Positions 1 to 64,000 of a DNA stretch of 64,000 nt are shown in pieces (the stretch's first letter is position 1; every line of letters starts with the position of its first letter). The stretch is taken from contig JAQMWT010000145.1 of assembly GCA_029834535.1 (NCBI GenBank), positions 54,934 to 118,933 of the forward strand. The letters run 5' to 3'. Position numbers and translations under genes: made by a program. A model generated the notes under the pieces. It saw only the letters and a list, made by a program, of their open reading frames with translations. It was not told the DNA's origin and searched no databases. Origin of the DNA: Chrysophaeum taylorii. Its lineage: Eukaryota > Sar > Pelagophyceae > Pelagomonadales > Pelagomonadaceae.

Positions 1-549
1 GTTCCCCTTTTGTTGGGGGGCGTGGAGCTGCTTTCGAGGGGGGGTCTCGCGGTAAACGGCGCGAGATTCGACCGCGTGGAATCTCGCGCGCTCGGCGTCG
101 AGCTCGGCCCCGAGTCTGCGGACGTCGGCGGTCGAGCGCGCGAGATCTTGCTTGAGCCTCGCGAGCTTGTCGGCGAGGTCTTGCTTCGAGGAGACTTTTA
201 GGTCGGCGAGCGCGGACTCGGCGCGACGAGCGGCCTCGCGCTCGTCGCGGAGCTGCGCGCGCAGGCGGTCGGCGGCCTCCCCCTGCTCTGTGAGGTCGCG
301 GCGGTGCCGGTCCCGCACGAACAGCAGCTCGGCTTCGTGCGCCGCGTCCCGCGCCTCGAGGGTCCGCCGGAGCGAGGCGACCTCGCGCCGCGCGACTTCG
401 AGGTCGTGCCGCGCCGCCATGAGTTCCTCGGGACGCACCATCGGCTGCCGCACCGCCGCCGCTTGGCCGCGCAGGAACCGGACCTCCGCGTCGTGCGCCG
501 CCTCGCGCGCCTCGAGGCGACGCCTCAGCGCCACCACCTCATTGGTCAT
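1..549 (-). CDS. Coiled-coil protein, N-terminal part (runs off left edge)
   Basis: The minus strand is open without a stop from an ATG at 547-549 to the window edge (183 codons). The product is almost entirely charged heptad-like helix rich in Glu, Arg, Ala and Leu, with near-repeats such as LRRRLEAREAAHDAEVRFL and LRRTLEARDAAHEAELLFV about 40 residues apart. The last ~20 visible residues turn Pro/Thr rich. No enzyme motif is visible. This is a long coiled-coil protein of unknown role, perhaps structural. It is divergent from the gene starting at 575, with only 25 bp between the two start codons, so either the promoter overlaps a coding region or one start is misplaced. The coding strand is judged from GC-rich codon use and the lack of stops; the shadow frames on the plus strand here were not called. 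Confidence 0.6.
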   Translation of the reverse strand, partial: MTNEVVALRRRLEAREAAHDAEVRFLRGQAAAVRQPMVRPEELMAARHDLEVARREVASLRRTLEARDAAHEAELLFVRDRHRRDLTEQGEAADRLRAQLRDEREAARRAESALADLKVSSKQDLADKLARLKQDLARSTADVRRLGAELDAERARFHAVESRAVYRETPPRKQLHAPQQKGN

Positions 550-574
550 CAGCAACGGATCTTTCCTTTCAAAC

Positions 575-1930
575 ATGAAGATTTACGTCGTCTCACCAAA
601 GGGCGAGGAGTTGGTGGGCGAGGCCGAGGGTCTCCTCGCTGGCAAGGTCGTCTTCGACGAGTACACGCGCGAGAAGGCCGTGCTGCGCGGCGAAACCTGG
701 GAGGGCCTCCCCGCGAGATTTCTCGAGCTCGAGGGCGCCGCCGACCTCGCGGGGTTCAAGGCGTACCTCGCCGAGCGCGGGAAGGCCGCCCTCGCGCGGG
801 TCGATGAGGGGCGGTGCGCGCTGCTGCCGGACGGGCGGCTCGTGCTCTACGCGCGGCCCGCCAAGAAGCAGCGAATCGAGACTCCGAACGACCGGGACGC
901 GCTCGTGGATGCGCTTCCGGAATGGTCGAAAAGGCGAGAGGCGCCGTCGGACGCTATGGTGTTTCGCGACGGCGACGACGCGGGCGTCTACTTCCAGGAC
1001 GCGCGCCGCCGCTACGAGTTCCGGTGCGGGCGACCGGGCCTGCGGCTCCTCGTCGCGCTCCAGCGCGCGTCCCGGAAAACCCTCGAGCTTCTCGACGCCG
1101 AGCTCGCGGTCCTCGAGCCCGCGGAGCGCGCGCGGCTCCTCGACGAGGGTAAGTCGATCTACGCCGAAAAGCCGAGCCTCCGAAATAGTAGTGGCGCGGG
1201 GAAGTACGTGACCTGGAGCAACGACGAATACGCGCACGCGGGCCTCCGAGCTCAGTACCTCCGGCTCAAGAGTCTCCAGCGATTTACGGAGACTTTCAAC
1301 TTGCTTCACCGCGCGCACGCGGCCGACGAGACGGCGAAAGGGGTCCTCGAGCAGCCTGTTATCCGCGCGGCCTCCCTCGGCGGCGGCCCGGCCTTCGAGC
1401 TGGTCGCGCTCGACGAATTTTCGAGGCAACGAAAGGAAGGCGACGGCCCGTCAAAAAAAAAACTGCATCTTTATTCCCTCGATCTCCAGCCCGCGTGGCG
1501 CCAGTACGCCCAAGCTCTCGGCTGCAAGTTTCGCGCCCCCTTCGACGTCCACGAGGCGACCCCGGACTCTGTGATCGAAGCGTGCGACGCGACGCCGTTG
1601 GACGTTCTCGTCGTCTCCTACCTCCTCATCTACTGCACGACCGACCGCACGGCCGACCTCTTCGCCAACCTCCTCAAACAAAACCACGTCAAGATCCTTA
1701 TCATCTCGGAGCGCACGAGGGACCAGGGCATCGTCCCACTCCTCCGGGCTCGCGGCCTCCACGTTCTTCCGCTTCTCGATCAAACTCGCGAGCCCGACTT
1801 CAGACAGCTGCTCGTTCTCCGACCCGCCGACCGCAAAAAAAACCGCTCATCATCATCATCATCATCATCATCGCAGGACCACCCCTTGCAGCTGCTCTTC
1901 CCAAATGTTCCCTTCGCCCGCGGCACCTAG
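575..1930 (+). CDS. Rossmann-fold SAM-methyltransferase-like protein
   Basis: A 451 aa frame starting at the first ATG beyond the divergent coiled-coil gene; the frame is open further upstream, but that stretch is antisense to the other gene. The C-terminal half carries a glycine-rich segment SLGGGPAFELVALDEF (about residues 266-281), like motif I of class I methyltransferases. It is followed by alternating hydrophobic strands (LDVLVVSYLLIYC, VKILIISERT) typical of a Rossmann sheet. The N-terminal half (residues 1-250) has no family I recognise. A poly-serine run coded by a TCA microsatellite lies near the C-terminus (1846-1872). The substrate cannot be told. It could be a methyltransferase-like protein without activity. 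Confidence 0.55.
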   Translation: MKIYVVSPKGEELVGEAEGLLAGKVVFDEYTREKAVLRGETWEGLPARFLELEGAADLAGFKAYLAERGKAALARVDEGRCALLPDGRLVLYARPAKKQRIETPNDRDALVDALPEWSKRREAPSDAMVFRDGDDAGVYFQDARRRYEFRCGRPGLRLLVALQRASRKTLELLDAELAVLEPAERARLLDEGKSIYAEKPSLRNSSGAGKYVTWSNDEYAHAGLRAQYLRLKSLQRFTETFNLLHRAHAADETAKGVLEQPVIRAASLGGGPAFELVALDEFSRQRKEGDGPSKKKLHLYSLDLQPAWRQYAQALGCKFRAPFDVHEATPDSVIEACDATPLDVLVVSYLLIYCTTDRTADLFANLLKQNHVKILIISERTRDQGIVPLLRARGLHVLPLLDQTREPDFRQLLVLRPADRKKNRSSSSSSSSSQDHPLQLLFPNVPFARGT

Positions 1931-1976
1931 TAGTAGGAGAAAATTTTGCGGCACCTAGTAGTAGGAGAAAATTTTG
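1921..1976. repeat. 28 bp tandem duplication at a convergent gene end
   Basis: Two perfect adjacent copies of a 28 bp unit starting CGGCACCTAGTAGTAGGAGA. The first copy contains the stop codon of the upstream gene and the second fills most of the gap before the stop of ALG1 at 1988. It probably contributes to the 3' ends of the two convergent transcripts; that role is inferred. Confidence 0.85.
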
Positions 1977-1987
1977 CGCGTCTCTAC

Positions 1988-3109
1988 CTACTCCTCGAGG
2001 TAGGGGAGGAGGATAGGGTGGACGTTAGCGTCCCACATGTCGTCCCACCTTTCAGCAAATTTCGCGTGTTTTCGAAGTTGCGGCAACTGCGAGAATGCGG
2101 TCTTCATTGCCTCGGCGAGACTCTTGGCATCGCGGAAAATCAGCCCGTTGGAGCCGTGGTGGACGAGCTCTCCTATCGTCGGGAATTCGAGCGCGAGCAC
2201 CGGCAGCCCGGCCCCGAGCATGTCCACGACTTTCATCGGGAGGTCCAAGCCCGAGGTCGAAGAATGCAAAGAAAGTCCCAGATCCGCCGCCGCCAAAAGC
2301 GACGCGTAGTCGCGCGGGTCGTCAAACCACCGCGTCCTCACCTCGATTTTCGAGTACCTGTCCCTAATCAAAGCTTCAAATTCCGACCTGAGCTCGCCTT
2401 TCCCGGTCACGATCACGAGCAACCGTCCCCCGTAGAGGTCCAGGGCCTCCGCGAGCATCCCAAAGTCTTCGTCGGGGGTCCAGCTCGTCGAACTGACCAG
2501 CAGCGGGCGATCGTCCAGGCCCAGCCGCTTCCTTAGCTCTTCTCGATCTCCCCTTCCAAACATATCTGGCGGCCGATCGGGCGCCGGGAACGCCACAACC
2601 CCAAATTGCGAGGCCAGCCAGCCCGCCATCGCTGCGGTGACGCAAATGTGCCGCTGAGGCAACTTGGCGGCGAGGCGCTCGAGGAAGTAATAGCACGTTC
2701 GAAACCGCGACGACAGAGTAAAACCGAGGTTATGCCAATCGCAGACCACCGGCGCAAAGAGCCACGCAACGAAAATCACGGGCGCCGGCGGCGTCTGCAC
2801 GAGCGCAACGTCGGCGCGACCCGCGCGAACAAACGCACGCGCGAAACGCCACATCATTACGATCAGTTTCAAGAGTCTTGGCCCTCTCGGCGGCGCGAAC
2901 CGAATCTCCGAAATGTTGGGCCCGCTCACCGCCGGCGAGCCCGCGTACCCGATGAGCGTCACGCGACACCTCTTCGCCAGCGAACAAGCGTGATACTGCA
3001 TTCGCGGCGACCGCCCGACGTCCCCGCCAACCACAACGATTACGTGCCTTGGTGTCATCACATCTAGGGTAAGGGTCAGAGGAGCAAAAAGTCGAACGAA
3101 ATGCGCCAT
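1988..3109 (-). CDS. ALG1: ALG1 chitobiosyldiphosphodolichol beta-mannosyltransferase
   Basis: A 373 aa GT-B glycosyltransferase. The N-terminal domain begins VIVVVGGDVGRSPRMQYHA (about residues 23-41), the ALG1 form of the acceptor-side glycine loop. The donor domain carries SSTSWTPDEDFGMLAEAL and the highly conserved LGLSLHSSTSGLDLPMK, followed by VVDMLGAGLPVLA, all ALG1 hallmarks. ALG1 transfers the first mannose from GDP-mannose to GlcNAc2-PP-dolichol on the cytosolic face of the ER in N-glycan assembly. A hydrophobic stretch near residues 110-125 may sit at the membrane. The length is somewhat short for the family (usually 400-460 aa). A second in-frame Met at codon 18 is an alternative start. 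The gene converges on its left neighbour with 57 bp between stop codons. Confidence 0.9.
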   Translation of the reverse strand: MAHFVRLFAPLTLTLDVMTPRHVIVVVGGDVGRSPRMQYHACSLAKRCRVTLIGYAGSPAVSGPNISEIRFAPPRGPRLLKLIVMMWRFARAFVRAGRADVALVQTPPAPVIFVAWLFAPVVCDWHNLGFTLSSRFRTCYYFLERLAAKLPQRHICVTAAMAGWLASQFGVVAFPAPDRPPDMFGRGDREELRKRLGLDDRPLLVSSTSWTPDEDFGMLAEALDLYGGRLLVIVTGKGELRSEFEALIRDRYSKIEVRTRWFDDPRDYASLLAAADLGLSLHSSTSGLDLPMKVVDMLGAGLPVLALEFPTIGELVHHGSNGLIFRDAKSLAEAMKTAFSQLPQLRKHAKFAERWDDMWDANVHPILLPYLEE

Positions 3110-3375
3110 TGCGGACGGAAGGTTCCTTCACGTATCGCGCGTCAACAACAAGATATCGCGAGTCAGAGCATCTACAAGCATCACTGGCCTGGCAGCAATA
3201 AGCGCCTCGATCGTGTCGATCTCCTGATGAGTGAACACTCACTCACGGCGGCGGTCTCGCGATTTCTCCCGAACAGAAAGGCCGCGTAGCGTTCGAGCTT
3301 CGTCACAAAGGACTCGCGAGAACACACAAGGAAGTCTTCATTTGTCCTCCACGTGAATTTTCTCTCATGGTGTAC

Positions 3376-3405
3376 CTTTGCTTTGCTTTGCTTTGCTTTG
3401 CTTTG
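3376..3405. repeat. (CTTTG)6 microsatellite
   Basis: Six perfect tandem copies of CTTTG upstream of ALG1, in the gene-poor stretch. Its pyrimidine-rich character could influence a promoter; no function can be assigned. Confidence 0.95.
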
Positions 3406-3720
3406 GGGGAGAGCCTGAGTAAAGTCGCAACAACTCGAGCCTCTTTTTCGGCGCAATATTCAAACTCGAGGTGGGGTTGGGAGTCCAGCGATCGAGGCGA
3501 AACCCGCAGTGTCACTCTTGGTTGGTCGAGATCCTCGCAAATTCCGACAAGAAATGTGTGCGCGATGTTCGAAAGCTCGAGCGTCGCGATACCATCGCAG
3601 CAGCAAAAGGCCGCCCTTCTTCGAAAACAATCCCAAGATGGCCAACATCCCAGAAGTTTAACGGCGATTTGCAGCAGGTACGGAAACGTGTGGTCAGCAA
3701 TCATCGCCTTCGTGCGCACG

Positions 3721-3754
3721 TGAGCCTTTCAATACTATGAGCCTTTCAATACTA
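3721..3754. repeat. 17 bp perfect tandem duplication
   Basis: TGAGCCTTTCAATACTA occurs twice back to back in noncoding sequence, the kind of duplication left by replication slippage. Confidence 0.9.
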
Positions 3755-4760
3755 TGAAGCTCGACCACCAAGAGAGGAGTTGCATGCCTCGTGGGAAGAG
3801 TGGCGTCGCCACTCGCGAGGATACGCTGGCGGGCCCGGATTCGCGATGCATGGAAGAGCGCGGACACTGTTCCGGCACTTGAGTGCGACACACCCGCGTT
3901 TCTCGGGCATGTGCTCTCCGTCGCGCGAGCTTCGGGCCCTCGATGCGTGTGCGCTTCGCGAGTGCTTTTTTTCGCCGAGCGCTGCGACTAAAGCACCTGC
4001 ATTTTGCCGTCGTCGAGCCTGCGTGCTATGGTTGGGTTGCTGTGAAGCCGATGGCCGTGACACTAGGAGCGCGGGTGCAACTTTGGGATGGACGAACGCC
4101 GGCGGAGATGCGCGCATTGTTTCTTCATCGGCCGCGCGGCAGCATACGGCTACGAGCAGAATTTCTATTCTTCTTTCCGGTTTCGCACTCGTTCCTATGC
4201 CAACACCGGGAGAATCGTAAAATGGCTCTTTTTGTACCTTCATTCTTCACTCGCGCTCCTCGATGAGCACGCGATCGAGTGAGGTCCCGAAGTCAGCAAC
4301 TGTTTGGATACGGGTAGTTTTATTACGCTTATGCCAATTGGCGTTTGTTTTCAAAAGAGACGGAAAGCAAGCTCACGGTACTGTCATTTGGATAGCAGGC
4401 ATCACCTAATAGCGTAGAACATTTTGCACTTGTCGCGATGCATCTGGCTAATAATCATTTAGCAAGGAGCGGCATCGTAACGGATTTTCGAAAAGACGTT
4501 TCATTCCTGTCAAGCGAACTTTATACGGACCCCATCTTCGGGTCCAAGAAGCGAGATGCCATGGTGCGGCCGACGGCCTTCCTCCCGCGTGGGTAGCGGA
4601 TCTGGTGTTTCATGATGTTATCGTGCGCTTAAGACGGCATCAAACTCCACGTGCAGTTGCGGCTAGCTGCCAGCGGGCCAAGAGAAATACGCGTGTTGTT
4701 GTTTGTTTGTATTTACTACGAATGTACCTACCAAAACCACCGATAGAGCCATTTGTTGCA

Positions 4761-4810
4761 TGCATGCCTGCCAGCATTTGCATGCATGCGTGCATGCTGG
4801 CAGGCAGGCA
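4761..4810. other. Strong hairpin in 3' flank of the MINDY gene
   Basis: Arms 4761-4777 and 4794-4810 pair at 16 of 17 positions around a 16 nt loop that itself contains GCATGCATGC. It lies about 50 bp beyond the stop codon of the minus-strand MINDY gene, so it would be in that gene's 3' UTR. A role in RNA stability or 3' end formation is inference. Confidence 0.6.
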
Positions 4811-4861
4811 AGGACGCTGTTTTTTTGTGAGAGGGTGTGTCGTTGCGATACAATTCTAAGG

Positions 4862-6052
4862 CTAGAGTATGGGCTCTGTGTCGTGCCAGTCGACACTGGC
4901 ATGGGGCCACTTGGTACGGATGACGAGATCGAGGGGCGGGATGAGAGCTTGGTTGGGGTCGGGTGGATCGCGGCCGGCGACGTGGAAGCCCTCGACATCT
5001 ATTGTGAGGCGGATGAGCTCGTCTTGGCCGCCGAGACCGTCCCAATATATGAGATCAAAGACCTCGGGTAAACGGCGGTCGTCGACGAGGCGAGGATCAT
5101 CTCCAAAGAAGAGGACAGAGTAGTGGGATTCGGAGTAGACGATCCAGACCGGTCGTCTCGGGGTTTTGAGGTTGTCGCCGACGCGGTAATAGCCGTAGGC
5201 CTCGTGTAAGGTGAGGAGGCCGAGGTCGGAGCGGTTTGGGATGCCGCGAAGCTCGACGACGTCGTTGGAGCCGTGGATGTTGTCTTCGAGGGTCTTCGTG
5301 CCATCGAAGACGTTGGAGTGGGCGCGTCCGATCGTGAGCAAATTAACGGCCTCCTGCGCGGCGTAGCCGTGCCCGTCGACGAGGGGCTTGTCTTGGTCCA
5401 TATCGGCGCGGGCGCGGGCGACCGTGCGCGAGAGGAGGGCCGAATAGAGAAAACACAAAATGCCCGGGCCTCGGGGATCCATCCAGGCGTGGAGGTGATA
5501 TTCGACGATCTCGGCGAGGATTTGCGGCGAGTCGGCGCGCCAGAGCCTTAGGCATTCGGTGGTTCCGTCGGGTGCGTACCGGGGCGACCGGTCGACGCGC
5601 GGCGTCGGTGTCGGCGCGCAAAAGGTGGCGATACCAGATGCGCAGCAGCGCCACAGGACCCTCGTGAGCGCGCGCACGAGGGCACGGGCCCTCGTTTCGG
5701 GGGACGGCGAGCGCCACTTATCCTCGAGGAGCTCGTCGACGAGATGGGCTTGTGCAACAGCGATGACGCCGCAGGGTCCTCCGTCGTGCTGGAGCAACCC
5801 GAAGGGCACGTCTTTGGAGAATGTCAAGCCCTGGTGCTTCCAGGCCGCGGGCATCTGGGTCCTGGAGGAGTCGCCCAGGAGGAGCGTTCGCAGCGAAATC
5901 GCTTCGCGCTCGCTGATCATTTCGCTCTGCGCGGGTGGCGGTCGCATCTTCGGACGACGACGTCTTGGTTCCTCGATCCTCGTGCCATAACCCGAGAAAT
6001 GTGGTGGTTCGTCGCAGTAGTCCTCAACCACGAGGTCATCGTCGCACTTCAT
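4862..6052 (-). CDS. MINDY-3/4-type (FAM188) ubiquitin carboxyl-terminal hydrolase
   Basis: A 396 aa protein matching the MINDY-3/4 family of cysteine deubiquitinases that trim ubiquitin chains. The catalytic centre is seen as LLQHDGGPCGVIAVAQAHLV, with Gln88 and Cys94 as the expected oxyanion and nucleophile residues. The catalytic His is in VWIVYSESHYSVLFFGD (His310). The family block beginning LLLGDSSRTQMPAAW (about residue 57) precedes the active site. The first ~50 residues are acidic then Arg/Pro rich and look unstructured. It is shorter than animal MINDY4 and lacks that protein's long N-terminal extension. Its start codon is 58 bp from the start of the divergent gene at 6111, suggesting a shared promoter. 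Confidence 0.85.
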   Translation of the reverse strand: MKCDDDLVVEDYCDEPPHFSGYGTRIEEPRRRRPKMRPPPAQSEMISEREAISLRTLLLGDSSRTQMPAAWKHQGLTFSKDVPFGLLQHDGGPCGVIAVAQAHLVDELLEDKWRSPSPETRARALVRALTRVLWRCCASGIATFCAPTPTPRVDRSPRYAPDGTTECLRLWRADSPQILAEIVEYHLHAWMDPRGPGILCFLYSALLSRTVARARADMDQDKPLVDGHGYAAQEAVNLLTIGRAHSNVFDGTKTLEDNIHGSNDVVELRGIPNRSDLGLLTLHEAYGYYRVGDNLKTPRRPVWIVYSESHYSVLFFGDDPRLVDDRRLPEVFDLIYWDGLGGQDELIRLTIDVEGFHVAGRDPPDPNQALIPPLDLVIRTKWPHASVDWHDTEPIL

Positions 6053-6110
6053 GATATGGGCGTTATGCGTGACGAGAGCCGTTCTGAATCAACGGATCGA
6101 AGATTGTAAA

Positions 6111-7937
6111 ATGGCCCAAAGCGGCGGCGGCGGCGGCGGCTTTGGCGGCGACTACTCGTCGTCCGAGTCGGAGTGGGAGGAGGTTTTGCCGACTCAAAAA
6201 TTATACATGGAGGATCTGGTCAAGAGACACCCTCCCATGCGCGGGGGCGTCGTTGTCGTGAAGAAGGAGGAGGCCTACTCGCGGTTCGCCGTGCTGGACG
6301 TGTGTGCGGGCGCATTCCTAGTGTTTCGCGAACCCGGCGGGCCCCTAGACCACCGGGTGGAGCTGCGGGGCGCGATGGTCGACTTCGAATCAACCGTTAT
6401 TCCAGCCCAAGGAAAGTTGCCGTCGGCGCTCGCGGCGTTCCGGGTCTCGCCCGCGGTAGGCGAGGCCGTCGCGGCGTACCAGCCCCCGACGACGGCCGCG
6501 AGCGCGCGATGGGTCGGGGCGCTCCTGGATGTCGCAACCGGCGGCGATGCCGCGTCCTTCCTGACGATATCGCCGGCTCCACGCCGGCGCCGGAACGACT
6601 ACTCGGCGTTGATCTCGAGGTTCTCCGAGGGCGACCGGATCGCGCGCGCCGTCGCGACGCGGACCAAGGTCCCGCACACCGAGCTTCCCCCTCCCGAGCC
6701 CGACGCGACCACCGACGCCGGAGTCGAACGGGTCTTGGTGGGGGCGCTGCGGTCGCGGCGCCTGCGCGACGCCGCGCGACGTCGCGAAAATGACGATCGC
6801 CGCGAGGCCGAGCGGGCGGTCGCTCGAGTTCTCGACAACGCCGCCAGACCCCCGCTCCGCGCCCTCGTCGCCAAGGCGGTCGTCGCAGCGTACCGCGTCC
6901 CGCCGGCCGCCCAGGCTCCCGCGCCCCGGCGCGCCCCGCGGCGACCGCCCATGTCGCGGCCGTGGAAGCCCGCGGTCGCGTCGGGGCGCTCGGTCGTCGT
7001 CGATAGGGGCGAGCGACCGCGCCTCGTCCCGGCGGGCGGGGATCACCCCAACAGCGACGACGACGACGACCTCCGGTACGTTTTGTGGCTCAAAACATAC
7101 GCCCCAAGCGTGTTGTCGAGCGATAGTCTGTGCGGCGCGCTCGCGAGCGGCGTCGCCCTCGCGGCGGTCCTCGAAACGGCTCTCGGAGTGGCTCTTCCAG
7201 GCGCGACGACGGCTCCGGCGAGCCGCGAGGCCGCCGTCCGCAACTGGGAAGCCTGTCTCGCGGCCCTCCGGCGGTCCGGCCGAATAGACAACATCCTGGC
7301 CTCGGCCGCGCCGACCTACGACGCGATGATCGCGGGGGACCGAGCGGCGGCCAGAACCCTGTGCCGGTCGGTCTTCGCCGCGTATGTCCCAAAACGCCTC
7401 AGACTCCGCGCTGCGGACATGCTCAAGTGGTACGACGACGTCCTGAGGCTCTACGACGCGGGCCTCGCGGCGCACGCTGGCGTGCCCCCCGAGCGCGACG
7501 CCTGGACCCCGCAGGTTTCGAGCGCGTTTGCCGACGGCCAGAGGCTCGACCTCGTCTTGCGCCACGCCCTCGGCGGCCAAGAAGGCGAAGGCGGTCTCCT
7601 CGCGCGCGCCGCCGCCCTCCGCATCCCCTGCGTTTTTTCCTCGGACGACGATTTCAAGGCGGCGCTCGAGTCGTCCTCCACCGCTGGCGACGACGACGAC
7701 GACGTTCACGATTTCGCGCTCCTCCAGCTCTACCACTTCTGGGTCGGCCTGAGGGACCGGTCGAGTTCCCGGCCCCGCGACCACCTGCGCCACGGCCTCT
7801 CCTTCAGTCGGATCCGCGTCGCCTCCCTCGAGGACGCCGGCGACGACGACGACGGCAACACGGCGTCGGCCTCTTCGAAAGGAAGAGCAAGAGCAATAAC
7901 ACCCCCGCCGCCGCCGCCGCCGCCCTGGACGGTGTGA
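6111..7937 (+). CDS. PH-domain and calponin-homology-like protein
   Basis: A 608 aa protein. I chose the ATG at 6111 over an in-frame one at 6051 because the latter overlaps the start of the divergent gene. After a Gly run and an acidic Ser-rich segment comes a PH-like fold at about residues 25-145 (starting KLYMEDLVKRHPPMRGGVVVV and ending in a helix with a Trp, SARWVGALLDVA). An Arg/Ala/Pro-rich linker follows. At about residues 325-430 is a helical domain with the look of a calponin-homology repeat (LRYVLWLKTYAP, SGVALAAVLETAL, NWEACLAALRRSG). A second similar block, MLKWYDDVLRLYDAG, comes next. It could link membrane phosphoinositides to the cytoskeleton, but this is inference from fold resemblance. 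The C-terminus is an acidic run followed by poly-proline. Confidence 0.55.
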   Translation: MAQSGGGGGGFGGDYSSSESEWEEVLPTQKLYMEDLVKRHPPMRGGVVVVKKEEAYSRFAVLDVCAGAFLVFREPGGPLDHRVELRGAMVDFESTVIPAQGKLPSALAAFRVSPAVGEAVAAYQPPTTAASARWVGALLDVATGGDAASFLTISPAPRRRRNDYSALISRFSEGDRIARAVATRTKVPHTELPPPEPDATTDAGVERVLVGALRSRRLRDAARRRENDDRREAERAVARVLDNAARPPLRALVAKAVVAAYRVPPAAQAPAPRRAPRRPPMSRPWKPAVASGRSVVVDRGERPRLVPAGGDHPNSDDDDDLRYVLWLKTYAPSVLSSDSLCGALASGVALAAVLETALGVALPGATTAPASREAAVRNWEACLAALRRSGRIDNILASAAPTYDAMIAGDRAAARTLCRSVFAAYVPKRLRLRAADMLKWYDDVLRLYDAGLAAHAGVPPERDAWTPQVSSAFADGQRLDLVLRHALGGQEGEGGLLARAAALRIPCVFSSDDDFKAALESSSTAGDDDDDVHDFALLQLYHFWVGLRDRSSSRPRDHLRHGLSFSRIRVASLEDAGDDDDGNTASASSKGRARAITPPPPPPPPWTV

Positions 7938-7940
7938 CTT

Positions 7941-9185
7941 TTAGAAGAATAAGGGAGGAGGAGGAGGACCGCGTCTCTTTGTTGCCTCCGAGATTGCGAG
8001 GCCGGCGAAGCTGACGAGACGCTGGTTCGGCGTCGGCATGCGCGCCGCGTAGACGAGGCGACGGGCGAGGCTGGCGACGGGGCCGTCGAGGACGGCGAGG
8101 CCGTCGAGAAACCCGGGGAGGATGGCGGCGGCCGCGTCGTCGGGCGCAAAGGAGACGAGCTCCCCGAGCTGGAGGTAGTTGAAGTTCTTGACGGGCTCGA
8201 GTCCGTCGAGGTAGGCGTCGAGATTCGCGGCGGCGACGTCGGCCTGCTGGAGCGCGGTCTGAGCGGAGGGAGAGAGGCGGGGGCCCGGAGTGGCCGCCGC
8301 GTCGCCGAGCGCGAAGACGCCGTCGCAGGCGCGAACGCGGAGCGCCGCGTCGACCCCGAGAGGGCCGTCGTCCTCGAGTCTCCTCTTGAAGCGGCGGTCG
8401 AGGTCGCGGACGGGACCCGCGAGGCGTGACCCGGCGGTCCAAACGACGGCATCGAGGCCGTCGATGATCACTTCCGAGTCTAGAGCGACCGCGCCGTCGT
8501 CTCGGACCTCGGAAACTCCCGCCCCGAGTCGCACTCGAACGTTCGACCGGCGCAGCGCTTCCGTCGCTACCTCCCGCGTGCGGTTCTGGGCCAGCGGCAC
8601 GAGCGTCGAGCCCCGGTGCACGAGCGTGACCTCACGTCCCAGGGTTCCGAGGTGACACGCGAGTTCGACGCCCGTATACCCTCCGCCGACCACGGCGATC
8701 TTCCGCCAGTCCTTGGCCGCGCGCACGCGCGTCGCGTCTTCGAGGCGGTAAAACGGCACGGTCCCCGGCGGCGCGACCGTCTCCTTTCCGAGGGCGATCA
8801 CCAGAGCCTCGCCTCGCAGAATCCGGCCGTCCTTTAAAGAGACCTCCTTGGAGTCGAGGTCTAGGCTCGAGACCTCGGCTCGCTCGAAGGCGATGCCCGT
8901 GCCGCGCAGCGCGAGCTCGAACGGCACCGATACCTCCTCGATCCCCATCTCGCCGCACGCGTACTCGTAAAGCAACGGCAGGAAGCAGAAGCGCTCGCGC
9001 GAATCGATCAACCGCACGCGTCGGCGTCTGTTGCGGCCGGCGAGCTTCAGCGCAGTGTAGAGGCCCGCGAACCCGCCGCCCACCACGACTACCTCGTCGC
9101 GCGCGACACACACCCGCGTGGGTTGTGGCGCGACCATTGCGCCGGCGCCGCTCATGACGAAGAAGAAGACGACGAAGGCGCCCAT
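7941..9185 (-). CDS. Type II NAD(P)H:quinone oxidoreductase (NDH-2-like)
   Basis: A 414 aa two-dinucleotide-binding flavoprotein. The FAD site is VVVVGGGFAGLYTALKLAG near residue 36 and the NAD(P)H site is IAVVGGGYTGVELACHLG near residue 160; a C-terminal FALGDAA closes the FAD pocket. The family passes electrons from NAD(P)H to quinone without pumping protons, in mitochondria or plastids. I placed the start at Met 9183-9185 because the protein then begins with a hydrophobic segment (MGAFVVFFFVMSGAGAMV) that looks like a signal or targeting peptide. The frame stays open to 9482, but that extension is a repeat array and not gene-like. Only 3 bp separate its stop from the stop of the convergent gene ending at 7937. 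Confidence 0.8.
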   Translation of the reverse strand: MGAFVVFFFVMSGAGAMVAPQPTRVCVARDEVVVVGGGFAGLYTALKLAGRNRRRRVRLIDSRERFCFLPLLYEYACGEMGIEEVSVPFELALRGTGIAFERAEVSSLDLDSKEVSLKDGRILRGEALVIALGKETVAPPGTVPFYRLEDATRVRAAKDWRKIAVVGGGYTGVELACHLGTLGREVTLVHRGSTLVPLAQNRTREVATEALRRSNVRVRLGAGVSEVRDDGAVALDSEVIIDGLDAVVWTAGSRLAGPVRDLDRRFKRRLEDDGPLGVDAALRVRACDGVFALGDAAATPGPRLSPSAQTALQQADVAAANLDAYLDGLEPVKNFNYLQLGELVSFAPDDAAAAILPGFLDGLAVLDGPVASLARRLVYAARMPTPNQRLVSFAGLAISEATKRRGPPPPPLFF

Positions 9186-9234
9186 TTCTCGTGCCACGTC
9201 AGGAAGTGTATTTAAAGTAGGAGGGATGTGGCCC

Positions 9235-9605
9235 GCTGTGGGGTAGGAGGGATGTGCCTGACGGGCGGAGATAAGTACGCGGGACCTAGTCGGGGTCATC
9301 GCCGAGTCGGAGAGATGTGCCTGACGGGCGGAGATAAGTATGCGGGACCTAGTCGGGGTCATCGCCGAGTCGGAGAGATGTGCCTGACGGGCGGAGATAA
9401 GTATGCGGGACCTAGTCGGGGTCATCGCCGAGTCGTGGGGCAGGCGAAGAGAGGACGGGCCCCGCCCGGAGGTCGTACGCATGCTGCCGCCGGACGTATG
9501 TGCGACGAAGGGTGACGTCCTGCTGGGATCGGGCGGCCTGGGTGGGGCTCCCCGGCCCGAGGCGGCGGCGATATGGGTGAGGGCGGTGAGGCACAGCGAG
9601 CCCGG
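9235..9605 (-). repeat. Fragment of the Helitron-borne nuclease-like ORF, in a host promoter gap
   Basis: This stretch closely matches, in reverse complement, the 3' end and trailer of the ORF carried by the Helitron at 30480-33823 (matching part about 32850-33110). It fills most of the 470 bp gap between two divergent host genes. No Helitron ends (TC at one side, CTTG at the other) are visible here, so it is either a decayed copy or the genomic source from which the Helitron picked up its cargo. Confidence 0.7.
9252..9440. repeat. Three tandem 63 bp repeats
   Basis: Units start at 9252, 9315 and 9378, each beginning ATGTGCCTGACGGGCGGAGA. The 63 bp period keeps the minus-strand frame open (21-residue repeat AMTPTRSRILISARQAHLSD plus one residue), which falsely extends the downstream dehydrogenase frame. 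The single-copy version of this unit is seen in all the Helitrons of the window. Confidence 0.9.
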
Positions 9606-9654
9606 GTAGAAGCGTGCCTGCCTGCCTGGCTGAGGGTAATAAGCAAAGAACGAG

Positions 9655-10911
9655 ATGTTGTTTGCGGTGGTTCTGGCCTACAGCTTGGTTTCGGGGGCCT
9701 TTAAGTGGAGCGGCTACGAGCTCCGGACGCGCGCCGAGCAACTCGCGTGGTGGGGCCGCACAATAACGCGGATCGCGGGGACAGCGCTCGTGGTGTGGGC
9801 GTCCCCGCGGCTCGAGACCGCGGCGATCGTTGTCGCGTGCGCTTTCACCTACAAGCACAACGTCGCCGGCGCCGCCCCCGACTCCGGAGCCAAGGTTGGT
9901 ACCGTGCTCGTGACGGGGGCAACCTCGGGCATCGGCCGCGCGGCTGCGGCGGAGCTCGCACGCCGCGGCGTCGACGTCGTCGTGCCCGGGCGGAACCCCT
10001 CGAAGGCTGCCGCGACGGCCGAGGCCATCGCGGCGCGTTCCATCGAATGCCCGCTCGAGCTGTCGGACCAGAAGTCTGTCCGCACCTATGCGGCCGCGCT
10101 GCGAAAAGACCTCAGGAAAAACGCCAGACCGCTCACGACCCTGGTCCTGAACGCGGGCGCGATGGTGCCCGAGAGGGAGGTGACCGAGGACGGCGCCGAG
10201 CTGACGATGGCGTCCAACCACCTCGGCCATTTCACGCTCACCAAGCTCCTCCTCCCCGAGCTCCAAGACGCGGCGAAAATTGGCTACGATTGTCGCGTCG
10301 TCGTCGTCTCCTCCAGCCTGCACCGCCTCGCGGCGCGAGAGCTCGACGGAGATGGCTCCGACCTGACGCTCCCGGGGGAGTTCTCCATGTTCGGGGCCTA
10401 CGCGCGATCGAAATTCGCCAACGTCCTGTTCGCCGAGGAGCTCGCGCGCCGCGTCGACGCCGTCGCGGTCGTCGCTCTCCATCCGGGCTTGGTGATCACG
10501 AACGTCACGCGGTCCATGCTGCTCGCCGCGCGCCTCGCGCACCTCCTCCTGCTTCCGCTCTTCTTCTTTTTCCAAAAGCTTCCGAGCCAGGGGGCGCGTA
10601 CTACCGTCCACGCCTGCCTCGCGCCAATTTCCGCCGCCCGCGGAGCCGCGTCGTACTTGGAGGATTGCCGCGTCGTCGAGGTACGCCGCCGTTTGTTTTT
10701 CGGGAGTTGGAATTTTTCTTAAGAAAGAAGGCGCGCAGGCCGCGACGGCATCCATGACCCGCGCCGCCGAGTGAGCCGTGTTGTTTTTTGTTATGCTGGT
10801 TGTTCTTCTCGCCACTCGCGTTCCCCCAGGGTCGCGCGCGAGCTGTGGGACGCGTCCGAGGCGTACGCCGCGCGAGCAGAGAAGAGGAGCGCGCCTGGGC
10901 CTTGTTGTTAA
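9655..10911 (+). CDS. Short-chain dehydrogenase/reductase, retinol-dehydrogenase-like, with one probable intron
   Basis: Exon 1 (9655-10680) has an N-terminal membrane-type segment, then the SDR core: VLVTGATSGIGRAAAAELA (TGxxxGxG cofactor loop), LVLNAGAM (NAG), SSSLHRL (catalytic Ser) and AYARSKFAN (YxxxK), followed by HPGLV. The layout matches the retinol dehydrogenase/WWOX/protochlorophyllide reductase-like branch. A hydrophobic stretch after HPGLV is probably membrane-associated. The frame after CRVVE looks intronic: GTACGC follows at 10681 and a pyrimidine-rich CCCCCAG ends at 10829. Beyond it, ARELWDASEAYAAR and a TAA at 10909-10911 give the C-terminal helix usual in this family. To keep the frame the junction would need to be one base past the AG, so the exact acceptor is unsure (see findings). 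Without splicing the frame ends at 10722. Confidence 0.75.
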
Positions 10912-10962
10912 TTTATAATTCGTTTCGAAGATGATGATGATGATGATATCAGATGCCATCGA

Positions 10963-12516
10963 TCATGCGGTTCGGAGTGAGACGACGAGGGTGACGGCGA
11001 GGTAGGCGACGAGCAAAACGACGGCGGCGCGACGCGAGAAGTGGGGTCCGGCGGACACCGTCGCCGCAGCAGAAAGGGCGGCGGGGTTGGTGGCGGATTG
11101 TGGGGAGGTGGCGAGCTTCCCAGCACCTAGAAGCATGGGCCCCAGGACCAAGGCAAAGAAGAGCGCGCCGAGGGCAAAGACGCTCCAGCGCAGCGACGCG
11201 TCCGACTCCGAGCCGAGGAGGCGGACGGGTCCGGAGCCCCTGCGGAGAGTCGCGAGGGCGAAGGGAACGCCGACCCCGAGGAGGACGGTGACGACCTGGA
11301 CTCCGAGGGCGTTGGCTACGGCGGCCTTGGCTTGGCCTTTCTTGGAAACGGTCGCGGCGACGAGCAAATCCGGGACGGCGTAGACGGCGGGGAGAAAGAC
11401 CGATGCGGCCAGGCCGAGGGGCACGCGGGCCGAGAGCGCGAGGAGGTCGGCGAGCTTGGTGAGGGCGACGAGCAAGAGCACGAACCAGACGCCGGAGACG
11501 ACGAGGGTCGGGGCGACGGCGACGCAGGTCGCGCCGAGCGCGGACCGACGGGACGAAAGCTTCTTGTGATCGGGGCGCGCGATGATGCCGGGGGACGGAG
11601 GCAAAAGGGCGTGCGAGGCGTCGCGCACGCGGGCAGCCCAGGTGTCGTCGTCGTCGACGACGTGCAATTTCGGGAGCTCGGGCGGGTGTTCGTCCGGTTC
11701 GCGGTCGAGGGGTCGCGCGCGGCAGAGTCGCGGGGGTGCGACGCAGGCCGCCACGTGGCAGCCGTAGAGTCCCAAGAGCGTGACGCTCTCGAGCCTCGAG
11801 ATCTGGCCGTCGGCAACGACGACCAGGAGCGTCGCGAACGAAAGGAGCGCGAAGCCGCCGTCGCGAAGGACGGGCCGGAGGTCGAGGTCGACGCGGTGGG
11901 GAGAGGCGAACACAACGATGGGGAGGATGAGGCCAAAGTTGACGATCCCCGATCCCAGGACAAAGTTGAGGCCGACGCCGACTTCGCCGCCGAGGGTCTC
12001 GACGGCCGAGAATAGAACTTCGAAGCCGCCCGTCGCGAGAGCCAGCACCGTCGCGCCCGCGACGTCGTCCGAAACCCTCGCCGCCGCACAGAGGGCCTTG
12101 AGGGCCGGGAGCGTGCGCTCCTCGAGCATGAGGCCCATCCAGGCCGTCAGCAGCAGGAGGAGGCCGAGCCACACGGGGCCCATCGCCCGCCAAGCCATCC
12201 AGCCGTAGAGTTCGCGCGCCGCGCGCTCGCGCTCCGCCTCGATGGCCTTCTTCTTCTCCACCCGGACGCGCCGCAAGTTCTTTAGAAGCGACTGGCTCCG
12301 GAGGTAGTGCCCGAGCCGGTACCGCGAGGCGTGGGATCTTATGTACCGCTCCGCGCTTCTCCGAAGAAACTTTTGGTATGGCGCGTCCGACGCCGCCTCG
12401 AGGGACGCGACGTCGCGGAACTCGATCCACGCATACGTCGCGAGGGCCACGCCCAGGGCGATCCCCGCGACGCGCCGCCTCCGACGGCTATCGTCGGACA
12501 GGGCCTCGTCTGTCAT
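10963..12516 (-). CDS. SLC24/NCKX-like cation/calcium exchanger
   Basis: A 517 aa membrane protein with two alpha-repeats facing each other. The first is DVAGATVLALATGGFEVLFS with the following GVGLNFVLGSGIVNFGLI. The second is PLGLAASVFLPAVYAVPDLL with KAAVANALGVQVVTVLLGV. These match the ion-binding repeats of K-dependent Na/Ca exchangers and relatives. Two clusters of about five membrane helices are separated by a hydrophilic loop rich in Asp and Pro (about residues 270-330). In the first repeat the usual Ser-Ala-Pro-Glu is replaced by GGFE, retaining the acidic residue, so ion selectivity may differ. The N-terminus has one hydrophobic segment and a basic region, possibly targeting. Confidence 0.75.
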   Translation of the reverse strand: MTDEALSDDSRRRRRVAGIALGVALATYAWIEFRDVASLEAASDAPYQKFLRRSAERYIRSHASRYRLGHYLRSQSLLKNLRRVRVEKKKAIEAERERAARELYGWMAWRAMGPVWLGLLLLLTAWMGLMLEERTLPALKALCAAARVSDDVAGATVLALATGGFEVLFSAVETLGGEVGVGLNFVLGSGIVNFGLILPIVVFASPHRVDLDLRPVLRDGGFALLSFATLLVVVADGQISRLESVTLLGLYGCHVAACVAPPRLCRARPLDREPDEHPPELPKLHVVDDDDTWAARVRDASHALLPPSPGIIARPDHKKLSSRRSALGATCVAVAPTLVVSGVWFVLLLVALTKLADLLALSARVPLGLAASVFLPAVYAVPDLLVAATVSKKGQAKAAVANALGVQVVTVLLGVGVPFALATLRRGSGPVRLLGSESDASLRWSVFALGALFFALVLGPMLLGAGKLATSPQSATNPAALSAAATVSAGPHFSRRAAVVLLVAYLAVTLVVSLRTA

Positions 12517-13055
12517 GAGCTCTCCTCATTTCAAGGGTCGCACTGGCAGCCAACCGTTATTCTGCAACGGGACTATAAATAAGGACTCTCTCGTGTCCAT
12601 CATCATGGAGTGACCAGTCCGGGGCATGATGATGAGACAGACGGTGGAGTATGTGGCGGTACCAACTTATTAGAAAACCGAGGCCAAGGCGGCTTGAAGA
12701 ATAACAATAAGCTCGCCGCCGCATTTACCTACCTACCTACCTACCGCGAGGTTGGTTTTTGGGGATCGCCAACAGCGGCTAAGCTGCGGCGCCCTCACCG
12801 CCCTCAGCCACGCGTGTGTCGAGCTCGTCGCCTCCTGGACCTCAGGCCGCCCTGGGCCTCAGGCAGCCCTGGGCCTCAGGCCGCCCGCGCCCAGCAGGAT
12901 GTCACGCCTCGTCGCACATACGTCCGGGCCCCTCTTCAGGAAACATCATCCCAAACCTCATCAGAGGACCGACCACCTTGAAATTAGAACCGTTATTCTT
13001 CATTCATATGCGGAGCCTTGAGCCTCGGCGGCGGCGGCGGCGTATAGAAGAGGAT
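12517..13055. other. Intergenic region with repeat debris
   Basis: No gene. It includes a CTAC microsatellite around 12727-12743 and three near-repeats of TGGGCCTCAGGC around 12837-12885. A diverged copy of the Helitron cargo ORF end is listed separately. A promoter for the gene at 13056 would lie here. Confidence 0.6.
12761..12930 (+). repeat. Diverged fragment of the Helitron-borne ORF 3' end
   Basis: GGGGATCGCCAACAGCGG and later CAGCAGGATGTCACGCCTCG with CACATACGTCCGG follow in the same order as in the Helitron cargo at 32848-32978 (GGGGATCGCCAACGC..., CAGCAGGACGTCACCCTTCG..., CACATACGTCCGG). The middle has expanded into short repeats. It is older than the copy at 9235-9605. Confidence 0.6.
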
Positions 13056-13784
13056 ATGACCGCCTCGGCGCCGCCGCCGCCGCGCCGCAAGTTCCAGGGC
13101 TCGTACCGAGAGGACGACGAGGGTCCGCGGAAAAAGCACCAGTGCCCCGACCCGCGCAAGGCGTACCGGGGGTCGAGGTGGGCTGCGCACGAGGCGAAGG
13201 ACGCGGCCGCGGCGGCGGTCGGGGCCGTGGACGCGGAGGTCGCGGCTGCGACGCGGGACCTCGTCAAGGCGCGCACCGACGAGAACGCCGCGGCGACGGA
13301 CCGCGCGATCGCGGCCGTCGCGACGTTCGGACGCCTCGCGCGCGACGCTCTCGAAAAAGTCGATTTCGGGAGGGAGCCCGTCGAGATCGACGACGACGAG
13401 ACGAGGCGCCTCGCGCGCCTCGACCGCCTTCAAGCCGACGCCGAGGCAAACGCCCTCGCGGACCTCGACGCCCTCGAAGCCTGCGAGGAGGCCTGGCGGC
13501 GACTACGGACGCCGACCCCCCGGTGTCGGGATGATGATGATGAAATGGCCGCGCACCGCCACGAGGAGATGATGGTCGTCGCACGGGAGGAGGCCCGGGC
13601 CGCGCTCGACGAGAAGCTGGTGTCGGTCGCGCGGCTCGCCGCATCGGCGCGGAGGCTCGACGCGGTTGCCGTCGAGGCCGCCGCCGCCCAGCGCCACCTC
13701 TATCAGGCCTACGAGGCCGCCACATTCTCGCACCCCCCCGATCACGCGCGGCGCCTCGTTCGAGCGCTCTCGCAACTTAGCTAA
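13056..13784 (+). CDS. Hypothetical coiled-coil protein
   Basis: A 242 aa protein rich in Ala, Arg, Glu and Asp, predicted mostly helical (for example AADRAIAAVATFGRL-like segments and ARAALDEKLVSVARLAASA). After a basic N-terminus, PPPPRRKFQGSYREDDEGP, nothing matches a family I know. I chose the ATG at 13056; the frame is open upstream to 12816, but that part is repeat debris. GC-rich codon use and the long frame support a real gene. It is the last host gene before the transposon island. Confidence 0.5.
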   Translation: MTASAPPPPRRKFQGSYREDDEGPRKKHQCPDPRKAYRGSRWAAHEAKDAAAAAVGAVDAEVAAATRDLVKARTDENAAATDRAIAAVATFGRLARDALEKVDFGREPVEIDDDETRRLARLDRLQADAEANALADLDALEACEEAWRRLRTPTPRCRDDDDEMAAHRHEEMMVVAREEARAALDEKLVSVARLAASARRLDAVAVEAAAAQRHLYQAYEAATFSHPPDHARRLVRALSQLS

Positions 13785-14119
13785 CTAGATGCTGTGCATT
13801 GGGGTGTAGGCTTTAATCCGAGCGCTGTTGCGGGCGGACGACTCGGGTAGAAAGAGGATTGAGGGCAAGTTAGTGGTCTGTCGCGGTTTTGAGAGAGGGT
13901 GTGCCAGATCTTCGTTACTCTATGTGGAATTCGCGGAGACGCCGGCCGTATGTGAAAGGCGCGCCAGGAGGGGGGGGTGGCATCGCATCTTCCGTGGGAG
14001 GCGGCGGCAGCATGGTCTGCCCAGCGGAGTTGTCGTCGGCGAGAGATGTAGGTGTCGATAGTCACCAGGCCACGGCGCTGAAGGAGGGATTAAGACTTAG
14101 TGTTTCCACGACGTGTACC
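13785..14119. other. Left host flank of the transposon island
   Basis: 335 bp without a recognisable gene between the coiled-coil gene and the end of element A. The last five bases, GTACC (14115-14119), are the left copy of the probable target duplication. Confidence 0.6.
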
Positions 14120-14527
14120 TGGAGAGATTTGACCCTCTCCGGGTACATGGTAGAGACTGCGTGCAGTCTTAGGCGTGTGCAGACCATTCCGCTTGTCACA
14201 TGCTACTACACAAGGTAGGGATTTAGGTCCTAACTCCTTAAGGACATTAGGTCTCATAGAAGCGCTCACACTGGCAATGAGGGATGAAGCCTCCATTAAT
14301 TAAACAGACAACCCCATACCTGGCGGTGCGCACCTGGAGGTCTACTCCTTGTTGGAAGTGAACTGCAGATCTAATTCTTCATAATCTAAGAGTAATAATG
14401 GCGGGAGGGTAAGGAAGGAAAGAGGGAAATCCGTATTGTGGAGAGAAAACCCTCTAGTGGAGGGAGATAGGTGTGAAAGGAGTGAGGTGTTCCAGTTGTC
14501 GTACACGTAATAGTGTAGCTCTCTGGA
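14120..14527 (-). repeat. 3' LTR of element A
   Basis: On the minus strand the LTR starts TCCAGAGAGCTACACTATTA and ends AAATCTCTCCA; the outer bases form a short inverted repeat (AGAGA/TCTCT). It is 408 bp and homologous to the other LTRs in the window. A GAGGGGG polypurine tract sits immediately before it (14528-14534, read on the minus strand). Confidence 0.85.
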
Positions 14528-14664
14528 CCCCCTCAACGTGTGAAATAATTGTTTGTGCATTTCAGACGCTCTTGAGGGCGGAGCTTGTGTATGATACATG
14601 AGAGCAGCGAACAAATTAAATAAACAACAATAAAACAGAGGAAGAGATAACATAACAATTTAGT

Positions 14665-16886
14665 TTAGGAAGATGAGGTTGGGCGAGTTGTAACATTGCG
14701 TAAAGAAGCGGCATCCACAACACCAGATGTGTGGTCCAACTCATCATCACTATTATCTTCCAGTTCCTTTAACTCTGGAAAGGAAGAATCATGATCCTCG
14801 GGTTGGTCGTTAGCAGTATTGTTCGTAGTGGTAGCATCACTGAAGGCGACCAGGGGTGCCATGACAGAAGATAGAAAGGACATAGCTGCGTCCGGTGTTA
14901 AAGTATGCAAGTCTGCTGCAGGGATAACATGATCCTGTGCATCAGACATAGCGGTATGTAAGTTATGAGCTGTATCGTCAATTAGAGTTTGCTGTGCCTC
15001 GTCATAAGTATTTGGAGGAAACTGTCCAATAGACGAAATGAGCGATCGCGAGATTATGTGAACTAAGACAGCAAGGGTAGGCATCATAGTATCTTGGTGC
15101 ATTTGGTAGCTTGACAGTATATTATCCAAGAGCGCGACATGCTTGATATTTTCGGTTACTTGAGCGTTTAGTGTGGCATAAGCTTCTTGTAGCTGAGTTA
15201 AGTTCTTTAAGGCAGTAGATAGTTGTTGATCTCGTTCCATCAATTGCTGCTCACTTTTAGTAATACGTGAGGATAGAGATTGAATTTCTCCTTTTAACTG
15301 GCGGTAGATAGTTGTTGATCTCGCTCCATCAATTGCTGCTCACTTTTAGTAATACGTGAGAATAGAGATTGAATTTCTCCTTTTAACTGGCGGTAGATAG
15401 TTGTTGATCTCGCTCCATCAATTGCTGCTCACTTTTAGTAATACGTGAGAATAGAGATTGAATTTCTCCTTTTAACTGGCGTAAAGATTCAACCACATTG
15501 TCGTTAGGTTCGTCTGGCGTGGGTTCAGCAGATGCAGTTTCGACTGGTGCAGGTTTTTCACCTTCAGACAATTTAGTATCTGAAAATGCGTCTATTATGG
15601 CAGAGGGATAGCCAACCTGGACTAGCACGTTTTTGAAAGCGGACTGATGCTCGGGTGAAAGTTGAAGAAAGTAATCTAACATTGGCGGCGGTACCATCTC
15701 GTGAGAAGTGTCATTAAGCTGGTGAAAGACATCATTAACGAAACTTTCAATGAGCACATTAAGTAGCTCGTCAGGATTGGTCACGACACAGACTTTATCT
15801 TCAACAGACTGTAGTAATGACCAAGCCGCTACAAGAATCTCGAAATTGACGTTCGAGATAAGGCAGTTGTAGCAAGAGGGGTGCGTTGTCGTTAGGATTT
15901 ACAATAACTGTAGAAGCAGTCAGATTATGGGTTGCCATACATTTCATGAGCGCCTCTTTAAGCAGCTTGTTGATTGCAATCGACTTCCCAAAGCGGAGAA
16001 TGATAGCTCTAATATGTGCAGCTGGATCATTATAGCAAGAAAGATGAAACGACTGGCGACTGTTCCTAATTAACGCTGTCCCGTGCTGCGACAGGTTACA
16101 CACGACACAGATCAAGATGAAAAATGGACGCGGTACGTCAAAACAATGCGAAGCATGTTGATCTGACGCAAGGTGGTCCTCGATGATTTTAGTGATTTTG
16201 TCCGTTTTAAGCTCATCTTCGGTGCAAATGGCGAGTACAAGGGGCGTACCCGGCGCATCGGTTTTATTAAAGCATTTCGTACACACTACGTGTACTTTGA
16301 CAACGCCTTTAATGGGTGGGTATCGATGTAATCGAATACCCTCGTTTGTCGGTATGTTAGGAGCGCTACGGATGCGCTTCGCCTTTAGACACAATAGTGA
16401 GCTTAAGAATTGGAGGTTGTCAACACAGTTATTTTGTTGTGCCCCCGTACGCAGTTGTTGGATGGATTGATGCCAACATTGAGGATCCCTAGGTGACGGT
16501 AGCAAAAAATTCGGTGGCTGGGTGCCAAGCGAAAGGAAGTTCCCAGACATCATCGCCATAGCATCGAATTTACAATGCGAAAGAACGTTCCCAGACATCA
16601 TCGCCATAGCATCGAATTTACAATGCTTCAGAAAAAAGTACTCTGTGTTTGCAACATGCGATTTAGATTGATGTTGAGCTGTATGTGATTTAGGAGTTAC
16701 TGGCGAGGACTTATTTCTTTGCGCAACAGAACGATACGTTTGATGCTTCCGATTAGGAGAACTGGTTGGAGCAACGCCTGGATTTAGTGCATTAAACGGA
16801 GAAGATAATGATGAAATGTCACCACGTCCACGGTTCAGTACAGAGTAACGTCGGCTCGCAGCATCCTTGTTCTTGGCAGGGTTCAT
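14665..16886 (-). pseudogene. Element A accessory 3' ORF (about 670 aa), broken
   Basis: Two blocks lie between RNase H and the 3' LTR. The first (15801-16886) begins MNPAKNKDAASRRYSVLNRG, contains LNPGVAPTSSPNRKHQTY and has Cys/His pairs (VHVVCTKCFNKT, LICVVCNLSQHG) that could bind zinc. The second (14665-15784) is acidic and helical with a coiled-coil segment (SEQQLMERDQQLSTALKNL). In A the two blocks read in the same frame across the join (VEDKVCVVTNPDELLNVL), so they were one protein. A frameshift just upstream, and the 89 bp triplication at 15212-15478, break it here. No homology is recognised. The position after RNase H resembles that of env-like or movement-like extra ORFs in other LTR elements, but no transmembrane segment is obvious. 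Confidence 0.65.
15212..15478. repeat. 89 bp tandem triplication in the accessory ORF
   Basis: Units start at 15212, 15301 and 15390. The unit is not a multiple of three, so each extra copy shifts the frame. Element C has a single unit at the equivalent place, so this expansion is private to A. Confidence 0.9.
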
Positions 16887-17026
16887 TTTGTAGGGGCCCT
16901 CACATTGCGTATTTCACTTCACAGGCGAGCCACGATGCCGTTTTATATGAGGGTTAGTTTAACGTCATTCGGACATAGTGAGGGGTAAGGATTAAGCATC
17001 TTGCTGAGCTATGGGCTGTTGTAAAC

Positions 17027-19881
17027 CTAGTAACGTGCGGAATCTAGTGAAAAGCGGAGCACCAAAGGGTCTAGTGAATCCATCAGCGACATTCTGAGTG
17101 CCGGAAACATGATGTAAGCGAATGCGTTTAGATGTACGTAATCGCGAATACGAAACCAGCGTGTGCTAATAGCTTTGGCCTTAGTCGCACTGCCAGGATT
17201 ATTTGATAGGCGGATCGCAGAAGCAGAATCCCCAAGTATAGGGCTGTTACGTATGAACGACATGTCCGATGGGAGAGGGTTGTCATGAGCATCATAATCT
17301 AATAACAAATCTTTCCCTGGAGGTTGGCGAAGATAGTATTGTGGGTTTATAGCGAATGCCATTTCCGTTAACAATTTGCGTAACCAGACCACATCATCAG
17401 CACACATATTAAGGGCGATGAGTTCACTCTCATGCGTAGAAGTAGCTGTGATAGGCTGTAGTTTGGACTTCCAGGTGATGAGAGAACCGAACAAAAAGAT
17501 GGCATAGCCAGTTGTAGATTTGCGGTCTTGTTCATAAGAGGGTGCGTTATCAGCATCGACGAACGCGACCAGTGGATCAAAGTTACCTGAATTTACTTGT
17601 TCTTTAGTGTAATCCAACATGGTTGCCATATCAGTACGATTGCCGATGAGAAGTCTAAGGTGGTCCATTAGAGCGGAAGAGCCAGAGTAGTACCATAGTC
17701 GAAGATTACGATTTTCGGGCTTGCGCAAATAGCGAAGAGTTCCTGTTAATACTTGAACATGCAGAAATGCTGGATTATGCATTCCTCGGGAACAACGACT
17801 AAGGCTTTGTGATAAATCAGGGCGACAGGCCAACTGTACAAAAGTGAGCTTGCCAAGTAAGGTTGAAAAGGTGTGTAGGATGAACTTGTCCATATCAGAA
17901 GATGGCTCTCCAGTTTTATAAGTGGTTGATGGTGACATAGGTGTGGAGGTAGGACGTAGCTGCATTAGAATAGGATACTCTTCAAACAATGCATCAATTT
18001 TAGCTTGACAGTCAAGTGAGATGGAACCATCGGTAGTACGCGTTATGCGCATACCTAAAAGAGTATGAACTTCTTCAAAGGTTTCGACTGAATATTCCTT
18101 TTTCATGGCTTGCTGGAATTCACGACGTAGAGTTTCCGAGGTGCAAGTGATAACAACATCATCCACTGATAGCGTGCGAAGTAAAAACGTAGCGTCAGCT
18201 TGGACTTTAGCATAGATGCATGTATCTGTTCGAAAGCGTGTATAGCCTAATGAGTCAAAGAAACCATTTGTGGTTTGATTCCAAAGGGCAGGACTCTGTC
18301 GTAATCCATAAAGAGATTTAAGTAGTTTTGGGAGACGTCGTCCTTGATATTTTGCATCTTCAGGATCGAGTAGGTGAATACCTTGTGGCAGTTTGACATA
18401 GACATGAGAATCTATGGGAGCTTGAACAAAAGCGTTAGGTACATCGACGTGGTAGACGGGAAGTCGTAGGTGAGCTGCAAGCGCCAGAACACAACGGATG
18501 CCTGTAAGCTGCGCCATAGGACTAAATGTGTTAAAAAAGTCAGTGCCCGTAGAAGCTAAGAATCCTCGTAGGACCAATCGTGCTTTATGTTTGATGTATT
18601 CACCGGCAGCATTGTTTTTATACGTAATCCCAGTCGGGTATCAATAGGCTTGGAGTTGACCATGGGCAACGCGAGTTTAAAGCAGCCAAACTTAACAATG
18701 TCAAAAATCTCCTTGGAAATAGCGGAGATATATGCTTTACGATCAGCGTCTGAGAGAACTTTGAGGCAGGTCAACTCATATTCATCAATCTTGATATCTT
18801 TGGCTTGAATTTTACATACGTCCGGACCAACAGTGCTGGGATCTTGAGCATTGGTAAGATGGGTGATTGCGTAAGAAGCGACCTTATCGTGGGTGTGAGC
18901 GTAAGCTGGACCTTCGACAAGTTGAACGACTAGTAGAGGGTCATCTCCAAAGTGGGCCTCAATGTAATGAGACTGCACGGTGATGTAGTCTTCGATGGCG
19001 GAGAGGTGAGGCTCGGAAGTCCCATAAGAAGCATCATTATGATCCAAGATAGAATGGGGTGTTAGCAAAGCATAAGCATATTGAGCGGGAGGAACTCGAA
19101 AAGCTTGCGAGTCTTCAGAAATGAGATGAACGAGAGCACGAGGAAGGTGAAAGTCTGCAAGGCTGAAGTCGTCGAAGAGATGAACAGGAGTGGCATCCGT
19201 CGATGGATGGCTAAGGCTCCTATGACACATAGCGGAAGAAGATTGGGAAAGCGCTTGGTGAACATGATGATGAAGGGATGGTGTAAATTCCCCTTCTAGA
19301 GGTATAGCCGTCCAGTGGATGCCATAAGCAACATGAAGGGAGTGGAGGGTGGGGTCGCGGAAAGTGATATACTGCTTGGAGAGGTCATACTTGAAGTCAG
19401 CAAGCGTACCACCAGCTTGTTTATAAGCGGCAACAGCTGGCGAAGCAATACGAGTAAGAACAGCCTTGAGATTAGTCTTGCGACGAGGCTGAGGTTGATG
19501 AGGACCACGGGTGAGACGAAGGACATCCTGGGAATAGAGAGACCGATAAGACGGTACAAGGGGTAAAGTGTGACAAGACACTTCAGATGCTGGAGGTGTG
19601 GTGACAGAAGCAGCGGGTGCAGAAGCAGCTGGAGCACATGCGGGAACGGGAGTAGGAGCATGGAAGAGAAGAAGGAGTCCCCCTCTCGTGTTCAATGTCG
19701 GTGGACAGAGCATTCCCCCTCTGCGCCGCATCATTGGGGGTGCTGTGAACAGAGAAGGGGATGTCGGGTGAAGGTGCGGGTGGGGGATGTTGTTCATAAT
19801 CAGGAGGAGATTGAGAAATAAGATGAGGAAAGGTAAGTTTAGAAGAAACACGGACTTGGCCGTTCTCAGGATTAAGGACAA
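17027..19881 (-). pseudogene. Element A reverse transcriptase and RNase H
   Basis: Two overlapping frames (18556-19881 and 17027-18577) together give a Ty1/copia RT followed by RNase H. Recognisable are KARLVLRGF-like start of the RT core, FNTFSPMAQLTGIRCVLALAA, VYHVDVPNAFVQAPIDS (catalytic Asp A) and LSVDDVVITCTSETL (catalytic pair). RNase H shows VAFVDADNAPSYEQDRKSTT and TATSTHESELIALNMCADDV. The usual Tyr-Val-Asp-Asp box reads Ser-Val-Asp-Asp in all three elements. A frameshift lies near 18560-18600. Confidence 0.85.
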
Positions 19882-20946
19882 CGTCCGCTAAGTGGTTAAC
19901 ATGGGGTGTGATTGACGGGTTTATAACATTAGCACCACATAAGTAGATATAGGGGCGACATCGAGGTTCATATTTACGAAATTCATTAGGTTCCAAATGC
20001 AGATAACAAACAGAACCAAAAGGTTTGAGGTAATCTTGTTGAGGAACATTACATTGATCGAACAAAACTTGTTGGGGGCTTAGGACTTTATTATAAATGC
20101 GTTCGAGGGAAACGTTAGGAAGGAGATTATACGATTGGACAGCATGTATAACAGCCCACGGGTAGTGTGGTGCCGGATCTGTTAGGGGGTGACCTTTATA
20201 GGATACATTAAGCATATGCCGGAGTCGTGTAGACGCGACAGTTGCTATATGACCAACAGCGGCTTCTACTTCATGATTTAAAACATGTAAGTAAGGGGGG
20301 AACGCAGACATATTAATACCATGTTCAACACGAAAGGGAGTTGTAACATGTTTTGATAAGTTGGGTTTAAAAGAATCACAATAAATTTCTTTTAATTGTA
20401 CAAAAGTGGAGCAAAAGTTGCGAACAAACTCGAGGGCATTACAAAATTCGCTAGAATTGGTGGTACGACAAAAGTACACTAACAAAAATTTAGAAACGAG
20501 ACACTTAAAGACGATGATATGGCGAAAAGATCCCCATTCCGATAGGACAGATACGTGACCACCATCACATGCCCAGGCTTCACCAGGTTGAAAAACTTTT
20601 TCGAATGATGGTTGGTAAGATGATGTGGATGAGGAAAGCGTTTTTTATGTAAAGTACAATCCACACCGAACTTACGGTAGGGCACATCTGAAGGATGATG
20701 TCCCGGACTGGCAATAACCTGAACAGCTTTTATAGCTTGGGAATCACTAGAATGATGTATATTGTGAAAATTGGTAGCACGTCGCTGAGCATCTCGAAAC
20801 GCGAGGGTGCCTCTGGCATGAACTTTTCTGTCGAAGGGCGCATGTTTCTCATGTAACTGTCTTGGAGTTATGAGAGGAATATGTTTCGTTTTCGTAAAAG
20901 ATGATGTATCTGCGGATGGAGTGTTAGAGAGGAAGACGTGAGCCAC
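19882..20946 (-). pseudogene. Element A integrase
   Basis: The pre-integrase region (ITPRQLHEKHAPFDRKVHAR to VDCTLHKKRF) has the His/Cys pattern of copia zinc domains. The core follows with the second catalytic Asp in IYCDSFKPNLSKH and the Glu in LHVLNHEVEAAVGHI, 35 residues later. The tail has LKPFGSVCYLHLEPNE, the copia counterpart of the FGCVAYVH block. Two frames are needed, with a shift near 20480. Confidence 0.75.
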
Positions 20947-21096
20947 TGAATCAAGATGAAATAGTGGAAGTTCGTGATTAGAAGCCAGATTATCACAACA
21001 TTGATGATTTTATTAGAGATGTATAACATTGTAATGGAACTCTGGTGTAATATGAAGGATGTGTCAGTAGGAAAGATGTTTGTGAAAAAGGTTGAC

Positions 21097-22619
21097 CTAT
21101 AGTTTTTTGGTTAGAGAGGCGTGATCAGGGTCAATGGATGGTGATAACGTTAATTTACGCAAGTCATAGACAATCTGACACGAATGTGTATAGATTACAT
21201 GATAGGCTCCAGCCGGAATAGCATTAGCGATTATGTCACAGCATAGATCCGGGGACAAAGACAGAAGGAAATTAATTTGGTACGCTGTGAAATTATTGGC
21301 GCGTGCCAATTCGCGAGTTGAATAATGTCGAATGCGATCGAGCTGTGGATCGTAAAGGATCATGGTAGCAAACCCACGAATAGTGGGAGTTGGGGTGTAT
21401 ATAGAATGAACTTTGGCGCCAATCTTTCTATTGCTAGATGTGATGAAGCCAAGGTATCTGCTTTGAGACAGATGCATGTCACTTAAAGCAAAAATTTTAT
21501 CGATAAACTCGAGACGATTTTCCTGAGGGTAAAAAATGAAAGAATCGTGAAGCACAGGTGAAGTGTAGGAAACCAATGTTTGTACTAGTCGACGGGTGTT
21601 ATGAGTTTCGTTATGATGGTGATAAGCTTGGCATAACCAAAGAAAACCGGTAACAGGAGTAAGAGAAGCAGTCTTATCGATTCCTGTATCATGTGTTTGG
21701 AAGATGTAGGTTTCGCCAAATGCATTTATGTGTGCCTGGTATTTAGAAGAAGAGTTAGAAACTATGATGTCTCCACCTATGTGTCTTCCACCAGTGATGT
21801 AAATGATGGAGGAAGTAGAAGATTTATTTAAGGATAACCTGTGAGATGGTTGGTTAGATTTGATAGTTGTAATACGAAAGGACACAGGTAATGTGGTAGA
21901 GTTTGGGAACAAGCGCCCCATAATATTATAGAGGAGCACAAGAGCCTTGAGTTCAATAGGAGAGCTCATACAAGAGAGGGACTTTCTTGACTTCGTTGAG
22001 AATCCTAAGCGAAAGTTAGAAATGCCCTCCATTTCATCTTGACTTGGATGTTCGACTGTTTTGTTTGAATGCAAACGGAGAAACAGCATGGTTAATGTTT
22101 CTAGCTCAGTAACTGTTAGGCGAACGGATCCTGTGCGACTGAAATTGCTGTAAGTTTTGGGTATGGAAACAAATGGCATATCAGAGAAAACCTGCGTCCA
22201 AGGTTCGTCGATAATTAACTTGCGACTGATGGAGTTAGCGTGATCTGCAATGTCCAGGAAGGAAGTGACTCGCTTATTGGGCCAAGAGAGCAAATCTAAA
22301 GGACCAGTATTATATTTGCGAGCAACAAGGATCCATCTTTCTCTGGCTTGATAATCTCCACACAAGTAACATGGAAAGCGATCACATATATCCACCGTAT
22401 AGTTCATCGTAGAGAAGATAAGATTAGCAACTCGTATATGATCTTCATACGATGCAGAGTGTGGTGGCGTCATCTCCATAAAAAGAATGAGGGGCTTTAA
22501 AACCTCAAGTACACTTAGAGCACTTGGAAACAAGGAGTCGTCCATATCGCGCTCGGAAGTTGAAATGGATCTCCCGTTGATTATGTTGCGATTGGAGCAT
22601 GGAGATGTCAATTCCACTA
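21097..22619 (-). pseudogene. Element A C5-cytosine methyltransferase domain, lacking motifs I and II
   Basis: The frame retains motif IV (VELTSPCSNRNIINGRS, catalytic Pro-Cys), motif VI (LFMEMTPPHSAS), motif VIII (YQARERWILVARK), motif IX (YSTRELARANNF) and motif X (DIIANAIPAGAYHVI). It is fused at about 22619 to gag residues after the deletion, so the S-adenosylmethionine loop present in B and C is missing. It is therefore not expected to be active. Confidence 0.8.
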
Positions 22620-23365
22620 TGTCTGAGATTTAAGTTCAGTGACATCTGTACAAGATACAGTTTCGTAGTAATGGTAAGCTAGAAGGGCTACTGCACGTAA
22701 TTTATTAGGGTGTGCGGTAAACGAGTAAATTTTCTTTAACTGCGGCCACATGGCGAGGGCAGGGCGTTCTTGAGATTCTAGGTTGAAGAACGTGTACAGG
22801 AAACCGGCGTAGGTTTCGCAGTGTTTAACCCAATCGGCATTAGAGAGACCTGAGAAGGATATGTTGGTTAGAGATGAATCATACACAATTGATTTAGGAA
22901 ATCGGGTATCTAATAAAGTGAGGACACGCTTGACATCCTCATTTAATTCGGGTCGAACAAGATTATATGACTCTTGATAGAAAAGTCGTTCGAGATCATT
23001 ACGTGCATCAACTGATAGTTGATGTGTAGAGTTGACGTGCCAAGTCTTGAGATGAGCAGGCAAGGCATCTTCGTTAGGTAACTGTAATTCATAAATCTTT
23101 TCAGCTTTCCATTGAGCGAGAATGATATCAACTTCGTGTTCGAGAAGCTGGTCATATTCTGGGGCATTTCGCGTATATGAGTTATAGGAATCGTAGGTGA
23201 ACAGCGCGTCCGCATATGGGCTTGTCATATGCCTGCGAAGCATCTCAATTTGCAAACTCACTTTAGTCGAATTGTCTTGGAAGCGCAATCCACCGTTGAG
23301 TTATCAACGAGGATTTGTTCTTGCTTATAGATATCCGTAGTGGATATTGGTTTTTATTTTGACAT
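22620..23365 (-). pseudogene. Element A gag N-terminal remnant
   Basis: It matches the first ~240 residues of B's Gag (FQDNSTKVSLQIEMLRRHM, RPALAMWPQLKKIYSFTAHP). The ATG at 23363-23365 is followed at codon 4 by TAA, and one base is missing near 23295 compared with B. The end of Gag is lost in the deletion to the methyltransferase. Confidence 0.8.
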
Positions 23366-23567
23366 GGTGGTGTGACCTATTGGAAATAGGTTATAGGAGT
23401 GATAAAACAATGTGACATGTTCGAATGAAGGGCTTCTAACATGCGGAGGGATATGTACAGTTCGCTATTTTAAGCGTGTATTTATATATATGACCAAACA
23501 AATCACTATGCCATTAGAGCATGATACTTTGAGACTGAAGAATGGATTAGTTCTCGAGCAGTCAGTC
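23366..23567 (-). other. Element A leader, gag-proximal part, ending in left CAGTC duplication
   Basis: Noncoding leader between A's primer site and gag. It is cut at 23567 by element B; CAGTC at 23563-23567 is repeated at 55213-55217, where the rest of this leader continues. Confidence 0.85.
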
Positions 23568-23948
23568 TCCAGAGAGCTACACTATTATGTGTACGACACT
23601 GGAACATCTCACTCCTTTCACGGCTATCTCCACAAGAGGGTTTTCTCTCCGCAATACGGCTTTCCCTCTTTCCTTCCTTACCCTTCCGCCATTACTACTC
23701 TCAGATTATGACTTCCAACAAGGAGTAGACCTCCAGGTGCGTACCGTCAGGTATGGGGTTGTCTGTTTAATTAATGGAGGCTTCATTTCTCATTGTCAGT
23801 GTGAACGCTTCTATGGGACCTAATGTCCTTAAGGAGTTAGGGCCTAAATCCCTACCTTGTGTAGTAGCATGTGACGCGGAATGGTCTGTACACGCCTAAG
23901 ACTGCACGCAGTCTCTACCAAGTACCCGGAGAGGGTCAAATCTCTCCA
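23568..23948 (+). repeat. 5' LTR of element B
   Basis: It starts TCCAGAGAGCTACACTATTA and ends AAATCTCTCCA. It is 381 bp, about 20-30 bp shorter than the others because of a gap near 23712 (ATTATG directly followed by ACTTCCAACAAGG). Confidence 0.85.
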
Positions 23949-23967
23949 GGTTATGGGCCCAGATGCG
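23949..23967 (+). other. Primer binding site, copia half-tRNA type
   Basis: GGTTATGGGCCCAGATGCG begins directly after the LTR. It is the complement of the anticodon-side end of the 5' half of initiator tRNA-Met (CUGGGCCCAUAACC), the unusual internal tRNA primer known for Drosophila copia. The match is from remembered tRNA sequence; the alga's own tRNA is not in the window. Confidence 0.7.
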
Positions 23968-24422
23968 TAGGCGTGTCAGCCCAACTGTGTTGTGCGTATA
24001 ATGGAGTGATCAGTTTATGCCTGATTACGAGTACAATACGACAATGTGTTTGGCGGTGGTCTACTGTACATATTTGTTGTGTGACGGTATTTGACCACCG
24101 GTTTGTGACCGAGTTGGGTCGGCCACTGGTCATATGCACTCGCATAGCCAATAAAATTAAAATTTTTCCTATACAAGCCTCGGAAACTTGTGCGGGTTTT
24201 TCCTTTCATTCCCCAACAAAAGACTGACTGCTCGAGAATTAATCCATTCTTCAGTCTCAAAAGCATCATGCTTAAATGGCATAATGATTTGTTTGGTCTT
24301 GTATATATGCTCACGCTTAAAATAGCGAACTGTACATATTCCTCTGCATGTTAGAAACCCTTCATTCAAACATGTCAACTTGTTTTATCCTTCCTATAAC
24401 CTATTTTCAATAGGTCAAGACT

Positions 24423-27180
24423 ATGTCAAAACCAAAACCAATATCCACCACGGATATTTATAAGCAGGAACAAGTCCTTGTTGATAAACTCAACGCTGGA
24501 TTGCGCTTCCAAGACAATTCGACGAAGGTGAGCTTGCGAATTGAGCTGCTTCGCAGGTATATGACAAGCCCATACGTGGACGCGTGGTTCTGCTTCGATT
24601 CGTATGACGCTTACACCCGGAATGCTCCGGAATACAACCAACTTCTCGAACACGAAGTTGATATCATTTTCGCTCAATGGAAAGCTGAAAATATTGATGA
24701 ATTGCAGTTACCCAATGAAGATGCCCTGCCTGATCATCTCAAGACTTGGCACGTCAACTCTTCCCATCAACTATCAGTTGATGCTCGAAATAATCTCGAA
24801 CGACTTTTCTATCAAGAGTCATATAATCTTGTTCGACCCGAATTAAATGAGGATGTTAAGCGTGTCCTCACTTTATTAGATACCCGATTCCCTAAATCAA
24901 TTGTGTATGACTCATCTCTAACCAACATATCCTTTACAGGTCTCTCTAATGCCGATTGGATTAAACATTGCGAAACTTACGCCGGTTTCCTGTACACGTT
25001 CTTCAATCTAGAATCTCAAGAGCGCCCTGCCCTCGCCATGTGGCCGCAGTTAAAGAAGATTTATGCGTTTACTGCACACCCTAATAAACTACGTGCAGTA
25101 ATGTTTTTAGCTTACCATTATTATGAAACAGTGTCATGTACAGTCACTGAACTTAAATCTCAGTTTAATCGAATGTCCTTAAATGTTAGTTGGTATGCTC
25201 ATGTATTTGTCGAACAACTCCTTGCTTTCCAAACTCAGGCAAGGCAATTAAACCATGACGAAGCATCAATTCAATTTAATGATTCCATAATCACACTTAA
25301 AGCTCACGAGGAGATCTATCGTCTATATGCTAATCCCTCTGATCACGAGCGCTATTCTCAGTCTTTATTGGAGTGGTGCAAACTCTACGAGACACGCTCA
25401 GGGAACAACTCGACTCACGATCCTGAAGTTTTAAAGCTAGTTGATCCCAACGATGTTCGTCCGTTATTGGAGTTCTGGTTGAAGATATATAAAGAGACAA
25501 AGTTTTCATCTAACCGACGCTTGGATAAACCCGCATCATGGATTCCATATATCCCTGGTACTACCGCTACCAAGCCACCTAAGGTACTATTGATGGATAC
25601 TATTCATCAATCCCACTGCTCTCTAAACAATGCTTACTCATCGTTAGCTACTGTTGCTGGACAGTCTGGTTTTAACGCTCGTAAGCTTCGTAATGCAAAA
25701 GATAAAGCATCGACAATTTTACCTCGTGATACGTCCTACTATCGTCCACCCTCAAATTATAATGTCAAAGGCACCAGTTTCGACCGTCCTGTCTACTCAC
25801 AGTCCTCTAACCGCAACTCACGCTCCAATATGTCACTTATGGACAGGGCTGCTTATCAAGTTGACCGACTTCGCCACCTGTTTGGTAAATTACAGGAAGC
25901 GAATCCCAATCCTTCTGCCGACTCTAAAATGGTACAGGAGGAAATGAAGAGCTTACTGAGTACCCTTTGGACAACCGCTTCTCAAGCTTCGACACAGTCT
26001 CTAGATCCTGACGAAGCTGCTCAAGTTCATCTATACTTATCACGAGTGGATACAATGTCCAACACCATATCGAACTTGTTAGAAGCCGATAAAGAATCTC
26101 ATGTTATAGAAGAAAAGTATCAAGCTGAAACTTCTGCTCCTGCAGCGTCCCCCAGTGATGCGGAGCAGAGGGGGGCTGCTGAAACAGAAAAGATGTTTCA
26201 TACTTTTCTATCTATCAAAGATGATGAAATCGATAACATTCCTCAACCGCTATTGCAGCACATAAATGCTAAAGCCCAGAATGCTATCGTTCGTCGTCAA
26301 GCTCGGGAAACTGCTTCGCACTCCGAGCTTCCCAATAACCAACCTAACGAAGACAATGAGGATGGACGAAGACAATGAGGATGGAACAGATTCCCCTGTG
26401 TTGCTACCGAAATTAAACAATGGTTTTACACTTGTCGTAGTACCTTCCGAACAAACGCAAAGTTTCATGACACAGTACGTGTTTGGTCAAAGCTCTACAC
26501 ATGCCTGTTATGCAACAATGCTTAAATTGTACAATGAGTACAATTTACCTCTAATGACTACGCCAGGATATGCTGATACGTGTGCCTCTCAACATGTGAT
26601 TAATTTTAAACGTTACGCTGATCCCATACATATCGTTAAACTACCCGAGTCCTTGTCACCCGCTATTCAGACGGCTACTGATACTCAAAGTATCACTCAT
26701 GCCATGATAATAAGAACCGTCATCCCCGCTCTCCCAAAGCATCCTAACGTGGGATATGTAAAGCTAGATGTTGCGCTTTTCCTACCCAAGCAAAACGACC
26801 ATAACGATCCCGATCTGCACATCATCAGCATGACTCAATGGGGAGAAGATAAACTTGGTATACATCTTTATGGGGTTGAATTTAAAGGACAATCATCTAT
26901 CCAGAGTAAAATTGACGACAATGTCAAGATTACTTTGTTTAGATTAAACAACTTGGTGCCTACTCTCCCAATTTATTCGCTCCAACAAGCTAAAGCTCGG
27001 AAAATGGAACTTCGCTCCTTACTGTTCAGACTAAGTGCTTTTAACGAACAACGCGAAATGCTCAAGCTATACTCCAACCTCCAGCAACGTGTAATTTACG
27101 TCCCGTGGCTCAAAACCATCTTGGAGTCCATGCATTCGCAATTGCCTTACATACGCAAACATTTCTCACCTCCTGTATGA
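24423..27180 (+). CDS. Element B Gag-protease, ending at an in-frame UGA
   Basis: Gag runs from ATG 24423 (MSKPKPISTTDIYKQEQVL) as a mainly helical ~620 aa protein. I see no CCHC zinc knuckle. The protease follows with GYADTCASQHVINFKRYA (codons about 26569-26622). This corresponds to the copia DSGASxH active site, with Cys in place of Gly. A 19 bp tandem duplication near 26345-26383 shifts the frame at the Gag-protease join; in element C the same region is one frame. The frame ends at TGA 27178-27180, a stop also present in C at the same codon, after which the frame simply continues into the methyltransferase. Confidence 0.8.
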
Positions 27181-29464
27181 CGCAAGGTTACTACACGCTT
27201 ACTCCATACGGTAACTACGTCTCCAAGTTCACGAACACCTACTGTAACTCTACTTTGTTCCGGGATGTCCACTCCTGCCTTCTTGGCTTGCGCTTCCAAT
27301 GACTTGCAAATCAACATCAACGTTAGAGTTCTTATTGAGAGCGACGACAATCTTACGCACATGCTACGAAGACGCTTTGGTAATTCCATCGAAGTTTTCC
27401 CGTCACTACCCAAGTTCCTTACCTTTCTACATCGAGCATCGGACACTGAACGTGCAAGATACTATACTGATATAGTGGAACTGACGTCTCCATGCACCAA
27501 TCGCAACATAATCAACGGGAGATCTATTTCAACTTTCGAGCGTGATATGGACGACTCCTTGTTTCCAAGTGCTCTAAGTGTATTTGAGCTTTTAAAGCCC
27601 CCCATTCTTTTCATGGAGATGACGCCACCACACTCCGCATCGTATGAATATCATATACGAGTTGCTAATCTCATCTTCTCTACGATGCACTATACGGTGG
27701 ATATGTGTGATCGATTTCCATGCTACTTGTGTGGAGATTATCAAGCCAGAGAAAGATGGATCCTTGTTGCTCGCAAATATAATACTGGTCCTTTAGATTT
27801 GCTCTCTTGGCCCAATAAGCGAGTCACTTCCTTCCTGGACATTGCAGATCACGCTAACTCCATCAGTCGCAAGTTAATTGTCGACGAACCTTGGACGCAG
27901 GTCTTCTCTGACATGCCATTTGTGTCTACACCCAAAACTTACAGCAGCTTCAGTCGCACAGGGTCCGTTCGCTTAACAGTTACTGAGCTCGAAACTGTAA
28001 CCATGCTGTTTCTTCGTCTGCACTCAAACAAAACAGTCGAACATCCAAGTCAAGATGAAATGGAGGGCATTTCTAACTTCCGCTTAGGATTCTTGACTAA
28101 TTCAAGAAAGCCCCTCTCTTGTATGAGCTCTCCTACTGAACTCAAGGCTTCTGTGCTCCTCTATAATATTATGGGACGCTTGTTCCCGAACTCTATCACA
28201 TTACCTGTGTCCTTTCGTATTACAACTATCAAATCTAACCAACCACCTCACAGGTTATTCTTAAATAAATCTTCTACTTCCTCCATCATTTACATCTCTG
28301 GTGGAAGACACACAGGTGGAGACATTATAGTTTCTAACTCTTCTTCTAAATACCAGGCACACATAAATGCATTTGGCGAAACCTACATCTTCCAAACACA
28401 TGACACAGGAATCGATAAGACTACTTCTCTTACTCCTGTTACCGGTTTTCTTTGGTTATGCCAAGCCTACCATCATAATAATGAAAATCAAGACACGCGT
28501 CGTCTAGTACAAACGTTGGTTTCCTATACTTCACCTGTGCTTCACGATTCTTTCATTTTTTACCCTCAGGAAAATCGTCTCGAGTTTATCGATAAAATTT
28601 TTGCTTTAAGTGACATGCATCTGTCTCAAAGCAGATACCCTGGCTTCATCACATCCAGTGATAGGAAGATGGGCGCCAAAGTTCATTCTATATACACCCC
28701 AACTCCTACTATTCGTGGGTTTGCTAACATGATCCTGTACGATCCACGGCTCGATCGCATTCGACATTACTCAACTCGCGAATTGGCACGCGCCAATAAT
28801 TTCACAGCGTACCAAATTAATTTTCTTTTGTCTTTGTCCCCGGACCTATGCTGTGACATAATCGCTAATGCTATTCCGGCCGGAACCTATCATGTCATTT
28901 ATAAACATTTGTGTCAGATTGTCTATGACTTGCGTAAATTAACGTTATCACCATCCTTTGACCCTGATCACGCTTCTCTAACAAAAAATTGCAGGTCAAC
29001 CTTTTTCACAAACATATTTCCTACTGACACATCCTTAATATTACACCAGAGTTCCATTACAATGTTATACATTTCTAATAAAATCTTTTCATGTTGTGAT
29101 AATCTTGCTTCTAACCACGAACTTCCACTCTTTCATCTCGATTCAGTAGCTCACGTCTTCCTCTCTAACACTTCATCCGCAGATATATCATCTCCTACTA
29201 AAGCGAAACATATTCCTCTCATAACTCCAAGACAGCTACATGAGAAACATGCACCCTTTGACAGAAAAGTTCATGCCAGGGGCACCCTCGCATTTCGAGA
29301 TGCTCAGCGACGTGCTACCAATTTTCACAATATACATCACTCTAGTGATTCCCGAGCTATAAAAACGGTTCAGGTTATTGCCAGTCCGGGACATCATCCT
29401 TCTGATGTACCCTACCGTAAGTTCTGTGTGGATTGTAAGTTACATAAAAAACGCTTTCCTCATC
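27181..29464 (+). CDS. Element B C5-cytosine DNA methyltransferase and start of integrase
   Basis: The frame continues from the UGA. Motif I is VTLLCSGMSTPAFLA (from 27244); motif II is VLIESDD. Motif IV is DIVELTSPCTNRNIINGR with the catalytic Cys codon at 27493-27495. Motif VI is LFMEMTPPHSAS (Glu codon 27616), where most enzymes have Glu-Asn-Val. Motif VIII is YQARERWILVARK. A ~330-residue variable region (the target-recognition position) follows, then motif IX YSTRELARANNF and motif X DIIANAIPAGTYHVIY. All seven are in canonical order, so the domain (~560 aa) looks catalytically complete. Downstream in the same frame comes the copia pre-integrase zinc region (ITPRQLHEKHAPFDRKVHAR, VDCKLHKKRFPH), which places the enzyme between protease and integrase. 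ATG 27265 lies inside motif I and is not a sensible start. Confidence 0.85.
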
Positions 29465-29832
29465 TAACTAACTAACTAACTTCAGACCTCTCCCGAGCAT
29501 GGGAGCCAGGCCGGACCGACAGGAGCCAGTCCGGAATCACGGGCCTGTAGACGAGGAGCGCCGAAAGGTCGGTCGGCGGAGAGTGACCATCAAGCTTGTC
29601 GCCATGCGACGAGGAGACCGCGATGTGACTGACAACCAACTCGTCGATAACCTTCCGTCTGCGCCCCCCGGCCATACCCCGTCCCACTGCGAACGTTCCG
29701 GCTGCAAACCGGCCCGCCCGGGAGGCGAATAGGTGCCAACCTACGCCGGGAGGGCGGATGCCCTCGCAAGGCTCAGGATTCATGAGGCACCGTCCTCCAT
29801 CGCAACCGCAGTCGGCGATCAGGGTAAGATAA
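29465..29832 (-). mobile_element. Short non-LTR element, copy 1 (TTAG tail)
   Basis: A 368 bp insertion in the integrase of B flanked by a 10 bp duplication TTTCCTCATC (29455-29464 and 29833-29842). On the minus strand it ends GGTCTGAAGTTAGTTAGTTA, a short TTAG tandem tail in place of poly-A. The long flanking duplication and simple-repeat tail indicate target-primed reverse transcription. It is either a SINE or a 5'-truncated LINE end; no RT is seen. Confidence 0.75.
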
Positions 29833-30189
29833 TTTCCTCATCCACATCATCTTACCAAGCAACCATCATTCGAATAAGTTTTTCAACCTGGTGAAGCCTG
29901 GGCATGTGATGGTGGTTACGTGTCTGTCCTCTCGGAATGGGGATCCTTTCGCCATATCATTGTCTTTAAGTGTCTCATCTCTAAATTTTTGTTAGTGTAC
30001 TTTTGTCGTAGCACCAATTCTAGCGAAATTTGTAATGCCCTCGAGTTTGTTCGCACTTTTTGCTCTACTTATGTTCATGTACAACTAAAACAAATTTATT
30101 GTGATTCGTTTAAACCTTACTTATCTCAACATGTTACTACTCCCTTTCGTGCTGAACACTACTCTAGAACACGGTATTAATATGTCTGC
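29833..30189 (+). pseudogene. Element B integrase, core part 1
   Basis: It continues the integrase after copy 1. QPGEAWACDGGYVSVLSEWG holds the first catalytic Asp (codon 29910-29912). A TAA at 29875-29877 replaces a Lys codon seen in C, so the frame is dead. Then CNALEFVRTFC and IYCDSFKPYLSQH (second Asp) follow. Interrupted at about 30198 by copy 2 of the short non-LTR element. Confidence 0.7.
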
Positions 30190-30198
30190 TTCCCCCCC

Positions 30199-30446
30199 TG
30201 CCCGGTTGGCAGCCGGAACGTTCGCAGTGGGACGGGGTATGGCCGGGGGGCGAAGACGGAAGGTTATCGACGAGTTGGTTGTCAGTCACATCGCGGTCTC
30301 CTCGTCGCATGGCGACAAGCTTGATGGTCACTCTCCGCCGACCGACCTTTCGGCGCTCCTCGTCTACAGGCCCGTGATTCCGGACTGGCACCTGTCGGTC
30401 CGGCCTGGCTCCCATGCTCGGGAGAGGTCTGAAGTTAGTTAGTTAG
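30199..30446 (+). mobile_element. Short non-LTR element, copy 2 (5' truncated)
   Basis: It is the same family as 29465-29832 in opposite orientation, ending GTTAGTTAGTTAG. Flanked by TTCCCCCCC on both sides (30190-30198, 30447-30455), 9 bp. The 5' end is truncated relative to copy 1. Confidence 0.75.
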
Positions 30447-30595
30447 TTCCCCCCCTTACTTACATGTTTTTAATCATGACAAGTGCAGGCCAGTAAGTTC
30501 ACCTAGTCCCAATCTCTAACCCCAGTAAGTTCACGTGGTCCCAATAAGTTCACCTGGCCAGTAAGTTCACCTAGTCCAAATCTCTAACCCCAGTA

Positions 30596-30786
30596 ACTAA
30601 CTAACTAACTTCAGACCTCTCCCGAGCATGGGAGCCAGGCCGGACCGACAGGAGCCAGTCCGGAATCACGGGCCAGTAGATGAGGAGCGCCGAAAGGTCG
30701 GTCGGCGGAGAGTGACCATCAAGCTTGTCGCCATGCGACGAGGAGACCGCGATGTGACTGACAACCAACTCGTCGATAACCTTCCG
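30596..30786 (-). mobile_element. Short non-LTR element, copy 3, inside Helitron 1
   Basis: Same family as copy 1, tail TTAGTTAGTTAG read on the minus strand, inserted into the GTGAACTTACTGG repeat array. The flanks share at least GTAA. 5' truncated. Confidence 0.7.
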
Positions 30787-30993
30787 TAAGTTCGGCGTAA
30801 ACCCACTCGTGCTCACACCCACTCCTTCGAGCTCGTCGCTCTCGCCTCCGCCAATCTAAGCTGCTTTGATCCGCACACACCGCTAACCTTTGAGTTTACT
30901 CTAAAACCCCCAGGAAGTTTACCTGGTCACTATATTCACCAAGTCCCAATCTCAAACCCCAGTAAGTTCACCAAGTCCCAGTAAGTTCACCTA

Positions 30994-31581
30994 CAGTGCG
31001 CGTGTAGACGCCGGGAGGGGGCTTATCGGTATTGCGCAGCACGTGTGGGGTAGGGTGGAGTCGTCGACTCAGAAGAGCATATCCTCGGGGTTGCCGATCA
31101 ACAGAGAGCCACGTAGAGCTGGACGTGACAGAAGACGGGCTTGGGCAAGAGGACGCCGACATCGCGGGGCGTCTGGCCCTGGCTCTTGTTGATCGTTTGG
31201 CGTCGGCGGGCCTTAAGGGATACGGGTTGGAGGAGCCTCGGTGACACGACACGATCGATCATGTATCTGGTACCGTTCCAGTGGCCGTGCGACGGGTCGA
31301 GGTTGCGAAGACCTTAAGCTCGCGATCAAAGTCAGCATGCCGTTGGTTGTCAGGGAGTCGAAAGCTCGACTGTAAAGAGCGAGGCGTCGTCTTCCGACCC
31401 AACCTAGTCGGCCGAAAAGAACTCCGACGCCTCGTCTCCGGGAAAAAAAGGCCGCGGTCATATGCGCGTTGTCAGCATCGACAACATCGTTTCGACGGGG
31501 CGTGAGAATGGCGCGCTGAAAGAGCCGGCGCGGGTCGTGGAAACAGTCTGCGAGGTCGCAGTAGACGGCTTGGAGGATCAA
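30994..31581 (-). pseudogene. Helitron 1 PIF1-type helicase C-terminal remnant
   Basis: The minus-strand frames give AILTPRRNDVVDADNA (Helitron/PIF1 domain start of the C-terminal part). Across frameshifts they then give the region of TINKSQGQTPR and HVQLYVALCRS, the last PIF1 motif. At least two frame changes make it nonfunctional. Confidence 0.75.
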
Positions 31582-31619
31582 TGTCTGGCTCGCGCGCCTA
31601 CCTGATCCTTACACTGAAT

Positions 31620-31811
31620 CGGGGAACCCACCCACATCCTTCATGCTCCCCACACACACACCCTCTTAGCAGTCGACATTTAAAGACAAAAAAATGGTGT
31701 ACTTATCTCCGCCCGTCAGGCACATCCCTCATACCCCACAAACCCACCCACATCCTTCATGCTCCCCACACACACCCCCCTCTTAGCAGACGACATTTAA
31801 AGACAAAAAAA
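31620..31811 (+). repeat. Two copies of the Helitron trailer repeat
   Basis: ACCCACATCCTTCATGCTCC through CATTTAAAGACAAAAAA occurs twice (from about 31629 and 31742), and again near 33107, 33257 and 33689. It follows each copy of the cargo ORF end and is also next to the Helitron 5' terminus, so it is probably the 3' trailer of the carried gene, multiplied by duplication. Confidence 0.7.
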
Positions 31812-31812
31812 T

Positions 31813-33055
31813 GACGGCGCTGGTTCCGGCGACCCCGCCAACGTTCATCTCGTCGACGGTCCTCTCTCCCACGAATTCGTCTCCATGGGCGTCCTCGTCG
31901 ACCCCACCATCTCGACACCCGTGCTCATACCCCAACTCCAGCGTGCTCTAACCTCCCAGCGCGAGACAGCTCGGGCTACTGCACTCCAGCGCCTTGCGGT
32001 CACCCTACATCACCGATGCACTTCGAGTAGCGGCGTCCTCATGGGATCGCTTCTCGACCACGTTCATCAGCTCGTGGCCCAGCTCCGCCCTTCAAATCCC
32101 CAACCGCTGCTGGGCTGAGATGTGTGCCCAGTACTTTGGCTACCCCTCTCCAGCTTGTTCGGGCCTCGTGGGCACTCGCATTCTGGGCACTGACGTCGTT
32201 CTCGACGCTCACGGCAAGGTGCTTCTCACGCAGGCCAACCTTGTCAACCGCGGAGGAGCGCGGGCCACCTGGCATGACGGCCAGCTCGAGTGCGTCCACT
32301 GCAGCGTCAAAGAGGCCGGCATCCCAGCCCTGTCCGAGGTTTTCGGCATCTTTGCTGACGTCGTCGCCCCTACCATTCGCACGCGCCTCTACGGCCGGTA
32401 CCGAGGCAATCTCGCCCGTCGCCACGTCGTCCCAGACATCCTCACCACGCTCGACAACAAGGAGCAACTCTACGACATCAAGACCCTCGCTTGGGGTTTG
32501 TTCTACACCGCCCACGCCCTCCATCCCTCCCACCCGTCGCCTGTCGATCGGCGCGCTGCGCAAGTCCACTCCGAATACCTCGCTCACGCCCGCGGCATCG
32601 ACGCCATCATCCCCCAGCCAGGTACAGTACCACCGCCGGGCTTCTTGGGCCCTGTCGAACAGCGGCTACGTAGCTACGGCACCGTCGCCGGCCTCGTCTT
32701 TGGTGCCTTCGGTGAGGCCAGCGCGGCGTGCCACGCTCTCGCCCAAACATGCGCAGAGCGCTTCGCTGCGCGAACCTGGGTGGCAAGCGGCTGCGCCAAC
32801 TTCACAGAGGCAAAGGCGGCCCAAACTCGCCGCATCTACCGTGAGTGGGGGATCGCCAACGCATTAGGCCGGGCTCGCTGTGCCCTCACGGCCCTCACCC
32901 ATCTCGCCGCCTCGGGGAACCCCACCCAGGCCGCCCGATCCCAGCAGGACGTCACCCTTCGTCGCACATACGTCCGGCGGCAGCATGCGTACGACCTCCG
33001 GGCGGGGCCCGTCCTCTCTTCGCCTGCCCCACGACTCGGCGATGACCCCGACTAG
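31813..33055 (+). pseudogene. Helitron cargo ORF: retroelement-type PD-(D/E)XK nuclease-like domain
   Basis: Two overlapping frames, switching near 32000. The second gives YFGYPSPACSGLVGTRI, then VVPDILTTLDNKEQLYDIKT, where Asp and DxK resemble a PD-(D/E)XK core. LRSYGTVAGLVFGAFGEASA and a helical tail with WGIANALGRARCALTALTHLA follow. I remember similar C-terminal blocks in algal RT-containing ORFs, but cannot verify this. It runs antisense to the Helitron helicase, so it is probably captured rather than native. GC-rich codon use is unlike the surrounding retrotransposon and like the host genes. No RT is present here. Confidence 0.45.
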
Positions 33056-33755
33056 GTCCCGCGTACTTATCTCCGGCCGTCAGGCACATCCCTCCTACCC
33101 CACAAACCCACCCACATCCTTCATGCTCCCCACACACACCCCCCTCTTAGCAGTCGACATTTAAAGACAAAAAATCACGACTCGGCGATGACCCCGACTA
33201 GGTCCCGCGTACTTATCTCCGCCCGTCAGGCACATCCCTCCTACCCTACAAACCCACCCAAATCCTTCATGCTCCCCACACACACCCCCCTCTTAGCAGT
33301 CGACATTTATAGACAAAAAATCAAACATGCGCAGAGCGCATCGCTGCGCGAACCTGGGTGGCAAGCGGCTGCGCCAACTCTCACAGAGGCAAAGGCGGCC
33401 CAAACTCGCCGCATCTACAGTGAGTGGGGGATCGCCAACGCATTAGGCCGGGCTCGCTGTGCCCTCACCGCCCTCACCCATGTCGCCGCCTCGAGGAACC
33501 TCACCCAGGCCGCCCGATCCCAGCAGGACGTCACCCTTCGTCGCACATACGTCCGGCGGCAGCATGCGTACGACCTACGGGCGGGGCCCGTCCTCTCTTC
33601 GCCTGCCCCACGACTCGGCGATGACCCCGACTAGGTCCCGCGTACTTATCTCCGCCCGTCAGGCACATCCCTCCTACCCCACAAACCCACCCACATCCTT
33701 CATGCCCCCCCCCCACACACCCCCCTCTTAGCAGTCGACATTTAAAGACAAAAAA
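32749..33755 (+). repeat. Direct duplication of the cargo ORF 3' end
   Basis: The segment from AACATGCGCAGAGCG to the trailer (32749-33170) recurs at 33325-33755 with small changes. A shorter extra trailer copy lies at 33176-33320. These tandem rearrangements lie next to the Helitron 5' end. Confidence 0.8.
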
Positions 33756-33823
33756 GTTAAAGACAAACAGTCGACATTTAAAGACAAACAGACAAACAAA
33801 CATCTGCCGATTAGTAGTAAGGA

Positions 33824-36788
33824 AGTAGAAGCCGCTGTTGGTCATATAGCAACTGCCGCGTCTACACGACTCCGGCATATGCTTAATGTATCCTACAAAG
33901 GTCACCCCCTAACAGATCCCGCACCACACTACCCGTGGGCTGTTATACATACTGTCCAATCGTATAATCTCCTTCCTAACGTCTCCCTCGAACGCATTTA
34001 TAATAAAGTCCTAAGCCCCCAACAAGTTTTGTTGGGTCAATGTAATGTTTCCCAACAAGACTACCTCAAACCTTTTGGCTCTGTTTGTTACTTGCATTTG
34101 GAACAACGAATTTCATAAATATGAACCTCGATGTCGTCCTTACATCTACTTATGTGGCGCCAATGTTATAAACCCATTAATAACACCCCATGTCAATCAT
34201 TTAGCTGACGTTGTCCTTAATACTGAGAACGGCCAAGTCCGTGTTTCTTCTAAACTTACTTTCCCTCATCTTATTTCTCAATCCCCTCCTGATTATGAAC
34301 AACATCCCCCACCCGCACCTTCACCCGACATCCCCTTCTCTGTTCACAGCACCCCCAATGATGCGGCGTAGAGGGGGAATGCTATGTCACCGACACTGAA
34401 CACGAGAGGGGGACTCCTTCTTCTCCTGCCCATGCTCCTTCTCCCGTTCCCGCATGTGCCCCAGCTGCTTCTGCACCCGCTGCTTCTGTCACCACAACTC
34501 CACCATCTTAAGTGTCCTCCAACACTTTACCCTTTTTACCGTCTTATCGGTCTCTCTATTCCCAGGATGTCCTTCGTCTCACCCGTGGTCCTCATCACCC
34601 TCAACCTCGTCGCAAGACTAATCTCAAGGATGTTCTTACTCGTATTGCTTCGCCTACTGTTGCCGCTTATAAACAAGCTGGTGGTGCGCTTGCCGACTTC
34701 AAGTATGACCTCTCCAAGCAGTATATAACTTTCTGCGACCCCACCCTCCACTCCCTTCATATTGCTCATGGCATCCACTGGACGGCTATACCTCCAGAGG
34801 GGGAATTTACACCATCCCTTCATCATCATGTTCACCAAGCGCTTTCTCAATCTTCTTCCGCTATGTGTCATAGGAGCCTTAGCCATCCATTGACGGATGT
34901 CACTCCTGTTCATCTCTTCGACGACTTCAGCCTTGCAGACTTTCACCTTCCTCGTGCTCTCGTTCATCTCATTTCCGACCATGCTCAGCTTTTCAAGTTC
35001 CTCCCGCTCAATATGCTTATGCTTTCTCACACCCCACTCCATTTTGGATCATAATGACGCTTCTTATGGTGACTCCGAGCCTCACCTCTCCGCCATCGAA
35101 GACTACATCACCGTGCAATCTCATTACATTGAGGCCCACTTTGGAGATGATCCTCTACTAGTTGTTCAACTTGTCGAAGACCCCGATTACGCTCACACTA
35201 ACGATAAGGTCGCTTCTTACGCAATCACCCATCTTACCAAGGCTCAAGACCCCAGCACTGTTGGTCCGGACGAATATAAAATTCAAGCCAAAGATATCAA
35301 GATTGATGAATATGAGTTGAACTGCCTCAAAGGTCTCTCAGACGCTGATCGTAAAGCTTATATCTCCGCTATCTCCAAAGAGATTTTTGATATTGTTAAG
35401 TTTGGCTGCTAAAACTCGCGTTGCCAATGGTCAACTCAAAGCCTATTGATACCCGCCTCGTCTTACGTATAAAAACCAATGCTGCCGGTGAATATCTCAA
35501 GCACAAAGCGCGCCTGGTTCTACGAGGATTCTTAGCTTCTCTGGGCACCGACTTTTTCAACACATTCAGTCCTATGGCACAGCTTACTGGCATCCGTTGT
35601 GTTCTGGCGCTAGCAGCTCATCTACGACTTCCCGTCTACCACGTCGATGTACCTAACGCTTTTGTTCAAGCTCCCATAGATTCTCATGTCTATGTTAAAT
35701 TGCCACAAGGTATTTACCTTCTCGATCCTGAAGATACCAAATATCAAGGCCGTCGTCTCCCAAAACTACTTAAATCCCTTTGTGGATTACGACAGAGTCC
35801 TGCCCTTTGGAATCAAACCATAAATGGCTTCTTTGACTCATTAGGCTATACACGCTTCCGAACAGATACGTGCATCTACGCTAAAGTCCAAGCTGACGCT
35901 ACGTTTTTAATTTGCACGCTCTCAGTGGATGATGTTGTTATCACTTGCACCTCGGAAACTCTACGTCGTGAATTCCAGCAAGCCCTGAAAAAGGAATACT
36001 CAGTCGACACCTTTGAAGAAGTTCATACTCTCTTAGGCATGCGCATCACGCGTACTACTGACGGTTCCATCTCACTTGACTGTCAAGCTAAACTTGATGC
36101 ATTGTTTGAAGAGTACCCCATTCTGATGCAGTTACGTCCGACCTCTACACCGATGTCACCATCAACCACTTATAAAACTGGAGAGCCATCTTCTGATATG
36201 GACCAGTTTATTTTTCACACCTTCTCCATCTTACTTGTCAAGCTCACTTTTGTACAGTTGGCCTGTCGCCCTGATCTATCCCAAAGCCTTAGTCGTTGTT
36301 CCCGAGGAATGCATAATCCAGCATTTCTGCATGTTCAAGTACTAACAGGAACTCTCCGCTATTTGCGCAAGCCCGAAAATCGCAATCTTCGACTATGGTA
36401 CTACTCTGGCTCTTCCGCTCTAATGGACCATCTTAGACTTCTCATCGGCAATCGTACTGATATGGCAACCATGTTGGATGACACTAAAGAACAAGTCAAT
36501 TCAGGTAACTTTGATCCATTGGTCGCGTTCGTTGATGCCGATAACGCACCCTCTTATGAACAAGACGCAAGTCTACAACTGGCTACGCCATCTTTTTGTT
36601 CGGTTCTCTCATCACTTGGAAGTCTAAACTACAGCCTATCACAGCTACTTCTACGCACAAGAGTGAACTCATCGCCCTTAATATGTGTGCCGATGATATG
36701 GTCTGGTTACGCAAATTGTGAACGGAAATGGCATTCGCTATAAACCCATACTACTATCTTCGCCAACCTCCAGAGAAAGATTTGTTAT
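33824..36788 (+). pseudogene. Element B integrase end, linker, RT and RNase H start
   Basis: It resumes after Helitron 1 with the integrase Glu region (AGTAGAAGCCGCTGTT codes EVEAAVGH) and LKPFGSVCYLHLE. The Pro-rich linker follows (PPDYEQHPPPAPSPDIPFS). The RT includes FNTFSPMAQLTGIRCVLALAA, VYHVDVPNAFVQAPIDS and LSVDDVVITCTS, and the start of RNase H reads VAFVDADNAPSYEQD. Several frameshifts (near 34110, 34370, 35050, 35412 and 36565) make it nonfunctional. Cut by element C at 36788. Confidence 0.8.
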
Positions 36789-37188
36789 TGGAGAGATTTG
36801 ACCCTCTCCGGGTACATGGTAGAGACTGCGTGCAGTCTTAGGCTTACAGACCATTCCGCTTGTCACATGCTACTACACAAGGTAGGGATTTAAGCCCTAA
36901 CTCCTTAAGGACATTAGGTCCCATAGAAGCGTTCACACTGACAATGAGGAATGAAGCCTCCATTAATTAAACAGACAACCCCATACCTGACGGTACGCAC
37001 CTGGAGGTCTACCCCTTGTTGGAAGTGAGCTGCAGATCTCACTCTTCATAATCGGAGATAAAAGGGCGGAAGGGGTAAGGAAGGAAAGAGGGGATGCCGC
37101 ATTACCGAGAGAAAACCCTCTTGCAGAGATAGGTGTGAAAGGCGTGAAATGTTCCAGTGTCGTACACATAATAGTGTAGCTCTCTGGA
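36789..37188 (-). repeat. 3' LTR of element C
   Basis: 400 bp, with the same ends as the other LTRs (minus strand TCCAGAGAG to AATCTCTCCA). The polypurine tract GAGGGGG lies at 37189-37195, read on the minus strand. Confidence 0.85.
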
Positions 37189-37307
37189 CCCCCTCGACGT
37201 GTGAAAGGATGGTTTGTGCATTTCAGACGTTCTTGAGGCGGAACTTGTGCAATATACGTGAGAACAACGAACAATGGAACAAACAACAACAAGACATGAC
37301 AAATTAA

Positions 37308-39314
37308 TTATGATGTCGAGCGTGTTGTGATATTACGTAAAGAAGCGGTATCGGTATCCACAACATCAGATGTGTGGTCCAATTCATCCTCGCTATTATC
37401 ATCCAGTTCCTTTAACTCTGGAGAGGACGAGTTGTGATCATCGGAGGATAGGTCGTTAGCTGTGTTATGTGTAGTCATAGCATCGTTCAAAGTGACCAAG
37501 GGTGCCATAACAGACGAGAGGAAGGACATAGCAGCGTCTGGTGTTAGAGCGTGTAGATCCAAAGCAGGAATAACATGATCCTGTGCATCAGACATAGCTG
37601 CATGTAAACTGTGAGCTGCTTCGTCGATTAGCACTTGCTGTGCCTCATCATACGTATCTGGAGGAAACTGTCCAATGGACGAAATTAGCGAGCGAGATAT
37701 TATGTGGACAAAGACAGCGAAGGTTGGGATTATAGTGTCCTGATGCATCTGAAGACTCGAAAGTATGTTATCCAACAGAGCTACATGCTTGATGTTCTCG
37801 GTCATTTGGGTATTTAGTGTGTCGTAAGCTTCTTGCATCTGGGTTAGAGCATTTAGCGCAATCGATAGCTGTTGATCTCGTGCCATCAATTGCTGTTCAC
37901 TGTTAGTGAGACGTGAAGATAAAGACTGAACCTCTTCTTTTAATTGGCATAAAGATTCAGCCATATTGTCGTTAGCTTCATCTGGCGTGGGTTCAGCGGA
38001 TGGATTATCGGTTGGTGCTGGTGTCACATCTTCAAATGAGATATTATCTGAAAAAACATCAATTATAGTAGAGGGGTAGCCAACCTGGACTAGCACGTTT
38101 TTGAAGGCTGACTGATGATCAGGTGAAAGTTCACGAAAGTAGTTAAGCATTGGCGGAAGCATTGGCGGTATCGTCTCGGAAGAAGTCGTGTTAAGTTGTT
38201 GAGAAACATCGCTAACAAAGCGTTCGATGAGCACATTAAGTAGCTCATCAGGATTGGTGACTACACAGGTTTATCTTCAATGGACTGTAACAAAGACCAA
38301 GCTGCCACAAGGATCTCAAGATTTACGCTCGAGATATAAGGCAACTGAAGCAAGAGAGGGGCATTGGCGTCAGGGTTGATGATGATTTTAGAAGCATCGA
38401 CGTTAAAGCTTGCCATATGCTGCATGAGCGCCTCTTTGAGCAGCTTGTTAATAGCAATGGACTTTCCAAGGCGGAGGATGATAGCTCTTATGTGGGCAGC
38501 TGGATCATTATAGCAAGAAAGATGAAAGGATTGTTGGTTATTGCGAATTAACGCTATCCCGTGATGTGATAAATTGCACATGACGCAAATCAACAGAAAG
38601 AAGGGACGTGGTACGTCGAAGCAGTGCGATGCATGTTGTTCAGACTCGAGATGATCTTCGAATATTTTTTCTTATCTTGTCCGTTTCGAGCTCATCTTCA
38701 GTGCATATGACGAGTACAAGGGGTGCTCCCGGCATGTTGGTTTTATTATAGCACCTGGTACACGCCACATGTACTTTGACGACCCCTTTAATGGGTGGAA
38801 AGCGATGATGGCGTATACCTTTATTGGGTGAGATATGAGGCGCGTTCCTGATGCGCTTTGCTTTTACACATAGCAACGAGCTTAGATATTGGACATTGTC
38901 CACAAACTGTGTTTGTTGTGATTCCGCAAGCAGCTGCTGCATAGACTTATGCCAACATTGAGGATCCTTAGGTGGTGGCAGCAGAAAGTTTGGTGGCTGG
39001 GAACCAAGAGCCATAACATTCACTGGCATCATCACCATTACATCAAACTTACAGTGCTTGAGCAGGAAGTACTCGGACTTCGCTGCTTGCGGTTTAGGTT
39101 GTTGTTGGACAGTTGCCTTGGCCGTCACGGGCGTGGACTGATTTCCTTGAGCAACCGACAAATAAGTTTGATGCTTCCGATTAGGAGAACTAGTCGGAGC
39201 AACGCCTGGATTTAAGGCATTGAAAGGGGAGGATAGTGATAACACGCCACCGCGGCCACGGTTCAATACAGAATAGCGCCGGCTCGCAGCATCCTTGTTC
39301 TTTATAAGGTTCAT
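37308..39314 (-). pseudogene. Element C accessory 3' ORF
   Basis: Homologous to 14665-16886. The blocks are 38640-39314 (MNLIKNKDAASRRYSVLNRG, VHVACTRCYNKT), 38261-38593 (CVMCNLSHHG-like, LLQSIEDKPV) and 37308-38270 (VVTNPDELLNVLIERFVSDV, SEQQLMARDQQLS). Breaks are one frameshift near 38600-38650 and a stop after EDKPV. The last block is open for ~310 aa with acidic C-terminus DDNSEDELDHTSDVV. Two diverged copies keeping the same organisation suggest the ORF was once functional. Confidence 0.65.
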
Positions 39315-39507
39315 CTTAATAAGATCCCCGCATTGCGTATTTCATTGCATTTCACACCTTAGCGATCCACTGTTCCGTTGTATATGAGGGTTAGTTTGAT
39401 TTCATTTCGGACATAGTGAAGGGTAAAGGTCAACCATCTTGTTGAGCTATGGGTTGTTGTAAGCCAAGTAACGTGCGAAATCTGCTGAAGAGCGGAGCTC
39501 CGAAGGG

Positions 39508-41486
39508 TTAAGTAAATCCATCAGCAATGTTTTGAGTACCGGGAACATGATGTAGACGTATACGTTTTAACTGTACGTAGTCGCGAATACGGAACCAGCG
39601 TGTGCTGATAGCCTTGGCCTTAGTCGCACTGTCGGGATAATTTGATAGATGGATAGCGGAAGCAGAGTCTCCAAGTATAGGACTGTTACGTATGAACGGC
39701 ATGTCCGATGGGAGGGGGTTGTCGTGAGCATCATAATCTAGTAACAAATCTTTCCCTGAAGGTTGGCGAAGATAGAAGTGAGGATTTATAGCGAATGCCA
39801 TTTCCGTTAACAATTTACGTAACCAGACCGCATCATCGGCACACATATTAAGGCCCTACTAAGGGCGATAAGTTCACTCTCATGCGTAGAAGTAGCCGTG
39901 ATAGGCTGTAGCTTAGACTTCCAAGTGATGAGAGAACCGAACAAAAAGATGGCGTAACCGGTTGTAGACTTGCGGTCTTGTTCATAAGAGGGAGCGTTAT
40001 CGGCATCAACGAACGCGACCAATGGATCAAAGTTACCTGAATTGACTTGTTCTTTAGTGTAATCCAACATGGTTGCCATGTCAGTGCGATTGCCGATAAG
40101 AAGACTAAGACGGTCCATTAGAGCGGAAGAGCCAGAGTAGTACCAGAGTCGAAGATTGCGATTTTCGGGCTTGCGCAAGTAGCGGAGCGTTCCTGTTAGT
40201 ACTTGAACATGTAGAAATGCTGGATTATGCATTCCTCGGGAGCAACGACTAAGGCTTTGGGATAGATCAGGGCGACAGGCCAATTGTACAAAAGTAAGCT
40301 TGCCGAGTAAGGTGGAGAAGGTATGAAGAATAAACTTGTCCATATCAGAAGATGGCCCTCCAGTTTTATACGTGGTTGATGGTGACATCGGTGTGAAAGT
40401 GGGACGTAACTGCATTAAAATTGGGTACTCTTCGAACAATGCATCAAGTTTAGCCTGACAGTCCAGTGATATAGAACCATCAGTTGTACGCGTTATGCGC
40501 ATGCCTAAGAGAGTATGGACTTCCTCGAAGGTGTCGACTGAGTATTCATTTTTTAGGACTTGCTGGAATTCACGACGTAGAGTTTCCGAAGTACAAGTAA
40601 TGACGACGTCGTCTACTGAGAGCGTGCAAATTAGAAATGTAGCGCCAGCTTGGACTTTAGCGTAAATGCACGCATCTGTTCGGAAGCGTGTATAACCTAA
40701 AGAATCAAAGAAGCTACTTATGGTTTGATTCCAAAGGGCAGGACTTTGTCGTAATCCATAAAGAGATCTAAGTAGTTTTGGGAGACGACGGGCTTGATGT
40801 TTGGTATCTTCGGGATCGAGAAGGGAAATGCCTTGTGGCAGTTTAACATAGACATGAGAGTCGATGGGAGCTTGAACAAAAGCGTTAGGTACGTCGACGT
40901 GGTAGACGGGAAGTCGCAGATGGGCTGCTAGCGCCAGAACGCAACGTATGCCAGTAAGCTGTGCCATAGGGCTGAATGTGTTAAAAAATCGGTGCCCAGA
41001 GAGACCAAGAATCCTCGTAGGACCAGGCGTGCTTTATGTTTAATATATTGACCAGCAGCATTGGTTTTTATACGAAGGACGAAGCGGGTGTCAATAGGCT
41101 TTGAGTTGACCATTGGCAACGCGAGTTTAAAGCAGCCAAATTTAACAATATCAAAAATCTCTTTGGAGATAGCGGAGATGTAAGCTTTGCGATCAGCGTC
41201 TGAGATACCTTTGAGGCAGTGCAACTCATATTCATCAATTTTGATATCTTTGGCTTGAATCTTGTATTCGTCCGGACCAACAGTGCTGGGGTCGTGAGCC
41301 ATCGTAAGATGGGTGACTGCGTAAGAGGCGACATTATCGTTAGTGTGAGCGTGATCGGGATCTTCGACAAGTTGAACAACTAGTAGAGGAGCATCACCAA
41401 GGTGGGCCTCAATGTAGTGCGATTGCACGGTGATATAGTCTTCGATGGCGGAGAGATGAGGCTCGGAGGCACCATAAGAAGCATCA
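39508..41486 (-). pseudogene. Element C RNase H and reverse transcriptase
   Basis: RT core 39807-41428 in two frames (break near 40990) and RNase H 39508-39846. Key blocks are VYHVDVPNAFVQAPIDS, LSVDDVVITCTSETL, TGYAIFLFGSLITWKSK and ITATSTHESELIAL. The N-terminal part, EPHLSAIEDYITVQSHYIEA, stops at 41486, where Helitron 2 enters. Confidence 0.85.
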
Positions 41487-41555
41487 TCTTAACTACTAAT
41501 CGACAGATGTTTGTCTGTTTGTCTGTTTGTCTGTTTGTTTGTCTTTAAATGTCGA

Positions 41556-42828
41556 CAAGTGCAGGCCAGTAAGTTCACCTACTCCCAATCTCTAACCCTA
41601 GTAAGTTCAGGTCTGGTCCCAGTAAGTTTCATATAAGTTCACCTGGTCAGTAAGTTCACCTAGCTCACACCAACTCCTTTGACCTCGTCGCTCTCGCCTC
41701 CGCCAATCTAAGCTGCTTTGATCCGCACGCGCCGCCAACCTTTGAGTTTACTCTAAAAACCCTTTACTCTAAAAACCCCAGTATGTTCACCTGGTTCCAG
41801 TTTCACCTGGTCACTCAGCTCACCTAGTCCCAATCTCCAACCCCAGTAAGTTCACCTGGCCCCAGTAAGTTAACCTACAGTGCGCGTGTAGACGCCGGGA
41901 GGGGGCTTATCGGTATTGCGCAGCACGTGTGGGGTAGGGTGGAGTCGTCGACCCAGATGAGTATATCCTCGGAGATGCCGATCGACAGAGAGCCACGTAG
42001 AGCTGGACGTGGCAGAAGACGGGCTTGGGAAAGAGGACGCCGACCTCGCGGGGCGTCTGGCCCTGGCTCTTGTTGATCGTTTGGCGTCGGCGGGCCTTAA
42101 GCGATACAGGTTGGAGGAGCCTCGGTGACAACGACACGATCGATCATGTATCTGGTACCGTTGCAGTGGCCGTGCGACGGGTCGAGGTTGCGAAGACATT
42201 AAGCTCGCGATCAAAGTCAGCATGCCGTTGGTTGTCAGGGAGTTGAAAACTCGACTGTAAAGAGCGAGGCGTCGTCTTCCGACCCAACCTAGTCGGCCGA
42301 AAAGAACTCCGACGCCTCGTCTCCGGGAAAAAAAGGCCGCGGTCATGCGCGCGTTGTCAGCATCGACAACATCGTTTCGACGGGGCGTGAGAATGGCGCG
42401 CCGAAAGAGCCGCCGCGGGTCGTGGAAATAGTCTGCGAGGTCGCCGTAGACGGCTTGGAGGATCACTGTCTGGCTCTCGCGCCTACCTGATCCTTACTCT
42501 CGCGCCTACCTGATCCTTACCCTAAATCGAGGGACAGACAGACAAACAGACAGACAGACAGCAAGCAGGACGTCACCCTTCGTCGCACATACGTCCGGCG
42601 GCAGCATGTGTACGACCTACGGGCGGGGCCCGTCCTCTCTTCGCCTGCCCCACGCCTCGGCGATGACCCCGACTAGGTCCCGCGTACTTATCTCCGCCCG
42701 TCAGGCACATCCCTCCTACCCCACAAACCCACCCACATCCTTCATGCTCCCCACACACACCCCCCCCTCTTAGCAGTCGACATTTAAAGACAGACAGACA
42801 GCAAACATCTGTCGATTAGTAGTTAGGA
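41556..42828 (-). mobile_element. Helitron 3, nested inside Helitron 2
   Basis: On the minus strand it starts TCCTAACTACTAATCGACAG and ends CCTGCACTTG followed by host T. Excision rejoins TTTAAATGTCGA with CTGCTAAGAGG, the continuous sequence seen in Helitron 4 at about 55810-55830. It carries a helicase remnant (41870-42466, minus) and a short piece of the cargo ORF end (42560-42780, plus). Confidence 0.85.
41870..42466 (-). pseudogene. Helitron 3 PIF1-type helicase remnant
   Basis: Frame AILTPRRNDVVDADNARM, then after shifts a segment with NLDPSHGHCNGTRYMIDRVV, TINKSQGQTPREVGVLFPKP and HVQLYVALCRS, the last motifs of Helitron/PIF1 helicases. Its translation is identical to the plus-strand copy at 42898-43494, so the two Helitrons separated very recently or exchanged sequence. 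Confidence 0.8.
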
Positions 42829-42897
42829 CTGCTAAGAGGGTCTGTTTGTTTGTCCCTCGATTTAGGGTAAGGATCAGGTAGGCACGAGAGCCAGACA

Positions 42898-43494
42898 GTG
42901 ATCCTCCAAGCCGTCTACGGCGACCTCGCAGACTATTTCCACGACCCGCGGCGACTTTTTCGGCGCGCCATTCTCACGCCCCGTCGAAACGATGTTGTCG
43001 ATGCTGACAACGCGCGCATGACCGCGGCCTTTTTTTCCCGGAGACGAGGCGTCGGAGTTCTTTTCGGCCGACTAGGTTGGGTCGGAAGACGACGCCTCGC
43101 TCTTTACAGTCGAGTTTTCAACTCCCTGACAACCAACGGCATGCTGACTTTGATCGCGAGCTTAATGTCTTCGCAACCTCGACCCGTCGCACGGCCACTG
43201 CAACGGTACCAGATACATGATCGATCGTGTCGTTGTCACCGAGGCTCCTCCAACCTGTATCGCTTAAGGCCCGCCGACGCCAAACGATCAACAAGAGCCA
43301 GGGCCAGACGCCCCGCGAGGTCGGCGTCCTCTTTCCCAAGCCCGTCTTCTGCCACGTCCAGCTCTACGTGGCTCTCTGTCGATCGGCATCTCCGAGGATA
43401 TACTCATCTGGGTCGACGACTCCACCCTACCCCACACGTGCTGCGCAATACCGATAAGCCCCCTCCCGGCGTCTACACGCGCACTGTAGGTTAA
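42898..43494 (+). pseudogene. Helitron 2 PIF1-type helicase remnant
   Basis: Mirror copy of 41870-42466 with the same motifs and the same frame breaks, belonging to the outer Helitron. Downstream (43490-43800) is the GTGAACTTACTGG repeat array leading to the CACTTG end. Confidence 0.8.
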
Positions 43495-43806
43495 CTTACT
43501 GGGGCCAGGTGAACTTACTGGGGTTGGAGATTGGGACTAGGTGAGCTGAGTGACCAGGTGAAACTGGGACCAGGTGAACATACTGGGGCTTTTAGAGTAA
43601 AGGGTTTTTAGAGTAAACTCAAAGGTTGGCGGCGCGTGCGGATCAAAGCAGCTTAGATTGGCGGAGGCGAGAGCGACGAGCTCAAAGGAGTTGGTGTGAG
43701 GTAGGTGAACTTACTGACCAGGTGAACTTATATGAAACTTACTGGGACCAGGTGAACTTACTGGGGTTAGAGATTGGGAGTAGGTGAACTTACTGGCCTG
43801 CACTTG

Positions 43807-45494
43807 TTATGATCCAAAATGGGGTGGGGTGTGAACAAAGCATAAGCATATTGAGCGGGAGGAACTTGAAAAGCGTGAGCATGTTCAGAAATGAGATGAA
43901 CGAGAGCTTGAGGAAGGTGAAAGTCTGCAAGGCTGACGTCGTCGCAGAAATGGACGTGAGTGGCATCAGGCGATGGATGGCTATGGCTCCTATGACACAT
44001 AACTGAAGAGGACTGTGAAAGCGCTTGGTGAACATGGTGATGAAGGGATGGTGTAAATTCCCCCTCTGGAGGTATAGCCGTCCAGTGGATGCCGTGAGCA
44101 ATATGAAGGGAGTGGAGGGTGGGGTCGCAGAAAGTGATGTACTGCTTGGAGAGGTCATACTTGAAGTCGGCAAGCGTACCACCAGCTTGTTTATAAGCGG
44201 CAACGGTTGGCGAAGCAATACGAGTAAGAACATCCTTGAGATTGGTTTTGCGACGAGGTTGAGGGCGATGAGGACCACGGGTGAGACGGAGGACATCATG
44301 GGAATAGAGAGACCGATAAGATGGTAAGAATGGCAAAGTGTTGGAGGACACTTCAGATGTAGGCGGTGTGGTGACAGGAACAGCGGGCGCGGAAGCATCT
44401 GGAGCACATGCAGGAACGGGAGAAGGAGCATAGGCAGGAGGAGAAGGAGTCCCCCTCTCGTGGTCAGTGTCTGTAGGCATAGCATTCCCCCTCTGCGCCG
44501 CATCATTGGGGGTGCTGTGAACAGAGAAGGGAATGTCGGGTGATGGTGCGGGAGGTGGATGTTGTTCATAATCAGGAGGTTTAGAAATAAGATGAGGAAA
44601 GGTAAGTTTAGAAGAAACACGGACTTGGCCGTTTTCAGGATTAAGGACAACATCGGCTAAATGATTAACATGGGGTGTTAGTAATGGGTCTATGACATTA
44701 CACCACATAAGTAGATGTAAGGACGACATCGAGGCTCATATTTATGAGATTCGTTAGGTTCCAAATGCAAACAACAAACAGAACCAAATGGTTTGAGGTA
44801 GTCTTGTTGGGGAACATTACATTGACCCAACAAAACTTGTTGGGGGCTTAGGACTTTATTATAAATGCATTCGAGGGAAACGTTAGGAAGGAGATTATAC
44901 GATTGGACAGCATGTATAAGAGCCCACGGGTAGTGTAGTGCCGGATCTGTTAGGGGGTGACCTTTATAGGATACATTAAGCATATGCCGGAGTCGTGTAG
45001 ACGCGGCAGTAGCTATGTGACCAACAGCGGCTTCTACTTCATGATTAAAGACATGTAAGTAAGGGGGGAACGCGGACATATTAATACCGTGTTCAACACG
45101 AAAGGGAGTTGTAACATGCTGAGATAAATAGGGTGTAAAGGAACCACAGCAAATTTGTTTTAGTTGTACATGAACATAAGTAGAGCAAAAATTGCCGACA
45201 AACTCAAGGGCGTGACAAAATTCGCTAGAGTTAGTGCTACGACAAAAGTACACTAACAAAATCTAGAAGTGAGACACTTAAAAACAACGATATGTCGAAA
45301 GGATCCCCATTCCGAGAGCACAGAGACGTAACCACCGTCACATGCCCAGGCTTCACCAGGTTGAAGAATTTTTTCGAATGATGGTTGCTTGGTAAGATGG
45401 TGTGGATGAGAGGAGCGTTTTTTATGAATCGTACAATCCGCACAGAACTTACGGTATGGTACGTCAGATGGGTGATGTCCCGGACTGGCAACAA
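43807..45494 (-). pseudogene. Element C integrase and integrase-RT linker
   Basis: Linker and RT start 43807-44729, with PPDYEQHPPPAPSPDIPFS and DVLRLTRGPHRPQPRRKT. Integrase 44690-45494 has the first Asp in PGEAWACDGG (about 45330-45360), the second in ICCGSFTPYL (here Asp to Gly, so the catalytic residue is lost) and the Glu in HVFNHEVEAAVGHI. Frames break near 44700 and 45250. Confidence 0.75.
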
Positions 45495-45506
45495 CCTGAA
45501 CAGCTT

Positions 45507-46790
45507 TTATAGCTTGAGAATCACTAGAATGGTGGATGTTGTGGAAATTGGTAGCTCGTTGTTGTGCATCTCGAAATGCGAGGGTGCCCCTGGCATGAAC
45601 TTTTTATCAAAGGGTGCATGCTTCTCATGGAGCTGTCTTGGCGTTATGAGAGGAATTTGTCTTTCTTTAGTAGGAGATGATATATCTGCGGATGAGGTGT
45701 TAGAGAGGAAGACATGAGCTACTGAATCGAGATGAAAAGATGGAAGTTCGTGGTTAGAAGCAAGATTATCACAACATGAAAGTTTTTTATTAGAAATGTA
45801 TAACATGATAATGGAACTCTGGTGTAAAGTTGAGGATGTGTCTGTAGGAAATAAATTAGTGAAAAAGGCTGACCTGTAATTTTTGGTTAGTGAAGCATGA
45901 TCAGGGTCAAAGGATGGTGATAACATTAATTTACGCAAGTCATAGACAATCTGACACAAATGTTTATAAATTACATGATATGTTCCAGCCGGAATAGCAT
46001 TAGCGATTATGTCACAGCATAGGTCCGGGGACAAAGACAAAAGAAAATTGCTTTGGTACGCTGTGAAGTTATTGGCGCGTGCCAATTCACGAGTTGAGTA
46101 ATGTCGAATGCGATCGAGTCGTGGATCGTACACGATCATATTGGCAAATCCACGAATGGTAGGAGTGGGAGTATATATAGAATGAACTTTGGCACCCATC
46201 TTCCTGTCGCTTGATGTAATAAAGCCAAGGTATCTGCTTTGGGACAGATGCATATCACTTAAAGCAAAGATTTTATCGATAAATTCGAGACGATTTTCCT
46301 GAGGGTAGAAGACGAAAGAATCGTGAAGCACAGGAGAAGTATAGGAAACCAGTGTTTGTACTAGACGACGCGTGTCTTGATTTTCATTATTATTATGGTA
46401 TGCTTGGCAAAGCCAAAGAAAACCAGTAACAGGATCGAGAGAAGCAGTCTTATCGATTCCGGCATCATGTGTTAGGAAGGTGTAGGTTTCACCAAATGCA
46501 TTTACATGTGCCTGGTATTTAGAAGAGGAGTTAGAAACTGTTATGTCTCCACCTGTGTGTCTTCCACCGGTGATGTAAATGATGGAGGAAGTAGAGGATT
46601 TATTTAAGAATAACCTGTGTGATGGTTGGTTAGATTCGATAGTTGTAATACGAAAGGACACAGGTAATGTGATGGATAGAGGGAATAAACGTCCCATAAT
46701 ATTATAGAGGAGCACAAAAGCTTTGAGTTCAATAGGAGATCTCATACAAGCAAGTGGTTTTCTTGAATTAGTCAAGAATCCTAGGCGAAA
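45507..46790 (-). pseudogene. Element C C5-methyltransferase, C-terminal part
   Basis: It contains the variable region (IIYITGGRHTGGDITVSNSS), motif IX YSTRELARANNF, motif X DIIANAIPAGTYHVIY and the pre-integrase region. The N-terminal part lies at 50310-51211, separated by the second copia inserted after EGISNFR. Confidence 0.8.
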
Positions 46791-47060
46791 TGTTACGAAT
46801 GGAATGAGGCGTTAGACTAGCGATAAGAGAATGACGTAGGGATACTGGATACGTGGTGCAGGGGTAAGTGTCATAGCTTCCTCACACAGGTCCTGGAAAA
46901 GAAAGAAAAGGAAAAAGGGGTAAGTGAGGTCATTACACATGTGCTGGAAAAAGAAAGAAAAGGAAAAAAAGGGGTAAGTGAGACGCTCACAGAGGAGAAG
47001 CTTTGAGGAAGACGTCACAGAGGCATTGTGGCAAGAAAACAGCAGAGATCAGGGCGAAGA

Positions 47061-48601
47061 TCACGAAGTGAGGTGAAGAGCACGAAGCCGGAGGAAGGAA
47101 GGAGCTTCCGTACTGCGGGTGAAAATGTCGCTAAGATTGTGAAGGCGGGGTATGTGTTTGAGATCAATGATGTGGTTGCGATGATATTCGGCGGTACTGT
47201 AAAAGCGAATGTCAATATGGCGGGTGCGCCGTGTGAGACATTGGAGACGAACTTGGGTGACGGTGGTGCTATTATCAACATACATTGGGACCGTGTGACG
47301 AGGGAGATGAAAGTCATCAAAAAGTTTGAGAAGCCAAGAGAGCTCAGCAGTAGCAGCGTAAAGAGCGAGCAATTCAGCTTCAAAAGAAGAGCGAGCAAGT
47401 AAGTACTGAGAGCGGGAGCAGTAGGCTATCACAGATCCAGCAAGGAGAATGCAAAACCCAGTTGTAGAGTGCGGTCATCAGGGTCGTCGGCCCAGCTGGA
47501 GTCGGAATAACCACAGAGACGAAGGGTAGAATCACGACCAAGAATAAGGGCAAGATCCTGAGAACCGTTGAGATAACGCAGAGTGTGGGATAAAGCGTGC
47601 CAGTGGGGTTTACCAGGATTGTGGGAAAAACGCGCGCACTGATTGACGGACCAAGTGATATCAGGGCGAGTCATGATGGAGATGAAGAGGACACAGCCAA
47701 CAATACGGCGAAAAGGGATGCGTGCCATGAAGATGTGATCTGGAGAACCAGGAGCCGGACAATCAGCTGCAGAAAGATGAAGACCTTTGGGAGCGGGAGT
47801 GAGTTCGGGTTTACTGTTGATGAAGCGATGTTCGGTAAGGATTTCACGGATAGCATGGGATTGGTCAAGAGTGAGGGTTCTCCGAGGGCGATCACGCGTA
47901 ATGCGAAGACCAACGTAAGAGGTGAGATCAAGTTCATTGACGTCAGTGAAAGCGCGGGAATGGATGAAAAAGGCTTGGTAATGGCCAATGCAATGACGAG
48001 GGTGCGCCACAAGAAGATCATCAACGACTAAAACGAGACGGAGGACCACGGTAGAATTGAGCACGAGCTTGTAATGGCAAGTGTCACCAGATCCGCGGAC
48101 GAAGCCACAATCATTGAGAAGGAAGCGTTCCAAATAAAGCCACCAATTGCGACAAGCTTGTTTGCAACCATACCAAGAGCGACGGAGCTTGTAAACGATT
48201 TTGGAACCATCGGTGGGTTGGCGAGGAGCATAGCCTTCGGGTGGCCAGACATAGATGTCTTCGTCAATGGGAGCTTGAATAAAAACAGAGCTGACATCCA
48301 ACTTGTGCAAATCCCAGTCATGAACAGCGACAAAGGTTAGAAAGAAACGGATCGTGACGATGTTGGCAACCGGTGAGTAGGTGTCAAGATAATCAATGCC
48401 GTGAACCTGGGTGAAACCGCGGACAACGAGGCGAGCCTTGTACGATTTGAAGCGGCCAGAGTCATACTTCTTGCGGAGGATCCACTTGAGGGTACAAATG
48501 TTGCCAGAAAACGTCGAAGGAAGGCGCATAACATCCCAGCAACCAAGCTGACCAAGAGGACCCGGCGCCTGGAAAACATGATCATTTCCACCGGTGATCA
48601 C
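47061..48601 (-). pseudogene. Second copia RT and RNase H
   Basis: RT frame 47429-48601 has YKARLVVRGFTQVHGIDYLD, SPVANIVTIRFFLTFVAVHD, KLDVSSVFIQAPIDEDIYVW and VLVVDDLLVAHPRH, the conventional Ty1/copia motifs. RNase H has LCGYSDSSWADDPDDRTLQL and, in another frame (47061-47432), SSFEAELLALYAATAELSWL. A frameshift near 47430 breaks it. The sequence is clearly a different lineage from elements A-C. Confidence 0.85.
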
Positions 48602-48803
48602 ATTATCTCGACCAACGATCCTTGGACTAGCATCTCAGCATCTCGCTGCTCTGAAGAAGACTTTCGCGTCAAGCAACAATGTTGATATCCATGAAAACCG
48701 CGACATGAACTTCACGCGACTTTACAAGCGCATTACCGATGTCTGCATGGGCCATGGGGATCGCGTAGCGAACTTCCTCAACAAGTTCATCATCGGAGTA
48801 TAC

Positions 48804-48893
48804 AAGTTGCTCGGCATTGTACCTATCACCGGAGTTCAAGTTGCTCGGCACTGTACCAATCACCGGAGTCAAGTTGCTCGGCATTGTACCTGA
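48804..48893. repeat. Three ~33 bp tandem repeats
   Basis: TTGCTCGGCATTGTACCTATCACCGGAGTTCAAG-type units start at 48807, 48841 and 48874, upstream of the second copia RT. Confidence 0.85.
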
Positions 48894-49106
48894 TCCGACG
48901 CACCCTCGAGTGTGTCCTCGCATTTGACTACGTGCATCGTGCTTCAAGCCTTACTGGCTTTGTTTTATCGTCTCGCGTTTCGTACCGATGAATGTGGTTG
49001 TACCTTTGTGAAGTTCACCAACAATCAATTTCGATGGCATGCACAACCACTTCCGCCGCGCTATCCGCCACGTCGTCAGCCACGACTTCCGACTCTTCCA
49101 ACTGAC

Positions 49107-49297
49107 CTACCCTAGACGCCCCCCTTTCCCAACAACCTGGCTCTACTCGATTCCGACGCACTACCCAATGTCATTTTGGCGGCTGCAAGGATCACTTTAA
49201 GGGGGACTGCCGCAAGTTTCAAAGTTCCGAGCTATTCCACGACAACGCCCTACCCACCATCGCCGTTCTTCTCAACAGCGCAGCACTTTCAAGATAA
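49107..49297 (+). pseudogene. Gag-like zinc-knuckle fragment
   Basis: Short plus-strand frame with TQCHFGGCKDHFKGDCRKFQ. The Cys-Cys-His-Cys spacing (C-x4-C-x2-H-x4-C) is a variant of the retroelement zinc knuckle (codons 49169-49210). Its strand is opposite to the RT of the same insertion, so it was rearranged or belongs to another element. Confidence 0.4.
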
Positions 49298-49401
49298 TTC
49301 CAAGTCAGCGTGTGTACCGCCGAATGTCTGATGCAAGCACATCAACAACCCCATCCCACGGAAGCCCCTCGTTTTTGTTTTTAGCTCCCATTGCACAGGC
49401 G

Positions 49402-49637
49402 CCTCGTTCTGTATTTTCCGCTATTCGTTGCTCAACCCCTCGTTCTGTATTTTCCCCTCGTCGTTGCTCCATCCCTCGTTCTGTATTTTCCCCTCGTCGT
49501 TGCTCCTCTCCTCGTTCTGTCTTTTCACCTCGTCGTTGCTCCCCTCCGTTCTGTATTTTCAGCTATTCGTTGATCCACTCTGCGTTGTGCATTTTCACCT
49601 ATTCGTTGATCCACTCCTCGTTGTGCTTGTCGGTTTT
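49402..49637. repeat. 36 bp minisatellite, about 6.5 units
   Basis: Units begin CCTCGTTCTGTATTTTCCCC and vary progressively along the array. There are no unique spacers between units. Confidence 0.9.
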
Positions 49638-50309
49638 GGTAAAACCAGCGCATCACGTTCCATCGCGCATTTCACCTCCTACAACTAAGCTGTGCCTGTC
49701 AATTTTTCGCGTGCGCAGTTTTCGTGCTTCCTATGTGGTTGGATCGCTCATCTTCGGGATCCTGGACAGACGCTTCTTTGCTGTGTGATTTGTGGTTCTC
49801 CTTCACGCACTTTTTCGCCGTTTTTCTGACCTTTAAAATCCGTTTTTGCTCTCGCAGTGAATTCCGTGCTCAGCACCCGCGACGCTATCTGCAATGTTCT
49901 TACGTGCCACTGCGACGCTATCTGCAAGCTATCTGCAACGTTCTTACGTGCCACAACTGTTTTGCCACTGTCGCCAACTTCTACCGCAGTCTATTCGAGC
50001 ATGACGAGCCAAGCTCGCCGCTTGCTCCTCCAACGTTGGCCCATATGGCAACTTCGTTCTTGCGAATGCGAAAACGGGCCACTTTCTTATCTGCCCCAGC
50101 AGGCTGGCATACAGCAGCCTGGTCTACCCGTGTTCGTTCCTTACACCGCTGGCGCGTCCGAAGTCTTCCATTTTCGCGTACAGGACGCGGTCGTGCCCAT
50201 GTCAACTTGCTCGCACCACAACAACCAAACACCCACGTTCGCATCAAACCTGTTTACGCCTGTTTTTGCTTCTGTCGACTCCGACCATCGTCATAACCTG
50301 GTCATTACA

Positions 50310-51211
50310 CGAAAGTTAGAAATGCCCTCCATTTCATCTTGACTTGGATGTTCGACTGTTTTGTTAGAGTGCAGACGAAGAAACAGCATGGTTAAGGTTT
50401 CAAGCTCAGTCACAGTTAAACGAACGGATCCTGTGCGACTGAAGATGCTGTAGGTTTTAGGTGTGGACGCGAGTGGTATGTCGGGAAAGACCTGCGTCCA
50501 AGGTTCGTCGACTATTAAGTTGCGACTGATGGAGTTAGCGTGATCTGCAATGTCCAGAAAGGAAGTGACTCGTTTGTTAGGCCAGGAAAGCAGATCAAGA
50601 TGGCCGGTGTTATATTTGCGCGCAACGAGGATCCATCTTTCTCTGGCTTGATAATCTCCACACAGATAGCATGGAAATCGGTCACATATATCCACCGTAT
50701 AGTGCATCGTAGAGAAGATGAGATTAGCAACTCGTATATGGTCTTCATACGATGCGGAGTGTGGTGGCGTCATTTCCATGAAAAGAACAAGCGGCTTTAA
50801 AAGCTCAAGTACACTTAGAGCACTTGGAAACAAGGAATCGTCCATATCACGCTCGAAAGTTGAAATGGATCTCCCATTGATTATGTTGCGATTTGTGCAT
50901 GGGGATGTCAGTTCCACTATATCAGTGTAATATCTTGCACGTTCGACGTCCGATGCTCGATGGAAATATGTAAGAAACTTGGGTAGGGATGGGAAAACTT
51001 CAGTGGAATTACCAAAACGTCTTCGTAGCATGTGCGTGGGATTTTTGTCGCTCTCAACAAGAACTTTAACGTTGAGGTTGTTTCGCAAGTCATTAGAAGC
51101 GCAAGCCAGGAAGGCAGGAGTGGACATCCCAGAGCAAAGTAGAGTTACAGTAGGGGTTCGTGAACTAGGAGACGTAGTTACTGTATGAAGTAAACGTGTA
51201 GTAACCTTGCG
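50310..51211 (-). pseudogene. Element C C5-methyltransferase, N-terminal part
   Basis: After the in-frame UGA (51212-51214) the frame gives RKVTTRLLHTVTTSPSSRTP and motif I (VTLLCSGMSTPAFLA), motif II (VLVESDKNPTHMLRR), motif IV (VELTSPCTNRNIINGRS), motif VI (LFMEMTPPHSAS) and motif VIII (YQARERWILVARK). All catalytic residues are present. It ends at the CGAAA target site of the second copia. Confidence 0.85.
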
Positions 51212-53953
51212 TCATACAGGAGGTGAGAAGTGCTTGCGTATATAAGGCAGCTGCGAATGCATTGACTCCAAGATGGTTTTGAGCCATGGGACGTAAATTA
51301 CGCGTTCCATGAGGGTGGAATATAGCTTAAGCATTTCGCGTTGTTCATTAAAAGCACTTAGTCTGAACTGTAATGAGGGAAGTTCCATTTTATTCGCTTT
51401 TGCTTGTTGTAGCGAATAAATTGGAAGAGTGGGCAACAAGTTATTTAATCTAACCAAAGTAATCTTGACATTATCGTCAATTTTACTCTGGATAGATGAT
51501 TGTCCTTTAAATTCAACCCCATAAAGATGTACACCAAGTTTATCTTCTCCCCACTGAGTCATGCTGGTGATGTGCAGATCGGGATCGTTATGGTCGTTTT
51601 GCTTGGGTAGGAAAAGCGCAACGTCTAGCTTTACATATCCCACATTTGGATGCTTTGGGAGAGCGGGAATGACGGTTCTTATAATCATGGCATGTGTGAT
51701 ACTCTGCGTATTCGTAGCAGTCTGGATGGCAGGTGATAAGGACTCGGGTAGCTTTACGATGTGGATAGGATCAGCGTAACGTTTAAAGTTAATTACATGT
51801 TGAGAAGCGCATGTGTCAGCATATCCTGGCGTAGTCATTAGCGGCAAATTATACTCGCTGTACAGTTTAAGCATTGTTGCATAACAGGCATGTGTCGAGC
51901 TTTGACCAAACACGTACTGTGTCATGAAACTTTGCGTTTGTTCGGAAGGCACAACGACGAGTGTGAAACCATTATTTAATTTCGGTAGCAACACAGGGGG
52001 ATCTGTACCATCTTCATTATCTTCGTTGGGTAGATTGTTGGGGAGCTCGGAGTGCGAGGAAGTTTCCCGAGCTTGACGACGAACGATAGCATTCTGGGCT
52101 TTAGCGTTTATGTGCTGCAGTAGCGGCTGAGGAATGTTATCGATTTCATCATCTTTAATGGACAGAAAAGTGTGAAACATTTTCTCTGTTTCAGCAGCCC
52201 CCCTCTGCTCCGCATCATTGGGGGACGCTGCGGGGGCAGAGGTTTCAGCTTGATACTTTTCTTCTGTAACATGAGATTCCTTATCGGCTTCTAAGAGGCT
52301 CACAATGGTATTGGACATAGTATCAACTCGAGATAAGTAGAGATGAACTTGGGTGGCTTCATCAGGATCTAAGGACTGTGTCGAAGCTTGAGAAGCGGTT
52401 GTCCAGACGGTACTCAGTAAGCTTTTCATTTCCTCCTGTACCATTTTAGAGTCGGTAGATGGGTCGGGATTCGCTTCCTGTAATTTACCAAACAGGCGGC
52501 GAAGACGATCAACTTGATAAGTAGCCCGGTCCATAAGAGACATATTAGAGCGTGCATTGCGGTTAGAGGAGTGAGTAGTAGACGGGACGATCGAAACTGG
52601 TACCTTTGACGTTATAATTTGAAGGTGGACGATAGTACGACGTGTCACGAGGTAAAATTGTCGATGCTTTATCTTTTGCATTACGAAGCTTACGAGCGTT
52701 GAAGCCAGACTGTCCAGCCACAGTAGCTAACAACGAGTAAGCATTGTTTAGAGAGTCGTGGGATTGATGAATAGTATCCATCAATAATACCTTAGGTGGC
52801 TTGGTAGCGGTAGTACCAGGGATGTAAGGGATCCATGAAGCGGGTTTATCCAAGCGTCGGTTAGAGGAAAACTTTGTTTCATTATATATCTTTAACAGGA
52901 ACTCCAATAACGGACGAACGTCGTTAGGATCAACTAGCTTTAACACTTCAGGATCGTGAGTCGAGTTGTTCCCAAAGCGTGTCTCGTAGAGTTTACACCA
53001 TCCAATAAAGACTGAGAATAGCGCTCGTGATCCGACGGATTAGCATATAGACGATAGATCTCCTCGTGAGCTTTGAGAGTGATTATGGAATCATTAAATT
53101 GGATTGATGCTTCATCATTATTTAATTGCTTTGCCTGAGTTTGGAAAGCAAGAAGTTGTTCGACAAATACATGGGCATACCAATTAACATTTAAGGACAT
53201 TCGATTAAACTGAGATTTAAGCTCAGTGACATCTGTACAAGACACTGTCTCATAGTAATGGTAAGCTAAAAGCATTACTGCGCGTAGTTTATTAGGATGT
53301 GCAGTAAGTGCACAAATCTTCTTTAATTGAGGCCACATGGCGAGAGCGGGGCGTTCTTGTGATTCTAGATTTTAAAATGTGTACAAGAAACCAGCGTAAG
53401 TTTCGCAGTGTTTGATCCAATCGGCATTAGAGAGACCTGTAAAGGATATGTTAGTTAGAGATGAATCATACACAATTGATTTAGGGAATCGGGTATCTAA
53501 TAAAGTGAGGACACGTTTAACATCCTCATTTAATTCGGGACGAACGAGATTGTATGACTCTTGGTAGTAAAGTCGTTCGAGATTATTACGAGCATCAACT
53601 GATAGTTGATGTGATGAATTGACGTGCCAAGTTTTAAGATGATCAGGCAAGGCATCTTCATCAGGTAAGTGTAAATCATTTACTTGTTCAGCTTTCCATT
53701 GAGCGAAAATGATATCAACTTCTTGTTGAAAAAGTTGGTTATACTCCGGAGCATTCCGGGTGTAAGCTTCATATGAATCGAAGCAGAATAACGCGTCCAC
53801 GTATGGACTAGTCATATGCCGGCGAAGCACCTCAATTTGTAAGCTCACCTTGGTTGAGTTGTCTTGGAAACGCAATCCTGCGTTGATTTTATCAACGAGG
53901 ATTTGTTCTTGGTTGTAGATATCCGTAGTGGATATCGGTTTTTATTTTGACAT
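51212..53953 (-). pseudogene. Element C Gag-protease
   Basis: The frames 53372-53875, 52940-53338, 52563-52946 and 51212-52681 together reproduce B's Gag and protease, with frameshifts near 53350, 52945 and 52680. Gag and protease are one frame here (NEDNEDGTDPPVLLPKLNNG), showing that the break in B is secondary. The protease site is GYADTCASQHVINFKRYA. The ATG (53951-53953) is followed at codon 4 by TAA, as in A. Ends at TGA 51212-51214. Confidence 0.8.
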
Positions 53954-54489
53954 GGTTGTGACCTATTAAAGAATAGGTTATACTATTAATTTTTGTTTTG
54001 ACATGGTTGTGACCTATTGAAGACTAGGTTATAGGATTGATAGACATATTCGACACATAAGAATGAAGGGCTTCTCGAGTGCGGGTCATATGTACAGTAC
54101 GCTATTTTAAGTGTGGGCTTATTTACAAGACCAAACAAATCAGCATGTTATTTAAAAACAGGATGACTTGAGACTGAAGAATGGATTAATTCTCGAGCAG
54201 ACAGTCTTTTGTTGGGGAATAGGAGGGAAAACCCGCACAAGTTTCCGCGGCTTGTGTAGGAAAAATTTTAATTTTATTGGCTATGCGAGTGCATACGACG
54301 AGTGACCGACCCAACTCGGTCACAAACCAAATTAACTGGTGGGCACATACCGTCACACAACAAATATGTACAGTAGACCACCGCCAAACACATTGTCGCA
54401 CTGTACTCGTGATCAGGCGTAAATTGATCACTCCATTTATACGTACAACACAGTTGGGCTGACACACCTACGCATCTGGGCCCATAAAC
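53954..54489 (-). other. Element C leader and primer binding site
   Basis: Noncoding leader. The primer site, complementary to CGCATCTGGGCCCATAAAC at 54471-54489, directly abuts the LTR, with one change from A and B. A ~54 bp duplication of the gag start context (TTTTGACATGGTTGTGACCT) lies at about 53945-54035. Confidence 0.75.
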
Positions 54490-54883
54490 TGGAGAGATTT
54501 GACCCTCTCCGGGTACATGGTAGAGACTGCGTGCAGTCTTAGGCGTGTACAGACCATTCCGCTTGTCACATGCTACTACACAAGGTAGGGATTTAAGCCC
54601 TAACTCCTTAAGGACATTAGGTCCCATAGAAGCGTTTACACTGACAACGAGGAACGAAGCCTCTGTTAATTAAACAGAACACCCCGTACCTGACGGTACG
54701 CACCTGGAGGCCTACTCCATGTTGGAAAAGAGCTTCAGACTTGGTTCTTCATAGTCATGAATAAGTAATTGCGGAAGGGTAAGGAAGGAAAGAGGGAAAG
54801 CCGTATTATGGAGAGAAAACCCTCTTGCAGAGATAGGTGTGAAATGTTCCAGTGTCGCACACATAATATTGTAGCTCTCTGGA
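54490..54883 (-). repeat. 5' LTR of element C
   Basis: 394 bp, the same family of ends as 36789-37188. Comparing these two LTRs would date the insertion of C. Confidence 0.85.
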
Positions 54884-55212
54884 GGTTTTCTCTCCGCAAC
54901 ACGGCCTTCCCTCTTTCCTTACCCCTTCCGCCATTACTACTCTCAGATTATGAAGAATTAGATCTGCAGTTCACTTCCAACAAGGAGTAGACCTCCAGGT
55001 GCGTACCGTCAGGTATGTGGTTGTCTGTTTAATTAATGGTGGCTTCATTCTTGATTGTCAGTGTGAGGGCTTCTATGGGACCTAATGTCCTTAAGGAGTT
55101 AGGGCCTAAATCCCTACCTTGCGTAGTAGCATGTGACAAGCGGAATGGTCTGTACACGCCTAAGACTGCACGCAGTCTCTACCAAGTATCCGGAGAGGGT
55201 CAAATCTCTCCA
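54884..55212 (+). repeat. 3' LTR of element B, 5' truncated
   Basis: Plus-orientation LTR starting inside the family sequence at GGTTTTCTCTCCGCAACACG and ending AAATCTCTCCA, followed by CAGTC (55213-55217), the right copy of B's target duplication. The first ~60 bp are missing at the junction with C. Confidence 0.8.
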
Positions 55213-55496
55213 CAGTCTTTTGTTGGGTAATAGAAGGAAAAACCCGTACAAGTTTCCGCGGCTTGTGTGGGAAATTTAATTTTATGAGCTATGCGAGAGC
55301 ATAAGACCAGTGACCGACCCAACTCGGCCACAAACCAAATTAACTGGTGGGCAAATACCGTCACACAACGAATATGTACAGTAGACCACCGCCAAACACA
55401 TTATCGCGTTGTACTCGTAATCAGGCGCAAACTGATCACTCTATTATACGCACAACACAGTTGGGCTGACACACCTACGCATCTGGGCCCATAACC
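55213..55496 (-). other. Element A leader, LTR-proximal part, with primer binding site
   Basis: Continues the leader broken at 23567. The primer site is CGCATCTGGGCCCATAACC at 55478-55496 (read on the minus strand GGTTATGGGCCCAGATGCG), directly next to A's 5' LTR. Confidence 0.8.
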
Positions 55497-55751
55497 TGGA
55501 GAGATTTGACCCTCTCCGGGTACATGGTAGAGACTGCGTGCAGTCTTAGGCGTGTACAGACTATTCCGCTTGTCACATGCTACTACACAAGGTAGAGATT
55601 TAGGCCCTGACTCCTTAAGGGCATTAGGTCCCATAGGAGCGTTCGCACTGACAACGAGGAATGAAGCCTCCATTAATTAAACAGACAACCCCATACCTGA
55701 CGGTACGCACCTGGAGGTCTACTCCTTGTTGGAAGTGAACTGCAGATCTAA

Positions 55752-56898
55752 TCTTAACTACTAATCGACAGATGTTTGTCTGTTTGTTTGTTTGTCTGTT
55801 TGTCTGTCTTTAAATGTCGACTGCTAAGAGGGGGGGGTGTGTGTGGGGAGCATGAAGGATGTGGGTGGGTTTGTGGGGTATGAGGGATGTGCCTGACGGG
55901 CGAAGATAAGTACGCGGGACCTAGTCGGGGTCATCGCCGAGGCGTGGGGCAGGCGAAGAGAGGACGGGCCCCGCCCGTAGGTCGTACGCCTGTTTGTCTG
56001 TCCCTCGATTTAGCGTAAGGATCAGGTAGGCGCGAGAGTAAGGATCAGGTAGTCGCGAGAGCCAGACAGTGATCCTCCAAGCCGTCTACGGCGACCTCGC
56101 AGACTATTTCCACGACCCGCGGCGGCTCTTTCAGCGCACCATTCTCACGCCCCGTCGAAACGATGTTGTCGATGCTGACAACGCGCGCATGACCGCGGCC
56201 TTTTTTTCCCGGAGGCGAGGCGTCGGAGTTCTTTTCGGCCGACTAGGTTGGGTCGGAAGACAACGCCTCGCTCTCAAGAGTCGAGTTTTGAACTCCCTGA
56301 CAACCAACGGCATGCTGACTTTGATCGCGAGCTTAAAGTCTTCGCAACCTCGACCCGTCGCACGGCCACTGCAACGGTACCAGATCCATGATCGATCGTG
56401 TCGTTGTCACCGAGGCTCCTCCAACCTGTATCCTGTAAGGCCCGCCGACGCCAAACGATCAACAAGAGCCAGGGCCAGACGCCCCGCGAGGTCGGCGTCG
56501 TCTTTCCCAAGCCCGTCTTCTGCCACGTCCAGCTCTACGTGGCTCTCTGTCGATCGGCATCTCCGAGGATATACTCATCTGGGTCGACGACTCCACCCTA
56601 CCCCACACGTGCTGCGCAATACCGATAAGCCCCCTCCCGGCGTCTACACGCGCACTGTAGGTGAACTTACTTGGACCAGGTGAATCATCCAAGCAGCTTA
56701 GATTGGCGGAGGTGAGAGCGACGAGCTCGAAGGAGAGTGGGGTGAGTGGATGTGAGCACGAGTGGGCTTACGCCGAACTTTTTTAAGCCGAACGGTTAGA
56801 GATTGGGACTAGGTGAACTTACTGGGACCAGGTGAACTTACTGGGGTTAGAGATTGGGACCAGGTGAACTTACTGGCGAACTTACTGGCCTGTACTTG
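55752..56898 (+). mobile_element. Helitron 4, in the 5' LTR of element A
   Basis: Starts TCTTAACTACTAATCGACAG and ends CCTGTACTTG, inserted between A and T of GATCTAA/TTCTTCATAATC; removal restores the uninterrupted LTR sequence seen at 14370. It contains the trailer and end of the cargo ORF (55825-55990, minus) and a helicase remnant, with no unique extra sequence. It is therefore an internal-deletion derivative. Confidence 0.85.
56066..56683 (+). pseudogene. Helitron 4 PIF1-type helicase remnant
   Basis: Same fragment as in Helitrons 1-3: AILTPRRNDVVDADNARM, then in another frame TINKSQGQTPREVGVVFPKP and HVQLYVALCRS. Frameshifted. Confidence 0.8.
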
Positions 56899-56961
56899 TT
56901 CTTCATAATCTGAGAGTAATAATGGCGGAAGGGTAAGGAAGGAAAGAGGGAAAGCCGTATT

Positions 56962-57050
56962 GCGGAGAGAAAACCCTCTACTAGAGGGTTTTCTCTCCGC
57001 TAACTAACTAACTAGAGAGAAAACCCTCTACTAGAGGGTTTTCTCTCCGC
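56962..57050. repeat. Doubled perfect palindrome made from LTR sequence
   Basis: GCGGAGAGAAAACCCTCTA, one base, then its exact reverse complement (56962-57000). Then come a TAAC tandem tract and a second copy of the palindrome (57015-57050). The 5 bp CTCTA borders the whole insert on both sides (56976-56980, 57311-57315). Confidence 0.85.
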
Positions 57051-57307
57051 AGGGTCGGATAAGAAAGTTCGTACGAGCCGTTAACTATGTTTCAGTTTGT
57101 ACTAAGACATACTCAACGGATCGCTGAGCTATGTTCATTTGTACTCAAGCAGTATGTGCCGCCACGCCGCGAGATCGTCGCGATGGAACTAGTCCCCATA
57201 GTGAAGTCGGCATCCTTTCGTCCCCTCGCGCAAAAAAAGGAAAAGGCCCACGCGTTGTAGGACCCGTCGTTGCGGCGCGGGCTAGTCTCGTTTTCTTATC
57301 CGACCCT
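57051..57307. mobile_element. MITE-like element with 16 bp inverted ends
   Basis: AGGGTCGGATAAGAAA at 57051-57066 is matched exactly by the reverse complement at 57292-57307. It is 257 bp with no coding capacity, as expected of a MITE. The immediate flanks do not show a clear duplication, so the superfamily is unassigned. Confidence 0.65.
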
Positions 57308-57381
57308 AGGCTCTAGTGGAGATAGGTGTGAAAGGAGTGAGGTGTTCCAGTGTCGTACACGTAATAGTGTAGCTCTCTGGA

Positions 57382-57693
57382 GTAACGCGGCACATCGTGC
57401 ACTGTGCGTGAAAGCATCGTGCGCTGTAACGACCAAGACGACGGCGTCGCCATGAGAAGGTCTTCTTCAAGGCCGCCAGGTGCATGCAGTACAAAAAGAA
57501 CTGGACCAATGACATCCATAACCTTGCTTAGCACCGATAATAGAGTCGATCGAGGTTGAGTCGATCGAGGCTTGTGTGGTAGTGTTTACTTTGTGGAGAG
57601 AGCTAGAACGAACGAGGTGTAGTAGGATATAGTAGTTACCTCGGGACCCCCCCCCCCCTTAGATAATCAGCCTCCCAACGGACCTAAAAAGTA
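57382..57693. other. Right host flank of the transposon island
   Basis: Begins with GTAAC, the right copy of A's target duplication. No gene is recognised. A 14 bp near-duplication GAGTCGATCGAGG occurs at about 57544-57570, and a run of eleven C at 57648-57658. It includes the upstream region of the gene at 57694. Confidence 0.6.
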
Positions 57694-58350
57694 ATGGTCG
57701 ACATCGCGGCCGAGGTCAAGGCGAGTCCCCAGTGGTCCTGGAAGCGGGTGGCCGCGGAGCTGTCGGAGCTCGGGGTCGGCGACGTGGACGAAAAAAGCTT
57801 TTGGGAGGAATCGCACGCGGGCGCCGCCGTCGCGATCCTCAAATCCCGCTTCGAGGCCGAGGTGGCGCGCGCAAGGACGGTGTTTGCGGCCGAGAAGCGA
57901 CTCTTTCTGGATATCGACGGCGTTCTGAACAGAACGCAGAGCGCGTCGCACGTGAGGCTCGACCCCGACCTCGTGCGGAAGCTCCGAAATATTTGCGTGC
58001 GCGCCGGCAACGTCAAGATCGTGCTGAGCACATTCTGGCGCGAGTTCGATGCGTATCTCGTGTTCGTTTTGGGGCGCCTCGGGGTTCCTGCCCCCGTCGT
58101 TGGGAGAACCCCCGGTAACCCCACCGACCCCGACTACGATCGGGGGATACCCCGGGCGCGCGAGATCTCCGCATGCCTCAGGTCGTCGTCGTGCCCGCCC
58201 GGCGTGCCGTACGTCATCATCGACGACCGGTCCGACGCCGCCCTCGACGACCCGGACCACCACTTCGTCCGCACCGATCCAAAGCTCGGTCTGACCGACG
58301 CCAACGTCGACCAGGCCGTCGCCGTCCTCCTCAAAACCAGCATCATCTAG
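57694..58350 (+). CDS. HAD-fold hydrolase-like protein (Swiss-Army-knife RNA-repair type)
   Basis: A 218 aa protein. A helical N-terminal region (residues 10-65) is followed by a HAD core: FLDIDGVLNR (Asp73, Asp75), KIVLSTFW (Ser112, motif II) and YVIIDDRSD (Asp177, Asp178). HFVRTDPKLGLTDANVD comes at the end. The arrangement resembles the short HAD domains found in many eukaryotic and viral proteins and linked to RNA repair or nucleotide dephosphorylation. The substrate is unknown. Its stop TAG overlaps the stop of the opposite-strand gene by four bases (CTAG, 58347-58350). Confidence 0.7.
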   Translation: MVDIAAEVKASPQWSWKRVAAELSELGVGDVDEKSFWEESHAGAAVAILKSRFEAEVARARTVFAAEKRLFLDIDGVLNRTQSASHVRLDPDLVRKLRNICVRAGNVKIVLSTFWREFDAYLVFVLGRLGVPAPVVGRTPGNPTDPDYDRGIPRAREISACLRSSSCPPGVPYVIIDDRSDAALDDPDHHFVRTDPKLGLTDANVDQAVAVLLKTSII

Positions 58351-59552
58351 GAAGAGCAAGACCGCTCGAGGAGGTCGAGGGTGATGCCGAGGTCGGCGAG
58401 GGAGATTTTGCGAAGGTGGTCGTTGGGGTCCTCGGAGGGCGGAAGTCGGAGGTCGCCGATACGCGACCCCGCGTCCCCCGCCTGGCGGACCACGAAGTCA
58501 AGCGCCCGGGCGACGAGCGCGGTGGCCTCGACGACCCTCGCGACGCCGAGGCGCGCGGGGGGGCGTCTCCCCGTGGATTTGACGCGCGTCGAGAGCGAGA
58601 GACCAGAATCCTGGACCATGGTTTTCGCCATCTCGGCGACGATGGCCTCGTCGCGCTTTCTCTGCCGGGCGACGCGACTCCCGAGCTCGAGCGATAACGT
58701 TTCGGGATTAATCGCGGCCGACGCCGCGGCGCGCAGCCGATCAACGGTCGGAACATTTCCCAAGACTGCAACCTTCGTCGGAAGGTGGTGGCCCGCGGGG
58801 TCGAACCCCGGCGCGGCACCGGGTTCGAAAGGCATAGCGCGGCGCCACGCGGTCTCGGCGTCGAGTGCCGACCGAACCGCGGAGGCCGCGACCGACGCCC
58901 ACGTCCAATCGTGCGTCGCGACCGCAAAGGTCCCGTGCGCCGACGAGACCTCGAGAGACTCGGCCTCGTGCACGAACCCCCGTGGAATGTAGAGGACGTC
59001 GCCCGCCGCCAGCACGATCTCCAAGCTCTCGCCGAGGTCGGACGGCACCTCGAGCTGCTTGCCGACCTGCTCGTCGGGGTACGGGTACGGCACGGGGGGA
59101 GCGGTCCAGACGCGCCACCGCTTCCGGCCCTCGAGTTGCACGACAAACACGTCGCGGTCGTCTGCGTGCGCCCCCACGGCCCGGCACCCGGCGGGCGTGC
59201 AATAGACGTTCGCGTAGCAGTGCGGCAGGCCCGTGCCATCGACCATCTCGCGGCACGCGCGTCGCACCGACGCGTCGAGGTAGTCGGCGCGGTTCACGAT
59301 CACCGACACGCCGTCGGCGAACGCGTGAGCCCACGACGCGTACGCCGACCGGTCGACCTGGACCCCATCTCGTCGCAGCAACGCGTGCGCGGGACATCCG
59401 CTCGAGGGCGACGGTGCGGACCGCAACATCTTTTCGAGGCCCCCGTTTTCGCTGCGGGGCAGCGCCTCGATAGGGGCCTTGCCCCCAAGCACTCTCGCGC
59501 GCTCCTGGAACGTGGCGGAGAAGAACTCACCCTCCGCCACCAACTTGTGCAT
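58347..59552 (-). CDS. JmjC/cupin ribosomal-oxygenase-like protein (RIOX/MINA-NO66 type)
   Basis: A 401 aa member of the cupin-4/JmjC family of Fe(II)- and 2-oxoglutarate-dependent protein hydroxylases. The metal site is visible as VGAHADDRDVFVVQLEGRKR (His129, Asp131) and GDVLYIPRGFVHEAES (His195). The KRWRVW block following the first motif is typical of the MINA/NO66 group, which hydroxylate histidines in ribosomal proteins. A C-terminal helical region (residues 290-400) fits the family's dimerisation and winged-helix part. Start codons of this gene and the divergent membrane protein are only 30 bp apart. Confidence 0.8.
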   Translation of the reverse strand: MHKLVAEGEFFSATFQERARVLGGKAPIEALPRSENGGLEKMLRSAPSPSSGCPAHALLRRDGVQVDRSAYASWAHAFADGVSVIVNRADYLDASVRRACREMVDGTGLPHCYANVYCTPAGCRAVGAHADDRDVFVVQLEGRKRWRVWTAPPVPYPYPDEQVGKQLEVPSDLGESLEIVLAAGDVLYIPRGFVHEAESLEVSSAHGTFAVATHDWTWASVAASAVRSALDAETAWRRAMPFEPGAAPGFDPAGHHLPTKVAVLGNVPTVDRLRAAASAAINPETLSLELGSRVARQRKRDEAIVAEMAKTMVQDSGLSLSTRVKSTGRRPPARLGVARVVEATALVARALDFVVRQAGDAGSRIGDLRLPPSEDPNDHLRKISLADLGITLDLLERSCSS

Positions 59553-59582
59553 GAATAATTCTAACGGACCTCAAGACGGACG

Positions 59583-60068
59583 ATGTTTTTAGTCCTACGA
59601 ATAAGGCGCCTCGTCGGTTTTGTGGTGGTGGTGTCGTCCTCCTGGGCGCACGCCGCGAACCGCCTCGTCATCACCGCTGCCCCGACGACGATGGCGCCCG
59701 CCGCCACCTCGAGCAAGAAGAGCGAGCGATTCCACGTTTCCACCACCACCACCACCACGGCCTTGCTGGTCGCCTGCGTGGTGTTGCTCCTGGTCCTCGT
59801 ACCCTGCTGCCTGCTCGCGCGACGGAGAAAAAGAGACGACCTGCGCCACGCGAGCACGCGCATCCTGGGGCTCTCCCTGGACGATTTTGGCCTGGCTGTC
59901 CACACGCCCTCGGTCATCGAGGTCGTCGACCTCTCGCCCTGCGCCTCGGCGCTCCACCAAAGTCGTGCGCGACGCGCCGAGATGGCGGGGGGCGACTCCC
60001 CCGCAAAGCCTGCTGCTGCTGCTGCTGCTGCCAAGGTTGCCGCCGACCAACACCAACTCCACCGATGA
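59583..60068 (+). CDS. Small single-pass membrane protein, unknown
   Basis: A 161 aa protein with an N-terminal signal-like segment (LVGFVVVVSSSWAHA) and a Thr/Ser-rich stretch. A strong membrane helix at about residues 60-80 (LLVACVVLLLVLVPCCLLA) precedes a basic stop-transfer (RRRKR). The tail is ~80 residues with a poly-Ala run. This suggests a type I membrane protein with a short, possibly O-glycosylated outside part. No family is recognised. The gene is GC-rich like its neighbours. Confidence 0.5.
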   Translation: MFLVLRIRRLVGFVVVVSSSWAHAANRLVITAAPTTMAPAATSSKKSERFHVSTTTTTTALLVACVVLLLVLVPCCLLARRRKRDDLRHASTRILGLSLDDFGLAVHTPSVIEVVDLSPCASALHQSRARRAEMAGGDSPAKPAAAAAAAKVAADQHQLHR

Positions 60069-60206
60069 CCCCTATACTGCTGTGTTTAGCCCTCCGCACC
60101 AGCAACCGTGCCTCTCTCGAGATCCGTTGGGAGGGTTCCGTTTTTAGGCGATTTCCACCGACCGATACGACGACGATAATCAAACATCGTCGAGAGGAGA
60201 GGAAGA

Positions 60207-60248
60207 ATGGCGCATTACGGGGGTGGTCCTCCGTCGACGGGGGGTCAA

Positions 60249-60280
<32 letters not shown>

Positions 60281-61592
60281 GTACAACTACTACAACCAGC
60301 GCGACGCGGGTCGGAACTGGCGCGACCGGGAGCTCGGTGGCGCGCGGGGCGGCGCTACCCACCTCGCGCGCATCCACGGGACGGAGGAAGACAAGGTGAA
60401 CTGTCCCTTCTTCTACAAGATCGGTGCGTGCCGGCACGGAGACCGGTGCTCGCGGCAGCACCACAAGCCGCCCTTTTCCCAGACGATGATCGTGCAGCAC
60501 ATGTACCAGAACCCGGCATCTCAGATTGCTGCGGCGGGCGGCGACCCGAGCCAGCTCGACGAGAAGAAGGTGCAGGAGGAGTTTGACGACTTTTACGAGG
60601 AGGTCTACGACGAGCTCGCCAAGTACGGCGAGATCGAGGAGCTTAACGTGTGCGAGAATTTGGGGGATCACATGGTGGGGAACGTCTACGTGAAATACGC
60701 CGACGAGGAACATACGAACGAAGCGCTGCAGGGTTTGTGGGGACGGTTCTACGCGGGCCGTCCGCTCGTGTGCGAATTTTCGCCCGTCACGGACTTTCGC
60801 GAGGCGCGATGCCGCCAGTACGACGAGGCCGTCTGCACGCGCGGGGGCTACTGTAACTTTATGCATATTCGAACGCCCTCGCGCTCGCTTCGGAAGGAGC
60901 TCGAACGCCGATGGCACAAAAAATGGCGCAAGGAACGGGAGAAGCGCGAGAGGGAGGAGCGCGGCGAAGACGAAGATCCCGATGCCAACCAAGACGACGA
61001 CCGCAAGAGAGACGACCGCCGCAAGCGCTCTCGCTCGCGCGACGACGATCGCCGCCGCCGCCGCGACGACGACGACGACCGCCGCCGCCCGCCGCGCCGA
61101 AGCCGTGATGACGACGACCGCCGTCGCCGCGACGACCGTGGTCGTGACCGTGGCCCCCCTCCTCCAAGAGACGATCGCGGCCCCCCTCCTAGAGACGACC
61201 GCCTCGGCCCCCCTCCTAGAGATGATCGCGGTCCTCCTCTTCGGCGCGACGACCGCGGCCCTCCCCCCCGCGACGACCGCGGCCCTCCCCCCCGCGACGA
61301 CCGCGGCCCTCCCCCGCGCGACGACCGCGGCCCTCCCCCTCGCGACGACCGCGGTCCTCCCCCTCGCGACGACCGCGGCCCTCCCCCGCGCGACGACCGC
61401 GGCCCTCCCCCGCGCGACGACCGCGGCCCTCCCCTCCGCGACGACCGCGGCCCTCCCCCGCGCGACGCCCCCCCTCGCGACGACCGCGGTCCCTCCCCGC
61501 TGCCGCCGCCTCCTCCTCCTCCAATGGATCACCGGCCGCACAACGACTACCCACAGGACATTCCTCCTCCCCCTCCTCCCCACGACGAGTGA
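60207..61592 (+). CDS. U2AF1: U2AF small subunit (U2AF35), splicing factor
   Basis: A 461 aa protein. The first CCCH zinc finger is CPFFYKIGACRHGDRCSRQH (about residues 66-85). The U2AF homology motif (UHM, an RRM variant) follows with YDELAKYGEIEELNVCENLG and GNVYVKYADEEHTNEALQGL. The second CCCH finger is CRQYDEAVCTRGGYCNFMH (about residues 202-220). U2AF35 recognises the AG at 3' splice sites with U2AF65. The N-terminus has a poly-Gly run. The tail is unusual: after a mixed-charge RD/RS-like region comes an array of DDRGPPPR octapeptides instead of a plain RS domain. Its presence agrees with spliceosomal introns even though most genes here are uninterrupted. Confidence 0.92.
61150..61500 (+). 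repeat. 24 bp coding repeats in the U2AF1 tail
   Basis: About a dozen units of CGCGACGACCGCGGCCCTCC followed by CCCC-type codons, each coding RDDRGPPP with occasional variants (DDRLGPPP, DDRGPPLR). Such an array can change length quickly. Confidence 0.9.
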
Positions 61593-61669
61593 AGCCACAC
61601 TGATGCCCAGGATCTGGATTCACCCATCGTCTTGTGCATTTGAGGCGCTGCACCTGTCGATGATGATTG

Positions 61670-61701
<32 letters not shown>

Positions 61702-61894
61702 GCGACGACGCAAAGGCGCGTGCTCGTCGTGAAATCTACTCAAGAAGGTCGTCGTGCGTGCGCGCGGCGACTCGTGCGACCGTCGACGACACAACAACTT
61801 CCTCTACCGCCTGTTTTCAATAAGCCACGACGGTGGTACTGCTGCTGATTTTTTCTCCGACCGACGTTTAAAAAATGACAGTATAGAGCTATTA
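61593..61894. other. Intergenic region with GAT microsatellite
   Basis: Separates the convergent U2AF1 and SET-domain genes. It holds a (GAT)n tract at 61671-61699. Nothing else is recognised. Confidence 0.7.
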
Positions 61895-62953
61895 TTATGG
61901 TTGCTGAGCGTCGGGGCCGCATTCGAGTCCGCCGCCGCCGGCGCCGCCGCTTTGGAGGTGCGCGAGGAAGGTCGATAGGGAGCCGCGTTCCGCGTCGACG
62001 ATTGCCGAGGCGAGGGCGCGTCGCCTCGAAGAAGACGATACGTTTGCCTCGCGACGCTGGGGCTCGGCTCGGTCGATCGCGTCGAGCGCGCCGGCGACGA
62101 GGTCGATCGCAGCGGCAGTCGCTGCCCGGCGATCATCACCCATAAGCGAGGCGAGCGCGGGGAGCAACAGCGTGTCGACGTCCTGGGTGTCGCGACACGT
62201 CAGCCCCCCCGGAAAGACGTAGAAGTCACCGGCGAGCCACCCAAAGGCGTCGAGGGCCTTTTCGGGGTCGAGAGTCCGTCCGCCAAAGTAGTTCGTCGCG
62301 AGGGGTTCGCCTTCTCCCATCTGGCGCGTCGCGACCAAGGAAAAGAGGATCTGGTCGTTCGGTTTGTCGATGTCCAACGCGCAAAAATCCTCGTCGTCGT
62401 GGTTGGCGAGATCTAGGAAAGGAATCAGAACTGGACCTTCGAGGTCGAACGTCCGAGACATAACGAGACTCTTCGCCCAGACAAAATCCGCCCAGGCGAC
62501 CTCGGGGGGGCACTCGTCGGCCCACGCGGCGAGGAGGTCATCGCGGGCACGTCCCGCCCGCGTGCCTGCCAGAAGTTGGGCCTCCTCGTCCGTCCACGCG
62601 GCCGGCGCGTCCGGTTCCGGCACCGACGCCAAGTATGCCGCCCACCGCGAGCCCTCCCCCAACCCGCGCTCCACGCACAGCCGCGCGGCAAGTTGGGAGG
62701 ACTTGGGGAGGTGCCGCGCCCACTCGGGCGCGTCGCGCGCGGACAGGCACGCCGAGCGGGGAATCACCACAGCGGCCTCGCCCTCGGCGATAGCTCTCGC
62801 GCACCGCAACCCCCACCCGGCCTCGCCCGTCTCAAAGGCCTCGATCTTGTGCATCTGGGCCTCCGGCTGCCGCGCGAGCCACGTCTCGACGCGCGAAATC
62901 TCCTCGACGCGGCTGGCAACCGCCACCACCACGGGTCCTAGAAGAAGAATCAT
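61895..62953 (-). CDS. SET-domain protein lysine methyltransferase (Rubisco-LSMT/SETD3-SETD6-like)
   Basis: A 352 aa protein. It starts with a hydrophobic leader (MILLLGPVVVAVASRVE), suggesting secretion or plastid/ER targeting. The SET domain begins with GWGLRCARAIAEGEAAVVIP. The inserted helical iSET region follows, then FVWAKSLVMSRTF, VLIPFLDLANHDDE (the conserved NH) and TNYFGGRTLDPEKALDAFGW (substrate and cofactor pocket), as in plant Rubisco methyltransferase-type enzymes that modify non-histone lysines. The short C-terminal helical part is reduced compared with full Rubs-subst-bind domains. The ATG at 62951-62953 overlaps the TGA of the upstream JMJD4 gene (ATGA). A longer frame to 63877 is the antisense-like shadow of JMJD4 and was not used. 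Confidence 0.8.
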   Translation of the reverse strand: MILLLGPVVVAVASRVEEISRVETWLARQPEAQMHKIEAFETGEAGWGLRCARAIAEGEAAVVIPRSACLSARDAPEWARHLPKSSQLAARLCVERGLGEGSRWAAYLASVPEPDAPAAWTDEEAQLLAGTRAGRARDDLLAAWADECPPEVAWADFVWAKSLVMSRTFDLEGPVLIPFLDLANHDDEDFCALDIDKPNDQILFSLVATRQMGEGEPLATNYFGGRTLDPEKALDAFGWLAGDFYVFPGGLTCRDTQDVDTLLLPALASLMGDDRRAATAAAIDLVAGALDAIDRAEPQRREANVSSSSRRRALASAIVDAERGSLSTFLAHLQSGGAGGGGLECGPDAQQP

Positions 62954-64000
62954 TCGGTAGCTTCTTCTTCTTCTAGGGGCGAGGCCGAGGCCGCCGCGCG
63001 GGCAATGGCCTTTTCGGCCGCCCTTCGCGTGCTCCCCGGCAACAAAGGAAAACGGGCGAGGATGTGGCGGGCGAGCGAGACAGCCCTTCGCAGCTGGAAC
63101 CGGCGGTCCTCTGTTTGTTGTTCTTCTTCTTCTTGAAGATCGTCGTAGATCGCCGCACATATGACATCGAGGAAGGCGCGCGCGGAGAGGACGTCGTCGT
63201 CGCCGGCGCCAGGAGCGGGGTCGTGGCGCTCGAGGCGCGGGAGCACCCAGAGGGCATTGCAGGCGTTGAGCCAGTTGGAATTGACGGAGAGCGCGTCGGT
63301 GAGATTGTCTACGACGTGGTACCAGCCGCTCGGCACGAAGACAACCTGGCCAGGGCCCTGGAGGCACTCGATCGGCCGCGCGAGATGGAGGTTCGGGAAG
63401 CAGCGCATCCCACCACATCGGCACAAGGCCCACTCCGATCCCCCCGCAAACTCGCGGGCGACGTGTTTTCCCGTCGAGTCGTACAACAGACGAGTCTGCC
63501 TCGCCGGCAACAAAAGCCAGCGCTTGGTGCCCGAAACGTTCGCACTCCAGGAAAAGGAGTTGAGGACGTCGCAGTGGAGGGCAGTGCGCGTGCCGGCGCG
63601 GCCCATGTACACGAAGTAATAGTCCTCGTCGTTCCGAGAGAGCCAGTTCGAAAACCGCGAGAAGATCCGGGGGGTCGGGGCGAGATCGCCGAACCCGTCG
63701 GCGCGGTACAACCAGTCCTTGAGATACCATTTCTCGCCTCGCCGCCAGGCGTCGGCGAAGGCTCCGAAGGCCACGTTCCGTCGCGCGCCGTCCACTTCCA
63801 CCGGAACCTTTCGGAAAGACCCGACGTCCGCCTCGACGCGATCGATGTCGATGCTCCGGTCGTCGCCGCCGCACCAATCCCGGATCATCTTCCAGTGGTC
63901 GATCAGCCCCTCAATCAGCGCAGGTTGGGTCGTGTCGAACTCCTCGTTTTCGCCAAGTCTCCTGGACCCGAGCCCGAACAGCTCGGGCCCGTTCGTCTTC
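62950..64000 (-). CDS. JMJD4: JMJD4-like JmjC 2-oxoglutarate oxygenase (5' end beyond window)
   Basis: The frame is open from the window edge to TGA 62950-62952, about 350 residues visible. The visible part includes PALIEGLIDHWKMIRDW, KWYLKDWLY, YYFVYMGRAGTRTALHCDVL (iron ligands His 63574-63576 and Asp 63568-63570), SFSWSANVSGTKRWLLLPA and VVFVPSGWYHVVDNLTDA (second His, 63316-63318). NSNWLNACN follows. The order and wording match JMJD4, which hydroxylates a lysine of translation release factor eRF1. The acidic and Ala-rich C-terminus is less conserved. The stop overlaps the start of the SET-domain gene by four bases. Confidence 0.88.
   Translation of the reverse strand, partial: KTNGPELFGLGSRRLGENEEFDTTQPALIEGLIDHWKMIRDWCGGDDRSIDIDRVEADVGSFRKVPVEVDGARRNVAFGAFADAWRRGEKWYLKDWLYRADGFGDLAPTPRIFSRFSNWLSRNDEDYYFVYMGRAGTRTALHCDVLNSFSWSANVSGTKRWLLLPARQTRLLYDSTGKHVAREFAGGSEWALCRCGGMRCFPNLHLARPIECLQGPGQVVFVPSGWYHVVDNLTDALSVNSNWLNACNALWVLPRLERHDPAPGAGDDDVLSARAFLDVICAAIYDDLQEEEEQQTEDRRFQLRRAVSLARHILARFPLLPGSTRRAAEKAIARAAASASPLEEEEATE

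Follow-up and report, generated by a model that had tools for sequence, protein, structure and literature searches.

A putative, highly divergent C5-cytosine methyltransferase inside Ty1/Copia retrotransposons of the pelagophyte alga Chrysophaeum taylorii

DNA methylation normally silences transposons, which makes a transposon that keeps a methyltransferase a puzzle. A stretch of DNA from Chrysophaeum taylorii, a pelagophyte and thus a marine, golden-brown stramenopile alga, raises this puzzle: within the window (the whole 64-kb stretch that was analysed), a C5-cytosine DNA methyltransferase had been predicted inside a Copia element. Is this domain indeed a methyltransferase, does it belong to the element, and what might it do there? 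The published assembly of the species comprises 71 Mbp in 702 contigs, and the words "transposon", "retrotransposon" and "repeat" are absent from the main text of the genome paper (PMC10366177). The genome searched here, of which the window is a part, comprises 70.8 Mb in 697 contigs.

The element carrying the domain, referred to here as family 1, is by its coding sequence a Ty1/Copia LTR retrotransposon, since the reverse transcriptase (RT) domains in the window match RVT_2 at 5.2e-41 (copy B) and 8.1e-39 (copy A). The pol order of the window copies is also Copia-like, with integrase 5' of RT, and together with the direct LTRs these features bear out the Copia assignment that had been proposed. 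Other parts of the coding region are recognized less readily. Specifically, the integrase domain rve reaches E 0.0048 in the window, under its Pfam cut-off, SH3_retrovirus in copy A lies just under its own (9.7e-6), and gag and protease of the window copies give no Pfam match above cut-off, the label "protease" resting on a DTCAS motif and its position. The genome copy C523 serves as reference and measures 11,223 bp between direct LTRs of 408 and 403 bp (3009-3416 and 13829-14231; 91.6% identical). On its sense strand, the 5' LTR is followed by a gag-like ORF (motif at 3921), DTCAS at 6030, an in-frame TGA at 6633, the methyltransferase (motif I at 6702, motif X at 8319) and the integrase; RT and RNase H end at about 12324, and ORF3 starts at 12487, ahead of the 3' LTR. 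The family-1 order thereby reads LTR, gag, protease-like motif, TGA, methyltransferase, integrase, RT-RNase H, ORF3, LTR. ACTCC stands on both sides of C523, the one copy checked, and is a probable rather than a certain 5-bp target duplication, because the flank is CT-rich and holds other short matches.

The window holds three copies of this element in different states. Copy B, on the plus strand, starts with a 5' LTR (23568-23948, 80.5% identical to the C523 LTR) and a gag-like region (24414-26228) with 90.6% amino acid identity to another copy, a sub-threshold Pfam match (E 0.18) and a frame that is broken near 26364-26378. The protease-containing stretch (26374-27177, DTCAS at 26575, 95.5% amino acid identity to C523) ends at the in-frame TGA (27178-27180), which forms the junction to the putative methyltransferase domain (27181-28990). 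An integrase HHCC zinc finger follows (29326-29436; weak alignment to the family-2 finger described below, E 0.24), and comparison of copies then delineates an insertion or rearranged repeat within the integrase (29465-29814), the integrase continuation (29815-30297) and an insertion that interrupts the copy (30298-33800). The integrase core, the RT with its RVT_2 match and RNase H occupy 33801-36793, where copy B is cut at the junction with the LTR of the next element. Copy C/D lies on the minus strand and comprises a 5' LTR (54490-54883, 90.5% identity), gag and protease (51215-53962), the N-terminal (50306-51211) and C-terminal (45600-46790) halves of the methyltransferase, with 94% and 89% amino acid identity to C523, the integrase (43806-45603), RT and RNase H (39570-41488), a putative ORF3 with sub-threshold Pfam matches (37593-39341) and a 3' LTR (36789-37188, 83.5% identity). 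Its methyltransferase is split by an insertion (46791-50305) that contains another Copia RT (47429-48634, minus strand; RVT_2 7.9e-36), only 27% identical to that of family 1, and a second insertion lies in pol (about 41489-43805). The pieces given in the original prediction as 45507-46790 with 50310-51211, placed here at 45507-46811 and 50291-51211, are parts of one minus-strand element (54883-36789), with the first insertion between them. Copy A, also on the minus strand, consists of a gag fragment joined to a shortened methyltransferase (22623-23300), the methyltransferase and integrase start (20494-22626), without motifs I-II and protease, the integrase, RT and RNase H (17134-20614), ORF3 (14947-16913) and a 3' LTR (14120-14527, 81.3% identity). 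By this arrangement copy A is a deletion derivative, in which the domain begins near its residue 96, directly fused to the gag fragment. The claim that the domain belongs to the element is supported by these comparisons. The further claim that it is always found between protease and integrase holds for two of the three window copies and fails for copy A (21097-22629) because the protease is missing there; nor is the domain complete in all three, motifs I-II being deleted from copy A.

A single open frame of copy B (27181-29475, plus strand, 764 aa) contains every motif that had been quoted, in the canonical order claimed for them: I (VTLLCSG, 27244), II (VLIESDD, 27328), IV (ELTSPC, 27478), VI (LFMEMTPP, 27607), VIII (YQARERW, 27739), IX (HYSTRELA, 28765) and X (ANAIPAG, 28864). 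Motif II is the weakest assignment, as it is out of line with the recognized motif in both the Dnmt2-based test and the family-2 alignment described below. The motifs also depart from the usual forms, with EMT in place of ENV at motif VI and Thr instead of Gln after the catalytic Cys. Motif IX (DRIRHYSTRELARANNF), set beside LKLRYFTPREIANLMGF of Dnmt2, speaks for homology. A check against the Pfam DNA_methylase profile (PF00145), suggested with the original prediction, went against it: all seven family-1 copies scanned stay below the cut-off of 22 bits, the best at 14.2 bits, and one of the seven is listed at all (E 0.03; listing to E 1), with one further family-1 piece at 11.2 bits. Since Pfam alone is insufficient, the identification rests on a second family of elements, on the alignment to it and on a comparison with DNA methyltransferase (DNMT) profiles.

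This second family emerged from the genome search with PF00145, many of whose 123 scored matches fall in another repeat family. Family 2 passes PF00145 in both proteins scanned (E 4.2e-8 and 2.4e-8), and a 1952-aa frame combines a protease-like DGGAS, the first of these matches, integrase and RVT_2 (3.6e-39); as judged from these matches, it is a second Copia family, in which an unmistakable methyltransferase occupies the equivalent position. Window residues 16-566 align to this methyltransferase with motifs I, IV, VI, VIII, IX and X in register. In local alignments against the family-2 methyltransferase L025, the window domain and that of the divergent genome copy C84 score z 5.6 and 6.0 (0 of 300 shuffles each), and against another family-2 sequence, L020, z 2.2 (9 of 300) and 4.9 (1 of 300), respectively, while blastp of the window domain against the family-2 frame gives E 0.019 over residues 455-566. 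A family-1 profile built from 15 copies, thin at Neff 1.2, scores 36.5 against a 64-sequence DNMT profile with residues 21-207 aligned (E 5.8e-4, applying to one profile comparison). The score is 28.4 when family 2 is removed from the DNMT profile, with motifs IX-X aligned, and 26.6 when families 2 and 3 are removed; for each of the three DNMT profiles, none of 60 column shuffles matches the real score, the highest shuffle reaching 24.0. Against Dnmt2 alone the family-1 profile scores 29.3, and one of 60 shuffles is higher (33.2). A motif test built on Dnmt2 assigns I, IX and X to their expected positions in all four copies examined but does not do so for II, IV, VI and VIII, at z 2.1 to 3.6 (shuffles as good: 7, 0, 1 and 2 of 300) versus -0.4 to 1.6 for five negative controls.

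Other comparisons returned little. Setting the family-1 profile directly against that of family 2 gives no significant match (E 0.19 and 0.43), and pairwise comparisons of family 1 with host DNMT5, host Dnmt2 and family 3 are weak or null (z -0.6 to 1.9), specifically -0.1 and 0.5 for DNMT5 and 1.5 and 1.9 for Dnmt2. A recent capture of either host gene is rejected on this negligible pairwise similarity. AlphaFold models of the domain have mean pLDDT values of 36.4 and 34.8, and a PDB fold search with the first of these low-confidence models yields no match with E <= 0.001; a low-confidence single-sequence model has a strand and helix order like that of a methyltransferase core and is given little weight. 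Protein database searches with families 1 and 2 found no match among 7988 and 7991 scored candidates, scans of IMG/VR confirmed none of 109 and 72 pattern matches, and a search for phage relatives of the host Dnmt2 was unproductive. On the family-2 alignment and the DNMT-profile shuffles, the family-1 domain is very probably a C5-methyltransferase homologue, as had been predicted, albeit a highly divergent one.

The wider genome places this domain among several methyltransferase genes. Families 1 and 2 have the domain at the same place, the domains can be aligned and the RTs are 33% identical, on which grounds a single shared acquisition in a Copia ancestor is probable. In a third family, locus L050 has a protease-like stretch followed by a PF00145 match of 22.8 bits (cut-off 22), and L051, on the same strand and about 670 bases past the end of the L050 frame, matches RVT_1 (9.8e-10) and RT_RNaseH (5e-28), which identifies family 3 as Ty3/Gypsy; its methyltransferase and RT lie in these two separate frames, and none was seen that joins them. 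Pairwise tests fail to align the family-3 domain with either Copia family, yet it matches the Dnmt2 profile at 1e-9, and a separate acquisition is suggested. A divergent relative of the domain, L052, matches PF00145 at 6.6e-10, with no element type seen. The host itself carries a Dnmt2 gene on C634 and, on C621, a 2086-aa frame that is DNMT5-like, as PF00145 and SNF2 matches occur in one frame; two further small PF00145 places, at C57:374397 and C260:30968, may add to this host set. DNMT5a has been reported in pelagophytes (PMC9998398). As a side observation, motif I of family 1 (CSGMSTP) resembles CSGTEAP of the C621 gene.

The family-1 methyltransferase is under purifying selection. The 764-aa ORF has at least 64 matches in the genome, scoring having covered 59 of 1748 candidates. 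Of these 64 rows, 37 are near full length, and 20 of the 37 are free of internal stops. Across 150 pairs from 18 copies, the median dN/dS of the methyltransferase is 0.096, with 134 pairs below 0.2 and all below 0.5, values that are pushed up by the inclusion of decaying copies. The protease has a median of 0.070 (111 pairs) and the RT of 0.053 (36 pairs, as nine copies give), compared with 0.090 for the methyltransferase over the same 36 pairs. C84 is missing from the RT pairs listed, seemingly through saturated synonymous sites, as is C114, whose row comes from a different element with 33% identity. Within the domain, the part from motif I to VIII has the lowest median (0.079 versus 0.099 and 0.098 elsewhere). 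The catalytic residues are nearly always kept among the copies that have the respective position: Cys105 in 15 of 15, Pro104 in 14 of 15, Glu146 and Arg190 each in 15 of 16, and Arg192 in 16 of 16. Invariant columns make up 72 of 106 motif positions and 284 of the remaining 496 in 13 full copies (p 0.05). In family 2, the median dN/dS is 0.186 (153 pairs from 18 loci, 83 below 0.2), and PC, EN and R are kept in 18 of 18 loci, which were picked by their PF00145 score. The family-1 domain is likely to be catalytically active.

Base statistics of the DNA itself give a mixed picture. Five family-1 stretches have CpG observed/expected ratios of 0.87-0.95 and TpG ratios of 1.19-1.31, with one LTR at CpG 0.70, compared with 1.20-1.46 (CpG) and 0.75-0.90 (TpG) in six host stretches; CpG stands at 1.00 in family 2 and 1.15 in family 3. 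Low CpG and high TpG in family 1 may hint at old CpG decay, though base composition differs. Where copies differ by C/T, the C side is not enriched in CpG (CpG 0.201, CpA 0.199, CpC 0.203, CpT 0.235), and the values are mixed on the G side (CpG 0.142, ApG 0.155, TpG 0.099, GpG 0.075). A CpG self-mutation signature between copies is unsupported by the C-side differences.

How the domain is expressed raises a further question on which the original prediction was silent: the protease stretch ends at a TGA that is in frame with the methyltransferase ORF behind it. All 17 copies listed have this stop, even C84 with its roughly 74% identity in the domain, and CGC or CAC comes directly after it, with the frame unchanged across the stop. 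Other in-frame stops, at seven positions in three alignments, are each confined to one copy. In the 27181-29475 ORF, Met first occurs at residue 29, directly behind the motif I core (residues 22-28), and a protein begun at that codon would lack motif I. Taken together, the conserved TGA, the common frame and the position of Met29 indicate that Pol presumably needs stop-codon bypass. An RNA stem 3' of the TGA is unconvincing, as 2 of 21 predicted pairs show two-sided change and the covariation term is -0.78, and this lack of clear RNA structure fits the rather doubtful alternative that the TGA is not bypassed and that methyltransferase-Pol arises from an internal non-AUG start, a junction promoter or splicing. 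A separate start would demand neither the shared frame nor the retention of the TGA and its next C in 17 of 17 copies; the alternative concerns expression only and is compatible with each explanation of function below. Stop-codon bypass has a parallel in Tca2, a Copia element of Candida albicans whose in-frame UGA must likewise be bypassed for Pol. The Tca2 stop lies between gag and pol, whereas that of family 1 follows the protease motif, and a methyltransferase, present in family 1, is not mentioned in the parts of the Tca2 report consulted; there, the flanking sequence by itself did not direct readthrough (PMC2194720).

The available data are compatible with a model in which Copia Pol encodes a divergent C5-cytosine DNA methyltransferase that is made by TGA bypass and methylates the element's own DNA; taken as a whole, this model has about an even chance of being right. 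The TGA would be bypassed in a fraction of translations, yielding mainly Gag-PR and little Gag-PR-DNMT-INT-RT, and the bypass product would bring the methyltransferase into the particle beside integrase and RT. The packaged enzyme could then methylate the element cDNA, or the site of insertion, while integration proceeds or shortly afterwards, substrates that are favored because the enzyme is fused to Pol and sits next to integrase. The mark might quiet the new copy and reduce harm to the host, or else tag the copy for a host maintenance enzyme of the DNMT5-like type. Interference with host marks, also proposed originally, would be a further and speculative role. Taken by itself, methylation of its own DNA by the family-1 enzyme is a serious possibility that falls somewhat short of even.

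Three other readings of the domain have to be weighed against this model. It would be very surprising if the domain were no methyltransferase and its motifs were chance matches in an unrelated Copia insert, as could be argued from the sub-threshold Pfam scores, the low-confidence fold prediction and the weakness of some controls; this reading was rejected on the DNMT-profile comparison and because the domain aligns, with its motifs in order, to the undoubted methyltransferase that family 2 carries in the equivalent position. A more substantial competitor, though still an unlikely one, is that the domain, though derived from a C5-methyltransferase, no longer catalyses methyl transfer and instead binds nucleic acid or has a structural role in the particle or in integrase. 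The high divergence, with EMT for ENV and PF00145 scores below the cut-off, would be in line with such a loss, as would motif columns that are barely more invariant than the rest and the lack of a clear CpG-specific signature. Against it stand the catalytic Cys, Glu and Arg retained in nearly all copies, the low dN/dS of the motif I-VIII part and the fully kept catalytic residues of family 2, whose loci, as noted, were chosen by PF00145 score. Methylation of RNA instead of DNA, whether genomic RNA, primer tRNA or host RNA, as by Dnmt2, is improbable. Motifs IV and IX do align with a Dnmt2 profile, and the lack of a clear CpG signature would fit an RNA substrate; but Dnmt2 was the sole large DNMT set compared, family 1 is not close to it pairwise, and SymbioDIRS-Dnmt3 enzymes methylated DNA in yeast, according to the parts consulted of PMC5890265.

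The same report describes DNMTs in LINE, DIRS and Gypsy retrotransposons, together with Symbiodinium Copia elements without DNMT (PMC5890265). De novo CG methylation in yeast was seen with the SymbioDIRS-Dnmt3 enzymes; those of SymbioLINE and KnitGypsy showed no activity there, a result its authors call inconclusive. Family 1 follows the pattern set out there, with a DNMT in the element coding region, multiple copies and Ka/Ks mostly below 0.2. The SymbioDIRS-Dnmt3 and SymbioLINE-Dnmt elements of Symbiodinium likewise have the enzyme in the coding region, are multicopy and are under purifying selection, but they are DIRS and LINE elements and not Copia (PMC5890265). KnitGypsy-Dnmt3 of Klebsormidium nitens resembles family 1 in being an LTR element whose Pol ORF includes a C5-DNMT, in having copies free of introns and in a Ka/Ks below 0.2. 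It is, however, a Ty3/Gypsy element with an enzyme of the DNMT3 family and a DIRS-like repeat arrangement, in contrast to the Ty1/Copia type, direct LTRs and Pfam-evading DNMT of family 1 (PMC5890265); the Gypsy family 3 of C. taylorii is its nearer parallel. Among stramenopiles, Sola1-1_Ec32 ParB-methyltransferase of Ectocarpus is also a transposon with a DNA methyltransferase, but it has a transposase instead of an RT, and its enzyme is predicted to make 4mC or 6mA, in the portion of PMC12477816 seen. The matches listed from open-licence literature describe no Copia element of this build and no pelagophyte DNMT retrotransposons, and a documented Copia element of this kind appears to be new. 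The earlier claim of an undescribed arrangement has to be read with caution in view of one sentence in a 2025 paper (PMC12344493) that places DNMT3 members in LTR Copia and DIRS; in the part seen, it describes no element, and the 2018 paper it cites reports Gypsy. An acquisition separate from those of dinoflagellates and charophytes, also proposed originally, is plausible.

These elements offer a compact system for asking whether the enzyme marks a new copy: two Copia families and one Gypsy family in a 71-Mb genome, each with the enzyme after a protease-like region. They also indicate that divergent methyltransferases can escape Pfam-based surveys. DNMT5 elsewhere is a maintenance-type enzyme, and a speculative and rather improbable extension is that the element enzymes supply de novo marks that the host may lack, which host DNMT5 would perpetuate, so that silencing would come to depend on writers encoded by the parasites. 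The lineages concerned would be two of Copia, which gained the enzyme once in common, and one or more of Gypsy, which gained it separately. Copia RTs of a third group (PF07727 matches 8-220) are also abundant in the genome.

A C5-cytosine methyltransferase is also carried by a Ty3/Gypsy family elsewhere in the Chrysophaeum taylorii genome, for which a genome search returned 57 matches. In this family, represented by the locus L050 (C235:19501-22329), a protease-like stretch is followed by the methyltransferase, which is of a more canonical kind and has a motif IV that reads ASPPC; the locus L052 on contig C178 holds a divergent relative of the domain. One branch, at 69-70% identity, contains open frames that reach 3063 aa in length. 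Also abundant in this genome is a third group of Copia reverse transcriptases (PF07727 8-220), which gives numerous matches with an identical score and looks younger.

In the methyltransferase-bearing Ty1/Copia elements of the window, the third open frame, ORF3, is conserved upstream of the 3' LTR (37593-39341 in copy C/D and 14947-16913 in copy A), and a domain search of it gave sub-threshold matches only. The pol of the minus-strand copy C/D contains a foldback insert, whose inverted arms (41555-42500 and 42864-43807) are about 946 bp each and 98.7% identical. Its methyltransferase is split by a further insertion (46791-50305), which holds another Copia reverse transcriptase with 27% identity to that of the methyltransferase-bearing family.

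Copies A and B are oriented head to head in the region 22623-23948; the homology of copy A stops where the copy B LTR starts (23568), and no 5' LTR belonging to copy A itself was seen at this junction. Additional LTR pieces, direct and inverted, adjoin the 5' LTR of copy C/D (54884-55746), and this arrangement creates a palindrome (54490-55212).

Among the other features of the window, a host open reading frame (61895-63910) has a weak SET domain match below the cut-off (E 4.5e-4). A short repeat, tandem at some of its sites, occurs at four places in the window (9237-9605, 32744-33755, 42564-42792 and 55797-55992), one of which is a host gene region rich in GC.
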